Assembly (NCBI GenBank): GCA_030407315.1
Contig: JALQPE010000787.1
Location: forward strand, 80,112 to 144,111
DNA length: 64,000 nt
Reading direction: 5' to 3'
Source of the DNA: Asparagopsis taxiformis
Taxonomy: Eukaryota > Rhodophyta > Florideophyceae > Bonnemaisoniales > Bonnemaisoniaceae
The position numbers were made by a program, and so were the translations under genes. Every line of letters starts with the position of its first letter. Position 1 is the stretch's first letter. Below, in pieces: positions 1 to 64,000 of this stretch. The notes below the pieces were generated by a model. That model saw only the letters and a list, made by a program, of their open reading frames with translations, did no database searches and was not told where the DNA came from.

Positions 1-3000
1 GGACCCAACTGGTGGCCCGGGACCTCCGCACCCGCCCGACTCCGCCGTCTCCAACATCGCCGCCACGCCGCCCAACAGGTATGTGTACCACTTGCGTTGG
101 TAGAGATCACGCCCATCCCATCCATTCATCCGCACCGCTCCGCTCTCCCCATGTGGCCCCAACTTGTGCGCTAACCATTCGCTTCCATCCCTTCCATTTC
201 CAGCAACGTCCCGCTCTTCCCGTTCAATGGCGCACAACAGCAAAACCAGCACACTCTGCAGATTGGCGCACCCACTGACACCTTAGCGATGGGTGTTCCC
301 AATTCTTCCCCCTTCGATGCACCCGATTCTTCCCCCTTCATCGCCACGGACAACAACCAATCACTAAACCCTGCACAAAACATCGCCGCGCGTAATATGA
401 TGCTCCACCCCATCAATAATGCCGCTTCCCAGCCCGCGCCCGTCCGCCCCCGCTCCCCGTCCACCCCCACCCCAGCACCAGCCCGTCAGTAACGACATTC
501 TGGGCGAGCTCGACGCCGCTTTCTCGCTCAATGCTTCCCAATCAAATCCGCCCGACGTTTCCTTTGACGTCCTCGACGATGCACTCGCAATGGGCGCCAA
601 TACCACTTCTCAGCCCGCTGCCGTTTCTCAGTCCGCCCAGACCCAGCCCCAGCCCCAGCTCATGCAGCGCTGGCAGCAGAATCAATCCGCCGCTCAAGCC
701 GTCCATCCGCAAAATTCTCAACTCCATCATCAGTTGCAGGAACAATTGGAGCAGCATCATCAACTCCGACAGCGTCAGTTACAACAGCAGCGTCAGCATC
801 AGATTCAACAGCAGCATTTGCAACAACAACAACAGTTGCAACAGCAGCAACAGTTGCGTCAGGTCCAATTGCAGCAGCAACATCATCTGCAACAGGCCTT
901 GCACCAAGCAAAGCTCCGCCAACAGCAGCAATTACAAATGCAATCTCGCCCGTCACAAGCGCATATTCAAGCCGCTCAAGCAATGTCGCCGGCCACAAAC
1001 CAGGCCAACATGCCGTACCAGCCAACCAACAAGACACAAGCGCTCGATACCGCGATCCAACCGCATGCTCAGCACATGGCACAACAAACTGCCATGACCA
1101 GTACTGCTCAAAGAGCTGCTATTGTCACTGGCGCATCTGCACAGCAAGAAACCGTTATAGGTCAACCACTCGCTGCAAAGCAAAAGGTTGTGAAGAAAGT
1201 CCAGCAACGACGACCGAGAGCCAAATCGCAGTCAAAGCCTTCGCCCGCTCGCAATGTTCTATCTCACGCCAACCTTCTCCCAATGCCCCAATCGCACCAG
1301 CTTTTACAGCAAGGGCAGCATCATCAGATGCACCCGCAACAGATCCAACAGCAGCACGCGCAGCCAATACGTTCGCAGCAATTGGAGCAATCCACTCAGC
1401 TTCAAATGCAGCAATCATCGCAAAGGCAGCTTCATGCATCTCCGCAACAGCGCATACAACAGTCGCCTTCTCACCATCAGATGACTGCAATGTCTCCGCA
1501 AAACAGGCAGTTTCAGCAGGGTCTAATGCAGCAGCCGCAACAACTTCCTCCGCAGTATCGAATTACCCCCAATTCTAATCCACAAGTGGCTAACCCTACC
1601 GCTGTGTACGCTATGTCGCCTGCACAATCGCAAGCTGGAATGCAACAAGGAATCTCTTCATCTACCGCTCCAATTCAACAGCCTGGCGATTCGAGAGGCG
1701 TCAAAGTTTCCGGCGTCCAACCTGTTGTCGCTCAGGAGCCGCATTCGACTAACACGCAAGCTCCAGCTGCTCTTTTCGACGCAGTTGCGTTACAAAACGC
1801 GATTTCTCAAGCGGAAGAACCGGAATTGAAGGTTGCACTACAAAAGCAACTTGAAATAGTGCGATCGCGAGCGGTGGCTAATCAATTTGCAAGGAATCAG
1901 GCACTGCTAGGAAATCAAGCTACCACCCAGGCGCCTGGCAATGTTTCTCAGGGTCAAATGATAGCAGGATCTGGATCTGTTTCGCATTTGCCAGCACAAA
2001 CACAGTTGAAGGCTGCCAGTAATCCCACCCAGTTTTCTCAGACAGGACTGAATCAACAGCAAGAGCTGCTTCGCAAGCAGTTATTGAGGCAACAGCAATT
2101 GCAGCAATCGCAAGCTGGACAACAAATTCCTCCCAACGTAGCTTTCCCACAACAAGGCGCGACCCCGCAACAGAAAGTGCAAACTTTACACGGTAATCAG
2201 AACATTTCTATGCTCCCTGCTCAGATCCAACAACAACTACGAGCTCAAATTATTCAATCACAACTGCGAGTTCATGGTCAAGGTCAAAATGCTGCGAGTG
2301 CACCGCAGGCTCCACATGCAAATCGCGTCGTGCAACCCTCTTCGGCTATCCGGAGGGGAATACCAAAGCAGCCTATCGAACGTACACCGGGTGATATCGC
2401 TCAGCAGAACGGTGCGATGGTGGGGATTCCTGGAGCTAACATGTCTACAACGCAGGGTGGCATTGGACAAGGGCAGCCTAACCAGCAAGCTACGGCAATG
2501 CAGCTAGCGCACATGCAAGCTATGCGGAACAGTATGGCACCAGCTGGTCAACCGAGAGATTCTGGACATGAGGCCATGCACTCTCGCATGAATGTGATGA
2601 ACAGTCAGAATGTAATGGATGTGCAGCGGAAGGCTGTGGAACGGAAACGAGCAACGAAAGAAGCTGAACTAATGCACCTTGCGGAACAGAAGCGACGGAG
2701 AATTCAGAATGCACCTTCTCATGACTATCGTCGTGTGCTATCGCCGGACTATGAACAACGATTTTCATGTCGAATAGATGCATGGCAAAGATTGCTTCCA
2801 TATCATGTTTTTCGGGATGACGATGAATCGATCTCATCGGAAGAATGGAACGCGGAAGTTTCAAAGCTATCCGATCGCTATCGTGACTGGCTGAAAAAGT
2901 TGAAGCAAGCTACGAGCGAGATACAGTATAGATTGTCCGACGCACTGGAGGATGAAAACTGCCTGGATGGATATGCGCCACTTACTAACAGTGATGCTGT

Positions 3001-4405
3001 CGTTCTCGAAAATGTAATTCTGGACGAAATGTACGACACGATGAGAAAGGAGGCAGCAATAGCACAAAGACGAGCGGAAGAGCGACAAAGACAAAGAGTT
3101 GCCGAAATGGCGCGGCAGCAAGCCGAAGAAGCGTCTAGGTATGCGGCTGAAATGAATGAAAGGAAGAACCGTGAGTATGCAGCAGCACAACTAGCAGCAA
3201 GGGAAGCAGCACATCAAGCAGAAATGCGACGAACTGAAAGAGTGGACGGGAACCAACGATTGACACAGCAACAGGGGGCGCATCAGAATACAGGCGTTGT
3301 GCAACGAATGATTGCACCAACCAACGCTGTACAATTCAGAGGCGGCAACGCTGGGATGTTGGCGGGGAATGTGCAAGCTCGAGCGATTGGGGTTGCACAG
3401 CAAACAGCAGCGGTAAATGTGATGCCAAGCGGTATGGGTCAGGCAGCGATTGCGAATTCGGTGAACTACAGAGCATATGCGCCAGCAGTTGTACAACGAT
3501 CGACGGCTATCACGACAGCAACTTCTGCCAATGCGGGGTTGGTGCAGATCCAGCCAGCACAGGCGCCTCGCACAAGCGATGGGCAAGGGAGCGTGAGTGC
3601 GAGCCAAGCTGCAGCTGCAACAGCTGCGGGCTACCTGCAAGCACAGCGGCAGCGAAGTTTGGCGATGGGACCTGTGAGTGGAAGAATTGCGAGCAACAGT
3701 AATACGGCAAGGGTCGGTGTTGGGAGAGCTGGAACAAGTGCAGCAGCAGGCAATGTTGGTGCGAAATGGAACATACCTGTGGCAGCAACGAGAGGCCCAC
3801 CAAGCATGCCAATGAAGCCTGTGCTACAGCTGGGGCAACGATCGGGGATGGGGATGGGCGCGCAGGGGCGGACGCCCTCACCGAAACACAGAGCGCGACA
3901 GTTGCATCTACTTCAAAGGCAACAGGCGTTGCAAAGACAGCATCAACTACAACGGCAGCAACAGCAACTGTTGCAGCAGCGACGGCATCAGCAAGGGCAG
4001 CCAGCTGTATCACGCATTGCAAGCCGGCCTGGGGCGGCTGTGCAGCATGCGGCGCCGAGTGCACAGGAACAAGGCGGCAAAAGCGCGGCTGCTGCTCGAG
4101 CGCAGAACGCGGCAGGGCCGACTGCACAGGCAATGGGCGGACAAGGGCCGAAGCATCTACAGGCGCAACAGGGTGCGGCGACGGGAGGTGGTCAAAGTAT
4201 ACATGTTAATAATGTTATGAACGACGTCAAGTTTGCTAGTAATGGGGTAACAGCGCCATCTAGGGATGCGGCTACTGGTATGGTGACGACTGGCTCTGCG
4301 AAATCAAGTGATGACAAGGGCGAAAGCGGGGAACGGGCCGAGAGCAATGGTGCGCAGAGCAGGGGAATGGGTATGGGAAGTTTACTAAATGCAGACGGAA
4401 ACTAG
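1..4405 (+). CDS. GLTSCR1/BICRA-like glutamine-rich chromatin-remodelling subunit (5' partial)
   Basis: The protein is very rich in Gln, Ala and Ser. The only clear domain is at roughly nt 2730-3100, where the motif AWQRLLPYHVF and flanking charged helices resemble the conserved GLTSCR1 region of BICRA/BICRAL, subunits of non-canonical BAF-type remodellers that bind BET proteins. A basic/acidic coiled coil (about nt 3030-3250) follows, then another Gln-rich stretch. Exon 1 (1-78) is open from the window edge. It joins exon 2 (204 onward) through a GT-AG intron, and the codon spanning the junction reads Ser. Exon 2 starts in one frame (NVPLFPFNGAQQ...). The long downstream frame starting inside the C-rich run at about 420-490 is offset by +1. 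That offset is either a 1-nt indel in C homopolymers or a real sequence change. Calling it a transcription/chromatin factor follows from family knowledge; the start codon is outside the window. Confidence 0.65.
79..203 (+). other. Spliceosomal intron in the BICRA-like gene
   Basis: The 125-nt intron has donor GTATGT and acceptor TTTCCAG, with a branch-like GCTAACC about 35 nt before the acceptor. Removing it keeps the Gln-rich frame open across the junction (AAC AG|C). The branch-like CTAAC/CTAAT element recurs in both introns of the LSm gene at 14.5-15.06 kb. Confidence 0.7.
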
Positions 4406-4863
4406 CGCAACGATGTAGAACGTAACTAAACAGATTTGTATGAGAGAGGAGATGGTATCACAATGATGCATCGATTGGGTCGGTATCGAAAGCAGATACT
4501 CGCGAGCTCCCGAGCAATCGGCAGCATTATTCGTCCGTTGGCGAAAGATCTGACGCGCGCAGTGACAGCCACACACCAACGTGCTCGAGCTGCGCCGCCA
4601 AAGTGTATCCCATCTCGACGCGCCACGTGTCGACCCATCTCCATTAATTTCTAAATTTCTCCGCGTACCCTACTGCAAATCTCTGATTTCATTGCTGCGC
4701 CGCTGCTGTTGGCAGCACAACCTCCTCCTCTTTAAATACATCCGCGTCATCCAACAACCATAATGCCACGCTCTTAATTGCTGCCTCACCATCTACATAT
4801 CGCACCATCTCTCCGTCCGCCCTCCCGCCCCGCCCCGCCCCCCGGCCGTCTATCAGCACAACC
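4406..4863. promoter_or_regulatory. Intergenic region / hemA upstream region
   Basis: The 458-bp gap between two same-strand genes has no supported gene. A TATA-like TTTAAATA lies at about 4731-4738, some 130 bp before the hemA start, and the last 60 bp are C-rich. It probably holds the terminator of the upstream gene and the promoter of hemA. Confidence 0.3.
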
Positions 4864-6351
4864 ATGACGTCCCCCGCCTTTGTCACCCCCGCCCTCGCGC
4901 GCAGCGCCTTCACACCCGCCACGCATCCGTCCATCTCCGCCCGCTCCGCGCCGCGAGCCGCAAACGTCGTGCGCGCCGTGCAGTCGGTGCCCAAGACGAA
5001 GAAGGATGCCTCGCCCACCGCGTCCGTGTCCACCCCCGCGAAAAAGAAGAAGAAGGCCTCGTCGCCGTCGGGAAAGCTCCTCGTCATGGGGCTGTCGCAT
5101 CACACCGCCACCGTCGAGGTGCGCGAGAAACTCGCCGTCCCCGAGGCAGACTGGCAGCAGGCCGCTGGTGATCTGTGCCAATGCTCGGCCGTGTCCGAAG
5201 CAGCCGTGCTCTCGACCTGCAATCGTTTCGAGGTCTACGTCGTGGCCGATCATCCCTTCCGCGCCATTCAGGAAATCGTCGCACATCTCTCGCTTCGTTC
5301 CGGTATCTCCGTCGCCGATCTACGACGCCATTTGTTCATGCTCACCGAGGACGAGGCCTCCTGGCATCTGCTCCGCGTGTCGGCAGGACTCGACTCACTC
5401 GTCATCGGCGAGGGACAGATCTTGTCGCAGGTGAAGAAATGCTACGAGCTGGCCGGTGATAATGACGGTCATGCTGGAAAGATTCTGTCGAGATTGTTGA
5501 ATACCGCCGTCTCGGCTGGAAAGCGCGTGCGAACAGAGACGGGTATCGCCAAGGGTGCCGTGTCGATTTCTAGTGCGGCCGTTGAATTGGCAGAGATGAA
5601 GGCCATTCCTGACCTCGATATCCCGCTTCGTGACTCGCGCGTGTGCATTCTTGGCGCTGGCAAAATGTCCCGTTTGCTCGTGCAGCATTTGGTCTCGCGT
5701 GGTGTGCAGTCGATTACCATTGTAAATCGCTCCATGGGTCGCGCTGAAGAGCTGGCTAAGATGTTCCCGGATGCCAATTTGCAGTTGTGTCTGCTCGATA
5801 ACATGCTGCCGTCGGTGTTGGAGGCTGACGTTACGTTTACTTCTACTGCCTCGGCTGAGCCTATTCTTACAAAGGACATTTTGGCGCCGGCGCTCGACGG
5901 CCTTTCTCGTGTCATGCTGATTGATATTTCGGTGCCGCGTAACGTCACCTCGGACGTGTCCGAGCTGGACAATGTGTTTGCATACAATGTGGACGACCTC
6001 AAGGCTGTTGTGGCGAAGAATCAGGCAAAGAGACGCCGGCTGATGCTGGAGGCGGAGGAGCTGCTCCGTGAGGAACAGACGACGTTTAACAACTGGCACA
6101 ATTCGCTCGGCTGCATTCCTGCCATTTCCAAGCTGCAGCAGCGGGCGGAGAGCATTCGACAGGAGGAGATGGAGCGCTTCAAGGGCAAGCTCGCCGAGCT
6201 GTCGCCGAGTGAGATGAGTGCGGTTGAGAAATTGTCAAAGGGTATTATTAATAAGATGCTGCATTCGCCCATGGTGCATCTGAGAGGACTGGATGATATG
6301 GAGGAGAGGACGCAAACGCTGAAGAATATCGAGGCTTTGTTCAAATTGTAA
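4864..6351 (+). CDS. hemA: Glutamyl-tRNA reductase, plastid-targeted
   Basis: The enzyme reduces glutamyl-tRNA(Glu) with NADPH to glutamate-1-semialdehyde, the first committed step of 5-aminolevulinate, haem and (phyco)bilin/chlorophyll synthesis. The 495-aa protein shows all landmarks: the N-terminal catalytic domain starting GLSHHTATVEVR at about residue 76, the nucleophilic Cys in STCNRFEVY (Cys119), GEGQILSQVK (about 181-190), the NADPH-fold glycine motif LGAGKM (about 262-267), and a C-terminal dimerisation helix. Residues 1-70 are Ala/Ser/Pro/Arg-rich, lack acidic residues at the start, and look like a plastid transit peptide. The gene is intronless and its first ATG follows a C-rich leader. 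Together with a nuclear location this is the best evidence that the host is photosynthetic. Confidence 0.95.
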   Translation: MTSPAFVTPALARSAFTPATHPSISARSAPRAANVVRAVQSVPKTKKDASPTASVSTPAKKKKKASSPSGKLLVMGLSHHTATVEVREKLAVPEADWQQAAGDLCQCSAVSEAAVLSTCNRFEVYVVADHPFRAIQEIVAHLSLRSGISVADLRRHLFMLTEDEASWHLLRVSAGLDSLVIGEGQILSQVKKCYELAGDNDGHAGKILSRLLNTAVSAGKRVRTETGIAKGAVSISSAAVELAEMKAIPDLDIPLRDSRVCILGAGKMSRLLVQHLVSRGVQSITIVNRSMGRAEELAKMFPDANLQLCLLDNMLPSVLEADVTFTSTASAEPILTKDILAPALDGLSRVMLIDISVPRNVTSDVSELDNVFAYNVDDLKAVVAKNQAKRRRLMLEAEELLREEQTTFNNWHNSLGCIPAISKLQQRAESIRQEEMERFKGKLAELSPSEMSAVEKLSKGIINKMLHSPMVHLRGLDDMEERTQTLKNIEALFKL

Positions 6352-6549
6352 TCAGACGGATATAGTCTGTGCCGCCCGCTACGCTCCCCGCTTTGTACGA
6401 CGGGCAGAGGTGATGAGTCGCGAACTTTGTCGCACCCACCGTGTTTTGCAACGCTCGGCTCGCACGACGCCGTAGAGTAGACGCCGACAACGGTTGATAA
6501 CCGGATTTTACGGAGCTAGTTGCCCTTGTATACACACGTTTAATATTTT

Positions 6550-6909
6550 TCATCCTACACTACCATCGCTGTAAACATGATCGTCATTCGTATCCATATA
6601 CTCTTCCGCCATTCGCATAAGCTCGTCGTAGATCTCCGCCTTGACCTTGCACCGCAACGCACGTCCAATCCGGTTCTTCCGTCTGGATTCGATCACACTT
6701 TGCACATCGCGGGACACATACGCCGAGCGGCCGTTGCCCTCCGCAATGCGCACCTCGTTGCGTCCATCCGCCGTGCGCACGCGCACCACGCGAAACAGCT
6801 GCGTTCTCGGCAGTCGCTGACGATTCACCACGCAAAACCGCATATCCTTTCCCTGCCGAGGCCCTGAAACGCGGCATGTTGTCGCGACGAATGCCGACAC
6901 ACTCGCCAT
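6550..6909 (-). CDS. YlxR/DUF448-family RNA-binding-like protein, possibly plastid
   Basis: This is a 119-aa protein. After a short basic Ser/Thr leader, RFCVVNRQRLPRTQLFRVVR, a GRSAYVS segment and a C-terminal IGRALRCKV helix match the layout of bacterial YlxR (R-C-x-x-x-R ... LxRxV ... GRGAY ... RALK). In bacteria ylxR sits in the nusA-infB operon and the protein is a putative RNA-binding or regulatory factor. An algal nuclear copy with a leader suggests a plastid protein of cyanobacterial ancestry, which is inference. I chose the ATG at 6909 (MASVSAF) over an in-frame ATG 69 nt upstream because it places a normal short targeting leader before the domain. The gene is convergent with hemA, and the 3' ends are about 200 bp apart. 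Confidence 0.7.
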   Translation of the reverse strand: MASVSAFVATTCRVSGPRQGKDMRFCVVNRQRLPRTQLFRVVRVRTADGRNEVRIAEGNGRSAYVSRDVQSVIESRRKNRIGRALRCKVKAEIYDELMRMAEEYMDTNDDHVYSDGSVG

Positions 6910-7237
6910 GTCTATGTGCTTGTGTGTGTTGTAGACGACTGGGAACAAAAGTAGGGTTAGCGGAGATTTATTAGCCAAACGAAAAAAATATCGCTAGAAT
7001 TGTGCGTGCATCTTGCTGCGAGTCGATCTACAATTATGTATCTCGTGACCAACGCTCTCGCCACACTTGTTATGTTATGTTACAAAATGGAATCGACGTT
7101 AAGATTACATAGTTTGTTGGAAGCCATCACGTAAATCAGCGCCAATTGCATCAACATGCGAGCAATCTACTCCACGTGCCCGACATCTATCAACATGCAA
7201 CATAAACGTCGCAAGCGCCACCATTCATCACACTCAA
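6910..7237. other. Intergenic region
   Basis: The stretch lies upstream of the YlxR gene and downstream of the sororin-like gene, both on the minus strand. It is AT-richer than its neighbours. No gene or repeat was seen. Confidence 0.4.
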
Positions 7238-8518
7238 TCAATTCACATCCTCCTCAAGTTGCACTTGATCCACATCGGCCCAGAACAAGCGTTGCTGCTT
7301 GATAAAATCGTCCAACTGCGCATTGGAACGCCGCGCGTCACGCGACGCATCCGACGATTCCGCATCACTATCGAGCGTCGCCTCGTTCTCCTTGTCCGCA
7401 TGCTCATCGGAGCCCGACTTGCTGCTCGACTCGCCGGGGCTCCGCGGCTTCACGACGCCCAACGAGCGCATCGACGGCATCTCGAGGCCGGGCGTGCGCC
7501 GACGCTTGCTGTACGTCTGCACCGCCGTTCGCGTGTGCGTGATTTCGCGAAACGGCTCGCGCGGAAGCGCGCGCTGCGTGTCGGGCGGCACTTCCTTGCG
7601 AAGAAATGGGCTCGGTACAATGGGCCGATTGGTTGCATCGGGCGTCTTCTGCGGCGCCTGTTGCGCGGCGCGCGATTGAAGTTGCCGTCGCGTCCTACGC
7701 TTGGGTATCGTAGGTTGATTCGCGGGTAGGGCATTTTCGTCTGAGATTCGGCCGCTTTCGATGATGGTTGCTTCGGTGTGTGATGGTGCGGTTTTCGCCG
7801 CTTGTAACGTCCGTTTTCTCGCAGAGTTTCGCTCCTCGTCCTCCATCATCAATTTGGCGATCAGAAAGTCTGACGTCGTATCCGGCACTGTGTCTGCAGT
7901 GGTGCTTTTCAATTTTGATGGTGGTAGTGTGATATCGTCCTCCTGCATTGGGTCCAACGCGGTTTGCATGTGGCTTGTTGTGCTGTCGTCTTTCAGCGAC
8001 GCATGGGTGATCTCATCCTCCTCGACGGCGTACAACGATTTGCGCGGTCGCACAACGATAGACGCCGGAACGACGCTCGGTATGTACTCGTCCACGACGG
8101 AGCGTTGCGTTTCCTTTGGCGGTGCGGGCGTAATCTCGTCCTCCTCAATGACATAGTTTCGGGGACGCAGGGGGCGCGAGGATGCGGCGCGCGGCTTTTT
8201 CGGAGCCGGGGTCGTATCGTCGCGATGGATGAGCAGTGCATCGTGCAGTCGATCGGCGACGGCACTGGGGGCGCTGGTAGAGGCGGTTGCTTTGGAGGAG
8301 GAGGGCGAGGGCGATACGACGGGCTCTGAAGCGAGACGGGATGATTGTACATGAGCGCGAGCGGCGTTTTGCAAGCGATGACGGCGCGAACGACGCGGAC
8401 GACGCGAAATGGACGGCTGGGGCGCATCGTGGGATTTGCGCGGGACGATCGGGGACGGATGGGCGGGAAGATTGGGATGGTGCTGCACGTTTTCCTTTCC
8501 GGTTGGTCGCTGCGCCAT
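7238..8518 (-). CDS. Sororin-like cohesion/cell-cycle protein
   Basis: The 426-aa protein is mostly disordered, basic and Ser/Pro-rich. Three features suggest sororin: a KEN box at residues 8-10 (GKENV), typical of APC/C substrates; a TYSKRRR segment in the C-terminal third that resembles the YSR motif by which sororin, Wapl and Haspin bind PDS5; and a C-terminus of the form DFIKQQRLFWADVDQVQL, close to the conserved end of sororin proteins (FxxxxAxVDxFEL-like). Four spaced copies of an acidic-T-P-basic motif (RDDTTPAPKK, EEDEITPAPPK, EEDEITHASLK, QEDDITLPPSK; residues 99-202) have spaced basic residues like CDK sites. The ATG at 8518 (MAQRPTGKEN) is preferred to one 147 nt upstream. The family call is inference from short motifs; it could be another APC/C-regulated disordered protein. 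Confidence 0.5.
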   Translation of the reverse strand: MAQRPTGKENVQHHPNLPAHPSPIVPRKSHDAPQPSISRRPRRSRRHRLQNAARAHVQSSRLASEPVVSPSPSSSKATASTSAPSAVADRLHDALLIHRDDTTPAPKKPRAASSRPLRPRNYVIEEDEITPAPPKETQRSVVDEYIPSVVPASIVVRPRKSLYAVEEDEITHASLKDDSTTSHMQTALDPMQEDDITLPPSKLKSTTADTVPDTTSDFLIAKLMMEDEERNSARKRTLQAAKTAPSHTEATIIESGRISDENALPANQPTIPKRRTRRQLQSRAAQQAPQKTPDATNRPIVPSPFLRKEVPPDTQRALPREPFREITHTRTAVQTYSKRRRTPGLEMPSMRSLGVVKPRSPGESSSKSGSDEHADKENEATLDSDAESSDASRDARRSNAQLDDFIKQQRLFWADVDQVQLEEDVN

Positions 8519-8850
8519 GATGAAGACGATGCGACAGTGGGCGGTGACGTTTAGAGCGAAGATGAGTGGCTTTGAACAAGCGCATGTAGTAGGAGGTCGA
8601 CACGGCGCCGAGATTGGATATTTGAAAAAAGGGCGGGAGTTTGGGATGGACAGGCTGTCGCTCAAGTTTTGGGAAAATCAGGTAGTATTTGGAATTTGTT
8701 GGAAAATTGTTGGTGGGTGTGTTGCGATGGCCCGTATGGACCTGCGTGCGCACGATTGGGGATGGGCCGCGTGGCGCGTGTCAGTTGTGTCACGCCGGAT
8801 GCTGTTTTGGGTGCACCCACTTGATGAATCGTCTATTCTCGCCACAAGTG

Positions 8851-8893
8851 ACTTTGCTAAGCAAAGTTTGCTTTTGCTTTGCTTTGCTTTGCT
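8851..8893. repeat. Small inverted repeat followed by CTTTG tandem repeat
   Basis: ACTTTGC-TAA-GCAAAGT forms a 7-bp-arm hairpin and runs into about five tandem GCTTT units. Confidence 0.6.
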
Positions 8894-9027
8894 TACTTTC
8901 TCCCCTAAGAGACGTCGTCATCTTACCTTCTTACTAGCAAGCTACATATCAAAACAGAAAGGTAAAGTTGCGTAAAGATGTACGAGTTGTCGAGCGATCG
9001 GACTGATCAAAACTTTTTGGATGTACT

Positions 9028-9047
9028 TGTGTGTGTGTGTGTGTGTG
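9028..9047. repeat. TG dinucleotide microsatellite
   Basis: About ten uninterrupted TG units. Confidence 0.85.
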
Positions 9048-10362
9048 AGAGTAATAATGACTTGGTGGTCAACAAGAGTGGCGCGCACAAGGCGCAACGA
9101 CACGTCACATAACCGTCCAACCACAGTTGGGCAACCAACCAACGGTCAAATTGGTTTACATCGGACGCACGGGAATGTCGCATCACCATATCAACTGCAA
9201 GGCGCATGCGGCGAGTTGCGGTGCAACTCGCGCGAGCGGCGAGGTATCCCGCTTGTAGGCTGGGTGATGAGCAGTGCCATGACATGGAGTCGACGCGAGA
9301 CTGGGGGCGAGCGGTCAGTCGGCGACGGTGAGACGAGCGCAAGTGACTGTTCAGTTGAGGTGTGCCAATCCAATGGCGGTGTGTGATGAGTAAGCGAGCG
9401 CGGTTGTGCGTCTGTGAGTTTGGATAATGTAAATGAGGGGCATCTCGCGGGAGCGACGCTATTTTTTTGCAGAGGTGTCTAATTACCAGTGGGATGTGCG
9501 CGGCGTGGCGTGGCGTCGAGCGGCGCTGCGCTGTGCTGTGCAGCGTAGCACCAGTTTCCGGGGTTTTTTTTTTGTTGTCAGCAGACGAGATGAATTGTGG
9601 TGATGATGATGTGTCCATAGGGATGGAAATGGATTGGATACTACCTGTATAGATAATGGAGTTACATCATGAAACAACAAGTTGTTGGCGGGGAGCGCAG
9701 GGCGGGTGGGTGTGGGCGGCGGCCACGCGGCGCGGACACACAAGCAGTGATTGATGCAGCCGGACGGCACAGTGGCCAATGCGCGTGTGCGTGTAGGGAC
9801 TGAGGCAGTTGAGGGCGCAGCGCAGCGATCTCGAGTGGGTGCAGTGACGTTGCTCTCGAGCACGGATCGATAATTGGCGGCAAGCCAACAAATTTATCGG
9901 CGGGTGCGGAATTGCGGCGATAAACGGGCGGAACGGGCAGTGCGTATGCACATATGTGGTAAGAAATTCAAGCATTGGTTGCCAGACGTTGATTGGCGGA
10001 AAACATATTATAATCACACGTGAGCGCAGTCGGATGCGCGTGACGCGCGTCTTTTCACGTCTACCGTATCGTACCGCGCGCCAAAAGACACGCGCGAGCG
10101 ATCTGTGGACACGGCGCGCGTTCCAACAGCACGGCCCAATTCGTCAGTGTACGAGACGAAGCGGTCGTGGCAGCGCGGTCGTGGCATTTACGCGTGAATT
10201 TTGGCGCTGTCTCCATGATCCGCGACTGCTGCCCACACTGACATGATGTCATGTCACGCCGTCGCCCCCGCTTCCGTCGCCCCTTTGCGTGCACACGTGA
10301 TTTAAACTGCGCGTGGCGGCTCTTAAATGCGCCTGTCCCAGTAGCGCCACACAGGAGCATTC

Positions 10363-10372
10363 AACACGTGTT
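10363..10372. promoter_or_regulatory. Palindromic G-box-like site upstream of the MYB gene
   Basis: AACACGTGTT is a perfect 10-bp palindrome containing the CACGTG core recognised by plant-type bHLH/bZIP factors, about 180 bp before the MYB start codon. Function is inferred from position and motif only. Confidence 0.3.
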
Positions 10373-10550
10373 AAAAGCACTCGTCCGGGGTGCGCCGCTA
10401 CCCGTCACTCTTTATTAGCTAGCCACACGCACTCGCAACTATCCACAACACACTAATCCCCCGCGCCTTCCTCCATGCACCTACAAACTAAATCCTCGTC
10501 GACACTCCCATACTGCCCAGCCCGCACGCTGCGGCTCTCAACTCCCGACC

Positions 10551-12680
10551 ATGGACATGGACCCCAACACATCCACACAAAACTCCTCCCGTCCCGACCC
10601 CATTCGCGATCCCGACAATCCTCACCTCCGTCACTTTCCTTATCTAACTCGCAACCCGCTCCATGCGCCCCTCCGACTCAATCATTCCCAACCCTCTCCA
10701 TCCCATCATCTACCCCATCTGCCCCACCAACCCCAACCTCAGCCCCCTCTCTCGAGACTTCCCCCAGCAGCACCAGCAGCACCAGCAGCACCAGCTCCAA
10801 CATCTAATCCCATCGCTAACCTTCATCATCCCTACTCCCATCTGCACCATCATCCACAAAAGTCTCAGCACCAACACCAACAGCACAGTATCCTGCTCCC
10901 ACCCAAACAAGAGCCCAATCTGCACCAGCAACAGCGCAACGCGCACGACCACCTCCACCACCATCACCAATACATGCAATCACCAATCCATCATCATCAT
11001 CAGCCAGAGCCATTTCCAAACAGCAAGTCACTTCCCTTCCCAATCTCACCCAATCTGCAGTCGCCACTGCCGCCGCCGCGTCTGTCACCACAACAGTCGC
11101 ACCCGGCGCCGACCATTCGCGCGCCGCTGTACAACATTGCCAAATTGCACGCAGCCAATTGCACCATTCTATTGGGCAAGGTCTACAACGACCACGGTCA
11201 CAATATATGCGGTGTGCTCAACCAACATGAAAAACCGTGCCGGCGCATCGGCAAATGTCCATTTCACGGTTACTCCACACCAGTGTCTGCTGAAAACTCG
11301 TGCAACGGCATCGTTGACGCATCGGGAACAGCACATCCAGCGCCGACCAGTCCTGGGGGCACGTCGCCCTCGTCAGCGATTCCCAACTCGCTCGGAGCGT
11401 TTGACTCGTCGTCTGGCATCTCGTCGAGTGGTGGGCCGCGTGCGCCACCCAAGAAAATGCAGATTAAGCACGGCTGGACAAAGGAGGAGCATTTCCTGTT
11501 TCTAGGCGGGCTGGAAATGCATGGAAAGGGATCGTGGAAACAAATTTCATCGGTAGTCAAATCTAGAACACCCACGCAGGTGCAGTCACACGCTCAGAAA
11601 TACTTTCTAAGACAAAAGCAGAACAATAAGAACAAACGTTCGATACATGATTTATCAATGGATTCGCCGGAGATGCGCGACTTGGAAAAGCGCGTGCGCA
11701 ACGGGGAGTTTTCGTGGGGGCGCGCATCAGCGTTTCCCAACATGGCACTGAGTGATTCTGTACATACATCGCCCGCTCCGGACGCGCTGAGAGATAAGCT
11801 CAAGGACGTGACGTCGGGTGCACTCGGACAATCGTTGCTGAGTTGTGTGAATGGTAATATGGGCGCTGGGAGTAGCGGGTACACGGATCTACATCGGAGT
11901 CGGTATCGTTCGGGGCAGGGTGGTTTAATGACGTCTCGATTTACTGCGGGACAAGCGATGAGCGCCACGACATTGGCGTCGTCATTGAGCTCTGGAGTGC
12001 AAGTGGCGACGGTTCAGAGCAGTGCGAATCGGTCGCCGTTTGCGACGTCCAACGCGGCGTCGTTGGGTCGACAGGACATTTTTGGGCCGGTGTCGACCAG
12101 TTTACATCAGCACAAGTTGTATGATGTGGGCGGTGGACGCAGCGGCACTAAACTGGACGCGTTGCAATCACGCGACGTGATTGCATTTGGTGCGCGACCT
12201 GCGTTTGGAACGGACAATGCGTTTGCACAGCAGCAGCAGCACTGTACGCCGCATTCGCTGTCTGGATTATCTATTGGACACGGTAGCGAAGCGGCGGACA
12301 AGACGACTCATATTGTGGCTGCTGCACCGCCACCACCACCACTAGTACAGCAACAACAACAACAGCACTACGTATCCGGCGGGTTTACGAGTTTACGCGC
12401 ATCGACAGTGGAGGGTAACACACTGCCGTGGTACGACAGCGAATTGAAAACAAAGAGGGACATGGGCGACACATTTGCAAATACAAGTATGGCTCAGGAG
12501 GCGGACACGTTTGACGCGAGTCAAGCTGCCAATAGTGGATTTACGAGCGGAATCTTCGGTGCCGCGGAGGGCGTGGAAGTGACCGATGTATATGGAGTCA
12601 GTTCTGGTGGCGCCAGTGCAGTACATGCGTTTGCCGGATCAACAGGGATGCAGATCGGCTCCCTGACAACGCGCGAATAG
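10551..12680 (+). CDS. SHAQKYF-class MYB transcription factor with SCA7-like zinc motif
   Basis: The 709-aa protein has a single MYB repeat at about residues 304-355 starting [16 protein letters not shown] and ending in the diagnostic SHAQKYF (from residue 346). This class includes plant CCA1/REVEILLE and DIVARICATA-type regulators, which bind DNA with one repeat. About 65 residues before it is a Cys/His cluster, C220-x9-C230-x5-C236-x2-H239. This is the exact spacing of the SCA7 zinc-binding motif of ataxin-7, and the sequence CGV...PCRRIGKC also fits. The first 190 residues are Pro/His/Gln-rich and the C-terminal half is Ser/Ala/Gly-rich low complexity. The gene is intronless. The DNA-binding nuclear role is secure from the MYB repeat; a SAGA-like role for the zinc motif is speculation. 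Confidence 0.85.
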
Positions 12681-12772
12681 CTCAACAACAAATTAATTGA
12701 AAAAACCTCTACTAGCATAAACACGCGACCAGACCAGACCCGACCTGTCCCACTCTCGTGACCATCCATCCA

Positions 12773-13456
12773 TCAAACCCTCCCTCCGATCCCATCCGCC
12801 CCGCGCGCTTCCGCCTCCCAAAAGCTCTCGCTCTCCGCAGACAGCACAGCCGTCGCCGATCGACTTTCAAACATTTCTCGCCCCGTCATTTTCACATTAC
12901 GCTCCCGCTCCAACTCTTCACGCGATTTCGCCATTTCCATCTCGCGCATAAACTCCTCTCGCCACGCCGCAAAGCTCTCCACCGTCACCGCCGTTCCAAC
13001 CGCCTTACTCGATATCACTTCCACCTTTTCGCCCTGCGTCGCGTCCAGCGTCTCGAATTGGCCCGTCTCGTCCCCGTCCTCCACCCCCCCGACCACCCGT
13101 TCCGTCACCCACTCCCGCGCCGCCTCGCACACGCTGAACACGCACGGCATGTCCCCATGCTCCGTCGCTGTCCGCTCCACCACCTCCTGCAGCTCCCGTC
13201 GCTGCGGCGTGGATAGCCCCTCGACCACCTGCACGACGACCCCGACCCCGCTGTTGGGATAGTCGATCGCGTGTGTAAACTTTAATAATACACCAATCCT
13301 TCTCAAATTGTTGCTGCTTTCGCATAGTTGAATCGAAAATTGCGCACCGCTTGTAGATGTCCCCGCTTCGATCAGTTGAAAGTCTTGGTCGAATATCGCC
13401 TCGAGTGCTTCCAGTTCCGCTTCTTGCTCTTCTTTTGGATCCATCATGCCCTGCAT
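12773..13456 (-). CDS. RWD-domain protein, RWDD1/DFRP2 (Gir2) family
   Basis: The 227-aa protein has an N-terminal RWD domain at about residues 5-115: EQEAELEALEAIF at the start, a central hydrophobic core, and a YPN-containing turn replacing the usual YPxxxP. A C-terminal region with FAAWREEF and KMTGREMFE is the signature of RWDD1/Gir2 (usually KLTGxxxFE). These proteins bind and stabilise the DRG2/Rbg2 GTPase in translation control. The ATG at 13456 (MQGMMDPKEEQ) is chosen; 13447 or 13444 are equally possible, and a 24-residue upstream extension looks non-conserved. The gene is divergent from the phosphatidylinositol synthase gene. Confidence 0.8.
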   Translation of the reverse strand: MQGMMDPKEEQEAELEALEAIFDQDFQLIEAGTSTSGAQFSIQLCESSNNLRRIGVLLKFTHAIDYPNSGVGVVVQVVEGLSTPQRRELQEVVERTATEHGDMPCVFSVCEAAREWVTERVVGGVEDGDETGQFETLDATQGEKVEVISSKAVGTAVTVESFAAWREEFMREMEMAKSREELERERNVKMTGREMFESRSATAVLSAESESFWEAEARGADGIGGRV

Positions 13457-13708
13457 GGACAAGACCGATTCGACTCGTTTTGGCGTTTGCATGCTGTTAT
13501 CAATCATCTTCTTTACCAAATATTTCAAAATATTCTGTCATTTCATTTCAGCGAGCACTGTCACTCAATTGAATGCCAACACAAACACATCTTGTGAGTG
13601 CTCCCAGTGATACATCAACGTCACGATGCATCCAAGTCAACCGCTCATCTCCTTCAAACACATCCGCAACCATCGTCCATCCGCGTCCAATCCTCTCCCC
13701 CATCCGCC
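13457..13708. promoter_or_regulatory. Shared divergent promoter region
   Basis: The 252 bp separate the starts of the RWDD1-like (minus) and phosphatidylinositol synthase (plus) genes, so both promoters must lie here or overlap the coding ends. No clear TATA element was seen. Confidence 0.4.
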
Positions 13709-14323
13709 ATGAAATCGCTCAAAGCCTGGCCCGTCTGGTTGTACGTCCCCAACATCATCGGTTATCTACGCATCATCCTCTCCGTCATCGCATTTGCAAA
13801 CTGCAAAACTCCATGGACTTTTTTCACCTACTACTTCATCGGCTTCGTTCTCGACGCCGCCGACGGCCTCGCCGCGCGTAAACTCGACCAATCGTCCGAG
13901 TTTGGCGCCCAGCTCGACATGTTGACCGATCGTTGCGCAACAGGCGCTCTACTCACCCTACTTGCGACTCGTTATCCCGCCGCCGCCCCGCTCTGCGTCG
14001 CCCTCATCTTTCTCGACGGCTACTCCCATTGGCTCCAGATGGTTGCCGGCATGTGTGCCGGCAGCTCTCATAAACAGGCCGGACGCGGCCAGTTGCTTGC
14101 GTTGTATTATTGGAGACCCGTGCTCACGTTTGTGTGCTCGTTGAATGAAATGTGCTTCCTCGTCTTCTATATGAAGTCGTTCATGTCCGGTCCGATGTTG
14201 CTCCCCACTCTCTCCGTTTTCGACGCCGTTCTCATCATGGCCATTCCGGTGTGTGCGTTGAAACAGGTCATTTCATTGCGACAGATCTCGTCGGCTCATG
14301 CGACTATCACTGATACGTTGTGA
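13709..14323 (+). CDS. CDP-diacylglycerol-inositol 3-phosphatidyltransferase (PI synthase)
   Basis: The enzyme makes phosphatidylinositol from CDP-diacylglycerol and myo-inositol in the ER membrane. The 204-aa protein begins WLYVPNIIGYLRI, typical for PIS. It carries the complete CDP-alcohol phosphotransferase motif D49-x2-D52-G53-x2-A56-R57-x8-G66-x3-D70-x3-D74, which binds metal and the CDP moiety. Several hydrophobic membrane segments follow, and HWLQM is also PIS-like. The ATG at 13709 is chosen because it gives the normal family N-terminus; an in-frame ATG 111 nt upstream would add a Ser/Gln/Pro-rich leader. The gene is intronless. Confidence 0.9.
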   Translation: MKSLKAWPVWLYVPNIIGYLRIILSVIAFANCKTPWTFFTYYFIGFVLDAADGLAARKLDQSSEFGAQLDMLTDRCATGALLTLLATRYPAAAPLCVALIFLDGYSHWLQMVAGMCAGSSHKQAGRGQLLALYYWRPVLTFVCSLNEMCFLVFYMKSFMSGPMLLPTLSVFDAVLIMAIPVCALKQVISLRQISSAHATITDTL

Positions 14324-14522
14324 ATGTGCAGCGTGCGTCGCGGTCACTGTTTTCGCGTAGTGCGCCGCCCACACGTCCAGTCCATTCTTGCAGCTGTAAC
14401 TGATGCCGATTTTTCATGCTGACATTTCACACAGTTGTATACTTGTGCACTTGGAATTTTCAATGATTCAAATTGGGACTGTTTTTAGCGCTCACGCGAT
14501 TGCAAGTGTTCGTGTCGTCGAA

Positions 14523-15059
14523 ATGGCGGATGCTTTACGTCTGCCTCGGTCGTTGAACTTTTTCATCAAAGCACTTTGTGGCCACACTGTCACCGTCGAG
14601 GTGCGAGGTGATTGTCACATCACTGGTGTTCTCGATTCTGTGGATGCCAAAATGAAGTAAGCACAGACCTGCATTATCTCAGTACAGCTAATTGACAATA
14701 AAACGCCTCGAGCGTATCGTCTAACCAGTTTCCGACTAAATTAGTCTCACAGTGTCCAACGCATCGTACAGTCACAGCCTTGAAGACACCGATCAAGAGC
14801 GCCTCTCAAGCCCCCAGCGCTTCGATACATTGTACATATCTGCTCGCCATATTACATTTATACACATTCCTGATGGCGTCAACGTGTCTCGGACCATAGA
14901 CGCAGAGGTGAGTGTCACTTTCTACAAACATCTACATTCTCCCCACATTCCGCACACAGTGACTAATCGAGCTGATATTGAATACAGATGAACAAAATTC
15001 GAACGCTGAGGTATCGAATGACAGGTGGCAAGCGCCGGCGCACATCCGCACCATCATGA
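14523..15059 (+). CDS. LSm10/SmD-like Sm-fold protein (three exons)
   Basis: Exons are 14523-14656, 14745-14907 and 14988-15059. Introns of 88 nt (GTAAGC...TTAG) and 80 nt (GTGAGT...ACAG) both carry a CTAAC/CTAAT branch-like element. The spliced product is 122 aa. Sm1 reads HTVTVEVRGDCHITGVLDSV followed by DAKMNLTV. Sm2 contains ISARHITFIHIPDGVN, close to the HIPDDVN Sm2 signature that separates LSm10 (the U7 snRNP replacement for SmD1) from SmD1 itself. The length also matches LSm10 (about 123 aa). A Lys/Arg-rich tail (GGKRRR) follows. It could be a divergent SmD1 or SmD3. The 3' end lies 68 bp from the convergent URB1 gene. Confidence 0.75.
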
Positions 15060-15127
15060 CCTGCCTCAATTCACCAACCTACATACCCTAGACTTGTGTG
15101 CGTCCTGTTCACCAATTCACCCGTAAA

Positions 15128-18100
15128 CTACTTCGTCTCCATATGCGACGACCTCTGTAATAGACACTCGGTGAGCAACTTTCTCGTCTTCTGCACAACA
15201 CCAGCAAATTGCAATTCTTGGTTTGGCGCCAGCGCAGCGCCAGGACATGCTGGAAGCTTTTTTGTGTGCTTTGTCAACTTGTCGACAAGTCCGCCCGACC
15301 ATTGCAACAGACAGAATCCTGTCAAAGTCAGCCAGACACTAGGTGCCGAGAGCACGGCGCCGGCGACAGAAACAAATAACTGCTGGAATTTGGCCGGGTT
15401 ACTCTCTATTTGCTCTCGCATTTCGATGATACTGCCTGCGACAAACGCATGCATCATAGAAACTTGAGCGTCGTTTGCAGCAGAGTCCGAAAGTGCACTG
15501 CCACGCGCGCAATTCCTTAGTAGCAACATCAACACTGACACATCCACGCTCGACTCACATTGCTGAGCAATCACTCTCAAGAGTTGCTGTCGTGCAGTAT
15601 CCGTGCCTGTACGTAGAATATCTTCGCCCAGCTTCGCTATATCCAATGAAATCAACTGACGACGAAGAGGTGCCAACTCGCAAATTGCCTGTGCAGCATT
15701 CACAACGTTTTCCAGCAAAGATTCTTTCAGGCTTCGATCCGCATGAGACAAGTAGCTTTCAACCAACACAGAAAGTGCACGGGAAAGAGCATCAGCGCAG
15801 CGCCAAGATGTCGGGTCCTTGGCACGTGACCGCGCAAGTGCCGCCAGTATTTTGACCTGGAAAATGACTGTTGTTGTTGACTTGCGTCCCGGCACGACAT
15901 TCGTTAGCCACGGGATAATACCAAATGAATACAGTAGATCGTGCGACAGACCAACTTGATCATCTTGCTCAAGCAAAACTACTATGGTCTTCAGCGCATC
16001 AATCTTCACCTGTTCGTCAAACCCATTTGTCGACCCAGCCAATAAGAAGAGCGTGTGGACGATTTTCCGCTTTCGGATAATACCGCCATCCTGCCTTGAA
16101 TGAGCACCGGCACGGATTATCTCGAGGCCCAGTAATCGAGTTGCTTTCAGTTCAGCCCCGAATGAATCGCACCTCAGCAAATGAGTCACGCCGAGACAAT
16201 CAAACACATCTATGACAGGTGATCTCAGGAAAAAATATGTCACCGCCTTGTACGCTGCGTGAGTTGGGCTCAAAGTAACTTTAGCTGCAAATCGGAACCA
16301 CGTAGCGAACAGCGGCGAAACCTGAACCAGAGATTCGGGAATCGATTGCTTCAGTAATCCAAGCAAAAACGACAGCTGTTTTCGGTCTCTATATAGAGAA
16401 GATGCCGAACCTTCCGGTACATACTCAAACGAGCCTACAGTTTCACAAAAGGCGTGCAAACACGCATAGGACAATGCACGAAGTTCTTCATTCGAGCTTG
16501 CAATCCCAGAAACTGCCAAGCCTAGGAGTCCATCCTTAGCAATGCGACCATAATCCAATATAGGACTTCCCGGAGCTTTCAACGCCTCGTTACAGGCGCG
16601 AAGAAACACCGCGAGAACAAACTTGGCGTCTAGTGCAGCAACCTTATTTTTAGAATGTCTCCCCATCGTTCCCTCAAATGACACAGAGTGAGAACTGTTG
16701 AGGGCGGAACTGCCGAGAACGTGCTGGCATGTTACTTGTAGTCTATTTGAATCAAACATCGGGAGCACTTCGGAAGCAACCTCTCTGAAGTAACCCATTT
16801 TGCTTCCTCGCAACTCGTATCGATTCTTCGCATCGTTCACTCGCAAACAGATGCTGACGGATTGAATGGCCTTGCGGACCGCCACATCAGAGGCGGATTC
16901 TGACGCACTAAACTGGAACACTCCTTCGGTAAGCATTTGCTCCAGACTCCCCAATGATTTTGCAACATCAGCCTCCAGGCTAAACTTTGGAAGTCGTCCC
17001 ACGGCCATATGAATCATCTCAGCGAATGATTGAATTAGAATCATTCTTTCAGCAGAAATCTCACAGTCACTCTCAATTGTGAGTCCTTGCACCGATATCG
17101 GAATTAGCTTCCCTTCGTGTGCTCCAAGTGATATCAATGTTCGTTTTGCTGCCTTGTCCAGGAGAAGATCGAATTTCAGCACTTCCGACAGACATTGCAG
17201 CGGGATGGCGATGATATCCTGCTTCAGCGACATTCGTTCAACCTTTTCAACTTCTTCATCATCATCGTCTGCCGCTCCAAGACCTGCAGCTCTGTGCAGA
17301 CTCTTCATTATGTTCGAACACAAACCTGTAAGGCTTCGCTCAAAAGCAGAGGTATCCTTGCACAACGAGTATATTGCCAGTTTCCGTGAATGGAAGATTC
17401 GTTGAGCTGCAATTATCACTTTGAGTGCATGAATATGAGTTGGATTGTCCAGCTCTATTTTCTGGACGCCAAACCACTCAGAAACAATGGACAGCAGCTC
17501 CACCAAGGTCCCATCGCTAATGGCAGAAGGTTTGTATTCGAGATAGTTTGCTCTAAATACGCCGCAGAAGAATATCCATATGTTGGGAGAGAGTTGTGAT
17601 GGGTCATCTCTAAACTTGCGAATGACCGACATAAATAGTTCAAAATCTGCAGAGGGAGGAGCCATTGATTTGCCGATATCACTGATTGTCTCGAAAACCC
17701 GGATGTTACTATCAACGTTTTGAGACTGCAACCAAAGCTTTGTATTTCGGCTAGCCTCTTGCAACAATCGTTTGAAAACCTCTTCAACCGAAAAATCTAC
17801 CCGTGTGTTCTGGTCACGGTATTCTTCCTGTTGAAGTAATCTACTCAAGAGCGGAAACAATGCGGGTAAGGAACGTGACAGAGCATCACCTTCGAGACGC
17901 GAAATCTGTGCAACACAAATACGTTTCAGCTGCTCTGAATATGGCAACAGCCCTGCCAACTGCATAGCACTTGTCCAGCTGAGGCTCGAAAGCGAGCCTA
18001 GAGCTTTGATTTCAAGAGTAGATAGTATCATTCGGGACCAAATACAAACCCCGTCGTCCTTATGGTTCACTAGTGCATCTAGCACTGAAATCCAGTACTG

Positions 18101-20920
18101 CTGGTCTCTAGCGCCATCTACTTTTGATTTTCCGCTGGAAGAAAACACATTGGCTGCGTGTGAAATAAGTAGGTGGACTTCGTCTTTGCCCCACACATGT
18201 TTATCCTTCAAGGAGATCAACAATGAGTCGCGAAGAAAATGAATTGTACCACATCCAAGTTTGGTCCATCCACCAGCGTCCACAACCATCTCCACAGCTG
18301 TCGACATGTATTTTGTGCCTGTACGCACATGGGATGAGATTCGCAGCAGAATACCCGTAGTAAACGCCAGAGCTTCTGGGCTCAGCACGTTTTCCAAGCG
18401 CTGAAACTCATGAGCAAAATCGGCATTCCAATCCGCGTCGCTTTGTTTCTGGATTAATAAGCCCAAAGAAATACTGTTGAATTGGTTCTCAGTTTCAGAG
18501 GTCAGACTCTTCGCAAAGTCAGAACTGAAAAACTTACTAGTCAATGTGGGCTCGCTTGACTTTCTCAGTTGGCACCAGGCCGTCCACGCCAGACTGGCCT
18601 CCATCATAAGTCTTCCATCGAACGAGTTTATCTGCAGGCCATGCATCGTGAGTATTCGCATGGCAGATGTTGAACGGACGAGCTCAAGATAGGCATTCAT
18701 TGGGTATTTTGACTCCAAAGAACATAATGATTGTACAGTTTGACAATGCGCAGCTAGGGACTGTGGTTTCCTGTGCTCATATTGAGGCTGTGCGAGATAT
18801 TGTTCCTTGTCGGTGACTATCGCGGGTAGAGAAATAGAGAGGAAGGACTCGCCGGAAAGACCATAGAGCACTCTGCCACATGATACTATGCTTTCGAGGG
18901 ATTGTTGGAGGAATCGAACAAACTCCCTATCCGATGCAGAAGTCGCTGAGGCTCCATTCAGCTCTTCCAATTTTTTAAGCCTCTTCAATGCGGCCACAGA
19001 AAACAGCGAAGTAGTCATGTACGAATTTGGAGGAGTTTTCTCACTCAATTCATCGTACAGACCGTATGGCATTTCCAACGCTAAATTCACAAGTTTTTCG
19101 AAAGCCTCACAGCACGCCTTGGCCTCCTCGTTACAACCAGAGAGTACGCAGAGATAAACTTCAATCTCTGAATCGCTGCCATGTTGAAACAACGATGTAG
19201 CATGCAAGACTTGGCGACATAAAGCCCACAATCTCCGTTTCGATTCCCTGCCTTTGGTCCTCATTGTACGCAAAATCAATTTGGAAAGATAGTTTTGGTT
19301 GAGTAATGTCTTTACAGCCTCTCTCGGTGCTGTGAGAAGGCATGACTGGAGAGAACTTTCCGTAGTGGAAATATCTTTGAGAGTAGCTTCAATACACAGC
19401 TTCACAACATCACTCTTCTTCTCCACGGCAACCTTCCCAAACAGAGTTTGGTAAGTACCGAGTAACTGAAGCAAAGATTCTTCTGCAGTTTTTGACTTCT
19501 CCACAGCAAGCTCAACTTCACTCATCGGTGGAAGGTATTTCTCCGCCTGGGACACTGCAGATGGATCCGCCTCGACAACTTTACATAACGCTGAAGTGAT
19601 CAGTACACCAAAATGTTGCACCAAAGGGGCAGAGTGTAGCAAACAGTTTCCCAAATATTTCCGCTGTGCAAACACAGTAGTCGGAGACGGCAGACGCAAA
19701 ACGCATGCAGATATGACCGCGGCATGTCCAAACCATGCAGAAGACAATCGCGGGTGGCTGCTCAAGTAGGGTCCATTTTCCAGCATGGCCTTTGCAATGC
19801 GCGGTTGTGTATTGATGACATCCAAGACAAAACCCACTGAATCCTTGCTCTCCACAACGGACACATCCCGCAGCGCGCTTACAATTTGTGATTCGTTTGT
19901 GATTTTCAAATCTTTAGCAATGACCATGAAAATCCGCGAGGCGGCTGCTCGCAACGCTTCTTGTTCTCGGAGAACTTCGCGTGGAGAGATTTGAAGTGGT
20001 GGGATTTCAGCGGCAGCAATTTGGCCAAGCAGCGGAAGTACTGGCGAAGCAAATGCAAGACGCCGAACGTTATCTTCTGGTAATGCCAATAAATGGCGCT
20101 CCATCGCAAGCAGCAAGTTGATGGCCGCGATTAACTCTCGCTTCTGCACATGTGACGGTGCGACCTTGTCTGGCTTTTCGGTTTCGGCCGTAACAAAAGT
20201 TGACTTTCCTTTCTCAGTCTGGTTCTTCAAGCGCTTCGCAGTCGTCGAAAGACACTGGATAATAGCTGTGCGCGAGCGCGACCCAATGTACCAAATAACG
20301 TCAGGATCGCCCGACGTGAGTAGAGCAAACATGAGATCCAGGAACGGTATACGACAATAATCATTACGCTCGGAGCACAATGCTTTCGCCATCTGGTCCG
20401 AGCCGAGGTCGAATCGATTCACAATCTCCTTTGCGAGAATCGGGTGACATTGAGCGACCAATCTGAGCAGACGCAGGGCTTTTTTTGCGCAGCCCTGCTG
20501 GTCGTGCACAAAGATGTCAAAAACAAGCACCGCACGCGCCTTGACGATTTCCTTGACGACGGAGCGTGCGGCGTCGAGATTTTCCTGCGGACGCGTGGAC
20601 TGCATGGAATAATGCACGATGGATGTGAGGCATTCCAGCGCAAAGTTGGCGATTGATTTCTGCACTGAAATGGCCATAAGTGCCGTGAAAAGCTCTGTAG
20701 CGCCGGTGCTGTAGGTCACATAGGCGCCGACGACGTCCGGCGCGTCTCGTGCAATTGATAGCGCGTGGAATTTCTGCATTGCAAGGAGAGCCTGTGATGC
20801 GGCATTTTGGTCCCGAAGCGCCAGACTGCTTGTGACACGGCCTGTTCCGACGCCAGCTGTGATTGTTTCGGAGAATTCACGCGCGTCAAAGGTGGTGCGA
20901 TGGTCGTCGACGAAGGACAT
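15128..20920 (-). CDS. URB1: Nucleolar pre-ribosomal-associated protein 1 (URB1/Npa1)
   Basis: This is an uninterrupted 1930-aa reading frame. The N-terminal third is alpha-helical and matches the Npa1 domain. A block reads AKKALRLLRLVAQCHPILAK then EIVNRFDL, and after it come IPFLDLMFALLTSGDPDVIW and a helix like the LSFL...GD segment of URB1. The rest is an armadillo-like helical solenoid with an acidic stretch (DDDDEEVEKVER), consistent with the C-terminal URB1 region. Yeast Npa1 and human URB1 (about 1760-2270 aa) act in early 60S pre-ribosome assembly in the nucleolus. The first ATG follows a short AT-rich leader. The gene is intronless and the longest intact gene here, so base-level accuracy of this half of the window looks good. 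Confidence 0.75.
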   Translation of the reverse strand: MSFVDDHRTTFDAREFSETITAGVGTGRVTSSLALRDQNAASQALLAMQKFHALSIARDAPDVVGAYVTYSTGATELFTALMAISVQKSIANFALECLTSIVHYSMQSTRPQENLDAARSVVKEIVKARAVLVFDIFVHDQQGCAKKALRLLRLVAQCHPILAKEIVNRFDLGSDQMAKALCSERNDYCRIPFLDLMFALLTSGDPDVIWYIGSRSRTAIIQCLSTTAKRLKNQTEKGKSTFVTAETEKPDKVAPSHVQKRELIAAINLLLAMERHLLALPEDNVRRLAFASPVLPLLGQIAAAEIPPLQISPREVLREQEALRAAASRIFMVIAKDLKITNESQIVSALRDVSVVESKDSVGFVLDVINTQPRIAKAMLENGPYLSSHPRLSSAWFGHAAVISACVLRLPSPTTVFAQRKYLGNCLLHSAPLVQHFGVLITSALCKVVEADPSAVSQAEKYLPPMSEVELAVEKSKTAEESLLQLLGTYQTLFGKVAVEKKSDVVKLCIEATLKDISTTESSLQSCLLTAPREAVKTLLNQNYLSKLILRTMRTKGRESKRRLWALCRQVLHATSLFQHGSDSEIEVYLCVLSGCNEEAKACCEAFEKLVNLALEMPYGLYDELSEKTPPNSYMTTSLFSVAALKRLKKLEELNGASATSASDREFVRFLQQSLESIVSCGRVLYGLSGESFLSISLPAIVTDKEQYLAQPQYEHRKPQSLAAHCQTVQSLCSLESKYPMNAYLELVRSTSAMRILTMHGLQINSFDGRLMMEASLAWTAWCQLRKSSEPTLTSKFFSSDFAKSLTSETENQFNSISLGLLIQKQSDADWNADFAHEFQRLENVLSPEALAFTTGILLRISSHVRTGTKYMSTAVEMVVDAGGWTKLGCGTIHFLRDSLLISLKDKHVWGKDEVHLLISHAANVFSSSGKSKVDGARDQQYWISVLDALVNHKDDGVCIWSRMILSTLEIKALGSLSSLSWTSAMQLAGLLPYSEQLKRICVAQISRLEGDALSRSLPALFPLLSRLLQQEEYRDQNTRVDFSVEEVFKRLLQEASRNTKLWLQSQNVDSNIRVFETISDIGKSMAPPSADFELFMSVIRKFRDDPSQLSPNIWIFFCGVFRANYLEYKPSAISDGTLVELLSIVSEWFGVQKIELDNPTHIHALKVIIAAQRIFHSRKLAIYSLCKDTSAFERSLTGLCSNIMKSLHRAAGLGAADDDDEEVEKVERMSLKQDIIAIPLQCLSEVLKFDLLLDKAAKRTLISLGAHEGKLIPISVQGLTIESDCEISAERMILIQSFAEMIHMAVGRLPKFSLEADVAKSLGSLEQMLTEGVFQFSASESASDVAVRKAIQSVSICLRVNDAKNRYELRGSKMGYFREVASEVLPMFDSNRLQVTCQHVLGSSALNSSHSVSFEGTMGRHSKNKVAALDAKFVLAVFLRACNEALKAPGSPILDYGRIAKDGLLGLAVSGIASSNEELRALSYACLHAFCETVGSFEYVPEGSASSLYRDRKQLSFLLGLLKQSIPESLVQVSPLFATWFRFAAKVTLSPTHAAYKAVTYFFLRSPVIDVFDCLGVTHLLRCDSFGAELKATRLLGLEIIRAGAHSRQDGGIIRKRKIVHTLFLLAGSTNGFDEQVKIDALKTIVVLLEQDDQVGLSHDLLYSFGIIPWLTNVVPGRKSTTTVIFQVKILAALARSRAKDPTSWRCADALSRALSVLVESYLSHADRSLKESLLENVVNAAQAICELAPLRRQLISLDIAKLGEDILRTGTDTARQQLLRVIAQQCESSVDVSVLMLLLRNCARGSALSDSAANDAQVSMMHAFVAGSIIEMREQIESNPAKFQQLFVSVAGAVLSAPSVWLTLTGFCLLQWSGGLVDKLTKHTKKLPACPGAALAPNQELQFAGVVQKTRKLLTECLLQRSSHMETK

Positions 20921-21641
20921 GTTGGGCGAGGTGACTGATGTGGATTAGATGGAATTGGGCGGCGGCGGTCGCATGGGGATGAAGACTGGTGGTGTTGGTG
21001 AGAGCGAGGTTTTCGTCGGAGGTTGTTTAGTGAAACGTGCTGCGAGTAGGATGATAAGAGTACTGGTTGAGCGGTGTATTGAAAAAGGTGCGATGGCCTG
21101 GCAGATCAAATCTTGAATTTGAAGACTTGAGCATACGACATGAGGCAAAGGTCCGTCGGCGAAGGCGTAAGAAATGAAGGAAATAATGAAAGTTGGAAAT
21201 AAATGGAAAATATTTCAACATGATCTTGTGATTTTGTCGATTACATAGACAGGCGACGTGTCGAACAGAGAATAGCGTAAGCTCGAAAAAAAATTATCAT
21301 GATGCTTCCGCGACGGACGGTGCGCCGCTCATGTCCACCAATACAATGTTACATATTTTATTTGCAAGTAAGCTTCTTACACAACTGTAAAGTATGTTAC
21401 GTATAGTGCCGAGGTGCGTTGTCACGAAAAAAAATCCACACTTGAACGGCCTCTAACAAGTTAACCTAACGGAGTTTGAAAACGTCACGGACAGTGTCTG
21501 CTTCAAAACATGCATACGAAAAACGCCAAGAAAGCCAGCCACGCCAGGAAATAAGTTAGTCGAGCATCCGGCACAATAAGCCCGGAGCAACTCATACAGA
21601 CTCAAGTAATACAAAGTCGACCCAACACGCGTCGAAATTCC
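20921..21641. other. Intergenic region upstream of URB1
   Basis: The 721-bp gap between URB1 (start) and the next minus-strand gene (stop) has no supported gene. It should hold the URB1 promoter. Confidence 0.4.
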
Positions 21642-22850
21642 CTAAACTTCCGCCTCTGCAGTAGGCGTTGCCGCCGCCGCAGCTGCTGCTCTGCTTCTAT
21701 ACACAGTGATCAAAGCGATGGCGATAACAATGACCGCAATACCAGCCACAGAGCCGCCGACAATCGCGCCAGTCGACGAGCCTCCAGCATCGTCCTGGCC
21801 TGTTGCGGCGCTTGAAGAACTCGACCCGCCATCAGGATCTGCAATGATCGGCGTTGGTGTAGCATTCAGCGCTGTGTCAACCGCAGTTCCATCTTCATTT
21901 TCTGCAGAAGCGGGGGTCTTGGTCGGAATGGGTGACGGTGTACTATCCTGATTTCCATTCGGTTTGTCATCGCCGTTCGGCGCAACGTCGACAGGCGGCT
22001 TAGTGTCATCGGAGGAACCGGCGTCGGAAGTTTCCAAAAACACCGCGTTCCTGGTAGTAGCTGTCGTGAACTCGGCCCCGACACTCCTCATCCATTCGAC
22101 GTAGCCAGAAATTCGCGTATACCCGCCTGGAATGCCCGGTCGTGCACAGCCGTGTCCAAACGAGACGATGCCGACTTGAACGGGTGTATCGTCGTCAGCA
22201 TAGACAAACAAGGGACCGCCTGAATCACCAAAGCATGTATCACAGTTTCCCGATTCATATCCGGCACAAATGTGAGCATCGGGTGTGATATCCCTTCCGA
22301 GTCTAGCATTAACTTGCATAATGTCCGACTTGCAGGCCTCAGTAGACACGACGGGTAGATCCACCTGCCGTATCAGAAAGTCATTATCCATGTTAGCACC
22401 ATCCTCGTGCGTATAACCGTATCCGACTGTGCGGGCAAACTCACGCGTGGCAGGAATGTCTGGGTTTGCATTGACGGCCATAAAGTTGGACAAAGTTTCG
22501 ACGGGAGATTGCAACTCAACGAGGGCGATGTCATTGAGAAAACGCTGACTTCTCGGGTGAATATGCACAGCCTTAATGGATACGGCCTCGCCATTTGTCG
22601 ACGAGCTTCCTGCAACGTAGGCGTCTGTGGTTGTCGTGACGGCACAATGGGCAGCTGTGACGGCCCATGTCGGGGAGATTAGGGTAGCGGCGCAGCGAAT
22701 GGTCGGGAAGGAGAGGATGTGACGAAAGGTTTCGGGGGCGGGGAATATGCCGCCGATGACGCGCGTCTGCGAGGGGTTTGGGAGCGTGACTGGGCAAGTG
22801 GCGGCGTGGACGGCGGCCAGGAAGAGAAGGGGGAGGAAGTGGAGCAGCAT
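21642..22850 (-). CDS. Membrane-anchored trypsin-like serine protease (S1A)
   Basis: The 402-aa protein has a signal peptide (residues 1-17), a short pro-segment with an activation site R30/VIGG, and an S1 chymotrypsin-fold domain. The catalytic triad is H68 (TAAHC), D107 (NDIAL) and S210 (GDSGGP). Asp204 occupies the S1-pocket position (chymotrypsin 189), predicting cleavage after Arg/Lys. A Pro/Thr/Asp-rich stalk follows (about 265-355), then one transmembrane helix (GAIVGGSVAGIAVIVIAIAL) and a short cytosolic tail. Extracellular or surface proteolysis is inferred from topology. It is the first of three related genes within 10 kb, all with C-terminal anchors. Confidence 0.9.
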   Translation of the reverse strand: MLLHFLPLLFLAAVHAATCPVTLPNPSQTRVIGGIFPAPETFRHILSFPTIRCAATLISPTWAVTAAHCAVTTTTDAYVAGSSSTNGEAVSIKAVHIHPRSQRFLNDIALVELQSPVETLSNFMAVNANPDIPATREFARTVGYGYTHEDGANMDNDFLIRQVDLPVVSTEACKSDIMQVNARLGRDITPDAHICAGYESGNCDTCFGDSGGPLFVYADDDTPVQVGIVSFGHGCARPGIPGGYTRISGYVEWMRSVGAEFTTATTRNAVFLETSDAGSSDDTKPPVDVAPNGDDKPNGNQDSTPSPIPTKTPASAENEDGTAVDTALNATPTPIIADPDGGSSSSSAATGQDDAGGSSTGAIVGGSVAGIAVIVIAIALITVYRSRAAAAAAATPTAEAEV

Positions 22851-23975
22851 CTGGTTGGGTACGGATTGGATGTGGACGGATGGTTTGTGGATGAGGGCGG
22901 TGTGTTATAGCGGGTATGGGAATGGATGTGTATTAATGCAGCATGGGAGGATGGGTGATGCGAGAAAAGCATGTCTCGACATAATGAGAAGGCTCTCGAT
23001 CAGTTGGACGATTACAATCTGGCGGGCGCACCGATACATGATGACATCTGCCCGTCTGTCTGGACGATGTGCTTCCGAACGATATGTCATACCTGTTAGC
23101 ATGAACATGATTCGATGAAGAAATTACCGCGCATTGCTGGCCGGTGCTCTTTCTTCCATCACTGAATTGCGGATGGCCCGACTGAGCTGGAAAGCGGGCA
23201 GCCCAAAAACTTGACAATACCCTTCGTCGGTAAGAGACAATTTATCTCTGTAATTTTCCAGCCAATCGTCGCGCACACGTCCCGACTTACACTATTCTGC
23301 ACACGACGACGCCCCCAATGTGCTCCAATGCGCCATTCCATCCGTTGGCGACCTCCGCGCTTGTTGCTGACCGTACGTCCCGTTATGTACTATCGATGAT
23401 ACACGTGCCGCCCCGCCCCGCCCCGTCGCAACGCGCCGTCCACTCTGGCACTCAGCACCTGCCAAATGGGCGCGACGAAACAGCATCACCTCCTGTTGCC
23501 CACTTGGCGTTGATGTGCCGCCACCGCATTTCTCAATTTTTGCATCGATATCACACAGGAGGCGCCACCCCCCAACGATAACAACAAATCTAATCCGTGC
23601 GTGAGGCGCGCTGTTGAATTTCTGTGCTGCTTGCGACCAAAACTAGTGCATTTTCAAATTTCTGTGCCTTGCGATACGTGTTCAGTGCACTACACTTACA
23701 AACCCCGTTTCACTTGGTCAAGTAGTTCACCCCCAATCGTGTCATGTGCCACCCACAAGAGGACGTCTTGATACCAGGGGAATCGTGTTGTCCTCAAACG
23801 GTGCGATTCTGTATGTTGAGGCTCATGGTTTAAATTTATCCGCGGCTCCGCGTCAAAAGAACAGCCAGAGTTATTTATAGGAGCCGACTTTACTGGGGGA
23901 AGCACAGATATTTTGCCACACACTCTAAACATATCGTCTCAACTTTTGCAAGCCCACAATTTTTAATTAAAAAAT
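22851..23975. other. Intergenic region
   Basis: The stretch between two minus-strand genes has no supported gene. It contains CCGCCCCGCCCC GC-box-like repeats at about 23410-23425. Confidence 0.4.
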
Positions 23976-25250
23976 CTATCTCGGGCTACCAGCCGATTCA
24001 TCATTCTCATCATCAACTCTGGCCGTGTCCTCTGTATCCTGACTTGCCACCTCGCATTCACCTCCTTCCACATCCGCCTGCGAGGATCTACTACGGACAA
24101 TCTGACTCGCTACTCCCGTTGCACTGGCCGCATGAAATTCAACTGCAGATGGCACAGTGAGCACTTGTCCGCCAGCCAAAACGCGAACAACTTTCTGACC
24201 ATCAAACTTGCCCTGCAATTCCAACTCTCCAATCTCCCTGTCCCTGTTAATCTTTTCCCGCTGTTCATCAGTCAATCCAGTTCCGACCTGCACCGCTCTT
24301 CGATACGCTTCGACACCCTCTGCGGTCTTGCCTGTCCGACACAACAGCGCGCCCAAATTCCATAACGCTGTCCCATCATCCGGTTGTTCCTGCAGTAACG
24401 CTCTGCAAGCGTCCTCTTCCCTGGGGTCGCTCACATACTTCAATTCTGCACACAGCATATTCAACAAATCCACCTTTATCTGCCGATGTGCCTCGTCAGC
24501 CGAACGAGCGGCATCTATAGCCATTGTAGCTTCAAGGGCGCTACCCAACATACCAGCATTGAGATAGGCTGCGCCAAGATCGTATCTAAAATAGTTTTCA
24601 TTTGAACTACGTGTCAACACTGCCTCTCTCAGCACGTCCTCCAGCATCTCTGCGGCGCGACGCGGACGTCCCATCTCTCGGAAAGCATTTGCATATGTCG
24701 CGCGCTCACCGAGGGTCGGCTGATAGCCGGGGAGGGCGAAGAGGCAGTCAAAGGCGTGCTGGGAGGCGGCGAAATCACAACCGGTTTGAAAGCGGCGAGC
24801 GGCGACGGTTTGCAGCAATGCGACGTAGGCTTGATAGGGCGGAGAGCCACATGGCGGGGGCTCGGACGGGCGAAGATTGGCGGGTTTAATGGCGCGATTT
24901 TGAGCGAGATGGGTGGGAGATTGTGGTAGAACGACGAGTTGGATGCGTGCGGTGGCATCGTTGTGGGACAAAATAACGGCGTGGCGTTGGTTGAGGGGCG
25001 CGCCTTGCGGGCTGGTGAGCCCGTGGATCGTGACGAGGGAGAGCGGGGGAATTGGACGGGCGCGGCCATGAAGCGGGAGGATGCGGACGAGCGGGCTGGG
25101 GACGCATTTGCGAGCGGTTGGTTTTGTGTCGTTTGCGAGGCGTATTGACAGTAGGTGATGACGGGCTGTGGTTGGCGGATGCATTGGTTGAATCTCCGGA
25201 TCGAAGTGGTCGATGGTGTTGGCTGACGCGCGTCGCGCGTGAAACAACAA
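23976..25250 (-). CDS. Tetratricopeptide-repeat protein of unknown function
   Basis: The 424-aa protein has roughly three to five TPR-like helical pairs in residues 150-330. Examples are YFRYDLGAAYLNAGMLGSAL and TALWNLGALLCRTGKTAEGV. The N-terminal 140 residues are basic, Pro/His-rich and low in acidic residues, which could be an organelle-targeting leader or evidence that translation starts further in; no internal ATG is clearly better. The C-terminus is acidic and Ser/Asp/Glu-rich. TPRs mediate protein-protein contacts, and nothing here identifies a partner. It sits between S1 protease genes without an evident functional link. Confidence 0.6.
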   Translation of the reverse strand: MLFHARRASANTIDHFDPEIQPMHPPTTARHHLLSIRLANDTKPTARKCVPSPLVRILPLHGRARPIPPLSLVTIHGLTSPQGAPLNQRHAVILSHNDATARIQLVVLPQSPTHLAQNRAIKPANLRPSEPPPCGSPPYQAYVALLQTVAARRFQTGCDFAASQHAFDCLFALPGYQPTLGERATYANAFREMGRPRRAAEMLEDVLREAVLTRSSNENYFRYDLGAAYLNAGMLGSALEATMAIDAARSADEAHRQIKVDLLNMLCAELKYVSDPREEDACRALLQEQPDDGTALWNLGALLCRTGKTAEGVEAYRRAVQVGTGLTDEQREKINRDREIGELELQGKFDGQKVVRVLAGGQVLTVPSAVEFHAASATGVASQIVRSRSSQADVEGGECEVASQDTEDTARVDDENDESAGSPR

Positions 25251-26724
25251 ACTTTGGGTGACATGCGATTCGTATTTAACATGGCGATGTGCACGGGAGG
25301 CAGTGCTTGGTAGTTTCCTGTAAGCTGGTTGGTGTGAATGTCAGTTATTTTCACAAGTGCCCTTCTAATTGCGCTTTGTGCAGTTTGTCGATGCACCGTG
25401 GACAAGTGATCTGAGATGGTGTGCTTGTTTCAACACGTCACCATTGATTACGCTTCATGGAGGGTCAATCAGTTGTATTGAAGCCTGCACCCACTTGCTT
25501 TGCTTACACAGTGTTGCACGCTGTCCCGCCAGATGAATTTGTGTGTGGGCGCTTCCCGCCAATCTCGAGTTGACGTGGATTCGATACGGCGGTGGCGCTC
25601 GTCAGTCAGTTGACGAGGTGAAATCGATATGTTCAACCCGAACAGATTGCGCAAGCTCGAGACGGCGCGCACAGCCAGTCGGCTAGCCGGCCAGCCAGCC
25701 GGGCGAGCGAGCGAGCGTGCAGGCTGGAGTGTGCGTGAAAAAAAAATAGATTGAATCATGAGACGGCAATGATGTTTGTGCGTTTTCAACGGCGTGCTAA
25801 ATCACAACGCAAACGCAATTGAGGTTGGACGCATACGACCGCGCTCCATGCGCGTGCGTGCAGTCTCCTGCAGTGCATCGGGTGAATTTCAGCTCGCAAC
25901 GTTGCAGACGACAACGGTGTGTGGCTGGAGAATGTTCAAGTCGGCATACATGCACAATCTCGCGACGGTTTGCAATATGCGTGCGCGAGCAGGTAACACA
26001 TGACACATGCGGGCGGCGTGGCGCGCAGGTGACGACAGAATGGTGCGTAATTTGCGGATTTTTCGGTAATAATTTTGGAGCTCTTACGAAAAGGACGCAG
26101 TGACACGGCCTGCAGCAAACAAACGTGTCAAAAAGCTTGCCGCTTTGGAAACGACTCGCACACAGGTGGAACGGTAACTTTACACGCGCGATGCTTTACT
26201 GCAATGCAGGCGCGCGTGCAACGTGCATATTTCTGACGTGACCGAGCACGAGGCACGCGTGATGTACCATCACTACTGTACGCGCACAGCGTGCGACGCG
26301 CTGTGGCGTCGTCTCTAATTTGATCGCGCAAAGCGCGACCGCACGCACGTACAGTAGGTTACCATCCCGCCGGATTGTCTGTACCGTACTGCACACGACG
26401 CGCTCGGTTGCCTTGGCCCGTAATGAATTGTGTACTATGCACGTAACGCGGCCCGACTAGATCCCACTAATTCAACAACGTGTATGTTACACCATGTCAA
26501 ACCCGCGACTCTTAACCCCAACACGAAACGGCCAGTTCCACCCACGTCCACCGCCGACCCCCGTTCCACCCGTCCTACCCAACTCTGCTGCATCCGTCCG
26601 CCCGACCAACAATCGCCGCTCCGCACCGTCCCATTCTGTACCCCCTGATTCATCATGACATTCATCCCCGCTCGCTTCACGCACCCAAACCACAGCACCC
26701 GATAGTCCGCCGCCACCCGTCGCC
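25251..26724. other. Divergent intergenic region
   Basis: The 1.47-kb region separates the TPR gene (minus) and the two-domain protease (plus). No supported gene. It contains a GC-rich run of GCCGG/CAGC and GAGC tandem units at about 25675-25720 and CG-rich dyads. Confidence 0.4.
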
Positions 26725-29169
26725 ATGACCGCCATCCTTGCCCCATTACTCTTCCTTCTCCTCATTCAACCCATTCACGCCCGCCTCCTCGTCGACACTG
26801 CCGTCTGCCCATGCACTCTCCATCTCTCCATTCCATTCCCATCTCATCTTCCGCCTCGTATATCACTCCACATTGCTTCCCCACACGCCGCTTCCTCCCT
26901 CTTGACCGCAAACAACTTCTCCGCCAGTCCCTCGACGACCACTCCTATCTATCAGGCGACCATTCATGTCCCGCGTCCCGGTCCCCACACTCTCTCCCTC
27001 CGATTGCCCCGTGCCGTCACGAGCCCCACTTTCCGTCTACTCCCCCGTTCCCCGTGTCCCGCCCCGCCTCGCGATCGCCTCTCCGATTCTTATCTCTACA
27101 TCGCGACTCTAACTTCTCCCTCCACCCCGCATCGCTACGCTTGCACCGCGACCCTGCTCTCCCACACATGGCTGCTCACTGCCGCCCATTGTGCCCCGAC
27201 CACTCATTGGTACGTCCGATTTCACGATCCACAGGCATCCGTTCGACAAATCGCACACGTTATATCCCACCCGCGATTTGATCTCGCCCTCATTCAACTC
27301 GTTCATCGTGCACCGTCCAATGTTTTCATCACCGTGAACGATGATCCACTCATTCCCCGCGTCCACACCTCTTCCCGTCTGGCCGCTTACACAGGCATCA
27401 CCCTGGGATCGTCGACAACACCATTGAGACAGCTCAATGTGCCCGTCGTGCATCAGCGTGAATGTTTGTCAAAACATGCACCGATCGACCCGGCAGATGA
27501 TTTTCATTCTGCATTCCACATATGTACTGCCAATTCTTTGCAGCGTTTTTGTGATATCGATGCCAATGTGCAGCATCCAGGCGCACCGTTGGTGCAGTTT
27601 GACACCGACGGGCGCCCATTCCAAATCGGAATTGCATCGATGCCAGTTGGAGCTACATCTCAAATCACATCCCCGCAGTATGTACGTACTTCAGCCTTTG
27701 TACATTGGATGCGCGAAAATGGTGCAGAGTTTTCTGTGACATCGCAGAGACACGCGCCTGTGCTTCGTCAGACGATCGAACGGTGTCCAACGCGTCTACC
27801 GCATGAAGAACCCATTGAACGCCAACTCGACACGCATCCAAGTGCCAATGTATCGCTCACAACGCGCCAAGTCACTCCGCGCATCGTGGGCGGCGACACT
27901 TCGTCCGTTAGAACGCGTCGCTACATGGTGTCGCTCGTTTCGAAACCATCCGCCAATTCTGTCACCGCATGCACTGGCTCGCTGCTCTCGAAACGTTGGG
28001 TGCTCACGGCAGGCCACTGTGCAGTGCAACGCGATTGGGACGTACGAATTGGGAAACCAGCGCTATTTGGGTCCGATTCGGTAATGGCCATTGAGGACGT
28101 GTTCATTCACGAGCTGCTCACACCAGAGAATCGACAATATGACATTGCGTTGGTCAAATTGGCATCTGACGCGCCACCCAACAGCCGATTCGTCCTCGTG
28201 AACGGCAATGCAAACCACCCGAAGGACGAGTCATTTGTGCGAGCTATCGGGTATGGGACGACTGCATTTGGCGAATTCTCATCCAACATCCTGCGCCAAG
28301 TCGACCTGCCAGTGGTGAATGCGGAGCTCTGTTCGCAACGCTACCAATCATTGAACTCATTGATGCAGATCGATGGCAATTATCAAATGTGTGCCGGCTA
28401 CCTCGAGCGCGGCGGCTGCGACAGCTGTCAGGGAGACAGCGGCGGACCTGTGATTCAGTTCAATCCGCAAGGCAAGCCGGTTCAGGTCGCGATCATTTCA
28501 TTTGCACACCAATGCGCTGAGCCTGGCTTTCCCGGAGTTAACACACGTGTATCGGCACATATCAGCTGGATGAGATCAAAAGGGGCGGAATTCATCGTGT
28601 CTCGAAATGCACGCCAGGTATTTGTAAACGAACCTGAGAAGTCTCCAATTGCAGGCGCGAGTCCATTCCCGAGTGTGAGTCCACTTGTGGATATTGCAGC
28701 CTCCACGCCAACCGTTACTGCCTCTGAGACACCAGCGCCGCAGCCGCCGAGACCGCCTGCAGCACCGCCTGGCAGACCGTCGAAATCGCCACGTCCGAGA
28801 CCGAGCTCCACACCGTCGAACCCAAATCTGCAATCGCCCTCGGAACAGAAACCGACACCCACTGCTGAGGTAGATGCCGTGACGGTAACACCGGATGCGG
28901 ACGCTATGGCCGAGCCGGAGAGTAATTCAGATGCTGAGCCGGTGGTTGAAAGTGTAGATGACTCGAGTGGTGGTGCCGCTGCTGATAATAATCAAGTCGA
29001 TTCTGATGATGGTGGTGTCAATGTCACGCCGATCATCATCGCTGTCGGGGTGGCTGGTGGTGCCTTTGTGGTCGTTGCGGTTCTGTTTGCTGTTTCTCAA
29101 TCTCGTAATCGAGCCATTGTTGGGGCGGCCGCCGCTGGTGGTGAAGAGTCAACGTCGGCTGCCGTGTAG
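26725..29169 (+). CDS. Two-domain S1 protease: inactive plus active trypsin-like domains, membrane anchored
   Basis: The 814-aa protein has a signal peptide (1-19) and an N-terminal beta-rich segment. The first S1-like domain (about 120-340) keeps His155 (TAAHC) and Asp186, but the GDSGGP loop reads QHPGAP: the catalytic Ser is Pro285 and the oxyanion-side Asp is His284. It also lacks an IVGG activation site, so it should be a pseudo-protease. The second domain starts R386/IVGG and has H431, D473 and S572 (GDSGGP), with Asp566 at the S1-pocket position, so trypsin-like specificity. A Pro-rich then acidic stalk precedes one transmembrane helix (about 773-795) and a short tail. The inactive domain may bind substrate or regulate, as in clip/masquerade-type proteases; that is inference. 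Confidence 0.9.
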   Translation: MTAILAPLLFLLLIQPIHARLLVDTAVCPCTLHLSIPFPSHLPPRISLHIASPHAASSLLTANNFSASPSTTTPIYQATIHVPRPGPHTLSLRLPRAVTSPTFRLLPRSPCPAPPRDRLSDSYLYIATLTSPSTPHRYACTATLLSHTWLLTAAHCAPTTHWYVRFHDPQASVRQIAHVISHPRFDLALIQLVHRAPSNVFITVNDDPLIPRVHTSSRLAAYTGITLGSSTTPLRQLNVPVVHQRECLSKHAPIDPADDFHSAFHICTANSLQRFCDIDANVQHPGAPLVQFDTDGRPFQIGIASMPVGATSQITSPQYVRTSAFVHWMRENGAEFSVTSQRHAPVLRQTIERCPTRLPHEEPIERQLDTHPSANVSLTTRQVTPRIVGGDTSSVRTRRYMVSLVSKPSANSVTACTGSLLSKRWVLTAGHCAVQRDWDVRIGKPALFGSDSVMAIEDVFIHELLTPENRQYDIALVKLASDAPPNSRFVLVNGNANHPKDESFVRAIGYGTTAFGEFSSNILRQVDLPVVNAELCSQRYQSLNSLMQIDGNYQMCAGYLERGGCDSCQGDSGGPVIQFNPQGKPVQVAIISFAHQCAEPGFPGVNTRVSAHISWMRSKGAEFIVSRNARQVFVNEPEKSPIAGASPFPSVSPLVDIAASTPTVTASETPAPQPPRPPAAPPGRPSKSPRPRPSSTPSNPNLQSPSEQKPTPTAEVDAVTVTPDADAMAEPESNSDAEPVVESVDDSSGGAAADNNQVDSDDGGVNVTPIIIAVGVAGGAFVVVAVLFAVSQSRNRAIVGAAAAGGEESTSAAV

Positions 29170-30340
29170 TATGTGTGTATGTTGTTTTATGTATCAGTGT
29201 TGTATTTCGGTCTGATTTGATGCGGTTTGTCGTTGGCATTGCTTTGATGGCTGAGCTTGTCTATAAATTAGTCTAATGTGAAGATAGTTGGCGGAATGGA
29301 CTGAGGGTGGTGTGGTTTTGTGAGTTGCAAGTTTAGTGTGCGAGTTGGATGCACACTTTAGCGCTGAGTGGCATACGTGACTGTAGCACGCAACATGAAG
29401 GTTACAGATTTTTGTTGCTGGATGGATTGACCCAACATGGACTGTACAAAGCGGTGCAACAGAAACATTGTCGTGGATGCAAAAACGTTTTTAGGGTTGT
29501 TATGTACTACAGTACATACAGTGTATAAAATTTAATCTACATATACTACATAGTATGATCACACCTGGAATACTGTACATTGTGAGCTCAGTATCACTCG
29601 CCGGTCCACAATCGCGCAAGCACCATCACCATCACCAGCGCACAGCAAAGCCACTGACGGCACGTGGAGCAATCATCCGCGAGATACCGACGGACGCGAC
29701 GCGACAAGCGTGCGACATGCAACAAAGTTGTCTGCAGGCGACCCGAGCGGTGTGCGTGGCGGATAGACGCAGACAATGGTGATGGCGACGATCGGCTGGG
29801 GTGGCGAGTCGTGTTGATACAAACGACGGCAGAGGCGTCATCACACGTGGTCTCGCAACATGTGTGACCAAGGCAGGAAAGCACGTGTAGACGTCGCGTT
29901 TGTGGAACGCAAAGGGGTTTGCTTTCGTGTCGGCTACGAGTCGTGGCTTGCAAACCTACGTTGGCCATGACACGTGTCGCGCTGAATTGAAGCCGGGATT
30001 GACGTGTGCGCGATTCGCGCACGCTGGATGGTGGGGACGCACAGGTATGTGCCGGTTGTTTGTAAGTTTTGTGCGATGGATTGGGTAACAAGTATGTATC
30101 CAGATGGATTTCGTTTCGATGTTGGTCGGTGCTGATGCAAATTGGGCGGTACTGTAATGTGATGCGTAAACTAAATTCCCGGATAAGATACATGAGCTAA
30201 AAAAACAAAACATTTATGTGCTGTACATTGTAATCAGTATCTATTCTAATGAGCTTTTCGCGCTCTGCCTTTGCGATCAGTTAGTAAATTGCTAGCAAAG
30301 ATGCCAAATGCTACTGCACCTTGCTCTACTCTCTGTCTAA
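29170..30340. other. Intergenic region between convergent genes
   Basis: The 1.17-kb region lies between the 3' ends of two protease genes. No gene is supported; a short CACCAT repeat lies at about 29620-29636. Confidence 0.4.
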
Positions 30341-31588
30341 TCACAGCTGCGACGAGGACGAAAAGTCGCTCGCATCATCACCACTCGTCTCAACTGCATC
30401 CTCCATGTGTTGCTCCCCAACCCTGCTATCTTCGCTCAACTCAAATTCATCCGATATCTCCATCATCCCATCATCATCATAACTCCCGTCCGAATCTCTC
30501 CGTCTCTCCGATGCGCGTCGCTTGACCACAATCACAATGACGAGCAAAGTGGCACTGACAGCCAGCAGCGCCACAACCGCCACACCAGTAACCAGTGCAA
30601 TTCTCAACATCCGTCCCGATCCGCCCGCCGTCCCACCCGGTTGCACATGCGTCTGTGCCGGCTCATTAGGCGGTGCAAACGCGATATCCAACGGACCGGT
30701 AGTGGTACTACTGCTCTCCCCGATCTCCGTCGTAACAGAAACGCTGTCCTGCGTGTAAACCGGCAGTGTGCTATTCGTTATCGCAAACTGCGCACCCTTG
30801 TCAATCATCCAGTCCACAAACGTAGCAAGACGCAACGAAACGGCTGAAACATGCGCTTGCGCACATCCGTCCTGAAACGAGATAATGCCCAGCTGCACAG
30901 CGTTTCCATCCGCATCGTACTGCACAATCGGTCCGCCACTATCGCCCTTGCAGAACGAACAACCGCCATCATTGTACCCGCTGCACACGTGCAGTCTGGG
31001 CTTGACGTCGACACCGAGCGACTGGTAGCTCAACCAGCAGCGATTCCACTGCACTGTGGGCACATCGACTTGTCGCAGCACGAAATCGGGTTCGTCCTCG
31101 TCCTCGAAACGCTTCCCAAAGCCGATAGCACGCGTGAAAGAGCCGAGCAACGGCAGATGCGGGTTGGTATTCACGAGCACAAAACTGGCCCACGGCGGGG
31201 CATCCTCTGCAAGTTGCACGAGCGCGATATCGACATCGAAACCGGCCAGCGTGTCCGAGTAGCGCTCGTGGGTGTGCACGTGCGCGATGCGTGTCGCAAC
31301 GCCCTGCAGTGCATTTGCGGTGCCGATACGCACCTCCCAGTCGGGGCGCACGTGGCAATGCGCGGCGGTGAGCACCCAGCGCGTCGAGAGTAACGAGCCG
31401 GAGCACGAGAAAATGTGGCTGGTGACCGATACCATGTAGGTGTGCGCGTTGCGTTTGGAGATGTCGCCGCCGGAGATGCGCGCGTCGAAATCGTCCTGCA
31501 GCACGACGGGGCATGTGGCGGAGCGCGCGTGCTGCAATGGGTGCGAGATGACGAGGGGTAGAAGGAGCAGTAGCGGGATGATCGTCAT
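30341..31588 (-). CDS. Membrane-anchored S1 serine protease with chymotrypsin-type pocket
   Basis: The 415-aa protein begins at an ATG (31588) that gives a clean signal peptide (MTIIPLLLLLPLVIS); an ATG 33 nt upstream would bury it behind a charged extension. The activation site is R37/ISGG. The triad is H77 (TAAHC), D120 (VDIAL) and S217 (GDSGGP). Unlike its two neighbours, the S1-pocket residue (position 189) is Ser211, which predicts chymotrypsin-like rather than trypsin-like specificity. A stalk precedes one transmembrane helix (LRIALVTGVAVVALLAVSAT). The cytosolic tail of about 65 residues is unusually long and very acidic (DDDG, DEFELSED, SGDDASD), suggesting intracellular contacts. It is convergent with the two-domain protease gene. 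Confidence 0.9.
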   Translation of the reverse strand: MTIIPLLLLLPLVISHPLQHARSATCPVVLQDDFDARISGGDISKRNAHTYMVSVTSHIFSCSGSLLSTRWVLTAAHCHVRPDWEVRIGTANALQGVATRIAHVHTHERYSDTLAGFDVDIALVQLAEDAPPWASFVLVNTNPHLPLLGSFTRAIGFGKRFEDEDEPDFVLRQVDVPTVQWNRCWLSYQSLGVDVKPRLHVCSGYNDGGCSFCKGDSGGPIVQYDADGNAVQLGIISFQDGCAQAHVSAVSLRLATFVDWMIDKGAQFAITNSTLPVYTQDSVSVTTEIGESSSTTTGPLDIAFAPPNEPAQTHVQPGGTAGGSGRMLRIALVTGVAVVALLAVSATLLVIVIVVKRRASERRRDSDGSYDDDGMMEISDEFELSEDSRVGEQHMEDAVETSGDDASDFSSSSQL

Positions 31589-32696
31589 GATGCGGCTATG
31601 TTGATCGCGGACGGGGCACACGCCGTGCGGCGATGCGTATCGTGCCGGTTGCAGCTAGTGAAGATGATGCTCGACATGGATTGGTGTGTGCGGTGGAGGC
31701 GAGTTGAATCGTGTTGCCAGATTGGTGTTGTGTATTTTATGTGTGCGCGCCGAGTTTCTGCGCTGTGAATGGTTGGTTGCGTATGTATGTCGCGTCTTTA
31801 TTGGCGCTTGAGATGCTTGATGACTGACTGGCTTACCGTACGTAACGTGTTGGATGGGTGCGGATGTCACGTTTTGTGGCGTTTCAAAATTCGCGCCTCT
31901 ATGTAACACAATGGGACACTTCATAACTATCAGTAATTCCACCTTTAACAAAATTGAAACGGAGCGGAGGACTCGGCGCTGTTGTGTCATACATTTCGAG
32001 TATTCAGCGACTTGATGCCATTGTTGCCTACCTTCCGTGATTGTCACACTTTTTTCGCGTGGACGCGCCGCCGCAATCGCAGACAGCAATCATCTCTTCT
32101 ACTGTACATGCCGACGCACGACAACAAGGAAACTACTTCGAGGCAACCCAGAAAGCGGCCTCCACAGCTGCACGGTCCCCGCTGAATTTGGTGAATCATG
32201 TTCCAATCACTCGGTTCCTCTTGTTCTACCTGCGCTTGCAGCAGGGAGAGAAGAGCTCGGATCGCATCCATCCATTTCATCGTGCGCAGCAAGCGCATGC
32301 GAGATGCTCGGTCGCTCGTCTATTTTATGCGGCGCCTACTCCCTGCGATATCTTGTCCGATTTCTCATGACATTTCGTTCGGGTGCCTTTTCGCTTGGGC
32401 GTGACTGACAACCTGTCGATCGAACAACTTTTTTTTACCAAGGTAGTAACCTTGCGAAATTAAACAAGACCCTCGTGCAAGGTGATTGCCCTATGTGCCA
32501 TGCTGGAGGCGTTTTCTTTGACCCATTCATGTTGATAGGATGGATGGCCCTTTGTCTTTTTGTTCAGGTTCTATTGTATGATAGCCTGTACTGTGACTTT
32601 TTGATTGGAAAATCTGGGATGTCTCGAGAATTTGCATGCTACACAAAACGCTGTGTATAGAAACACTCACTGCACCCCCATTCAGCAGAACTGCAA
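31589..32696. other. Intergenic region
   Basis: About 1.1 kb between the last host protein gene and the first tRNA, with no supported gene. It marks the transition to repeat-rich DNA. Confidence 0.4.
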
Positions 32697-32769
32697 GGGT
32701 CTGTAGCTCAATTGGTAGAGTGCTCGCTTAGCATGCGAGAGGTACCGGGATCGAAGCCCGGCAGATCCA
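32697..32769 (+). tRNA. tRNA-Ala (AGC)
   Basis: The 73-nt cloverleaf has acceptor GGGTCTG paired with CAGATCC, including the G3-U70 wobble that identifies tRNA-Ala. The A-box is TAGCTCAATTGG, the anticodon loop TTAGCAT has anticodon AGC, and the B-box region is GGGATCGAAGCCC. No intron, and CCA is not encoded. Confidence 0.95.
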
Positions 32770-33974
32770 ATTCTTTTTCTATCGGCGGTTATACGCACAC
32801 AGTAATTTTTGAATTTTTTTGTCAATCACTTCTTCTATGGGTTCAATTGTGAGCGATTGCAGTTCACATCCGGGAAGATATTACGACACCCCAACTCACG
32901 GCAAAGTATGCCCCAAGATGTCTGTTGCACATGACACTTCCTATGAAAATGCAACGTAGCAAGTTCACCACGTTGTTTAATACTCCAAGATGAGACCCGG
33001 TCACTCGCTTGCGCTGGCTTCAATTTTGTTACGTTTCCATACGTGGGAATGAACGATGTTCCCGAAGTGGAAAAGGACATTGTTTCCACCGTCAACTTTT
33101 CTCGCCGAAGCGCGTACACTCTCCAATGAGTCGCCTCTATTTTTTTCTTTGTTACCCATGCAACATGGTATCCTTAATGCATGGATGAACATCTATCTAA
33201 TACCTCTATTATAGAATATAATTCAAGTCGTCTTGATGCACAGCGAAAGTATAAATAGTGTCACCATAACACTGTGAAACTATATCACTTTTAATAAATA
33301 ATCGATCACGAGACAGGAAGCCACCGAGCCACCGTGACAAACGATTCCAACAAGCGCAAATGCGACATCAAACATTGTGACAGCGATCCTTTCGCAATCT
33401 TCTATCCGCCTTTCTCAATGCTGAAATAACACACTCTAACATCGGAGTACAGTTTCTCGCGATGCGACTTTATCTTGGAAACCATCCATATGCACATCGG
33501 TGGTCATTTCTCTCCGTTCACAGTGCTCACACTTTCCAATCACGGCGAGTACAGCAGGGTTTTGGGCCTGAAAATGAGTCGGCACCCTGCGCAGAAATTG
33601 CAACAAGGAGCGAGCGGTAGGTTTCTACGGCGATAGTGCATCTCAAGTGCCATAGTTCTTGAAAATATGTTGAGAGCGCCTAGTTTTGGAGCAAAATTTC
33701 GACGTCTCCTGTAATGGATTACGTGTGTACCGGTTGTTCCAGAGGGCTTAGCCATTGATGGAAAAAGAGATGCGTGCATTTCTGGTCGTCCCTTCCGCAA
33801 TCCCTTTTTCGCGACTAGAGTAGATTGGTGCACGGTAATTTCAACATTATGCTTTAGATGTGCCCGCCTGCGTCACGGTACACGCGTGTTCGACACGAGC
33901 TACTTGAAAGAGTTTCGAGGTCAGGCACAAGCCGTGCCTGAAAAGGAACGCGTTGAATGTGACAAAAAGTGAGC
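32770..33974. other. Spacer between inverted tRNA-Ala genes
   Basis: AT-rich 1.2-kb segment with no supported gene. It is bounded by two near-identical tRNA-Ala genes in opposite orientation. Confidence 0.4.
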
Positions 33975-34047
33975 TGGATCTGCCGGGCTTCGATCCCGGT
34001 ACTTCTCCCATGCGAAGGGAGCACTCTACCAATTGAGCTACAGACCC
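33975..34047 (-). tRNA. tRNA-Ala (CGC)
   Basis: The 73-nt gene is nearly identical to the Ala-AGC gene at 32697, including the G3-U70 pair. The anticodon stem-loop reads CTCCC-TTCGCAT-GGGAG, anticodon CGC (codon GCG). Confidence 0.95.
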
Positions 34048-34061
34048 TTACAGCCGTCATG

Positions 34062-34134
34062 AGTTCCTGCTGGGACTTGAACCCAGGCTTCGAGATTCAG
34101 AGTCTCGCGTGCTAACCAACTACACAACAGGAAC
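34062..34134 (-). tRNA. tRNA-Gln (CTG)
   Basis: 73-nt cloverleaf: acceptor GTTCCTG paired with CAGGAAC, anticodon stem CGAGA/TCTCG, loop CTCTGAA with anticodon CTG (codon CAG), T-arm GGGTTCAAGTCCC. It lies 14 bp upstream of the Ala-CGC gene on the same strand. Confidence 0.93.
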
Positions 34135-34530
34135 ACGTTGGGAATTATCATTCGAAAATTAGTTTATGAAGCCGCCAGCGGCACGGCCAGACTGGGGACC
34201 GCTCAAAGGACCCCCCGAAAGCGGCACATGAGAGGAGCCGACAGTCCGGTCGACATCGTTGCTGGGACCGGCAAACAGAGCACATCGGACACCGCCCTAT
34301 TGCCAGCTAATAGGGGTGATCATAGTCCCGGACTGGTTCAAAAATATCTCAAATATAAAGAATCGAACCGTGTCAAGGACCATCATACGTGTACACGTGA
34401 CAGATAGGGATTACATATAAACGTAACCTCGAGACACCGGCGACGTCTCGGGGTAGGAACTCCACTCAACAGGATATAGGCCCAGTCGCTACCGAGTCGC
34501 ACTCCCACCAACCCTGCCCATTCTCCAGCC
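34135..34530. other. Unassigned spacer before the copia remnant
   Basis: There is no supported gene. It may be the leader or decayed LTR of the copia remnant, but no matching second LTR was seen. Confidence 0.3.
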
Positions 34531-34673
34531 ATTGCCGCTGCACTCTCCAGTCATTGACACTGCATCTCCCAGTCATTTCCGCTGCACTCTCCAGTCATTG
34601 ACGCTGTATTCTCCAGTCATTACCGCTGCATTCTCCAGCCACTTCCGCTACATCCTCAGGCCACCACCGCTGC
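34531..34673. repeat. 22-bp tandem repeat, about 6.5 copies
   Basis: Successive units of the form ATTNCCGCTGCACTCTCCAG+TC recur every 22 bp with a few substitutions. The array lies upstream of the copia Gag frame. Confidence 0.85.
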
Positions 34674-34875
34674 TATACAGGTTCTGCGAAATTCCTCACT
34701 GTCGCTCCAACTTAGCCACCCCGAAAAACCAAGCTGGATTCCCTTAACCCGCCGTACGCCCTGCGCCAGACCCCCGTCATCCTTTAAATCCCGTAATTAC
34801 CCCAGCACATCTCTCCCCACAGCAAACCGCTCTCCATATCATCCCCCTACTACCCCTGTTGTACACCACCCAATT

Positions 34876-36151
34876 ATGACGTCCCTAGCTGACCTCCAAC
34901 AACCAATGATCGATACCAATTACTACGACGTTTGGTACAGCACAATGAAAACAAATGATACACTTATCGACGCATTACACTTTCTTACTGAGAATCCTGA
35001 TTGCACCCCACCAGGAACACCTGATTCACAGGAATACATCATGAAACAAACCAAATTGCGTGCACTGATCCACCGCAGCATACCAACCAATATATTATGC
35101 AAACTACCCCCCACAACCCTCGATGGTACCCCCATGATATTATTAACGCCGTGCGAAACTACGTGAACGCCATGAATGCATACAGCCATACATCGCTCCT
35201 CACAGCAGCTCGGCTGATCAAACTACACCCTGGTCAACACCCGTCACAATATATCGAAGCCCATGAACTTCTACGAACAAGAATGATCAACGCTGGTTTC
35301 CCCAACATACAGGAAGAGTCTACCTCTATTCATTAAATGATTGATGGGATAATTGATAACCAAGAATACAGCCTCATTGCCGCCGTAATGGAACAGAACC
35401 CCCCTCGTCAATTCAGGACTTTTCCAACCGCCTTCAAACTCATTACTCCCTCCAATCTACGCAAAATTACCTTCCCCTAAACCTATCCCACCGTCCACAA
35501 TACCCTTACCCACAGAGATTCCAACACAAAAGAAACCCCACAAAATCTCGCTTTCCCACAAAAAACACATGTGGTGCAACTTCCACTCATCCCCTACCCA
35601 CAACGACAATGAGTGTAGAGCAAAAACGAGGATCCGCCGATTCCGCCCCCACATGATACGCAGCCCCGTCCCACCGCCACGAGCAAACTCAATATCACCC
35701 TCTCTTCCGAAGAATATGACCGTCTCCGCTCACTTGCTCAAGATAAAACAGCACCAGATCAAGTGACAAATTAGCACGGTACGTACTACCTTGACAGCGA
35801 TGCCCACCCAACACACCTCGTTAAACCCTCCCCACACATGTATCGTTGTCTAATCCCACTCCAATCCGCCACTACTTCACAGAATATTGATATCACGCAT
35901 ACCGGCAAGGCACACATCCCGACACCGAAAGGTAACCTTACCATTCCAAATACAGTTACAGCACCGTCTATCTCGCACAATTGGGTATCGGTCCACACCT
36001 TAGCTGAACAACATGGAAGCGTGTTGTTCCACCCATCCAATGATTTTGTGATTAGTGTAGTGCAATGCCACTTGGCGAAGCGCTTACAGCTAGGTGTTTC
36101 ACCTCCAATTTTGGGCACTTTACCCAATTCTTTTATTTCGAAACTATTTTG
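34876..36151 (+). mobile_element. Truncated, frame-broken Ty1/copia retrotransposon (Gag and start of Pol)
   Basis: Starting at the ATG at 34876, a Gag of the UBN2/copia type can be followed across frame changes. Landmarks are VWYSTMK near the start, NAVRNYVNAMNAYS..LLTAARLIKLHPGQ in the middle, and a zinc-knuckle-like C-x2-H-x4-H-x4-C (CNFHSSPTHNDNEC) at about 35572-35616. A protease-like start YLDSDAHPTHLV and HNWVSVHTLAEQHGSVLFHP (about 35790-36050) correspond to the copia aspartic protease region (normally DSGA; here DSDA). Integrase, reverse transcriptase and RNase H are absent. At least two frame breaks and the truncation make it non-functional. Confidence 0.75.
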
Positions 36152-36409
36152 AACTATCTATTCTAACAGCAGTGCAATCACTGAACACGTGGCACGTGAC
36201 ACCAGTGATACACTGAACTATACACTACAGCTAACATTTTACACTGTATTTACAGTGTGCCAGCGCCGCCGGCGCACCTGTCACTAAGGGTTTTTCGACC
36301 ACCCTACTGTATCAGTATTTAGCCTACCTATTGGACACCAACCACAAGGACATTTAGGGCTACAAGCCACATATAATTTAGTATTTAACTAGAGGCGAAC
36401 CGCCATGTC
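36152..36409. other. Junction region between copia remnant and direct repeat A
   Basis: AT-rich with no coding signal. It contains a CGCCGGCG-type dyad at about 36265. Confidence 0.3.
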
Positions 36410-38430
36410 TGTAGCAGGTAGAAATCCGCTGGAGCGGCAAACCACCCGACAGGTGTCCTGAGCCTCGGTAGAGGAAGTGGTAGAGCAGATGAACCTTATA
36501 GGTACCCAGCGGGTAGTCTCGTAAGAGAGAAGGTGTCGTTACCCGGAGGGGGTTGTGCGACAAAGGGGTGCTCACGCGAGAGGCGTATGGATAGAGCGAG
36601 TGACGTAATCCGTCGAGCTGTTGGCTAACCCTAAGGTTTTCCCGGAGAGGGGTTGAACAATAGGTATGCGAACACTGTTCTAGTGGGTCGTAATTCCACT
36701 TGAGTTTACGTTACTCTAGAAACCGTGCCTACTGGCTATTCCAGTGGCAGTTTTATACTAAGTCTACTGTAAGCTAGGGTTAGTGGTTAGGAATAAATAT
36801 CCAGTTAGTGACCAATCAGAACCCAATTACTGGCGCCCGCCTACCCGCGAGGTCATTGCCAATAGGCTTACATTGTAAGTGTATGGCTGATCAGCCTAAG
36901 TTAAAATTTGTCCCTTGTGGGGTCTTGGCCGGGGCCGATAGGCCCGGGTGGGGTATTTGTCAGCCTTAGCTTGTCCCAAGTATAGGAAACACGCCAGTTG
37001 GCTGGTGCCTTGTGATTGGCACATCCCGTAAGTGGGTACCCAATAGGGAAAGGACACGCTCGATTCAGCGAGGACCGCCAGGCGGTACGACACGGCCCCC
37101 TCCTGAGAGATTTGTCGTCCCGACAAAATTTGATCAAAAAATAAAAATTACAATTTTTGGCTGTGGCCGTTGCATTGTGCAATTCAAAATTTTCCCGCGT
37201 GCGGCGCGTGCACACCAAATGTGTTGTCCATCCGACTCTTCCGAGTTCCGCCCGACCGTTTCCCATTGGAATCAACACCTGTTACAGGTTCATCATCGTC
37301 CTAACGCAAAACAGCGCATTCACCCCTTCGGTGTCCAACTGCGTCCACGCATTCGCGTCCTTTCCATTATCCCTCAAAGGGTTTTTGCGTCCATCTGCTA
37401 AATAATTAGCCGCGTGATCGCACGAGCGGTGCCAATTCGAGGCTTGCATTCGTCATTCTGGCCAATTGCCTCGCGATCCCCTTGCTGGGTTGAATAACGC
37501 AGCTCCCTTCCGGAGACTTAAGCCAATAGGCCATTTGTTCGTCCCGCTTCAGGGTTTTTATCAACGTCCTTCATCGCCTCTACTGGCTTTTAAGATGACC
37601 CCTCGCGCTCCGATTCAATTCGAATCCTCCGAAGAGGAAGGGGACAATATGGGTTCGCCCAACCGCCCAACCACACGCTCTAGCGTCCGCCGTCCCACGA
37701 CTCGCCATCAAGCTTCCTCCTCCCGCACCGGGGTTCCGCCGACACCGGCTAAGTCTTCGTCGACTTCCGCGCCACGCGCTCCGGCAGCCACCGAGGCTCA
37801 ATCGCAGACGCGAACGCGTTCGACTGCCGCAAAAGGCCCCGCTGATCCAGCGTCGCCTGTTGGCAAGGTTGTGAATACACAAGCACGTTCCGAAGAGACG
37901 GTCCCCCCTACCAGGGCAAGTGCACAAGAGCGCGACTCTGTTCCGGCTGAATTGCCTGCTTTCCCGAAGCCTTCCACTCCAGTGGCCAGTGTCAAACCGT
38001 CATCGGTTAATCCGCCGTCGCGCGAAGGTGAGCCATCGAAGGCCACCGGTCCGTCCCCAAAGGGAGCTATGCCGGCCAACACCGAGGAGGTGATAGAAGT
38101 CGTCGCCGAGGGAGGCGCTACGCCCAGGCCAACAAGGCAACCGAACGTCAGGCCTTCGCCAAGTTCGCGTCCGATTACTTCTCGTCCTTCCGCCCCTGCG
38201 GCTCGTACCTCTTCTGGTCGTGACGCTTCAGCGAATCCTTACGAGGACTATGGTCGCCGCAACCAGCAGATACTGGCGGACGCTCGAAAGCGTAGGGAGG
38301 AAGAGTTGCGCCGCGAAGCCGCTCGAGCGGAAGCCGAGAAGGCAGCAGCCGAAAAGGCTAATACTCAACCTGTCGAGAAGGTCGTAGACCCGTACGCCTC
38401 TACTGGCAGAGTTGCCCGAAGTGGGTCTGG
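36410..38430 (+). repeat. Long direct repeat, copy A (about 2 kb)
   Basis: Starting at TGTAGCAGGTAGAAATCCGCT, this segment parallels 40552-42525. Some blocks are nearly identical (for example around 36840-36900 versus 40980-41040), while the coding part is more diverged. It comprises about 1.2 kb of conserved non-coding leader followed by the start of an unrecognised gene (ATG 37595). Confidence 0.85.
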
Positions 38431-40027
38431 TGCGGCTTCCGCCGATGCCTCCGTAGGCGTAAGACCGTCGGGAACCGCCCTAGTTGATCCTTACGCGGTT
38501 GCGTCTGCCCCAGCACCAGCTGTTACGTCACACGATACTCCCCCTCGGGCACCCAAGCCGACTGCCAATTGGCGCTCCCTAGGAGAATGCTGATGAACTG
38601 GTGGTATTCGACTCGCAAGCATTGCCTTTCAGGCGTGAGCTCGCCGCTCCTTGGGAACACTACCCGTTTGCGCGACTCCCTCGTAGGGATTTTACGGATC
38701 GCCCGAGAAGCGAGTTACGTCGTGACATGCTTCTCATGAGCTCCCTCCGGGGTCAAAACCATCAGGTGCAAAACGAATGTTGGTCGGCTTACGCCCGTCT
38801 CCCCTCGAGTCGCCCGATGCGTCACTTCCGTGTTCCACATACGCTATGTAGCGACAGGACTTTCCTGCTCCATCCCGGAGATGCGCTTTACGTCGAACGT
38901 ATGAATTGTCGCTTGTTCCAAGAGGGATCATACCAAGGCTCCGTAGCGGATCTACCGATGGTTCGGTCACGCTGGTTTGCGTACCCTCCACGTCCCGATA
39001 CGGGTAGCTATGATCATCATATGTGTTTGCACGCTAGGGTTACTTCCCGAAGGATGGGGCGTCAGGTGACGGCGAATGATTATCGCGTTTTCGCGCACCG
39101 TCATGGTAGCTCTGCTGAGCCGGCCACTAGGCCCATGAAGGTAGCTAGGGAAGCTTTGGACCCGCTATGGGATGATCCCACTTGGGAAGGCCAGTCATCT
39201 CCACCGATGTGTTTGCCCGTTGCCGACCCTCCGTCGCTGGTGTATTTCCAAAATTCCGCTCTTCGCGACGCGCCCGAATGGCGGATGGACAGGTTCCGAT
39301 CGTACCTCGAGTTGGAGAGGGATATCCTTATAGGAATAGAGTTGGCTCGTACCGCCGAGACGCGGGGCTTTGTGCCGGTGATGGCAGAGGAACTCCTCAA
39401 TAGGGTGAGCAGTACTTGGTACGATATCCCGAAGGTGCCGGTGTCGGACGTGGTCCCCTATAGTCGGGAGTTTCCTGGTTCGGTAATGCGTCGGTAGTTG
39501 AAGGTAGCCCTTGGGGCGACGATTATCCGCAGGAACTGGTCAGTACCAACATCACAGGAGTGGCACCGGAGAAGGTGGTTATCTACAGGACCGTTGACTT
39601 ACCGGTAAGGGCGTTACGTATTAACGTGTTAAACCATCGAGATGGTACAGTCGCAGAGCTGCCGCCTTATCGCAGAGATGGTGAGTTCACCGAAGATGGG
39701 TATTACGGCGTGGAGCCTGACAATTATTCCGACGGTCATCCCGATTCTTACAAATATCAGCCTGTTGGCGAGGCATTTGTGCCGCGTCCGTGGTGGACTG
39801 CCACCGAGGCGGGAGGCCGAGCTGGGCGTTCGCCTTACGCAGGACGGAGCTTCGCTCTGTGGGACTCGTCCCGTATTGCGCTGCGAGCGGTCGCGGGAGG
39901 GACAATTCCAGGCGTCTGGAATGGGCGCCAGGAAGGGTCGCTTAAGCGGTACGCTCGAGAGCGTGAGTGGGTGCTCGATAGGGAATCAGCCGCGAAGAGC
40001 CGCGTTGGGAATCAATGGCCGCGGTGA
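37595..40027 (+). pseudogene. Unrecognised repeat-encoded protein, copy A, with two frame breaks
   Basis: The coding signal runs through 37595-38593, 38583-39497 and about 39470-40027. Segment 1 (about 332 aa) begins PRAPIQFESSEEE, is Ser/Pro/Thr-rich and basic, and has a charged helix (NQQILADARKRREEELRRE). Segment 2 continues (ENADELVVFDSQ) after a +1 break and is a globular-looking domain with many Arg/Tyr/Trp residues. Segment 3 (WFGNASVVEGSPWG...) continues after a -1 break in a T run. No catalytic motif known to me is visible. A Gag-like or structural role for a mobile element is a guess. The parallel start in copy B, with many substitutions but few changes in charged/Pro-rich patterning, supports a formerly functional protein. 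Confidence 0.55.
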
Positions 40028-40551
40028 CGTGGCAAGGCAATTGTCGCCCAAGGGCGAATGGGCGCGTGCCGCCTTGCATTGGCACCGGGCCACATTGCTT
40101 GCGCGGGACCCTTCGGCGAGCGTGCAACGTGTAGCGATATAGGCGCGATTAGTCACACACGTGTGCGAGCGGGAGGATTCTCCCGTTACAGTTGTGCACG
40201 TGTACGTTACGGCTAGCCGTTTCTATCAGTTTACACGTAGCAACGTAGCAGCTTACTCTGTAAGGCCCCTGGGCCACATAAAAACCCCACAAGGTCCATT
40301 GGACGCCGGACCGGGACCATTGGTCCTGGTCCGGTCCCGGCAGTCTCGTTGACCATTTAAAGTCAACGGATTGACCACTAAGCTACAATAAAGGCAGATC
40401 GTCTCGGTTCCAAATCTTTCGACCGTGGTCGTTTAACTTACAACTAAACGGCGGCGGAAATTCCCTTACCGGATACCCGCTGCTCCGTTTCGATCTCCAA
40501 TTGGGGATCGCTCGCACATTTCCCCAATTGCCCGCCGCGAGCCTGCTCCTG
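40028..40551. other. 3' non-coding part of the repeat unit
   Basis: Holds a GGACCGGGACCATTGGTCCTGGTCCGG dyad at about 40308-40336, an AATAAA-like CAATAAAGG at about 40387, and no coding signal. It ends where direct repeat B begins. Confidence 0.4.
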
Positions 40552-42525
40552 TAGCAGGTAGAAAATCCGCTAGAGCGGCAAACCACCCGACAGGTGTCCC
40601 GAGCCTCGGTAGAGGAAGTGGTAGAGCAGATGAACCTTATAGTATACCCAGCGGGAAGTCTCGTATGAGAGAAGAGGTCGCTACCCGGAAGGGGTTAGGC
40701 GAATAGGAATGCTCACGCTAGGTGCGTATGGATGGAGCGAGTGACGTAATCCGTCGAGCTGTTAGCTAACCCTAAGGTTGTCCCTGAGAGGGTTAAACAA
40801 TAGGTATGCAAACACTGTTCCAATGGGTCGTAATTCCACTTGAGTTTACGTTACTCTAGAAACCGTGCCTACTGGCTATTCCAGTGGCAGTTTTATACTA
40901 AGTCTACTGTAAGCTAGGGTTAGTGGTTAGGAATAAATATCCAGTTAGTGACCAATCAGAACCCAATTACTGGCGCCCGCCTACCCGCGAGGTTATTGCC
41001 AATAGGCTTACATTGTAATGTATGGCTGATCAGCCTAAGTTAAAATTTGCCCCTTGTGGGGTCTTGGCCGGGGCCGATAGGCCCGAGGGGGGTATTTGCA
41101 GCCTTGCGCTTGTCCCAATTACAGGAAACACGCCCAGTTGGCTGGTGCCTTGTGATTGGCACATCCCCTAAGTGGGTACCCAATAGGGAGGCGACACGCT
41201 CAGATTGGGAGGACCGCCAGGCGGTACGACATGGCCCCCTCCTGAGAGATTTGTCGTCCCGACAAAATTACAAAATTTTGGCGATAGCCGTTGCATTTCG
41301 GCATTCAAAATTTCTCCCGCGCCCGACGCGTGTGCGCTATTTTTGTTGTCCACCCGACTCTTGCGAAGGTCCACCAGACCGTTTCCACTTTGGAATTGAC
41401 AACATCGGTTGTATTGATCCCTCAGCTGTACCGCGCCTCACCCCTTCGGTGTTCAATTGCATTGTACTTGCGTCCCTTCCGTCATCCCTCAAAGGGTTTT
41501 TGTATCGAATCGCGAGATAATCAGGCGCGTGATCGCGTGAGTGGCGCCGCTTTGAGGCCCGTATTCGCTATCCGGCCACTCGCCTCGCGATCCCTCCCCA
41601 TCAGGGTTGAATTCCGTAGCTCTTCCGCCGGAGATTTAAGCCAATAGGCCATCGGTTTATCCTGTACAGGGTTTTATCGCCAACGTATTCCACCGTCTTT
41701 CGTCGGCGTAAAATGGCTCCCCGCGCGCCGATTCAATTCGAATCCTCAGAGGAGGAGAAAGAAGATATGGGTTCGCCCAACCGTCCGACTACGCGCTCTA
41801 GCGTGCGTCGTCCCACGCCCCGTCACCAAGCTTCGTCATCCCGTACCGGGGTCGCGCCAGCGTCTACCAAATCGTCTTCCGCACCCGCGACAAGTGCGCC
41901 CCCGGAGCCCGCTACTCAGCCGTCCACTCGGACTCGCTCGACTTCCTCGAAAGCGCCAATCACTCAGGCTTCGCCGGTTGACAAGGACACTGCGACTCCC
42001 GCTCGCTCCGATAAGACAGCCACCCCAACCGGGAGAAGTTCGCAAGGGCGCAGCCTCGGCCCAGCCGACTCGCCTGCTTCCCAGAAGCCTTCCACTCCGG
42101 TGGCAGCTGCCAAACAGTCATCGGCTACGCCGTCGTCACACGCAACTGAGCCCGCTAAGATTACCGGTTCGCCCCCACAAGGGGCCATGCCGGCGGATGC
42201 CGGCGACGTTGTCGAAGTTATCGCCGAAGGAGGCGCGACGCCGAAGCCCGCGAGGCAATCGTCTGTTAAGCCTCAGCCGAGTTCCCGGTCCACTATGGCC
42301 CGGCCCTCCGCCTCAGCGGTTCGTACCTCTTCGGGTCGTAGCGCTTCGGCGAACCCTTATGAGGAATATGGTCGCCGCAACCAGCAGATCCTGGCAGACG
42401 CACGTAAGCGTAGGGATGAAGAGTTACGCAGAGAGGCCGCTCGGGCGGAAGCCGAGAAGGCAAGTACTCGGGTCGTTGGGTCGGCTGCGGACCCTTACAC
42501 CTCTGCCGGCGGAGCTACGTCTGTG
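40552..42525 (+). repeat. Long direct repeat, copy B (truncated)
   Basis: Parallels 36410-38430 in the same order: leader, then coding start. The end-to-end period to copy A is about 4.14 kb. Similarity stops abruptly at about 42525, where R-related sequence begins. Confidence 0.85.
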
Positions 42526-42561
42526 TTCTCGGAAATGGACGCGGACGTCCACAACCTCTAG
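41713..42561 (+). pseudogene. Unrecognised repeat-encoded protein, copy B, truncated
   Basis: The 282-aa frame aligns with the first segment of copy A (APRAPIQFESSEEE, SPNRPTTRSSVRRPT, NPYEEYGRRNQQILADARKR). After GGATSVFS it runs into unrelated R-type sequence and ends MDADVHNL, so the C-terminus is junction sequence. The region downstream of the charged helix, present in copy A, is missing. Confidence 0.6.
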
Positions 42562-42840
42562 TACACCTAGTATTACTAGGCGGACGTCCATGTTCTCCAG
42601 TATTTTTGGATGTCCGCCTAGAACCGGACGTCCATGCGGTCTAGTACGTCTAGTATTACTAGGGCGACATTCATTGTTTCTAGTACCACGGATGTCCCCC
42701 TCGGGATGGACTTCCGCCATGTCTATGTCCACCTAGGACGGGCGCCGGTTCAGAAATTCAAAAATTTCGACCCCAGAAATTTCTGCCGCCGTGCTCGACA
42801 TGGATGTCCGCATCCATCACGGCGACCACTCTATTTTTCC
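42526..42840 (-). repeat. Degenerate R-related block with GGACGTCC motifs
   Basis: GAAATGGACGCGGACGTCCACA at its start resembles the reversed end of R (CTGAAATGGACGTCCGGTGG), and CAGAAATTCAAAAATTTCG further on matches the reversed R segment CAGAAATTCTAAAATTTCG. Between them TCTAGTACACCTAGTATTACTAGG-type dyads occur twice, each next to a GGACGTCCATG motif. Confidence 0.5.
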
Positions 42841-43900
42841 TTGTCGGTCGACTCCAATTTCGTCTTTAATTTTTTCATCCTCTCGCTCACACCCCCTTCC
42901 TGTTGGTGCTCACCTCCCCCGTACTGTACCTCAAACACCCCCAATACCACTCTAGCACGCATTTTCAGATACCTATCCCCGCTTCCACGGTGCACACCTC
43001 CATTCCATACCTACTTTTCTGCTCTACCGTACAGATTTCGTATAACCAGTCCTCATACTACCTCAGAATAGGGCAAAACACCCCCTATCTCCTCGACCAT
43101 GCTCTCCCCCATCACCTTTGAAACGTATTGTTCTTCAGTACCCTCTCTCCTCTACCCTCAACCCCTCTCCTTCGCCCTCTACACAAACTTCCCCTGCAGC
43201 TTACTCTTCCAAAACCTCTCACTCCCCATCCCGTACCCGACCTGCTCCACCCCTCCCTCCCTCAGCTGCTCCATGCCCCCACGCCATCCGCATCTTCGAT
43301 ACCGTATACACCACCACCACCGGCCCACGCTCCCGCACTGCGGGGTGGCTCCCCCGCCGTATCCCCAGAAACCTCCCCGCTCTGAAACACATATCAACCC
43401 CCCACTTCGCACCCTTCCTCCCACTCCCCTCCCTCCCCAAATACAATAACCCCCTTCTTCTCCATCACATCCCCACTCACCACAGCCAGAACAGACGCCA
43501 CCCCCTCCCTTCTTTCTCCTCACTTTCCTAAAAACCCCTCCTCTCGGCGCCTTCAACCGCACCCTCCTACGGTCCCACCTAAACACCTCCTCCGCCCTCA
43601 CTACCCCAACACCCCGCAGCGTCTCCCCAATCCCCATAATATGCTTGTCGGCACTCCTCTCCGAATCACAATCCATTCTAAACCCGCACTCCGTACATTT
43701 CCACCTCCCCCTGTACCATCCCAAGATTCCATCCCCCCACAGAACACATCCTCATACCACAGAAGAATTTTCTTCCTCTCATACCTCATCCTTAAAACCT
43801 CCATCAGCTCCATGTAAATTTCGATGAAAATATTTTCTCTACTATGCAATCTCAAACATGTATGAGCCTATGCCTTTCCGCTTTGTCAACCCTGAATATT
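42841..43900. other. Strongly pyrimidine-skewed region
   Basis: The plus strand is mainly C and T over about 1 kb (clearest at 43100-43560), with few G. The minus strand carries a decayed Cys/Gly-rich reading frame, annotated separately. Confidence 0.5.
43179..43855 (-). pseudogene. Decayed Cys/Gly-rich protein fragment, unrecognised
   Basis: Two overlapping frames (43601-43855, then 43179-43724) read as one fragment with a frame break at about 43720. The first has YMELMEVLRMRYERKK and LLWYEDVFCGG; the second has KCTECGFRMDCDSERSADKH, which could be a zinc-binding loop. After about 43560 it degenerates into Gly/Arg low complexity caused by the base skew. No family recognised. Confidence 0.3.
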
Positions 43901-44152
43901 GGTACTCATGTATTCATAAAATAGGGCCACCCACATCCCTATCCCGTTCTGCAAGCTTTACAAACCACTAGACGCATACTCCACAACTATACAACAAACA
44001 CTACTCGCTATTTCAGACGACGCGGTACACAAGTAGCGTAGTGTCAACCTTCCGTGACGCCTTCCCTGATGCGTACAAGTGGGAAACACGTCTAGACGTA
44101 TATCAGAAGTGAGTGCGGGAATTTTCGGCACAGGAGATGCTGGGCCACAAAA

Positions 44153-44233
44153 TTGATTTTTCGGAAATTTTAGAATTTCTGGGCTGGCCAGCAATGCAAT
44201 CGAGCTGGACATCCACCGGACGTCCATTTCAGG
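44153..44233 (+). repeat. R repeat 1 (3' half only)
   Basis: Contains GAAATTTTAGAATTTCTGGG through the ACATCCACCGGACGTCCATT end of R; the hairpin half is missing. Confidence 0.85.
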
Positions 44234-44479
44234 TTGGTCGCGAGAGGGTGGGGCGGGACCATGATGAAACAAGGACCAAGACCTTTCCCTGACGTGTTGA
44301 GCCTGAAATCGACCCTTCGTGAGACGCGATTTTGGCTTACAGTTGGTGCTAATAGAAGCCAGTGATAGCCCCGATCGGGGCGGCAGCCGGCTCCGGCTTA
44401 CAGTTGGTGCTTACAGACGCCAGTGATAGCCCCCGATCGGGGCCGGCGGTCGGTTCCTGGGGCCGTTGTGGCCAAATTA

Positions 44480-44683
44480 GACACCCTGATTTGAATTAAA
44501 ATTTGGGCTATTCTCAAAAACATGCACATGTGAACATGTTTTTGAGATGGGGGTGTGCCGTACGGCACAATCGACCGCCCAAATCGTTGATTTTTGCAAG
44601 ATTTTTTGTGCCCGAAATTTTAGAATTTCTGGGCTGGCCAGCAGTGCATCTGAGCTGGACATCCACCGGACGTCCATTTCAGG
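44480..44683 (+). repeat. R repeat 2
   Basis: Full-length R (~204 bp). Order of elements: GACACCCTGATTTGAATTAA; hairpin TCTCAAAAACATG/CATGTTTTTGAGA with a 10-nt CACATGTGAA loop; 14-bp palindrome GTGCCGTACGGCAC; GAAATTTTAGAATTTC dyad; CCGGACGTCC end. Confidence 0.95.
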
Positions 44684-44980
44684 TTGGTCGTGTGCTGCCT
44701 ACATCCACGCATTGCAGAAACTAAGCCAGCGGGTTCACTACTAATACAAAGTACACGGAATATGAGTAACGTGATAGGTGAGTAGTGTTTGTGTTGAGGG
44801 AGTAAGGCGGGACCATTATGAAACACGGAAGAAGATGCGTACCTAGCATAACTTAGGCTTGAAGCCTGGAATCGACCCATCTTTCGGCGCCATTTAGCCT
44901 CACAGTTAGTGCTTACAGAAGCCAGTGATGACCCCGCTCGGGGCGGCGGCTCGGTTCCTGGGGCCGTTGTGGCCAAATTA

Positions 44981-45184
44981 GACACCCTGATTTGAATTAA
45001 AATTTGGGCTATTCTCAAAAACATGCACATGTGAACATGTTTTTGAGATGGGGGTGTGCCGTACGGCACAATCGACCGCCCAAATCGATGATTTTTTACA
45101 ATTTTTTTGTGCCCGAAATTTTAGAATTTCTGGGCTGGCCAGCAGTGCAATCGAGCTGGACATCCACCGGACGTCCATTTCAGG
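44981..45184 (+). repeat. R repeat 3
   Basis: Full-length R, starting 501 bp after repeat 2. The spacer is the long type containing TTCACTACTAATACAAAGT. Confidence 0.95.
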
Positions 45185-45367
45185 TTGGTCGTGAGAGAGT
45201 GGGGCGGGACCATGATGGAACAAGGACCAAGACCTGTCCCTGGCGTATTGAGCCTGAAATTGACCCTTCGTGAGACGCGATTTTGGCTTACAGTTAGTGC
45301 TTACAGAAGCCAGTGATGGCCCCACTCGGGGCGGCGGCCGGTTCCTGGGGCCGTTGTGGCCAAATTA

Positions 45368-45572
45368 GACACCTTGATTTGAATTAAAATTTGGGCTATT
45401 CTCAAAAACATGCACATGTGAACATGTTTTTGAGATGGGGGTGTGCCGTACGGCACAATCGACCCGCCCAAATCGTTGATTTTTGCAATATTTTTTGTGC
45501 CCGAAATTGTAGAATTTCTGGGCTGGCCAGCAGTGCATCTGAGCTGGACATCCACCGGACGTCCATTTCAGG
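45368..45572 (+). repeat. R repeat 4
   Basis: Full-length R, starting 387 bp after repeat 3. The spacer is the short type containing GGGGCGGGACCATGATGGAA. Confidence 0.95.
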
Positions 45573-45867
45573 TTGGTCGTGTGCTGCCTACATCCACGCA
45601 TTGCAGAAACTAAGCCAGCGAGTTCACTACTAATACAAAGTACACGGAATACGAGTAACGTGATGGGTGAGTAGTGTTTGTGTTGAGGAGTAAGGCAGGA
45701 CCATGATGAAACAGGGAAAAAGATGTCACCCAAGCATAACTTAGGCTTCAAGCCTGGAATCGAACCATCGTAAGACGCGATTTTGGCTTACAGTTAGTGC
45801 TTACAGAAGCCAGTGATGACCCCGCTCGGGGCGGCGGCCGGTTCCTGGGGCCGTTGTGGCCAAATTA

Positions 45868-46072
45868 GACACCCTGATTTGAATTAAAATTTGGGCTATT
45901 CTCAAAAACATGCACATGTGAACATGTTTTTGAGATGGGGGTGTGCCGTACGGCACAATCGACCGCCCAAATCGATGTTTTTTGCAATATTTTTTTGTGC
46001 CCGAAATTGTAGAGTTTCTGGGCTGGCCAGCAATGCATCTGAGCTGGACATCCACCGGACGTCCATTTCAGG
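45868..46072 (+). repeat. R repeat 5
   Basis: Full-length R, starting 500 bp after repeat 4 (long spacer type). It is the last copy before the dioxygenase-like gene. Confidence 0.95.
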
Positions 46073-46384
46073 TGATCGTGTATCGTGCACGTCCAGCCAT
46101 TACCGGAAGCAAGTAGGCGATGAAGCACGTACAAACCCAATTGTTCTGCTATTTCTACCATAGACCATCGAGTCTAGAGATGTGAGGGAATCGTCCTGGA
46201 ATCATGCTCCAACCCACGAGGGAATGGACAATCTAGTTTGAAAGCATGGAACGGAAGTACATTATACTAGGTTCATAGATTGAAAGTGATAAAGGAGATG
46301 ATTATATTCTCGATAATTGTTTACCAAAGTAGTAGTTGTTAAGCTATCTAGCCGTCGGAAAATTCTTCTTCCTCTTCGTCCTCA

Positions 46385-48429
46385 CTATATCAGGATCTCC
46401 GGCAGAATAGGCGTTATCGGCAACTGGGAGAATAGCTCGATGGGCCACACCCGGTGTGTGCATTCATCCTTGCGAGGTTCTGTCGTCTTCATCCGCATCA
46501 TTCCGAGCTGCCCTGTCTTCGGCCTACCATCTTTCTTGACCGGGATGGGAACAACTGTCTTGTGGCGAACATTGACAGGTGCCGGTTGACTTTGCCTTGC
46601 AGACCGGCGCGGAGCATTGGCGATGACTTCTTCTTCGAATCCCAACCGCCTGATGAAACCAAACGAAACATTGTCGGGAATCGGATACGACGCATTCCTG
46701 AAATACGTGTGATACCTCGTTGTCGTGTGTGACACAACTCTGTCGACATGCCCTGCCCCGGCATGTTGTACATGGCCGTGACCGATGAAGACTGAACGTG
46801 GCGGAACGATTACCTTCTTCAGCTTCATCGTCTTGGCGTACATATCTAATTCCAGCGCTTTGGAAAAGACGTACTTGTGGGACCCTGGACACACCCAGAT
46901 AGGGAATGGGTCATCTCCGTTGGCAATAACAAAGTAACCCGGAAGTTGATCTTTGCGGTCGCGAGGAGGAACAGGGAAATCATTGTGTGGGACCTGCCGA
47001 GGACACCCCTTTCCCGTTATCAAAAACCGTCCCCCAGATGCCGGCATGACAAGTTTTTCTCCCGGTAAACCGCACTCCTCCAGCCCTATCAGCCGGACAA
47101 GGATTCCCAACCACACATCCAGCAGGGCTCGCCGCGTCACAAACTTGAACCGGTCGATATGCGTCTCATCGTTCTCGGCATAGTCAACCAGGCAGTGGCG
47201 CGTAGACGTGAAGCGAGCCCTCCCCTCATTCCGGTTCTTCTCATCTGTTTCATCGTCCCCCGTATTGACAATGGGACTCCACAGCTGCCGGTTCCCAGGG
47301 TCCTTGTGCACCTGCTCCCCCTCCCACGTTCCCAAAAAGTACCGAAACAATTCCTGGTTAGGAATTTCTTCCATGAGACCCAAGTCAAATGGGAACTTGT
47401 CCGACGCATCGAGGTAGCTTACATCCGCGAAATTGTGCATCACCGTATACCCTCGCTCGTTGATTTCCGTTCGGCAATTGTGGAAGTACGCCATACCAGT
47501 GCCGGCCTCATACGAATCCTTCCAGCTTGTAGACATTCGCGCAACCTGGGCGAAGTCCAGCCTCGAGGGTAGAAACGTCGATGTAGGCTCACACATCGCC
47601 TTGGCAGCCATCTTCCACGCTGCGAAGAACATCGGATAGACGTGATCGATTTCGAAAGCACACGAGCCCGATGTTCTTCCGGAATATGCAGCCCCTCAAA
47701 CACAGGGTCCATCGCCACTTGCTTCAAATACCTCACCTCTCTGCCCTCCTCATCGATTTCCACACTCTCCAATAACAACCTGAGCTCAATCGGGGGCAGA
47801 CAGCCAACCCTCACCGATGCGATGACATCCGCGGGACGCTGCGCCAGATGATGCCCTTCGGCTCGGTCTTCGAAATCGTCAGGAAGAGACGGCATACGGT
47901 CGTCGAAGAGGAGGTCGTCTTCAGAAGGAGAGTCACGAACGATGTAACCGTCTTCATCGACTTCCACTCCTTCCGGAACAGTGAATGTAATTGTCACTTC
48001 GCGGACCCCCTTGCTTTCGACTTGGCCCTCGTCTGCACCCTGTTTGTCTTCCTCGTCCGAAGCGGTATGGACAGATTCTTGGTTGGAGGGAGTCGCACCA
48101 GCACGTTGGTTATCTTGGGGGACAATCTCAACGGCAGAATCGGGGGAACGGGCGGAGTCTTCGTCAACCTCATCACCGGAAGCAGTGGCTTGTTGTTGAT
48201 CGGTGGGTTTATCAACAACGGCCTGCTCTTCTTCCCCGGCGGATTGTTGTACCACAACCGGCTCTTCTTCCTCGAGGCGTGTGCTCCCCGTCGAGCGAAG
48301 TCGCTGTGAACGGCGGCGGATGCCATGCGAAGCAGGCTCATGTTCGACATTCCGCTGCTTCTTGTGAGTGAGTCTCACATTGGCAGCAGAAGGGCGGCGT
48401 TTGCGTCGAGCCTTAGTCTTCTTCTTCAA
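46385..48429 (-). CDS. 2OG-Fe(II)-dioxygenase-like protein (frame-broken; probably C-terminal half of a ParB-dioxygenase polyprotein)
   Basis: The coding signal covers 47640-48429 and then 46385-47640 in the neighbouring frame. The N-terminal part is Lys/Arg-rich (possible nuclear-localisation sequence), then acidic. The C-terminal part has a double-stranded beta-helix pattern: the iron-binding His-x-Asp in VPHNDFP (His at 46985-46987, Asp at 46979-46981), then PIWVCPGSH, VPPRSVFIGHGHVQHAGAG with the distal His at 46763-46765 (74 residues after the first), and a downstream Arg in TTTRYHTYF that could bind 2-oxoglutarate. The subfamily (PhyH-, AlkB- or TET/JBP-like) cannot be fixed by eye. No ATG opens the first segment, and it overlaps the upstream ParB-like frame by 17 nt. 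The frame break at about 47640 falls in a TTT run. Confidence 0.6.
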
Positions 48430-50283
48430 TGTCGGATTGAAAAAACTCTTTCAAGTTCGTTTCCAAATCCTGTAAACGCGTGGTTCTCCGTCGCATTCGA
48501 ACCTCACTGCTCCGGTCGTCCCCTCTATACATTGCAATGGCATTGGTGAGATGCCATTGCAACTCCTTCGGCTGCTTAACCGACCCAATTGCCATCTCTG
48601 TGCTCAGAAATGACTTGCGCATAATACTCTTTGGGCGCCCAAACGCAGCGTACAGAGAATTTGCTATTGCAGTCACGCGACGGACGTATGTATAAAGTCG
48701 TTCACGTCAAAGCGTCCATCCGGACGTCCGCCATGAGCAGGGTTCAAGTACTCCGAAAGACCACGCAAGACGAAGACAAAGTTTTCTTCCAGCAACTCGC
48801 GCACTATCTTGTGGTCCAGGTGCGTTATCCCAATCTCGTTGCGGCGCTCGGAATTGTTCAGCTCACGCAACACGTCGTCGAGAACAGGATGCTTCAGCGT
48901 TGCTATAGCCAAACGCGTCCACCGCCGAGCCGTGTTCGTCGAATTCATCATCCCCATGAACTGCGCCTCGAACAATGTTCGGATGACATCAGACTCACGC
49001 AAGTCGCCAGCGTTTTCCACGTTGTTTGCAACAGCAATCGTACGGATGAACTGCTGGATGGACGACAAGATTCGAACCAGGGAGCGCTCCGTCAGTTGCG
49101 TCCCAGTCGTATGGTTCGACTCTGCACTCTTGTGGATGATCTCATGAGGCTGGAGATCACTGTCGTCCTTGCGGCGAAGGTAGTACACATCCAGAGGCTG
49201 AGTAACCCAGCGCAAGCGGTTTGCCTCCTGTGGCAGCTTGGTTCTGTGCATACGGGTGAGGCGCGTGAAGTCATCCGCAATGCTATGCATAGCATTGAGA
49301 CGATGCAGTCCGTCGATCACGGTCACGTTCGCATTGGCATGGAATTTGCCATTCTGGAACAGACGCGTGTCGGCGGACAAATGCGTGTTCTGCGACCTCA
49401 GCACCGTCACAGTGATACGCGAAGAGCTCACATACCCCACCGCCAACATATTGTTGCGCAGGTCCTCCACGTGGTCTTCTTTGACATCGCGAAGGGTCAC
49501 GGCCGGTTCCACTAGCTGCCTCACCAACACAGTCGCTCCTTCTCCGACGTAATCCGACGTCACAAACTTGGGCACCATAATTTGCGTCCCCTGCTGCTCA
49601 CGAATGCTTTCCGCCACCTCCGGTTCGTCGTCCACCTCGGTTACGTCCTGCGTAGTAGCTTCGGTGACGTTGGAGCGAGCAGGGTGCTTCGTGCCTCCAC
49701 TGGAGGCTCTGGCAGAGCGAGCAGGGCGCTTCGTGCCTCCCGAAACCGGGACGGAGCGTGCTGGATGCTTCGTACCCCCCGAACCAGTGATTTCGCCTGC
49801 TGGACCGGTACTGGGCATCCGTCCCGAGCTGGCCTGGTTCGTCGCTGCGTTGAAGTTTGACGCTGCAGCAGGGGTACGAATGTCGCTAGAGCCATCCTCC
49901 GCAGCGGGGCGCATCATCCGAGTATCCCAAGGGTAAAACGCCGCGGCGTATGCTCCACCCATCGTCTCCGGCGGTCCCTCGGCGCCATCAAACATGTACG
50001 GGAACGGGAGGTCCTTGAACTTGTCCTTAGTCGCAATGTTGCGCACGACGATATAGTCGGCCTCGTCGGTTTCCGGCAGCTTGTGGTTGTGCAGCGTGCG
50101 CGGAAGGCCAACATCGCCACCAGCAGTGCTCACCGAAGCCGTCCCAATATGCACAGCCGCACCGTCCACGTCCGCAAACAAGTCGACATCGACGCCGCGC
50201 TTGAGTCCGCGCGACTCCGCTGACGCGCTCACTTGATCGCCGCAAACCGTTGAAAACAAACTGCTGAAATGCGTATCCGCCAT
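48413..50283 (-). CDS. ParB/Srx-like domain protein (frame-broken C-terminus)
   Basis: The start at 50283 (MADTHFSSLF) is the first plausible ATG. Residues 1-230 are low-complexity, with three copies of SGGTK[H/R]PARS, a basic motif that might bind nucleic acid. From about 270 the sequence resembles a ParB/sulfiredoxin fold: a strand-rich section ending in the hallmark helix VIDGLHRLNAM (D324-G-L-H-R328), where ParB-family proteins have G-x-x-R for nucleotide binding or catalysis. A helical domain follows. The main frame stops at 48673, but the neighbouring frame (48413-48676) continues with coding-like YTYVRRVTAIANSLYAAFGR. The break again sits in a TTT run. A nuclease, CTPase or DNA-binding role is inferred from the family. 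Confidence 0.55.
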
Positions 50284-50566
50284 GGTTGTTGAGTTGGAAA
50301 GGAAAAGAGATGGTTGACGTTGACGTATTCGAGTGATGTGGATGGTATGTTTCACGTTAAGTTGAAGAATGGTCGTGAACGCCAATCGCTGGAAATAATA
50401 ACACAATACAACCGAAATTTTGTTAGGTACACACCTATCGTGACCGCTGGAATGCAAGACAGGCAATCGAGATGTGAGTGTCCGTTCAGAACGGGCCCGA
50501 GTCGGGCTCTCGAAACCTGACGAGGTGGCGTGAAGCAGGCAGTGTCCTTGATGTGTAATGTGTTAA
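50284..50566. promoter_or_regulatory. Upstream region of the ParB-like gene
   Basis: The 283 bp lie between the ParB-like start and the left end of the methyltransferase unit. They hold a CGGGCCCGAGTCGGGCTCTCG dyad at about 50493 and no coding signal. The promoter role is inferred from position. Confidence 0.3.
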
Positions 50567-50627
50567 AATTACAGCTGTCAAGCTAGGCGGCTTTTGGGGC
50601 GGCTGCGAGCACCCCTTTATCCGGGGA

Positions 50628-50831
50628 ACACCCTGATTTGAGTTAAAATTTGGGCTATTCTCAAAAACATGCACATGTGAACATGTTTTTGAGATGGGGG
50701 TGTGCCGTACGGCACAATCGACCCGCCCAAATCGTTGATTTTTGCAAGATTTTTTGTGCCCGAAATTTTAGAATTTCTGGGCTGGCCAGCAGTGCATCTG
50801 AGATGGACATCCACCGGACGTCCATTTCAGG
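50628..50831 (+). repeat. R repeat 6 (left inverted repeat of the methyltransferase unit)
   Basis: Full-length R with intact hairpin and GTGCCGTACGGCAC palindrome. Confidence 0.95.
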
Positions 50832-51127
50832 TTGGTCGTGTGCTGCCTACATCCACGCATTGCAGCAACTAAGCAGGCGGGTTCACTACTAATATAAAGT
50901 GCACGGAATATGAGTAACGTGATGGGTGAGTAGTGTTTCTGTTGAGGGAGTAAGGCGGGACCATGATGAAACACGGAAGAAGATTTCTCCCTAGCATAAG
51001 TTAGGCTTGAAGCCTGCAATCGACCCATCTTCCGGCGCCATTTAGCCTCACAGTTAGTGCTTACAGAAGCCAGTGATGACCCCGCTCGGGGCGGCGGTCG
51101 GTTCCTGGGGCCGTTGTGGCCAAATTA

Positions 51128-51330
51128 GACACCCTGATTTGAATTAAAATTTGGGCTATTCTCAAAAACATGCACATGTGAACATGTTTTTGAGATGGGG
51201 GTGTGCCGTACGGCACAATCGACCCGCTGAAATCGATGTTTTTTGCAATATTTTTTTCTGCCCTGAATTGTAGAATTTCTGGGCTGGACAGCAATGCAAC
51301 TGAGCTGGACATCCACCGGGCGTCCATTTC
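51128..51330 (+). repeat. R repeat 7
   Basis: Full-length R, starting 500 bp after repeat 6 (long spacer type). It has more substitutions in the second half and lies 230 bp from the stop codon of the methyltransferase-SET gene. Confidence 0.95.
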
Positions 51331-51559
51331 AACTTGGTCTTGTATTTTGCATCTGCACGCATAACAGCAACCAAGCAGTCAGGTTCACTGCTCGGACGAA
51401 GTGCACCTAGAGTGTGAACGATTGGTTTTTGACAGGCGAGTACTGCCGAATAGGTTTCACCCTGGACTAATGGTGGCTGGACATTCTGCATTATATGATA
51501 TACTTCAACTCTGGAACGTAGCTTTATTTGTAGTCGAAATGAAAACATCTTTCGTGACC

Positions 51560-54500
51560 CTAATTCCATGCTCTAAACGCTGTCCCATAATGAACGTAGA
51601 GCTCCTGCCCCGGACGGATATCGCGGATTGCACGTACTACAATGATCTTCGGATTTTCTAGGTCCTTCGCCTTGAGCTTCTTCCCCGTCGAACCGCTGCT
51701 GTAGTTCTCGACAAACTCGACGTTGGCCATCCGCCTGGTGTCTTCCGCCGGAGTGTCCTCACCTCGCAAATACCGCGGGTCGTTGATGAACTGCGCCGAA
51801 CAGAACGGAGCCGGAACAATCCAAATTGGATGCTCGATGTTTTCGTCGTCCTCCGCTGTTGCATACAGCTTGATAGCATACATCAAGAATGTTTCCTTCG
51901 TTATCGCCATGTGACCCTCTCCGTACGCGAACCTCATCGACTCCTTGCTCATATCAGAGTACACAACAGTTCCGTAGTATGCACATACTTCGTCACCAAC
52001 ATTAAATGTCTGTTCAGCGAAGAGCCCTCTTCCTGCATTTGGATGCTTAATCAGCGATGGTCGAACGCTCAATTTTTTCGCAACACAATCGTGTGCCCGC
52101 ATCACGCGAGGGTTTTCAGTTTGCAACCAGCGGCGCAGGGAAGGTGGCCAATAATGTACCGGTTTCTCCATGTGCTCGCGCGACGCAATCGACTCTGGGC
52201 ACAGCTGCCAGAGGTACTGCCGAATATATTTCGGGAACCTCTGGTACAGGGGAAGGCCAGGTGGGGGTTCGATGATCCTGCGTTCCCTCTGCGTACGCAT
52301 CGTGACAGAGGGGGACGCCAAGAACTTCTCAGCACTCTGTTTCGCTTCTGTCGTGACCCTCATGTCAGTGTTGTTTGAAAGAATTACACGTGACATGACT
52401 GCACACAGCTTTGGAAGCGATCGTACCACACACAATTTGTCCATGTCACTGCCGACGAAAACACGGTGCTCAGGCAAGCTCATAGCTGCTTTTCCCGTTG
52501 CGAAAGTGCCAGAGAATGGATCGACAACAATATCACCAGGCTGTGAATGCTGGCTGATCAACTCCATCATGAGAGCGACGCTCTTCTGCTCTGCACGAAC
52601 TCTGACCGTAGCACCGGTTGTGCTCCTTGTTCGCCACACCATCTCATTCGAATCGATGGCGGGCATATTGATGGTGACGTTGCACCACGCCGGGTACGTG
52701 CCGTCCATGTATCCGTGGTTCCTATAGGCCACCATCTCGCTTCCGGTCTTGAACGGAACACCTCGCTTCCAGAAGTGGATAGCGACCTCTGCCATGTTCA
52801 TGCGTTGGTACCTCTTCCGCCCCGGCATTTGATAGAGGTGCCCAGGTAGTCGGACAAACAACAGAGGTACCTCGTCAACGAAGAAAACTGAATTCCGAAC
52901 GACGTCCTCCTCCTCCTCGTCCTCCTCCTCATCCGCACTTTCTTCGCCACTGTGCTGCGATGCTTCGGAGTCCGAATTCATGGACGTAACCTCTTCTTCA
53001 TCCGACCCGTCATCACTGGCAGCAGTATCGGTTGGGCCTTCTGACTGCGGTCCTTTGTACGTTTCCAAGTAATGGAACCATTCGTAGAACTGCAAAACCG
53101 AGCAGAACACGATGCCGTGGCCACCGGGGCGCAACAGCTCGTCAAACACTTCGATGCTAGCCTGCATATCTTCTGCAGTTAGCCTGTCGTACGAAGAGTT
53201 GGAATCGTTCCTCTTACGACGAACATTGTAGGGCGGATCAGTCAGAATGAGCTGAACGTTGCCCGTGATGGGCACGTGTTCTCGGCTCTCGTCGGCACTG
53301 ACCAAATCTTCGAAAGGGACGTCGTACACCCGGCAATACTGACTCATTTTCGAAAGAAAGTCCTTTGCGAGAGCCTGCCCTTCACTTTCCTGCTCTTCTG
53401 TCGCATGGGGTGACGGTGACGGGGGAGACGGCCCTTGGGCAGTAAGACTGGTCCTCCCAGGTCCAAGTTGAAGCCTGGTTGTGTGTCTTGTCGACGGAAC
53501 CAAACCTCTCCCTCCTGTGTTGCGACGAGTGGGAGTGTCATCAACCGGCTTGGGGACCTTTTCTGCGTCCGCGGCTTGTGGTGCCGGGCGGAGGACAGCC
53601 ATAACGTCTTCGTCGAGGGTGTCAAAATACGCTGGCAGCTTGTCCGGATTTCCGCTTGAGAAGTATATTTCCAGTGCCCCCCAGCGGTCGGACTCCGGCC
53701 AGGTGTACAGGTCCGGGTTGACGATAAGAAACTGCAACCGGTCGAAGAACTTCCTCACAAGGTCCCTAAATGCACTGTGCTGCGCACTGGTTCTTGTCTC
53801 TACTTTTCCACCATATCCATCAGGATGAGATAGGGGAGCTTTGTTGTGGTAGAGATCTAGCTTCTGCTCCATCGGTGCGAATAGACCTTCATCGAGCACG
53901 TCAAACCAATGCTCACTGCTGTCGAAAATGATGTACGGCGCCATCAACTCTTCGAAGCTGGAAAACTTTGCGGCGTAGGCCACATCGGTCCAAGCATGGT
54001 ATAAAACTTGAACCACGTAACAAGCTCGATTAGTGCTTTTCCGATGGGCTGGGACGCGTGCGGCTTCGTTCCCCTCTTCGGCCGCATCTCCTATTCGGCG
54101 ACGCGGCAGGTTCTTGTTGTGATTTCGGATGATAGACAACGCTTGGAAATACATCAATACCTCGAACGTTTCCGGTGGAGCAAGAACGAAGGCGCTTGGT
54201 TCCCCGCGCTGCGGCGCCTGTAGTGGCGAAGGAAGCATGTTACATCCAATAAGGAAGGTCTGCGGCACGATCCCAGAAAGGATGCAGTGCTCAACCCATT
54301 GCCCGATACGCTCATCCTGTCTTGAAAACTCGGCAATGGGTAATGCCAGACGAACAATCTGCTTGGCTCGCTCAACGTTCATCTCTGCCATGACGATTTC
54401 GGCAACATCCGCCTCGACTCCAGCATTCTTCGAACGACCGCTGAAGGACATGCTGAGTCGACCTTGCAGCGCCACAAATTGTTCTTCCGTGCCCTGCGCA

Positions 54501-54757
54501 ACCCAAGCGCCAAGGTCCGCGTATGTGAAACCTCCCGGCTTGTCCGTCAAGTCTGCGAAACTTGAGTGGGCGAATAAATCCAGCAAGAGGCGGAGGAAGT
54601 CTTTGCCAGCGAGAGTAGTTTCGCGGGCGGCGCGACCTACGTTTCGACGTGTACCCATGTCACTAGAATCCTCCCAAGGGCTAGCGGGTTCGCGCAGAAT
54701 TGGCACGGTTGCGTCGTCAACGATCGGATTGCTGTTGCGCCTGCGCTTATTCGTCAT
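51560..54757 (-). CDS. DNA amino-methyltransferase (beta class) fused to a SET domain
   Basis: This is an intact 1065-aa protein. Residues 1-420 are an unrecognised helical domain and a Ser/Pro linker. Residues about 470-790 are an N6_N4_Mtase-type domain in beta-class order: catalytic motif LILTDPPYN (Asp507-Tyr510) comes first and the AdoMet-binding DPFSGTFATG (from Asp746) after it. Between them is a long acidic insert (DEEEDEEEED). DPPY is used for N6-adenine or N4-cytosine methylation. The C-terminal about 170 residues are SET-like: AGRGLFAEQ at the start, QFINDPR where canonical SET has the NHS-type loop, and PGQELYVHYG at the end. SET enzymes methylate protein lysines, mostly in histones. 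A single protein able to mark both DNA and histones is therefore predicted. The NDPR and VHYG variants mean SET activity is not assured. Confidence 0.85.
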   Translation of the reverse strand: MTNKRRRNSNPIVDDATVPILREPASPWEDSSDMGTRRNVGRAARETTLAGKDFLRLLLDLFAHSSFADLTDKPGGFTYADLGAWVAQGTEEQFVALQGRLSMSFSGRSKNAGVEADVAEIVMAEMNVERAKQIVRLALPIAEFSRQDERIGQWVEHCILSGIVPQTFLIGCNMLPSPLQAPQRGEPSAFVLAPPETFEVLMYFQALSIIRNHNKNLPRRRIGDAAEEGNEAARVPAHRKSTNRACYVVQVLYHAWTDVAYAAKFSSFEELMAPYIIFDSSEHWFDVLDEGLFAPMEQKLDLYHNKAPLSHPDGYGGKVETRTSAQHSAFRDLVRKFFDRLQFLIVNPDLYTWPESDRWGALEIYFSSGNPDKLPAYFDTLDEDVMAVLRPAPQAADAEKVPKPVDDTPTRRNTGGRGLVPSTRHTTRLQLGPGRTSLTAQGPSPPSPSPHATEEQESEGQALAKDFLSKMSQYCRVYDVPFEDLVSADESREHVPITGNVQLILTDPPYNVRRKRNDSNSSYDRLTAEDMQASIEVFDELLRPGGHGIVFCSVLQFYEWFHYLETYKGPQSEGPTDTAASDDGSDEEEVTSMNSDSEASQHSGEESADEEEDEEEEDVVRNSVFFVDEVPLLFVRLPGHLYQMPGRKRYQRMNMAEVAIHFWKRGVPFKTGSEMVAYRNHGYMDGTYPAWCNVTINMPAIDSNEMVWRTRSTTGATVRVRAEQKSVALMMELISQHSQPGDIVVDPFSGTFATGKAAMSLPEHRVFVGSDMDKLCVVRSLPKLCAVMSRVILSNNTDMRVTTEAKQSAEKFLASPSVTMRTQRERRIIEPPPGLPLYQRFPKYIRQYLWQLCPESIASREHMEKPVHYWPPSLRRWLQTENPRVMRAHDCVAKKLSVRPSLIKHPNAGRGLFAEQTFNVGDEVCAYYGTVVYSDMSKESMRFAYGEGHMAITKETFLMYAIKLYATAEDDENIEHPIWIVPAPFCSAQFINDPRYLRGEDTPAEDTRRMANVEFVENYSSGSTGKKLKAKDLENPKIIVVRAIRDIRPGQELYVHYGTAFRAWN

Positions 54758-55080
54758 AATGGAATGAGTGGAAAATTCGGTACAGGATGGCGACCGCTCG
54801 GCGAGACAGTCAAATTTGACGACGTATCTCGTGACGTTTGCACTCTTTCGTGAGGAACACTGGTTGATATCGAACGGAACAGAGTATACGGGTACACAGC
54901 ACTGGAAAGGTCTTGAAACCCGTAACCGGTGTAGGTAATAAGTTGTGACGGATACGTGGTAGAGAAAAAAATTTTAAAAAGATTGTGATTCCCTGCCTTT
55001 GAGTGTTGTACTGCAAGGCCGCCAGTCACATAGGTTGACACAGGTGCCTCACGCTTACCAGGTGAGCGACATCCGGACGG
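54758..55080. promoter_or_regulatory. Upstream region of the methyltransferase-SET gene
   Basis: The 323 bp between the gene start and R repeat 8 hold no coding signal. The promoter location is inferred. Confidence 0.3.
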
Positions 55081-55273
55081 CCACTGGACGTGGGGATGTC
55101 CGACTCAGATGCATTGCTGGCCAGCCCAGAAATTCTACAATTTCGGGCAGAAAAAATATTGCAAAAAACATCGATTTCGGCGGTCGATTGTGCCGTACGG
55201 CACACCCCCATCTCAAAAACATGTTCACATGTGCATGTTTTTGAGAATAGCCCAAATTTTAATTCAAAGCAGG
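55081..55273 (-). repeat. R repeat 8 (inverted)
   Basis: R on the minus strand, hairpin and GTGCCGTACGGCAC intact; the CCGGACGTCC end is diverged. Right after it the sequence departs from the usual spacer. Confidence 0.9.
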
Positions 55274-55540
55274 ATGCAGATATTCGTCTTCTACCATTGT
55301 CAGAACACATTCGTATAACCACATTTGGAGAACCTGAGCCCAGAGCTATCGGTTTTGGCGGGAGCTAAGCCATATCTCATATAATCAGTAACTACTTCCC
55401 GCCAGCTGAGTGGTGGAACCCCTGCTATTTCTACCAACGAGACATACGGGGTGTCAACTCGGCAATCGTATATGATTTGGGTGCTAAATTTATTCAAGAG
55501 ACGAATGGGCTTCGAAAAGGAGCCCAACTACGTCTACTTG
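55274..55540. other. Spacer after R repeat 8
   Basis: No gene or recognisable repeat was seen. Confidence 0.3.
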
Positions 55541-55905
55541 TGATCCATGGGTATAGGACTATTCTATTCTTCTCCAGGCTTCCACCGTAGCCGCCTCCTC
55601 CGCCTCCGTTAATGGAAAGAATATCCGAACCGCACCTCAACATGTTCTTCATGTGATCCATGGGTACTGACATCTCACATGCTCTCCAGGCTTCCACCGT
55701 AGCCGCCTCCTCCGCCTCCGTTAATGGCAACAATATCCAAACTGGACCTCTACATGTTTTTCTTGTGATCCATGGGTACTGACATCTCACATGTTCTCCA
55801 GGCTTCCTCCAAAGCCGCCACCTCCACCTCCGTTAATGGAAAGAATACCCGAACCGCAGGCTTCCTCCATAGCCGCCTCCACCTCCGTTAATGGCAAAAA
55901 CATCT
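55541..55905 (-). repeat. 112-113-bp minisatellite encoding Gly-rich peptides on the minus strand
   Basis: Three anchored units (TGATCCATGGGTA at 55541, 55653 and 55766), plus a shortened fourth, each contain GGCTTCC(A/T)CC..AGCCGCC then TCCGTTAATGG. On the minus strand this reads INGGGGGGYGGSLE. The units differ by few substitutions. Confidence 0.8.
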
Positions 55906-56365
55906 CACCGGGCTGAAAACGGACGGACGACATTGGGTTCGTTCCGCTGCGTAGACGTTTAGAATCTTGTTAGAAAAAAGTAAACGAAAGAGAATGACAT
56001 CTCATCTCTGTCGCAATATGTTCCATTTTCAAGTTCTCGGGTTCCACACCCATCAAGGCCTGGATCGAACCCTCTTCGATGGATAGGACAAATAGTGGAA
56101 GGCTTTTAAGCCTGTGACCAAGCGGCTATTGATTGGTTGGAGGAAGGAAATTACAGAGGAAATTTAGCTGAGTACGGTGCTCGCGATAGCTGTTAGGTTA
56201 AAGTCAAATATGTGTTTCGATTATTTTTCGTACGAAAATGTCTTGCAAAAGACGATGCTTTGTCGTTCTCCTGGAGGGAGTCCGTTGCATTGCACTCAAT
56301 TCGAGAGCATCGTCATGAAGGAGAGGATTCTTTCTGCTTGTTAGAATCGGTTTAGAGCACATAGC
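55906..56365. other. Unassigned sequence between minisatellite and R repeat 9
   Basis: No coding signal or repeat was recognised. Confidence 0.3.
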
Positions 56366-56533
56366 TAATGCATTACTGGCCAGCCCAGAAATTGTAGAAT
56401 TTCGGGCAGCAAAAATATTGTAAAAAACCTTGATTTGGGCGGCCGATTGTGCCGTACGGCACACCCCCATTTAAAACATGTTACATGTGCATGTTTTTGA
56501 GAATAGCCCAAATTTTAATTCAAATCAGGGTGT
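56366..56533 (-). repeat. R repeat 9 (inverted, hairpin damaged)
   Basis: Matches R from the GGCCAGCC dyad to AATTCAAATCAGG. The hairpin arm is shortened to TTTAAAACATG and the loop has lost bases. GTGCCGTACGGCAC is intact. Confidence 0.85.
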
Positions 56534-56710
56534 CTAATTTGGCCACAACGGCCCCAGGCACCGGCCCACCGGCCCCGATCGGGCTACAGCTTCTGAGCAC
56601 CAACTGTAAGGCTAAATGGCGTCTGACGAAGGGTCAATTCAGGCTCAATACGCCAGGGACAGGTCTTGGTCCTGTTCCATCATGGTCCCGCCCCGCTCTC
56701 TCACGACCAA

Positions 56711-56874
56711 CCTGAAATGGACGTCCGGTGGATGTCCAGCTCGATTGCATGGCAGCCCAGAAATTCAATTTCGGGCACAATATTGCCATCGATTTGGGCG
56801 GTCGTTGTGCCGTACGGACACCCCCATCTCATGTTCACATGTGCATGGGCCCAAATTTTAATTCAAATCAGGGT
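56711..56874 (-). repeat. R repeat 10 (inverted, with small deletions)
   Basis: Recognisable over its whole length, but several short deletions remove most of the hairpin arms and one base of the 14-bp palindrome (GTGCCGTACGG remains). Confidence 0.8.
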
Positions 56875-57044
56875 CTTGGCCACACGGCCCCAGGAACCGA
56901 CCGCGCCCCGAGCGGGTCATCACTGGCTCTGTAAGCACCAACTGTAAGGCTAAATGGCGATGACGAAGGGTCAATTTCAGGCTCAATACGCAGGGACAGG
57001 TTTGTCCTGTTCCATCATGGTCCCGCCCGCTCTCTCACGACCAA

Positions 57045-57242
57045 CCTGAAATGGACGCCGGTGGATGTCCAGCTCGATTCATTGCTGGCCAGCCCAGAAA
57101 TTCTAAAATTTCGGGCACAAAAAAATATTGCAAAAAACATCGATTTGGGCGGTCGATTGTGCCGTACGGCACACCCCCATCTCAAAAACATGTTCACATG
57201 TGCATGTTTTTGAGAATAGCCCAAATTTTAATTCAAATCAGG
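57045..57242 (-). repeat. R repeat 11 (right inverted repeat of the methyltransferase unit)
   Basis: Full-length inverted R with intact hairpin and palindrome. It runs into the terminal 50 bp that mirror 50567-50627. Confidence 0.95.
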
Positions 57243-57474
57243 ACGTCTTCCGGACATAGGGGTGCTCGCGGCCTAGCTCGACAGCTGTAATTGTACCTCA
57301 TTAAATACTGTTGATGACTGCCTACCGTATACAATCTGGGCTGTTGGCGTATTCTCGGTACTTGACCTGACCTGAACGTTCATCGCAGACCGTTGTGGTT
57401 ACCGACACTATACAGCAATCTTTTTTGTATCTCGTGCAACTCAATCGTTCCATCGCTTCCGGGAAAGCTTCATT

Positions 57475-59742
57475 ATGCCGCCGCGTATTGCGAAGAAAGC
57501 TCCAAAGCCTCCGGGCCTCCAGAAAACCCGGTCAGCAGCTGCTGTATCGAGTGCCCGACAATCCCGTGCGAAGAAGCGGTCTGGGCCTACCGGCAGCATT
57601 GAACCGCGGTCCGGTAGTCGCAAGACGGACCGGCGCAGAACTGGGGATCCGCAGCGAGAAAGTGAGGAAGGAGGAACGGCGCGGAGAGAGATGGGGCTTG
57701 ACCGAGGCAAGCGTGCTCGCAGGGACAGTGAACATCATGATGATGACATGATAGTGGCTCAAAACATGTTGGAATTGCGGCAGAGTGCTATGGCAAAGGT
57801 AGTTTCTCCCGGGTTGGCAGATGCGGAGGTGCTGCAGACGGAGTCCCAGCCGGGGGTTCGCGAGACACTGGAGGCTGTGACCCCCACTGCGCCAACTATG
57901 CCGAGTACATCAGCCCCAGCAGGTAATGCAGTCAGGGACCCGAGGATAGCGGCAAGGGATGTTTTCTGAGCAACGTTCACAGGATGCCAACTATCATCGG
58001 CGGTCAGGTGGTACTGAGGGGAGAGAGCAGCCGGAGTGCGGGCCTCGTCACAACAGAGTGTCATTGGTGCCAAATATGCGCGTAACGCCCCCGCGACGTC
58101 AGGCTATTGGCGATGGAGGACATCATATTCCCGATAGCGTGGGAGATGGGGGGACGGTGAGGGCAGAGAGGTTGCATCCGCCGGAATCCATCGATTTAAT
58201 GGCGAGTCGCATCAATGCGCAGAAGAAGAAGATCGCGGAGCTGGAAAAAAAAGTGTTTAGCCAGGACATAGCAAACAAGGCGCTCACCACGGAGATGTTG
58301 CGTTGGAGGCTAAGGTGAAGACTCTGCAGGCGGAAAATGCCAGCCTTACTGCAATTGCGAGAACAGGTAGAATCAGTGATCACGGTGGCGGTAAGTCGAA
58401 AATACAGAAAGCCATTCCTGTGAAATACCTTGGAGTTCTTAGGGCGGTTGAGGAAAACCTGACAAAGTGGTGCAAGAACGAGACTATGGAGCTGGACCCT
58501 ATAGCGGAACAAACGCAGAGACGTTGGACTGGACGTACCATCGAGGTAGAGCCGGTAGAAGGGACACTTTGGAGCGAAAACGGTGTAGGATATATTGCTA
58601 CCCCTCCGGGCTATATCATCAAGAATCTGCAGTGGTATACACCTTCGTACAGGGACGAGAGTGATCTGCTGAATGACTTGGTGCGACACGTACTGCGTCA
58701 AAGTCCGTGGTGTGATGTGTTTTCCGATGAGGAGCAGCGTGTGTGCTGTCAAGAGGCTGTGGCGGGGAGCAAGGAATTGAAAGTGAAGGTGACGCAGAAA
58801 ACTGTCCGACGTGATGAGTGCACGGAAGCGTAATGCGAGGGACAGATTGTTCGGTTCGCTGGGGTACACGAAATTAATGTCTAGATGCACGATGCTGACG
58901 ACGCGAGCTGAGATGGACGAGCGAGAGGAACAAAAGCGCGAAGCGTCTGAGAAGCTTTTGAAACGGGAAAGTAACGGTGATTTGGATATGGGGAGGTGGC
59001 GAACGGCACCGTTCTCAGAGCTGCGATACAGCAAAGGCTTGGTTCCTGACAGCTTCGAAATGGAAGTGAATGGTGATGCATGGTTTAACAACGAGTAGCT
59101 GTGAATGTGCTGGACATCTTCAGGGGTTATTCGATACGACCAGAACAAGTAATGGACATAGAGACGAGCATACTAACGCTGGCGCGCCTGGATGCTTGGC
59201 TAGTGACTACTGTGGAGTGTTTGGATGAACCGAAGGGGAAAGGAGGTGCACGGCAGAAGGAGTTTACAAGGCGGTACAGTCAATATGTGGGGGTAGCTTT
59301 TCAGCAATTAGTTGGTATGGTGTGTGCATGCATGTCTTGTCTCCAAGGCTCGCAAGCAAGGGAAGAAACGGACGTTGTCGAGAGCGAACAGCGGACTAGT
59401 GCACAGTCACGGCATGTGTTTGCAAGCCGTACTGTGACGAGAGAGGCTGTTGAAGTGTGGCAAAGCGGAGAGGGGTCTGGAATTGTTCATGTCGTTGATG
59501 ATGTAAACCGCTGCTCATCACTTGTTCTAGTGTCCGAGGATTGGATTCAATCGCATATTACGTCAAACCTCGGTGCTGTAATGGATTGTGTGATTGCGCA
59601 AGGACTAATTGGCGCAGAACTTTTCGTCGTTGACCCATATGCTGGACACCTGAGTGCAAACCTGAATGTCGAAATCAATGCCCCACAGTATGGGGCATGG
59701 AGCGGCGCCATGCAGCCACTGCTGATAACGGTTTTGGCGTAA
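57475..59742 (+). pseudogene. Coiled-coil protein, element-associated, with four single-base frame breaks
   Basis: Five overlapping segments (57475-57969, 57959-58318, 58303-58833, 58811-59098, 59101-59742) alternate between two frames and read as one protein of about 740 aa. The N-terminus is basic and disordered (MPPRIAKKAPKPPG). A leucine-zipper-like coiled coil runs INAQKKKIAELEKKV and, across the second break, into LEAKVKTLQAENASL, a continuous heptad pattern, which confirms that the segments belong together. The remainder has Trp-containing motifs (WSENGVGYIATPPGY, WDVFS-like) of unknown family. It converges on the transposase-like gene 90 bp away, suggesting both belong to one transposon. 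No function is assigned. Confidence 0.5.
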
Positions 59743-59832
59743 TGGAGGATGGTTGAAATTAGTGCAGTAAATGTGACGTTGACTAGAAGTTTATCATGTA
59801 GTACATTATCAATAGAGTGCTGCGATTTAGAT

Positions 59833-62800
59833 TTATTCTTCTTCATTATCATCTGTGAATGTGTAATCAGTGTTGGTGTAGAAGCGGTTGAGATAGAAAC
59901 GGTGGTCCGACCAGTGCATTTGTTTCGTAAATGGCTTGACTGGAAAGTTACTTCGTACGATGTGCACGGTGCCAGATATAGTAGATGCAGGAATGAGGTC
60001 AAACCAAGGACCACCTGCACTGTGGGATGCAGTGTCATTGCTGTCAACGGATCCGTTGTCCGGGTCCCATGTGGACCACTTTAAACAAATGCACCCAAGT
60101 GATTTTTCCACAGCGGTTTTTGGGGCAAAGCAGGTCATATACTGAACGAAAGCGAGTTCTACAGGTTGAAACAGGTTTGGAGACTGCAGGCGTACCAGTG
60201 CCAGGACGCGCCCTACCCATATGGTTCTGTAGTCATCGGCAGTTCCGGAGATGACGACAAAGGAGTACTGCGATCTCTTTGCGGGGCCGAACGATGAAGT
60301 TGCAAAGACGCGCTGCTGCTTGTGCCTCGACACGTTTGTGGGGCGAAGCATGCCACTGTGCGGGTCAAAGTCGTCGGCATCTGGGACGTACCCTCCCATG
60401 ACGTAGGCGGACTTTACCACGGTGACGGAAATGTCCATGTCATGTATTGGAGGGCCTTCTGCCGTGGCGCGCAGTCTAGCGAGGGTGAGGAACGCTTGTG
60501 CAGCTGTGTCACCGAGTTGCTGGAATAGCGTTATGGTGCCAGACGGGAACGAGGAGTTGTGCAGCGGCAAAAGAGTGGCAGGATCGGGCTGTCCGTCGAT
60601 ATCTGCAACGAGGAGGGTTGCATCGGGCAGCAGGGAGGCAAAGTCGTGCAGTGCAACGGTGAATCCGTCGCGAACGAGTACTGCACCGTCTGTGGGCGAT
60701 ATCATGCGTGCGTTTCCCAATTGTTCGATGGGGTGTGACCAGTTGGAGTGGCCAAGGAGAATTCCATGTGGCGAATAGTCTCTTCCATGGCTGTGGAGCG
60801 CCTTCGAGAGGTTTCCTATAACTCTGTTTGAACAGAAGATGCGAGTGTTCGTAGGGGCCTGCATCAATATGTTCCAGGGCGCCATATCTCTGCAAGTCAC
60901 CGGGAAGATGGTCTAGAAGATGGAACTTGAAAGTTTTGAGACCTGTGGTGTGGAATGGGCCGAGGGTGGAGAGCATTGATTGTTTGAAATAGAAATGGAG
61001 TTTGGAGGCTTTCTAGTTCGGCGGCAGTCCAGTGCTTGATGCGACCGCGTTTCATGACCCATGCGACGAGGTCAGAGTATTGCGTGCAGATGGAAGTGAG
61101 GGGGGCTGTATCTACTTCGTCACAGCATGTGTCAATGAATGCTGCGATGAAAGGGAACACCATGTCGACATGGTGATAGTCTTTGGCTGCGAGCATGCCG
61201 CGTATGCCGTCCTCCGTGAAGGCCGTTCAAATTGGTGCCCTTCTCACCCTTGGAGAAGTCGACATGAAGACCGGTGATGTAGTAGTCGCGTTCGATAGCG
61301 GACAGAATGCTGTTTGAGCCGGCGAGGATGGATTTTTTCACCTTCTTGAAGGTGCGAGGTGTCCCGGAATGGGGCAGTGGTGGTGAGGTCTGGGGAGCTG
61401 AGGCGGTGGACAATGCACTGTTTGATGAGCTTTGAGATGCCGAGGTGGAGATTGTGCAGAGGCTCGAAGGAGAAAATGTTGTAGGGGTCTAGGGGACTGT
61501 TGGTGGGTAAAAGAGCGGTCGATTCGAGGACAGAGTGTTGTTCGAGGAGGGAGAGAGCTTCGAGCGGAGCAGTTGTATGCTCCTGAGCGCTCTCTTGGCG
61601 TGCAGAGCGTGTATCATCGAGGGAGCGGGGCTGGTGTGGCGCGCTGGATTCAAGTTGAGTGGCGGGGATGTAGCAGCGGTGGCAGGGATGTGTGGTGGTA
61701 GTGCTGTTGCGAGTGCATGAGAGCTCTTTGGCCTCTGGAAAGTCGCAGCAATAATTGGCTAGGATGGGAAAGCATTGGCGGGCAGTTGCAGTGGAGTCTG
61801 TGCAGGGGAACCCGGAAGAGAACGCGGTGGATAGGGACGAAAACACTTTTTCGAGTGCTTTATGAAGAATATCAATTTTGCGAGCGCGACTAGCAGAACT
61901 AGAGGTTGTCGGCATTTCATCACCGAACAAGGCGTTGGACGAAGGGTTAACAATGTACGGAAGATACCCGACGATGGTGAGGCCGGTACGGATGCAGTGG
62001 CGACGGAGGGGGGCGGAGAAGTTGAGCAGTGTGACGTGTATGGGTATGCGACGATTGCGGAGCTCTTGAGGCTTGTGCTGCTCTTGTCGGAGTACACTTG
62101 GAGGAGGCCGGCAAAGGAGGAAGGGTGGGATCATTTTCCTCTGCCCATACGACCTGTGGATCTTCCGAGAGCTGCACGCGCTGTCTAGTAACCTGGTGCA
62201 GCGTTTTCGCGAATTCTGTGTGTAGGGGATGAGAAAATATTGCGGTGCCGTCTGGGGCGGTCTGTGGGGAGGGGTGGAAGAGAGTATTTTGGTCGTTAGC
62301 CAGTGCTAACTGCCTGCGGAGCATGTCGACTGGGTCGCGGAGGTACAGCTGTGCCGAGTACTTACCAGTTTGTCTGGAATGATGTGGCTCTTGTAACCTT
62401 CGGTGCGGAAATGTGTTTCGACCATGGAAGCGGTAACGTGGCGACATTCTTCTACGGTGCGAACGGCGCTGTTGAACTTTTCTAGGGAGAATGCGGGGTC
62501 TTGTAGGATGGTGATGACTTCGCTCACGCGGCCAGCGCCGGCCTTGTACTCGAGGGTTGTGAGACTGGCGGCGAGGGATTGCACGAGGAGGTCTGCGCGG
62601 GAGGGGGTTGAGGTTGGTGGCAGTGAAGCGTCACAGGGTGAGTCGCTGGAGGAAGCACGACCAGATTCTGGGTCTGGGGAGCTGGGTTGCGGGGAATCAT
62701 GGTCGCCGTTTCGAGCAGGCTCATGGGTGACGGCAGGGACACGAGCGTTGTTGAAATGTTGGGGAGAGGGGTTGAAAAACGGTAGCGACACGTTCGCTCA

Positions 62801-62862
62801 TGCAGCGCGAGCGCATAAGCATCTACGCAGTAGTAGAAGCACCCTTCATACTTGCATTCCAT
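59833..62862 (-). pseudogene. Plavaka/KDZ-CACTA-like transposase, multiply frame-broken
   Basis: Reading from 62862 leftwards, coding signal continues across at least six frame changes. Landmarks in order: an N-terminal C2HC finger (C3-x4-C8, H22-x3-C26), a Pro/Ser-rich linker, ALTTLEYKAG-type helices, YSAQLYLRDPVDMLRRQLA, VYSDKSSTS (equivalent to the family's SSDKTxL block), RIPIHVTLLNF and VGYLPYIV, FPEAKELSCTRN then PCHRCYIP, FSFEPLHNLHLGISKLIKQ, and near the end TFKFHLLDHLPGDLQRYG. This order matches large eukaryotic DDE-type transposases of the Plavaka/KDZ-like group rather than hAT or mariner. The acidic triad cannot be assigned confidently. It is inactive as read because of the breaks. 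Confidence 0.55.
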
Positions 62863-63440
62863 GTCGAGTTTTGACGCAAAAGGGAGGATTGCGAGCTGAA
62901 CAGGGGAGACTGTGCCGTCCAGATGCGACCAATTTTATTTTTGTGGTGCTTTCGAGACTTGGAATGTAACGTGTTCGTAGTTTTTGGGTAGTAGTTTTGT
63001 GCTCACTCCAGCTGACATCCCAACGGTGGAATTTAACCGAGAGTTCATCATTTCCAACTGTTACATCACATTGCGTGCTGGCAACGTGTGCATGGAAGGA
63101 CGAACGACTGCCCTGGGAGATGAATTTTCAATTAATTCATTTGTAATAATAAACTTTTTTATTTCCAAACTTCGTGGAATTTGAATGTGCTTTACAGCGG
63201 ATATGCCACGGATCATGTAAGGAAAGCAAATGGATTCTCATATATATGATTATATGTTTATATTCGTTGTTCTCGATCCGGATCTCTTTGTTCGGGGAAT
63301 CAGAGACCATGGCTTGGGCCATACTCAATCTCACTGCCGGCGATGATTTCGAGTATGCACAGCAAGACTTAAGCGGACGCTGAAAGCTGTCCGGTCGACG
63401 CCGCAGGCTCCACTCCGCCCTCATCACCGACTGAGATCTT
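62863..63440. other. Region beyond the transposase start
   Basis: No supported gene. Short open frames on both strands lack family resemblance. Confidence 0.3.
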
Positions 63441-63557
63441 TGACCGCCTTTGTTTGTTTAGTGTGAAGGATGGAATGAAGTACGTGCGCGAATCTGATGA
63501 AGATTCGCGCACGTACCTTCGTTCCATCCTTTACACTAAACAAAGCAAAGGCGGTCA
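63441..63557. repeat. Foldback: 55-57-bp arms, 5-nt loop
   Basis: The left arm runs TGACCGCCTTTGTTTGTTTA...TACGTGCGCGAATCT (63441-63495). The right arm (63501-63557) is its near-perfect reverse complement with a few mismatches or indels. The loop is GATGA. Confidence 0.9.
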
Positions 63558-63624
63558 GGGAAGCGTGGAGTTTGAGTCTGACTATTTCCGTTTATGCGAT
63601 ATTTTCATTGGAAGCATGTTGACT

Positions 63625-64000
63625 CATGGTGTGTATTAAGCGGAGGATGGAAGAGAGGTACGTGAAGTTTTGAAAGTATGGTGCGAGGGAAGGTTGGTTT
63701 TGAGTCTGACTGTTGTGGTGATTCCAATGTTGTGTAGATGATGCAGGAATGTTGATGACGGAAGGTAAGTTTCACTGAGCACCAAGATTGTTGCGAAGAT
63801 ATGGACTGCTGACTTTGATTATATCATTGCAAGGTTTTTGGATCATGGTTTGTATTGGTGTAGGAGGATGAGAGGTACATTTGCGAGTTCTCAGGGTATG
63901 TAGCGAGGGAAAACGGTGGTTTCAATCTGACTGCGTTGCGATTGAAACCCGATGTGCGTAGGTGATGGAGGAATAGTGATGACGGAAGGTAAGTCACATA
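63625..64000. repeat. About 219-bp tandem repeat, at least 1.7 copies, running off the window
   Basis: Blocks starting CATGGTGTGTATT (63625) and CATGGTTTGTATT (63844) align through GTGCGAGGGAA/GTAGCGAGGGAA and end in GATGACGGAAGGTAAGT. Confidence 0.7.

Follow-up and report, generated by a model that had tools for sequence, protein, structure and literature searches.

A predicted DNA methylase-SET fusion gene on a recently active giant Plavaka transposon of the red alga Asparagopsis taxiformis

Can a writer of DNA methylation and a writer of lysine methylation be joined in one eukaryotic polypeptide, and what kind of genetic unit would carry the gene? The question is raised by an open frame in a 64,000-nt stretch of contig JALQPE010000787.1 of Asparagopsis taxiformis (here called the window), for which a bacterial-type DNA methylase fused to a SET domain on a mobile unit had been predicted from the letters. 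Eukaryotic DNA and histone methylation are usually thought to be linked via separate writers and readers; if the prediction is true, a protein with both writers would offer a natural way to test how direct the coupling of the two marks can be. The gene and its parts are located as follows.

51560-54757, minus strand: methylase-SET fusion gene, a single 1065-aa frame from ATG, assigned with Pfam and an AlphaFold model
53348-54757, minus strand: N-terminal region, residues 1-470, modelled as largely helical, without a named family
52436-53257, minus strand: predicted beta-class amino-methyltransferase domain, residues 501-774, motif IV DPPY and then motif I DPFSGT
51584-52033, minus strand: predicted SET domain, residues 909-1058, with AGRG, YYG, INDPR..ANV, and ELYVHYG

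The frame was found as described, with DPPY (residues 507-510) ahead of DPFSGT (SAM motif I, residues 746-751), and AGRGLF, QFINDPR, and ELYVHYG are all present in the C-terminal part. Pfam agreed with the predicted methylase order and type by matching N6_N4_Mtase at residues 501-774 (E 3.4e-15, 57 bits versus a curated cut-off of 26.7), and it confirmed the SET-like domain with a match at residues 909-1058 (E 1e-6, 29.5 bits versus a curated cut-off of 22.4). The methylase half of the AlphaFold model has, according to Foldseek, the fold of CcrM, RsrI, and N4CMT; the VIA-align rows cover the methylase half only, and they bear on the methylase fold and are silent on SET. A SET fold was likewise recovered in the model of the other half, with Foldseek matches to SUV4-20H1 and MLL1 structures (5cpr, 3s8p for SUV4-20H1, and 6u9m for MLL1, E 3e-5 to 6e-5). 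The SET Asn and final Tyr are kept, and the motif reads NDP in place of NHS, the usual motif of SET domains. Neither a chromodomain nor a ParB domain was matched in the 1065 aa at E <= 1 in Pfam, the C-terminal end being occupied by SET, and residues 1-470 have no Pfam match. By its predicted domains and folds, the gene product is a bacterial-derived beta-class DNA amino-methyltransferase joined to a SET lysine methyltransferase in one polypeptide, and the coupling of DNA and histone marking in one protein is a fair reading of this domain anatomy.

The fusion gene belongs, as an accessory gene, to a Plavaka DNA transposon of about 23.3 kb that was recently active. The features of this element in the window are listed below; labels such as C436 designate other copies.

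42519-64000, no strand: giant Plavaka transposon, part within the window, right end beyond the contig end
42519-42551, plus strand: left terminal inverted repeat (TIR), 33 bp, with 2 mismatches when compared with the right end in C436 and C135
44147-46145, plus strand: internal repeat array, units of about 500 bp
44555-57172, no strand: 14-bp palindrome GTGCCGTACGGCAC, nine exact copies, all inside arrays (0.03 expected at <= 1 mismatch)
46385-50466, minus strand: second element gene, uninterrupted over 1403 aa in C436, C135, and C503
50556-51406, plus strand: internal repeat array separating the second element gene from the fusion gene, left arm of an invertible segment
55085-57303, minus strand: inverted repeat arrays (55085-55276 and 56368-57303), forming the right arm of this segment
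57376-59742, plus strand: third element gene, only weak matches, to coiled coils; frames of 670-794 aa in C436, C135, and C503, broken in the window
59833-62934, minus strand: Plavaka transposase gene, open over 1036 aa in C436, C135, and C503, broken in the window

The left element end is common to the window, C436, C135, and C611, and a sharp TIR boundary with unlike flanks was found in four of five left and five of six right stretches. Copy C135 is 23,265 bp long in full, while the window copy is truncated at position 64000, where the contig ends. Target sites could be compared in the two copies with both ends: GTAC flanks C436 at either end, and the two sides of C135 do not match. Each of C436, C135, and C503 carries four frames longer than 600 aa, and the transposase frame of C503 matches PF18759 (E 1.7e-24). 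The placement of the gene on a mobile unit was thus correct, as it lies in a multicopy Plavaka transposon with a 33-bp TIR, and the suspected recent activity is seen in C436 and C135, which differ by 8 mismatches and 19 gap positions over 23,150 columns. At gathering thresholds, Rfam gave three tRNAs only.

The original prediction also regarded the fusion as the only unbroken gene, kept while its neighbours decayed. This was not supported. The second element gene is split in the window into frames 48673-50466, 47440-48447, and 46385-47692, the first of which (minus strand) is itself open over 597 aa, and the breaks in the other element genes do not recur in the copies compared. General decay of the neighbouring frames was rejected, as they are open at 1403, 670-794, and 1036 aa in C436, C135, and C503. 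When the window is aligned with four other copies, its fusion gene is free of indels and each of the neighbouring genes has 8 to 15; the P value for the indel-free gene is 0.0008 if the rate is taken as uniform, an assumption that is doubtful close to a contig end. Every indel position that separates the window from C436 is seen again in the comparisons with C135, C503, and C110, where C503 and C110 each add one more; the indels are therefore private to the window copy, and since the contig stops at window position 64000, a consensus error near this end is possible. By eye, the 1403-aa protein has a ParB-like motif and a 2OG-oxygenase-like HxD..H motif, with no relevant HMM, PDB, or homolog match for either identity (ParB at E <= 1), and the model predicted for the ParB segment was useless (pLDDT 31.7).

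The palindrome GTGCCGTACGGCAC starts at 44555, 45056, 45443, 45943, 50702, 51203, 55190, 56449, and 57159. The repeat-bounded unit proposed earlier exists locally, as the arrays at 50556-51406 and 55085-57303 are mutually inverted, but these are not the bounds of the mobile unit, which is the larger element starting at 42519. In two of the 12 copies read (C426 and C444), the gene segment between the inverted arrays has the opposite orientation, so the orientation of the gene, and perhaps its expression, may be able to switch. A 6.7-kb element at 50556-57303, with edges TTACAGCTGTC[AG]AGCTAG and an AATT duplication, was rejected: copies such as C436, C135, and C503 have much more sequence in common, similarity continues past the supposed end, and C426 and C444 carry the segment inverted, not inserted elsewhere. 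From the window sequence alone, this smaller element had looked good.

At least 43 copies of the fusion gene are present in the genome, which phycobilisome-linker matches also mark as red algal. The frame is open in all 43 copies that were scored out of 4133 candidates, a selection that favours intact ones, and open frames prove little since the copies are so young. Fifteen copies compared at the nucleotide level have four polymorphic sites, all synonymous (P 0.0026; small numbers), which supports the suggested constraint on the protein; 12 of 14 copies were identical in the nucleotide comparison of gene copies. Among the matches listed, a Plavaka match lies within 11 kb of the gene in at least 16 of the 43 copies, in 11 of these at one of two offsets (9557-9559 or -7304/-7305). 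In all 12 copies with flanks read (the window, 10 others, and C444), element sequence surrounds the gene.

The fusion is not unique, as 14 diverged relatives can be aligned across both the methylase and the SET halves. A first homolog search, in which the 8000 candidates with the most words in common with the query were scored, gave one relative, and a search with residues 630-1065 only gave 16. N6_N4_Mtase was matched at E <= 0.05 in all 17 rows of the family alignment and SET in 13, with P0016 having no SET part. DPP[YF] is kept in 13 of the 17 rows and changed to YPPY, DPPQ, EPPS, or EPPR in four, while the SET Asn is present in 15 of 16 and the final Tyr in 14 of 15 rows reaching those positions. 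In P0013, one of the rows with a changed methylase motif, the SET Asn and Tyr are missing as well, so neither activity is indispensable everywhere. The N-terminal region is 14-25% identical in 12 relatives besides P0001 (at least 200 positions aligned). P0001 differs from the window protein by 18 amino acids, and the catalytic cores hold three of these (post hoc P 0.027). Separate trees of the methylase half (17 rows) and the SET half (16 rows) were mostly unresolved and uninformative on a single origin of the fusion. With the whole frame in 43 of 43 scored genomic copies and 14 diverged relatives aligned over both halves, the fusion is far beyond chance.

The best explanation, with a probability of about 0.6, is that the gene is an accessory gene of the Plavaka element whose methylase-SET protein gives the element copies a self-made chromatin state. 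The enzymatic activity, the substrates, the binding site, and the effect on the element are what we infer in this scheme. The helical N-terminal region would probably recruit the protein, which, possibly with the aid of its 1403-aa neighbour, would sit on the conserved palindromic arrays inside the element. The methylase half would methylate adenine (or cytosine N4) at the arrays, the SET half would methylate lysine on a nearby chromatin protein, and the copies would carry a self-made state controlling their expression or transposition. Since methylase and SET are joined in one protein, the element may mark both its own DNA and the surrounding chromatin. More speculative is a self-marking transposon in the full sense, in which one enzyme guided to the palindromic arrays would write the base methyl and the lysine methyl on its own copies, as a mobile and self-contained epigenetic state with switchable orientation and perhaps expression. 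Both writers in one protein, kept in diverged relatives and amplified to dozens of copies by a selfish element, would also put to the test whether transposons write their own chromatin.

The same anatomy would also suit a protective mark, in which 6mA or 4mC together with a permissive lysine mark blocks silencing by the host; it differs from the best explanation in the direction of effect and in nothing else. The abundance and recency of the element and the similar role proposed for other transposon-carried enzymes speak for such counter-silencing, but which lysine a SET domain of this type would methylate is not readable from sequence, and we propose it tentatively. That the captured gene is a passenger, spreading with the transposon and doing nothing for it, would explain the open frames by the youth of the copies, which are nearly identical in the 15 of 43 compared at the nucleotide level and had little time for decay. 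Such a passenger is unlikely, as the same fusion, with catalytic motifs mostly kept, occurs in the 14 diverged relatives, and the all-synonymous polymorphic sites, the few P0001 differences in the catalytic cores, and the window copy's indel-free fusion gene, with the limits given above, argue against it as well.

An origin of the transposon's fusion from a giant virus is improbable. Pandoravirus methylases and SET proteins of Feldmannia viruses, which infect brown algae, are among the closest viral folds, but among the best 50 rows from the viral structure library, methylase and SET hit different proteins. Three of four scans of viral-contig proteins gave no relative; the fourth gave at least 23 loci, their matches confined to methylase residues, and no match in the four scans shows the fusion. 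Least probable is that the alga has domesticated the writer as a silencing tool against transposons, as with bdelloid N4CMT, since the gene lies inside element sequence in all 12 of the 43 copies whose flanks were read.

Among related elements, giant Plavaka transposons are reported, in work by Petroll in 2025, to be amplified in the red alga Bostrychia moritziana. They resemble the present element in being giant Plavaka amplified in a red alga, and their cargo may already include a methylase-SET fusion. The Ectocarpus transposon Sola1-1_Ec32 encodes a ParB-like and N4/N6 methyltransferase protein of 1104 aa (PMC12477816), which is likewise an accessory gene product of a giant DNA transposon, of the same DNA methylase class and of similar size (1104 versus 1065 aa). 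Its transposase is Sola1 and not Plavaka, a fused SET is not mentioned in the available part of that paper, and the ParB-like motif lies there in the methylase polypeptide, whereas here it is seen by eye only, on the separate 1403-aa frame. Similar ParB-methylase proteins are cited there for transposons of green and of red algae (PMC12477816, citing Iyer 2011 and Petroll 2025). Bdelloid N4CMT (PMC8885841; PDB 8s9m, 8s9n, and 8s9o), which matches in fold, is also a bacterial-type permuted beta-class amino-methyltransferase joined to a chromatin domain in a eukaryote, but according to the available text, it is a host gene with a chromodomain reader, in contrast to the transposon-borne SET writer found here.

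HarbingerS and MuDR of Phytophthora are DNA transposons with a SET methyltransferase gene, but they have other transposase families, and the available portion of the source mentions no DNA methylase fusion (PMC12730594). The same paper, which often names Plavaka and EnSpm, describes fungal DNA transposons with TET/JBP as cargo; these also carry an enzyme acting on an epigenetic mark, but it is an oxygenase on methylcytosine and not a methyl writer (PMC12730594). In the Plavaka giant repeats of Amoebidium, many genes are tyrosine recombinases, and the accessible text mentions no DNA-methylase-SET gene (PMC11244446). Transposon-borne epigenetic writers are thus already known, including the ParB-methylase proteins of algal transposons, and the SET fusion is apparently new. 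Matches to a bacterial-type DNA methylase family (PF01555) number at least 150 in this red algal genome, so that the disputed presence of 6mA and 4mC in eukaryotes can be put to a direct test in one organism.

The MTase-SET gene is a frame of 1065 aa in window 51560–54757 on the minus strand. The original prediction, a DNA methylase fused with a SET domain on a mobile unit, proved real, and both the fusion and its status as transposon cargo are well supported by Pfam domains, diverged relatives and transposon context. Each half exceeded the Pfam cut-off in the HMM check:

Residues 501–774, N6_N4_Mtase domain, E 3.4e-15
Residues 909–1058, SET domain, E 1e-6

The order of the motifs is the permuted (beta) one, catalytic before SAM. 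Against PDB sequences, the methylase half of the single protein matched DpnA (E 5e-8) and CcrM (E 0.003), and the SET half reached KMT5A and MLL at E ≥0.26 only. With a profile of 17 family rows both halves were matched, the SET half by EZH2, KMT2C, and KMT2D at whole-sequence E values of 8e-5 to 2e-3 and with no single stretch passing alone. DPPY in beta-class enzymes suggests adenine as the target. Either specificity, however, has arisen more than once in this methylase domain, according to PMC8885841. No description of a DNA-methylase–SET fusion was found in searches of open-licence literature.

A search with residues 630–1065 (3851 candidates) recovered 16 relatives, designated P0001–P0016. 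P0001 is 98% identical to MTase-SET, with 18 substitutions, of which the catalytic cores (41% of the protein) hold three (P 0.027, post hoc). In P0002–P0015 both halves were aligned, with identity of 31–41% in the methylase and 22–47% in SET; P0016 has no SET, P0003 lacks the end of SET, and P0007 and P0014 lack the N-terminus. Pfam recognized the methylase in 17/17 family rows and SET in 13/17. Thirteen of the 17 rows keep DPP[YF]; the motif is altered in P0003, P0004, P0005, and P0013. Among rows reaching the position, the SET Asn is kept in 15/16 and the last Tyr in 14/15, with P0013 devoid of both. P0003–P0005 keep the SET Asn despite the altered methylase motif, and the two activities may be separable in loss among the relatives. 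Fourteen diverged relatives with both halves and mostly kept motifs argue that the fusion is, as judged from sequence, an old family, single members of which can lose either predicted activity.

Besides the window copy, ten copies were read with flanks, plus C444 (copies are named by contig). Aligned with each other, the copies on C436 and C135 show 8 mismatches and 19 gap positions in 23,150 columns. Both meet the window sequence at 42516–42519, outward of which they diverge from it. The common left end of the element is GTCTGTGTTCTCGGAAATGGACGCGGACGTCCA, and at the opposite end these 33 bp recur in inverted form, with two mismatches. The left end is visible in four of five left stretches (window, C436, C135, and C611; the C503 stretch missed it) and is preceded by TAC in all four. 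The right end is visible in five of six (the C632 stretch missed it), with GT following in four of these five. Both ends were available in C436 and C135 only: GTAC stands on both sides in C436, the site flanks reading GCCGTAC/GTACGGC, and no match between the sides was found in C135. The element is 23,265 bp long in C135; in the window, the contig stops before the element does. Just outside the left end lies a direct repeat pair (36409–38344 and 40549–42462, 80% identical); three frames tested there gave no Pfam match. The copies on C436, C135, and C503 each have four frames above 600 aa:

Minus strand, 1403 aa (single frame in the three copies; L032:2405–6613 at one locus)
Minus strand, MTase-SET, 1154 aa stop to stop
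Plus strand, 670–794 aa
Minus strand, Plavaka transposase, 1036 aa (E 1.7e-24)

By eye, the 1403-aa protein has a candidate ParB-like motif (VIDGLHRL) and, after it, a candidate 2OG-oxygenase-like part (HxD..H); no database match was found for either reading. Giant Plavaka elements were reportedly described as proliferating in Bostrychia by Petroll in 2025. Giant red-algal EnSpm elements that carry several accessory genes are cited in PMC12477816, SET genes are mentioned for HarbingerS and MuDR transposons (PMC12730594), and gene clusters of up to 50 kb flanked by Plavaka transposase are given for Amoebidium (PMC11244446).

The window is C787:80112–144111 of a 141-Mb assembly. Thirteen matches to the phycobilisome-linker family, which among 14 control genomes gave hits in the cyanobacterium alone, are consistent with a red-algal host. 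In this assembly at least 43 MTase-SET copies were found (43 of 4133 candidates scored), all full length and without stops; the number is a lower bound, and good copies are favoured among those scored. For Plavaka, 123 of 1208 candidates were scored, giving at least 123 matches. Among the matches listed, outside which the window's own falls, 16 of the 43 copies have one within 11 kb; the strand is shared in 14 of these 16, and the offset is 9557–9559 or −7304/−7305 in 11. Fifteen of the 43 copies, compared over 3195 bp, have four polymorphic sites, all synonymous third positions (chance 0.0026, given that 22.6% of possible changes are synonymous). Of the 14 copies besides the window, 12 show no difference from it; C426 has two differing sites and C444 four, including both of C426. 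PF01555 has at least 150 matches in the genome (150 of 2605 candidates scored), 145 without stops and five with one or more. They fall into several groups with open frames of, e.g., 943, 1080, 1106, 1161, and 1186 aa, and by eye at least 17 contigs carry matches to both PF01555 and Plavaka at any distance, among the matches listed.

The 1403-aa, plus-strand, and transposase genes of the window copy are split by small indels (14–15, 8–9, and 10, respectively) relative to C436, C135, C503, and C110, and MTase-SET has none. Eleven of 14 indels of the 1403-aa gene cluster in 46389–46465. With these 11 left out and a uniform rate, seven would be expected in MTase-SET (P 0.0008), which is only suggestive because rates towards the contig end need not be uniform. 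The indels at 46389–62775 are private to the window copy against the four others, with many towards the contig end, and may stem from assembly error instead of decay.

Three arrays of about 500-bp units lie in the window:

44147–46145, repeat array
50556–51406, repeat array
55085–57303, repeat array, inverted relative to the other two

Each of nine array units has an exact GTGCCGTACGGCAC palindrome (0.03 expected), the nine spanning 44555–57172. It sits within a conserved unit core, in which two stretches of 36 and 27 nt are invariant, and CTCAAAAACATG..CATGTTTTTGAG is also present in eight of the nine cores. These palindromes are possible protein-binding or methylation sites. In two of 12 copies read (window, the ten with flanks, and C444), the MTase-SET segment is flipped with respect to the sequence on either side, and the breakpoints fall within the arrays:

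C426
C444

C476 has a different rearrangement, with the Plavaka part inverted. Recombination between inverted arrays is a simple explanation of these rearrangements, and the orientation of the MTase-SET segment could affect its own expression. As a reasoned guess from the anatomy of the element, MTase-SET would be a predicted writer of two activities on copies of the element itself, probably landing at the palindromic arrays; the mark may serve silencing, protection or copy-number control.

Elsewhere in the window, three trypsin-family frames are close together (21642–22850, 26725–29169, and 30341–31621), and three tRNA genes are located at 32691–34134, of which the two for Ala form an inverted pair.
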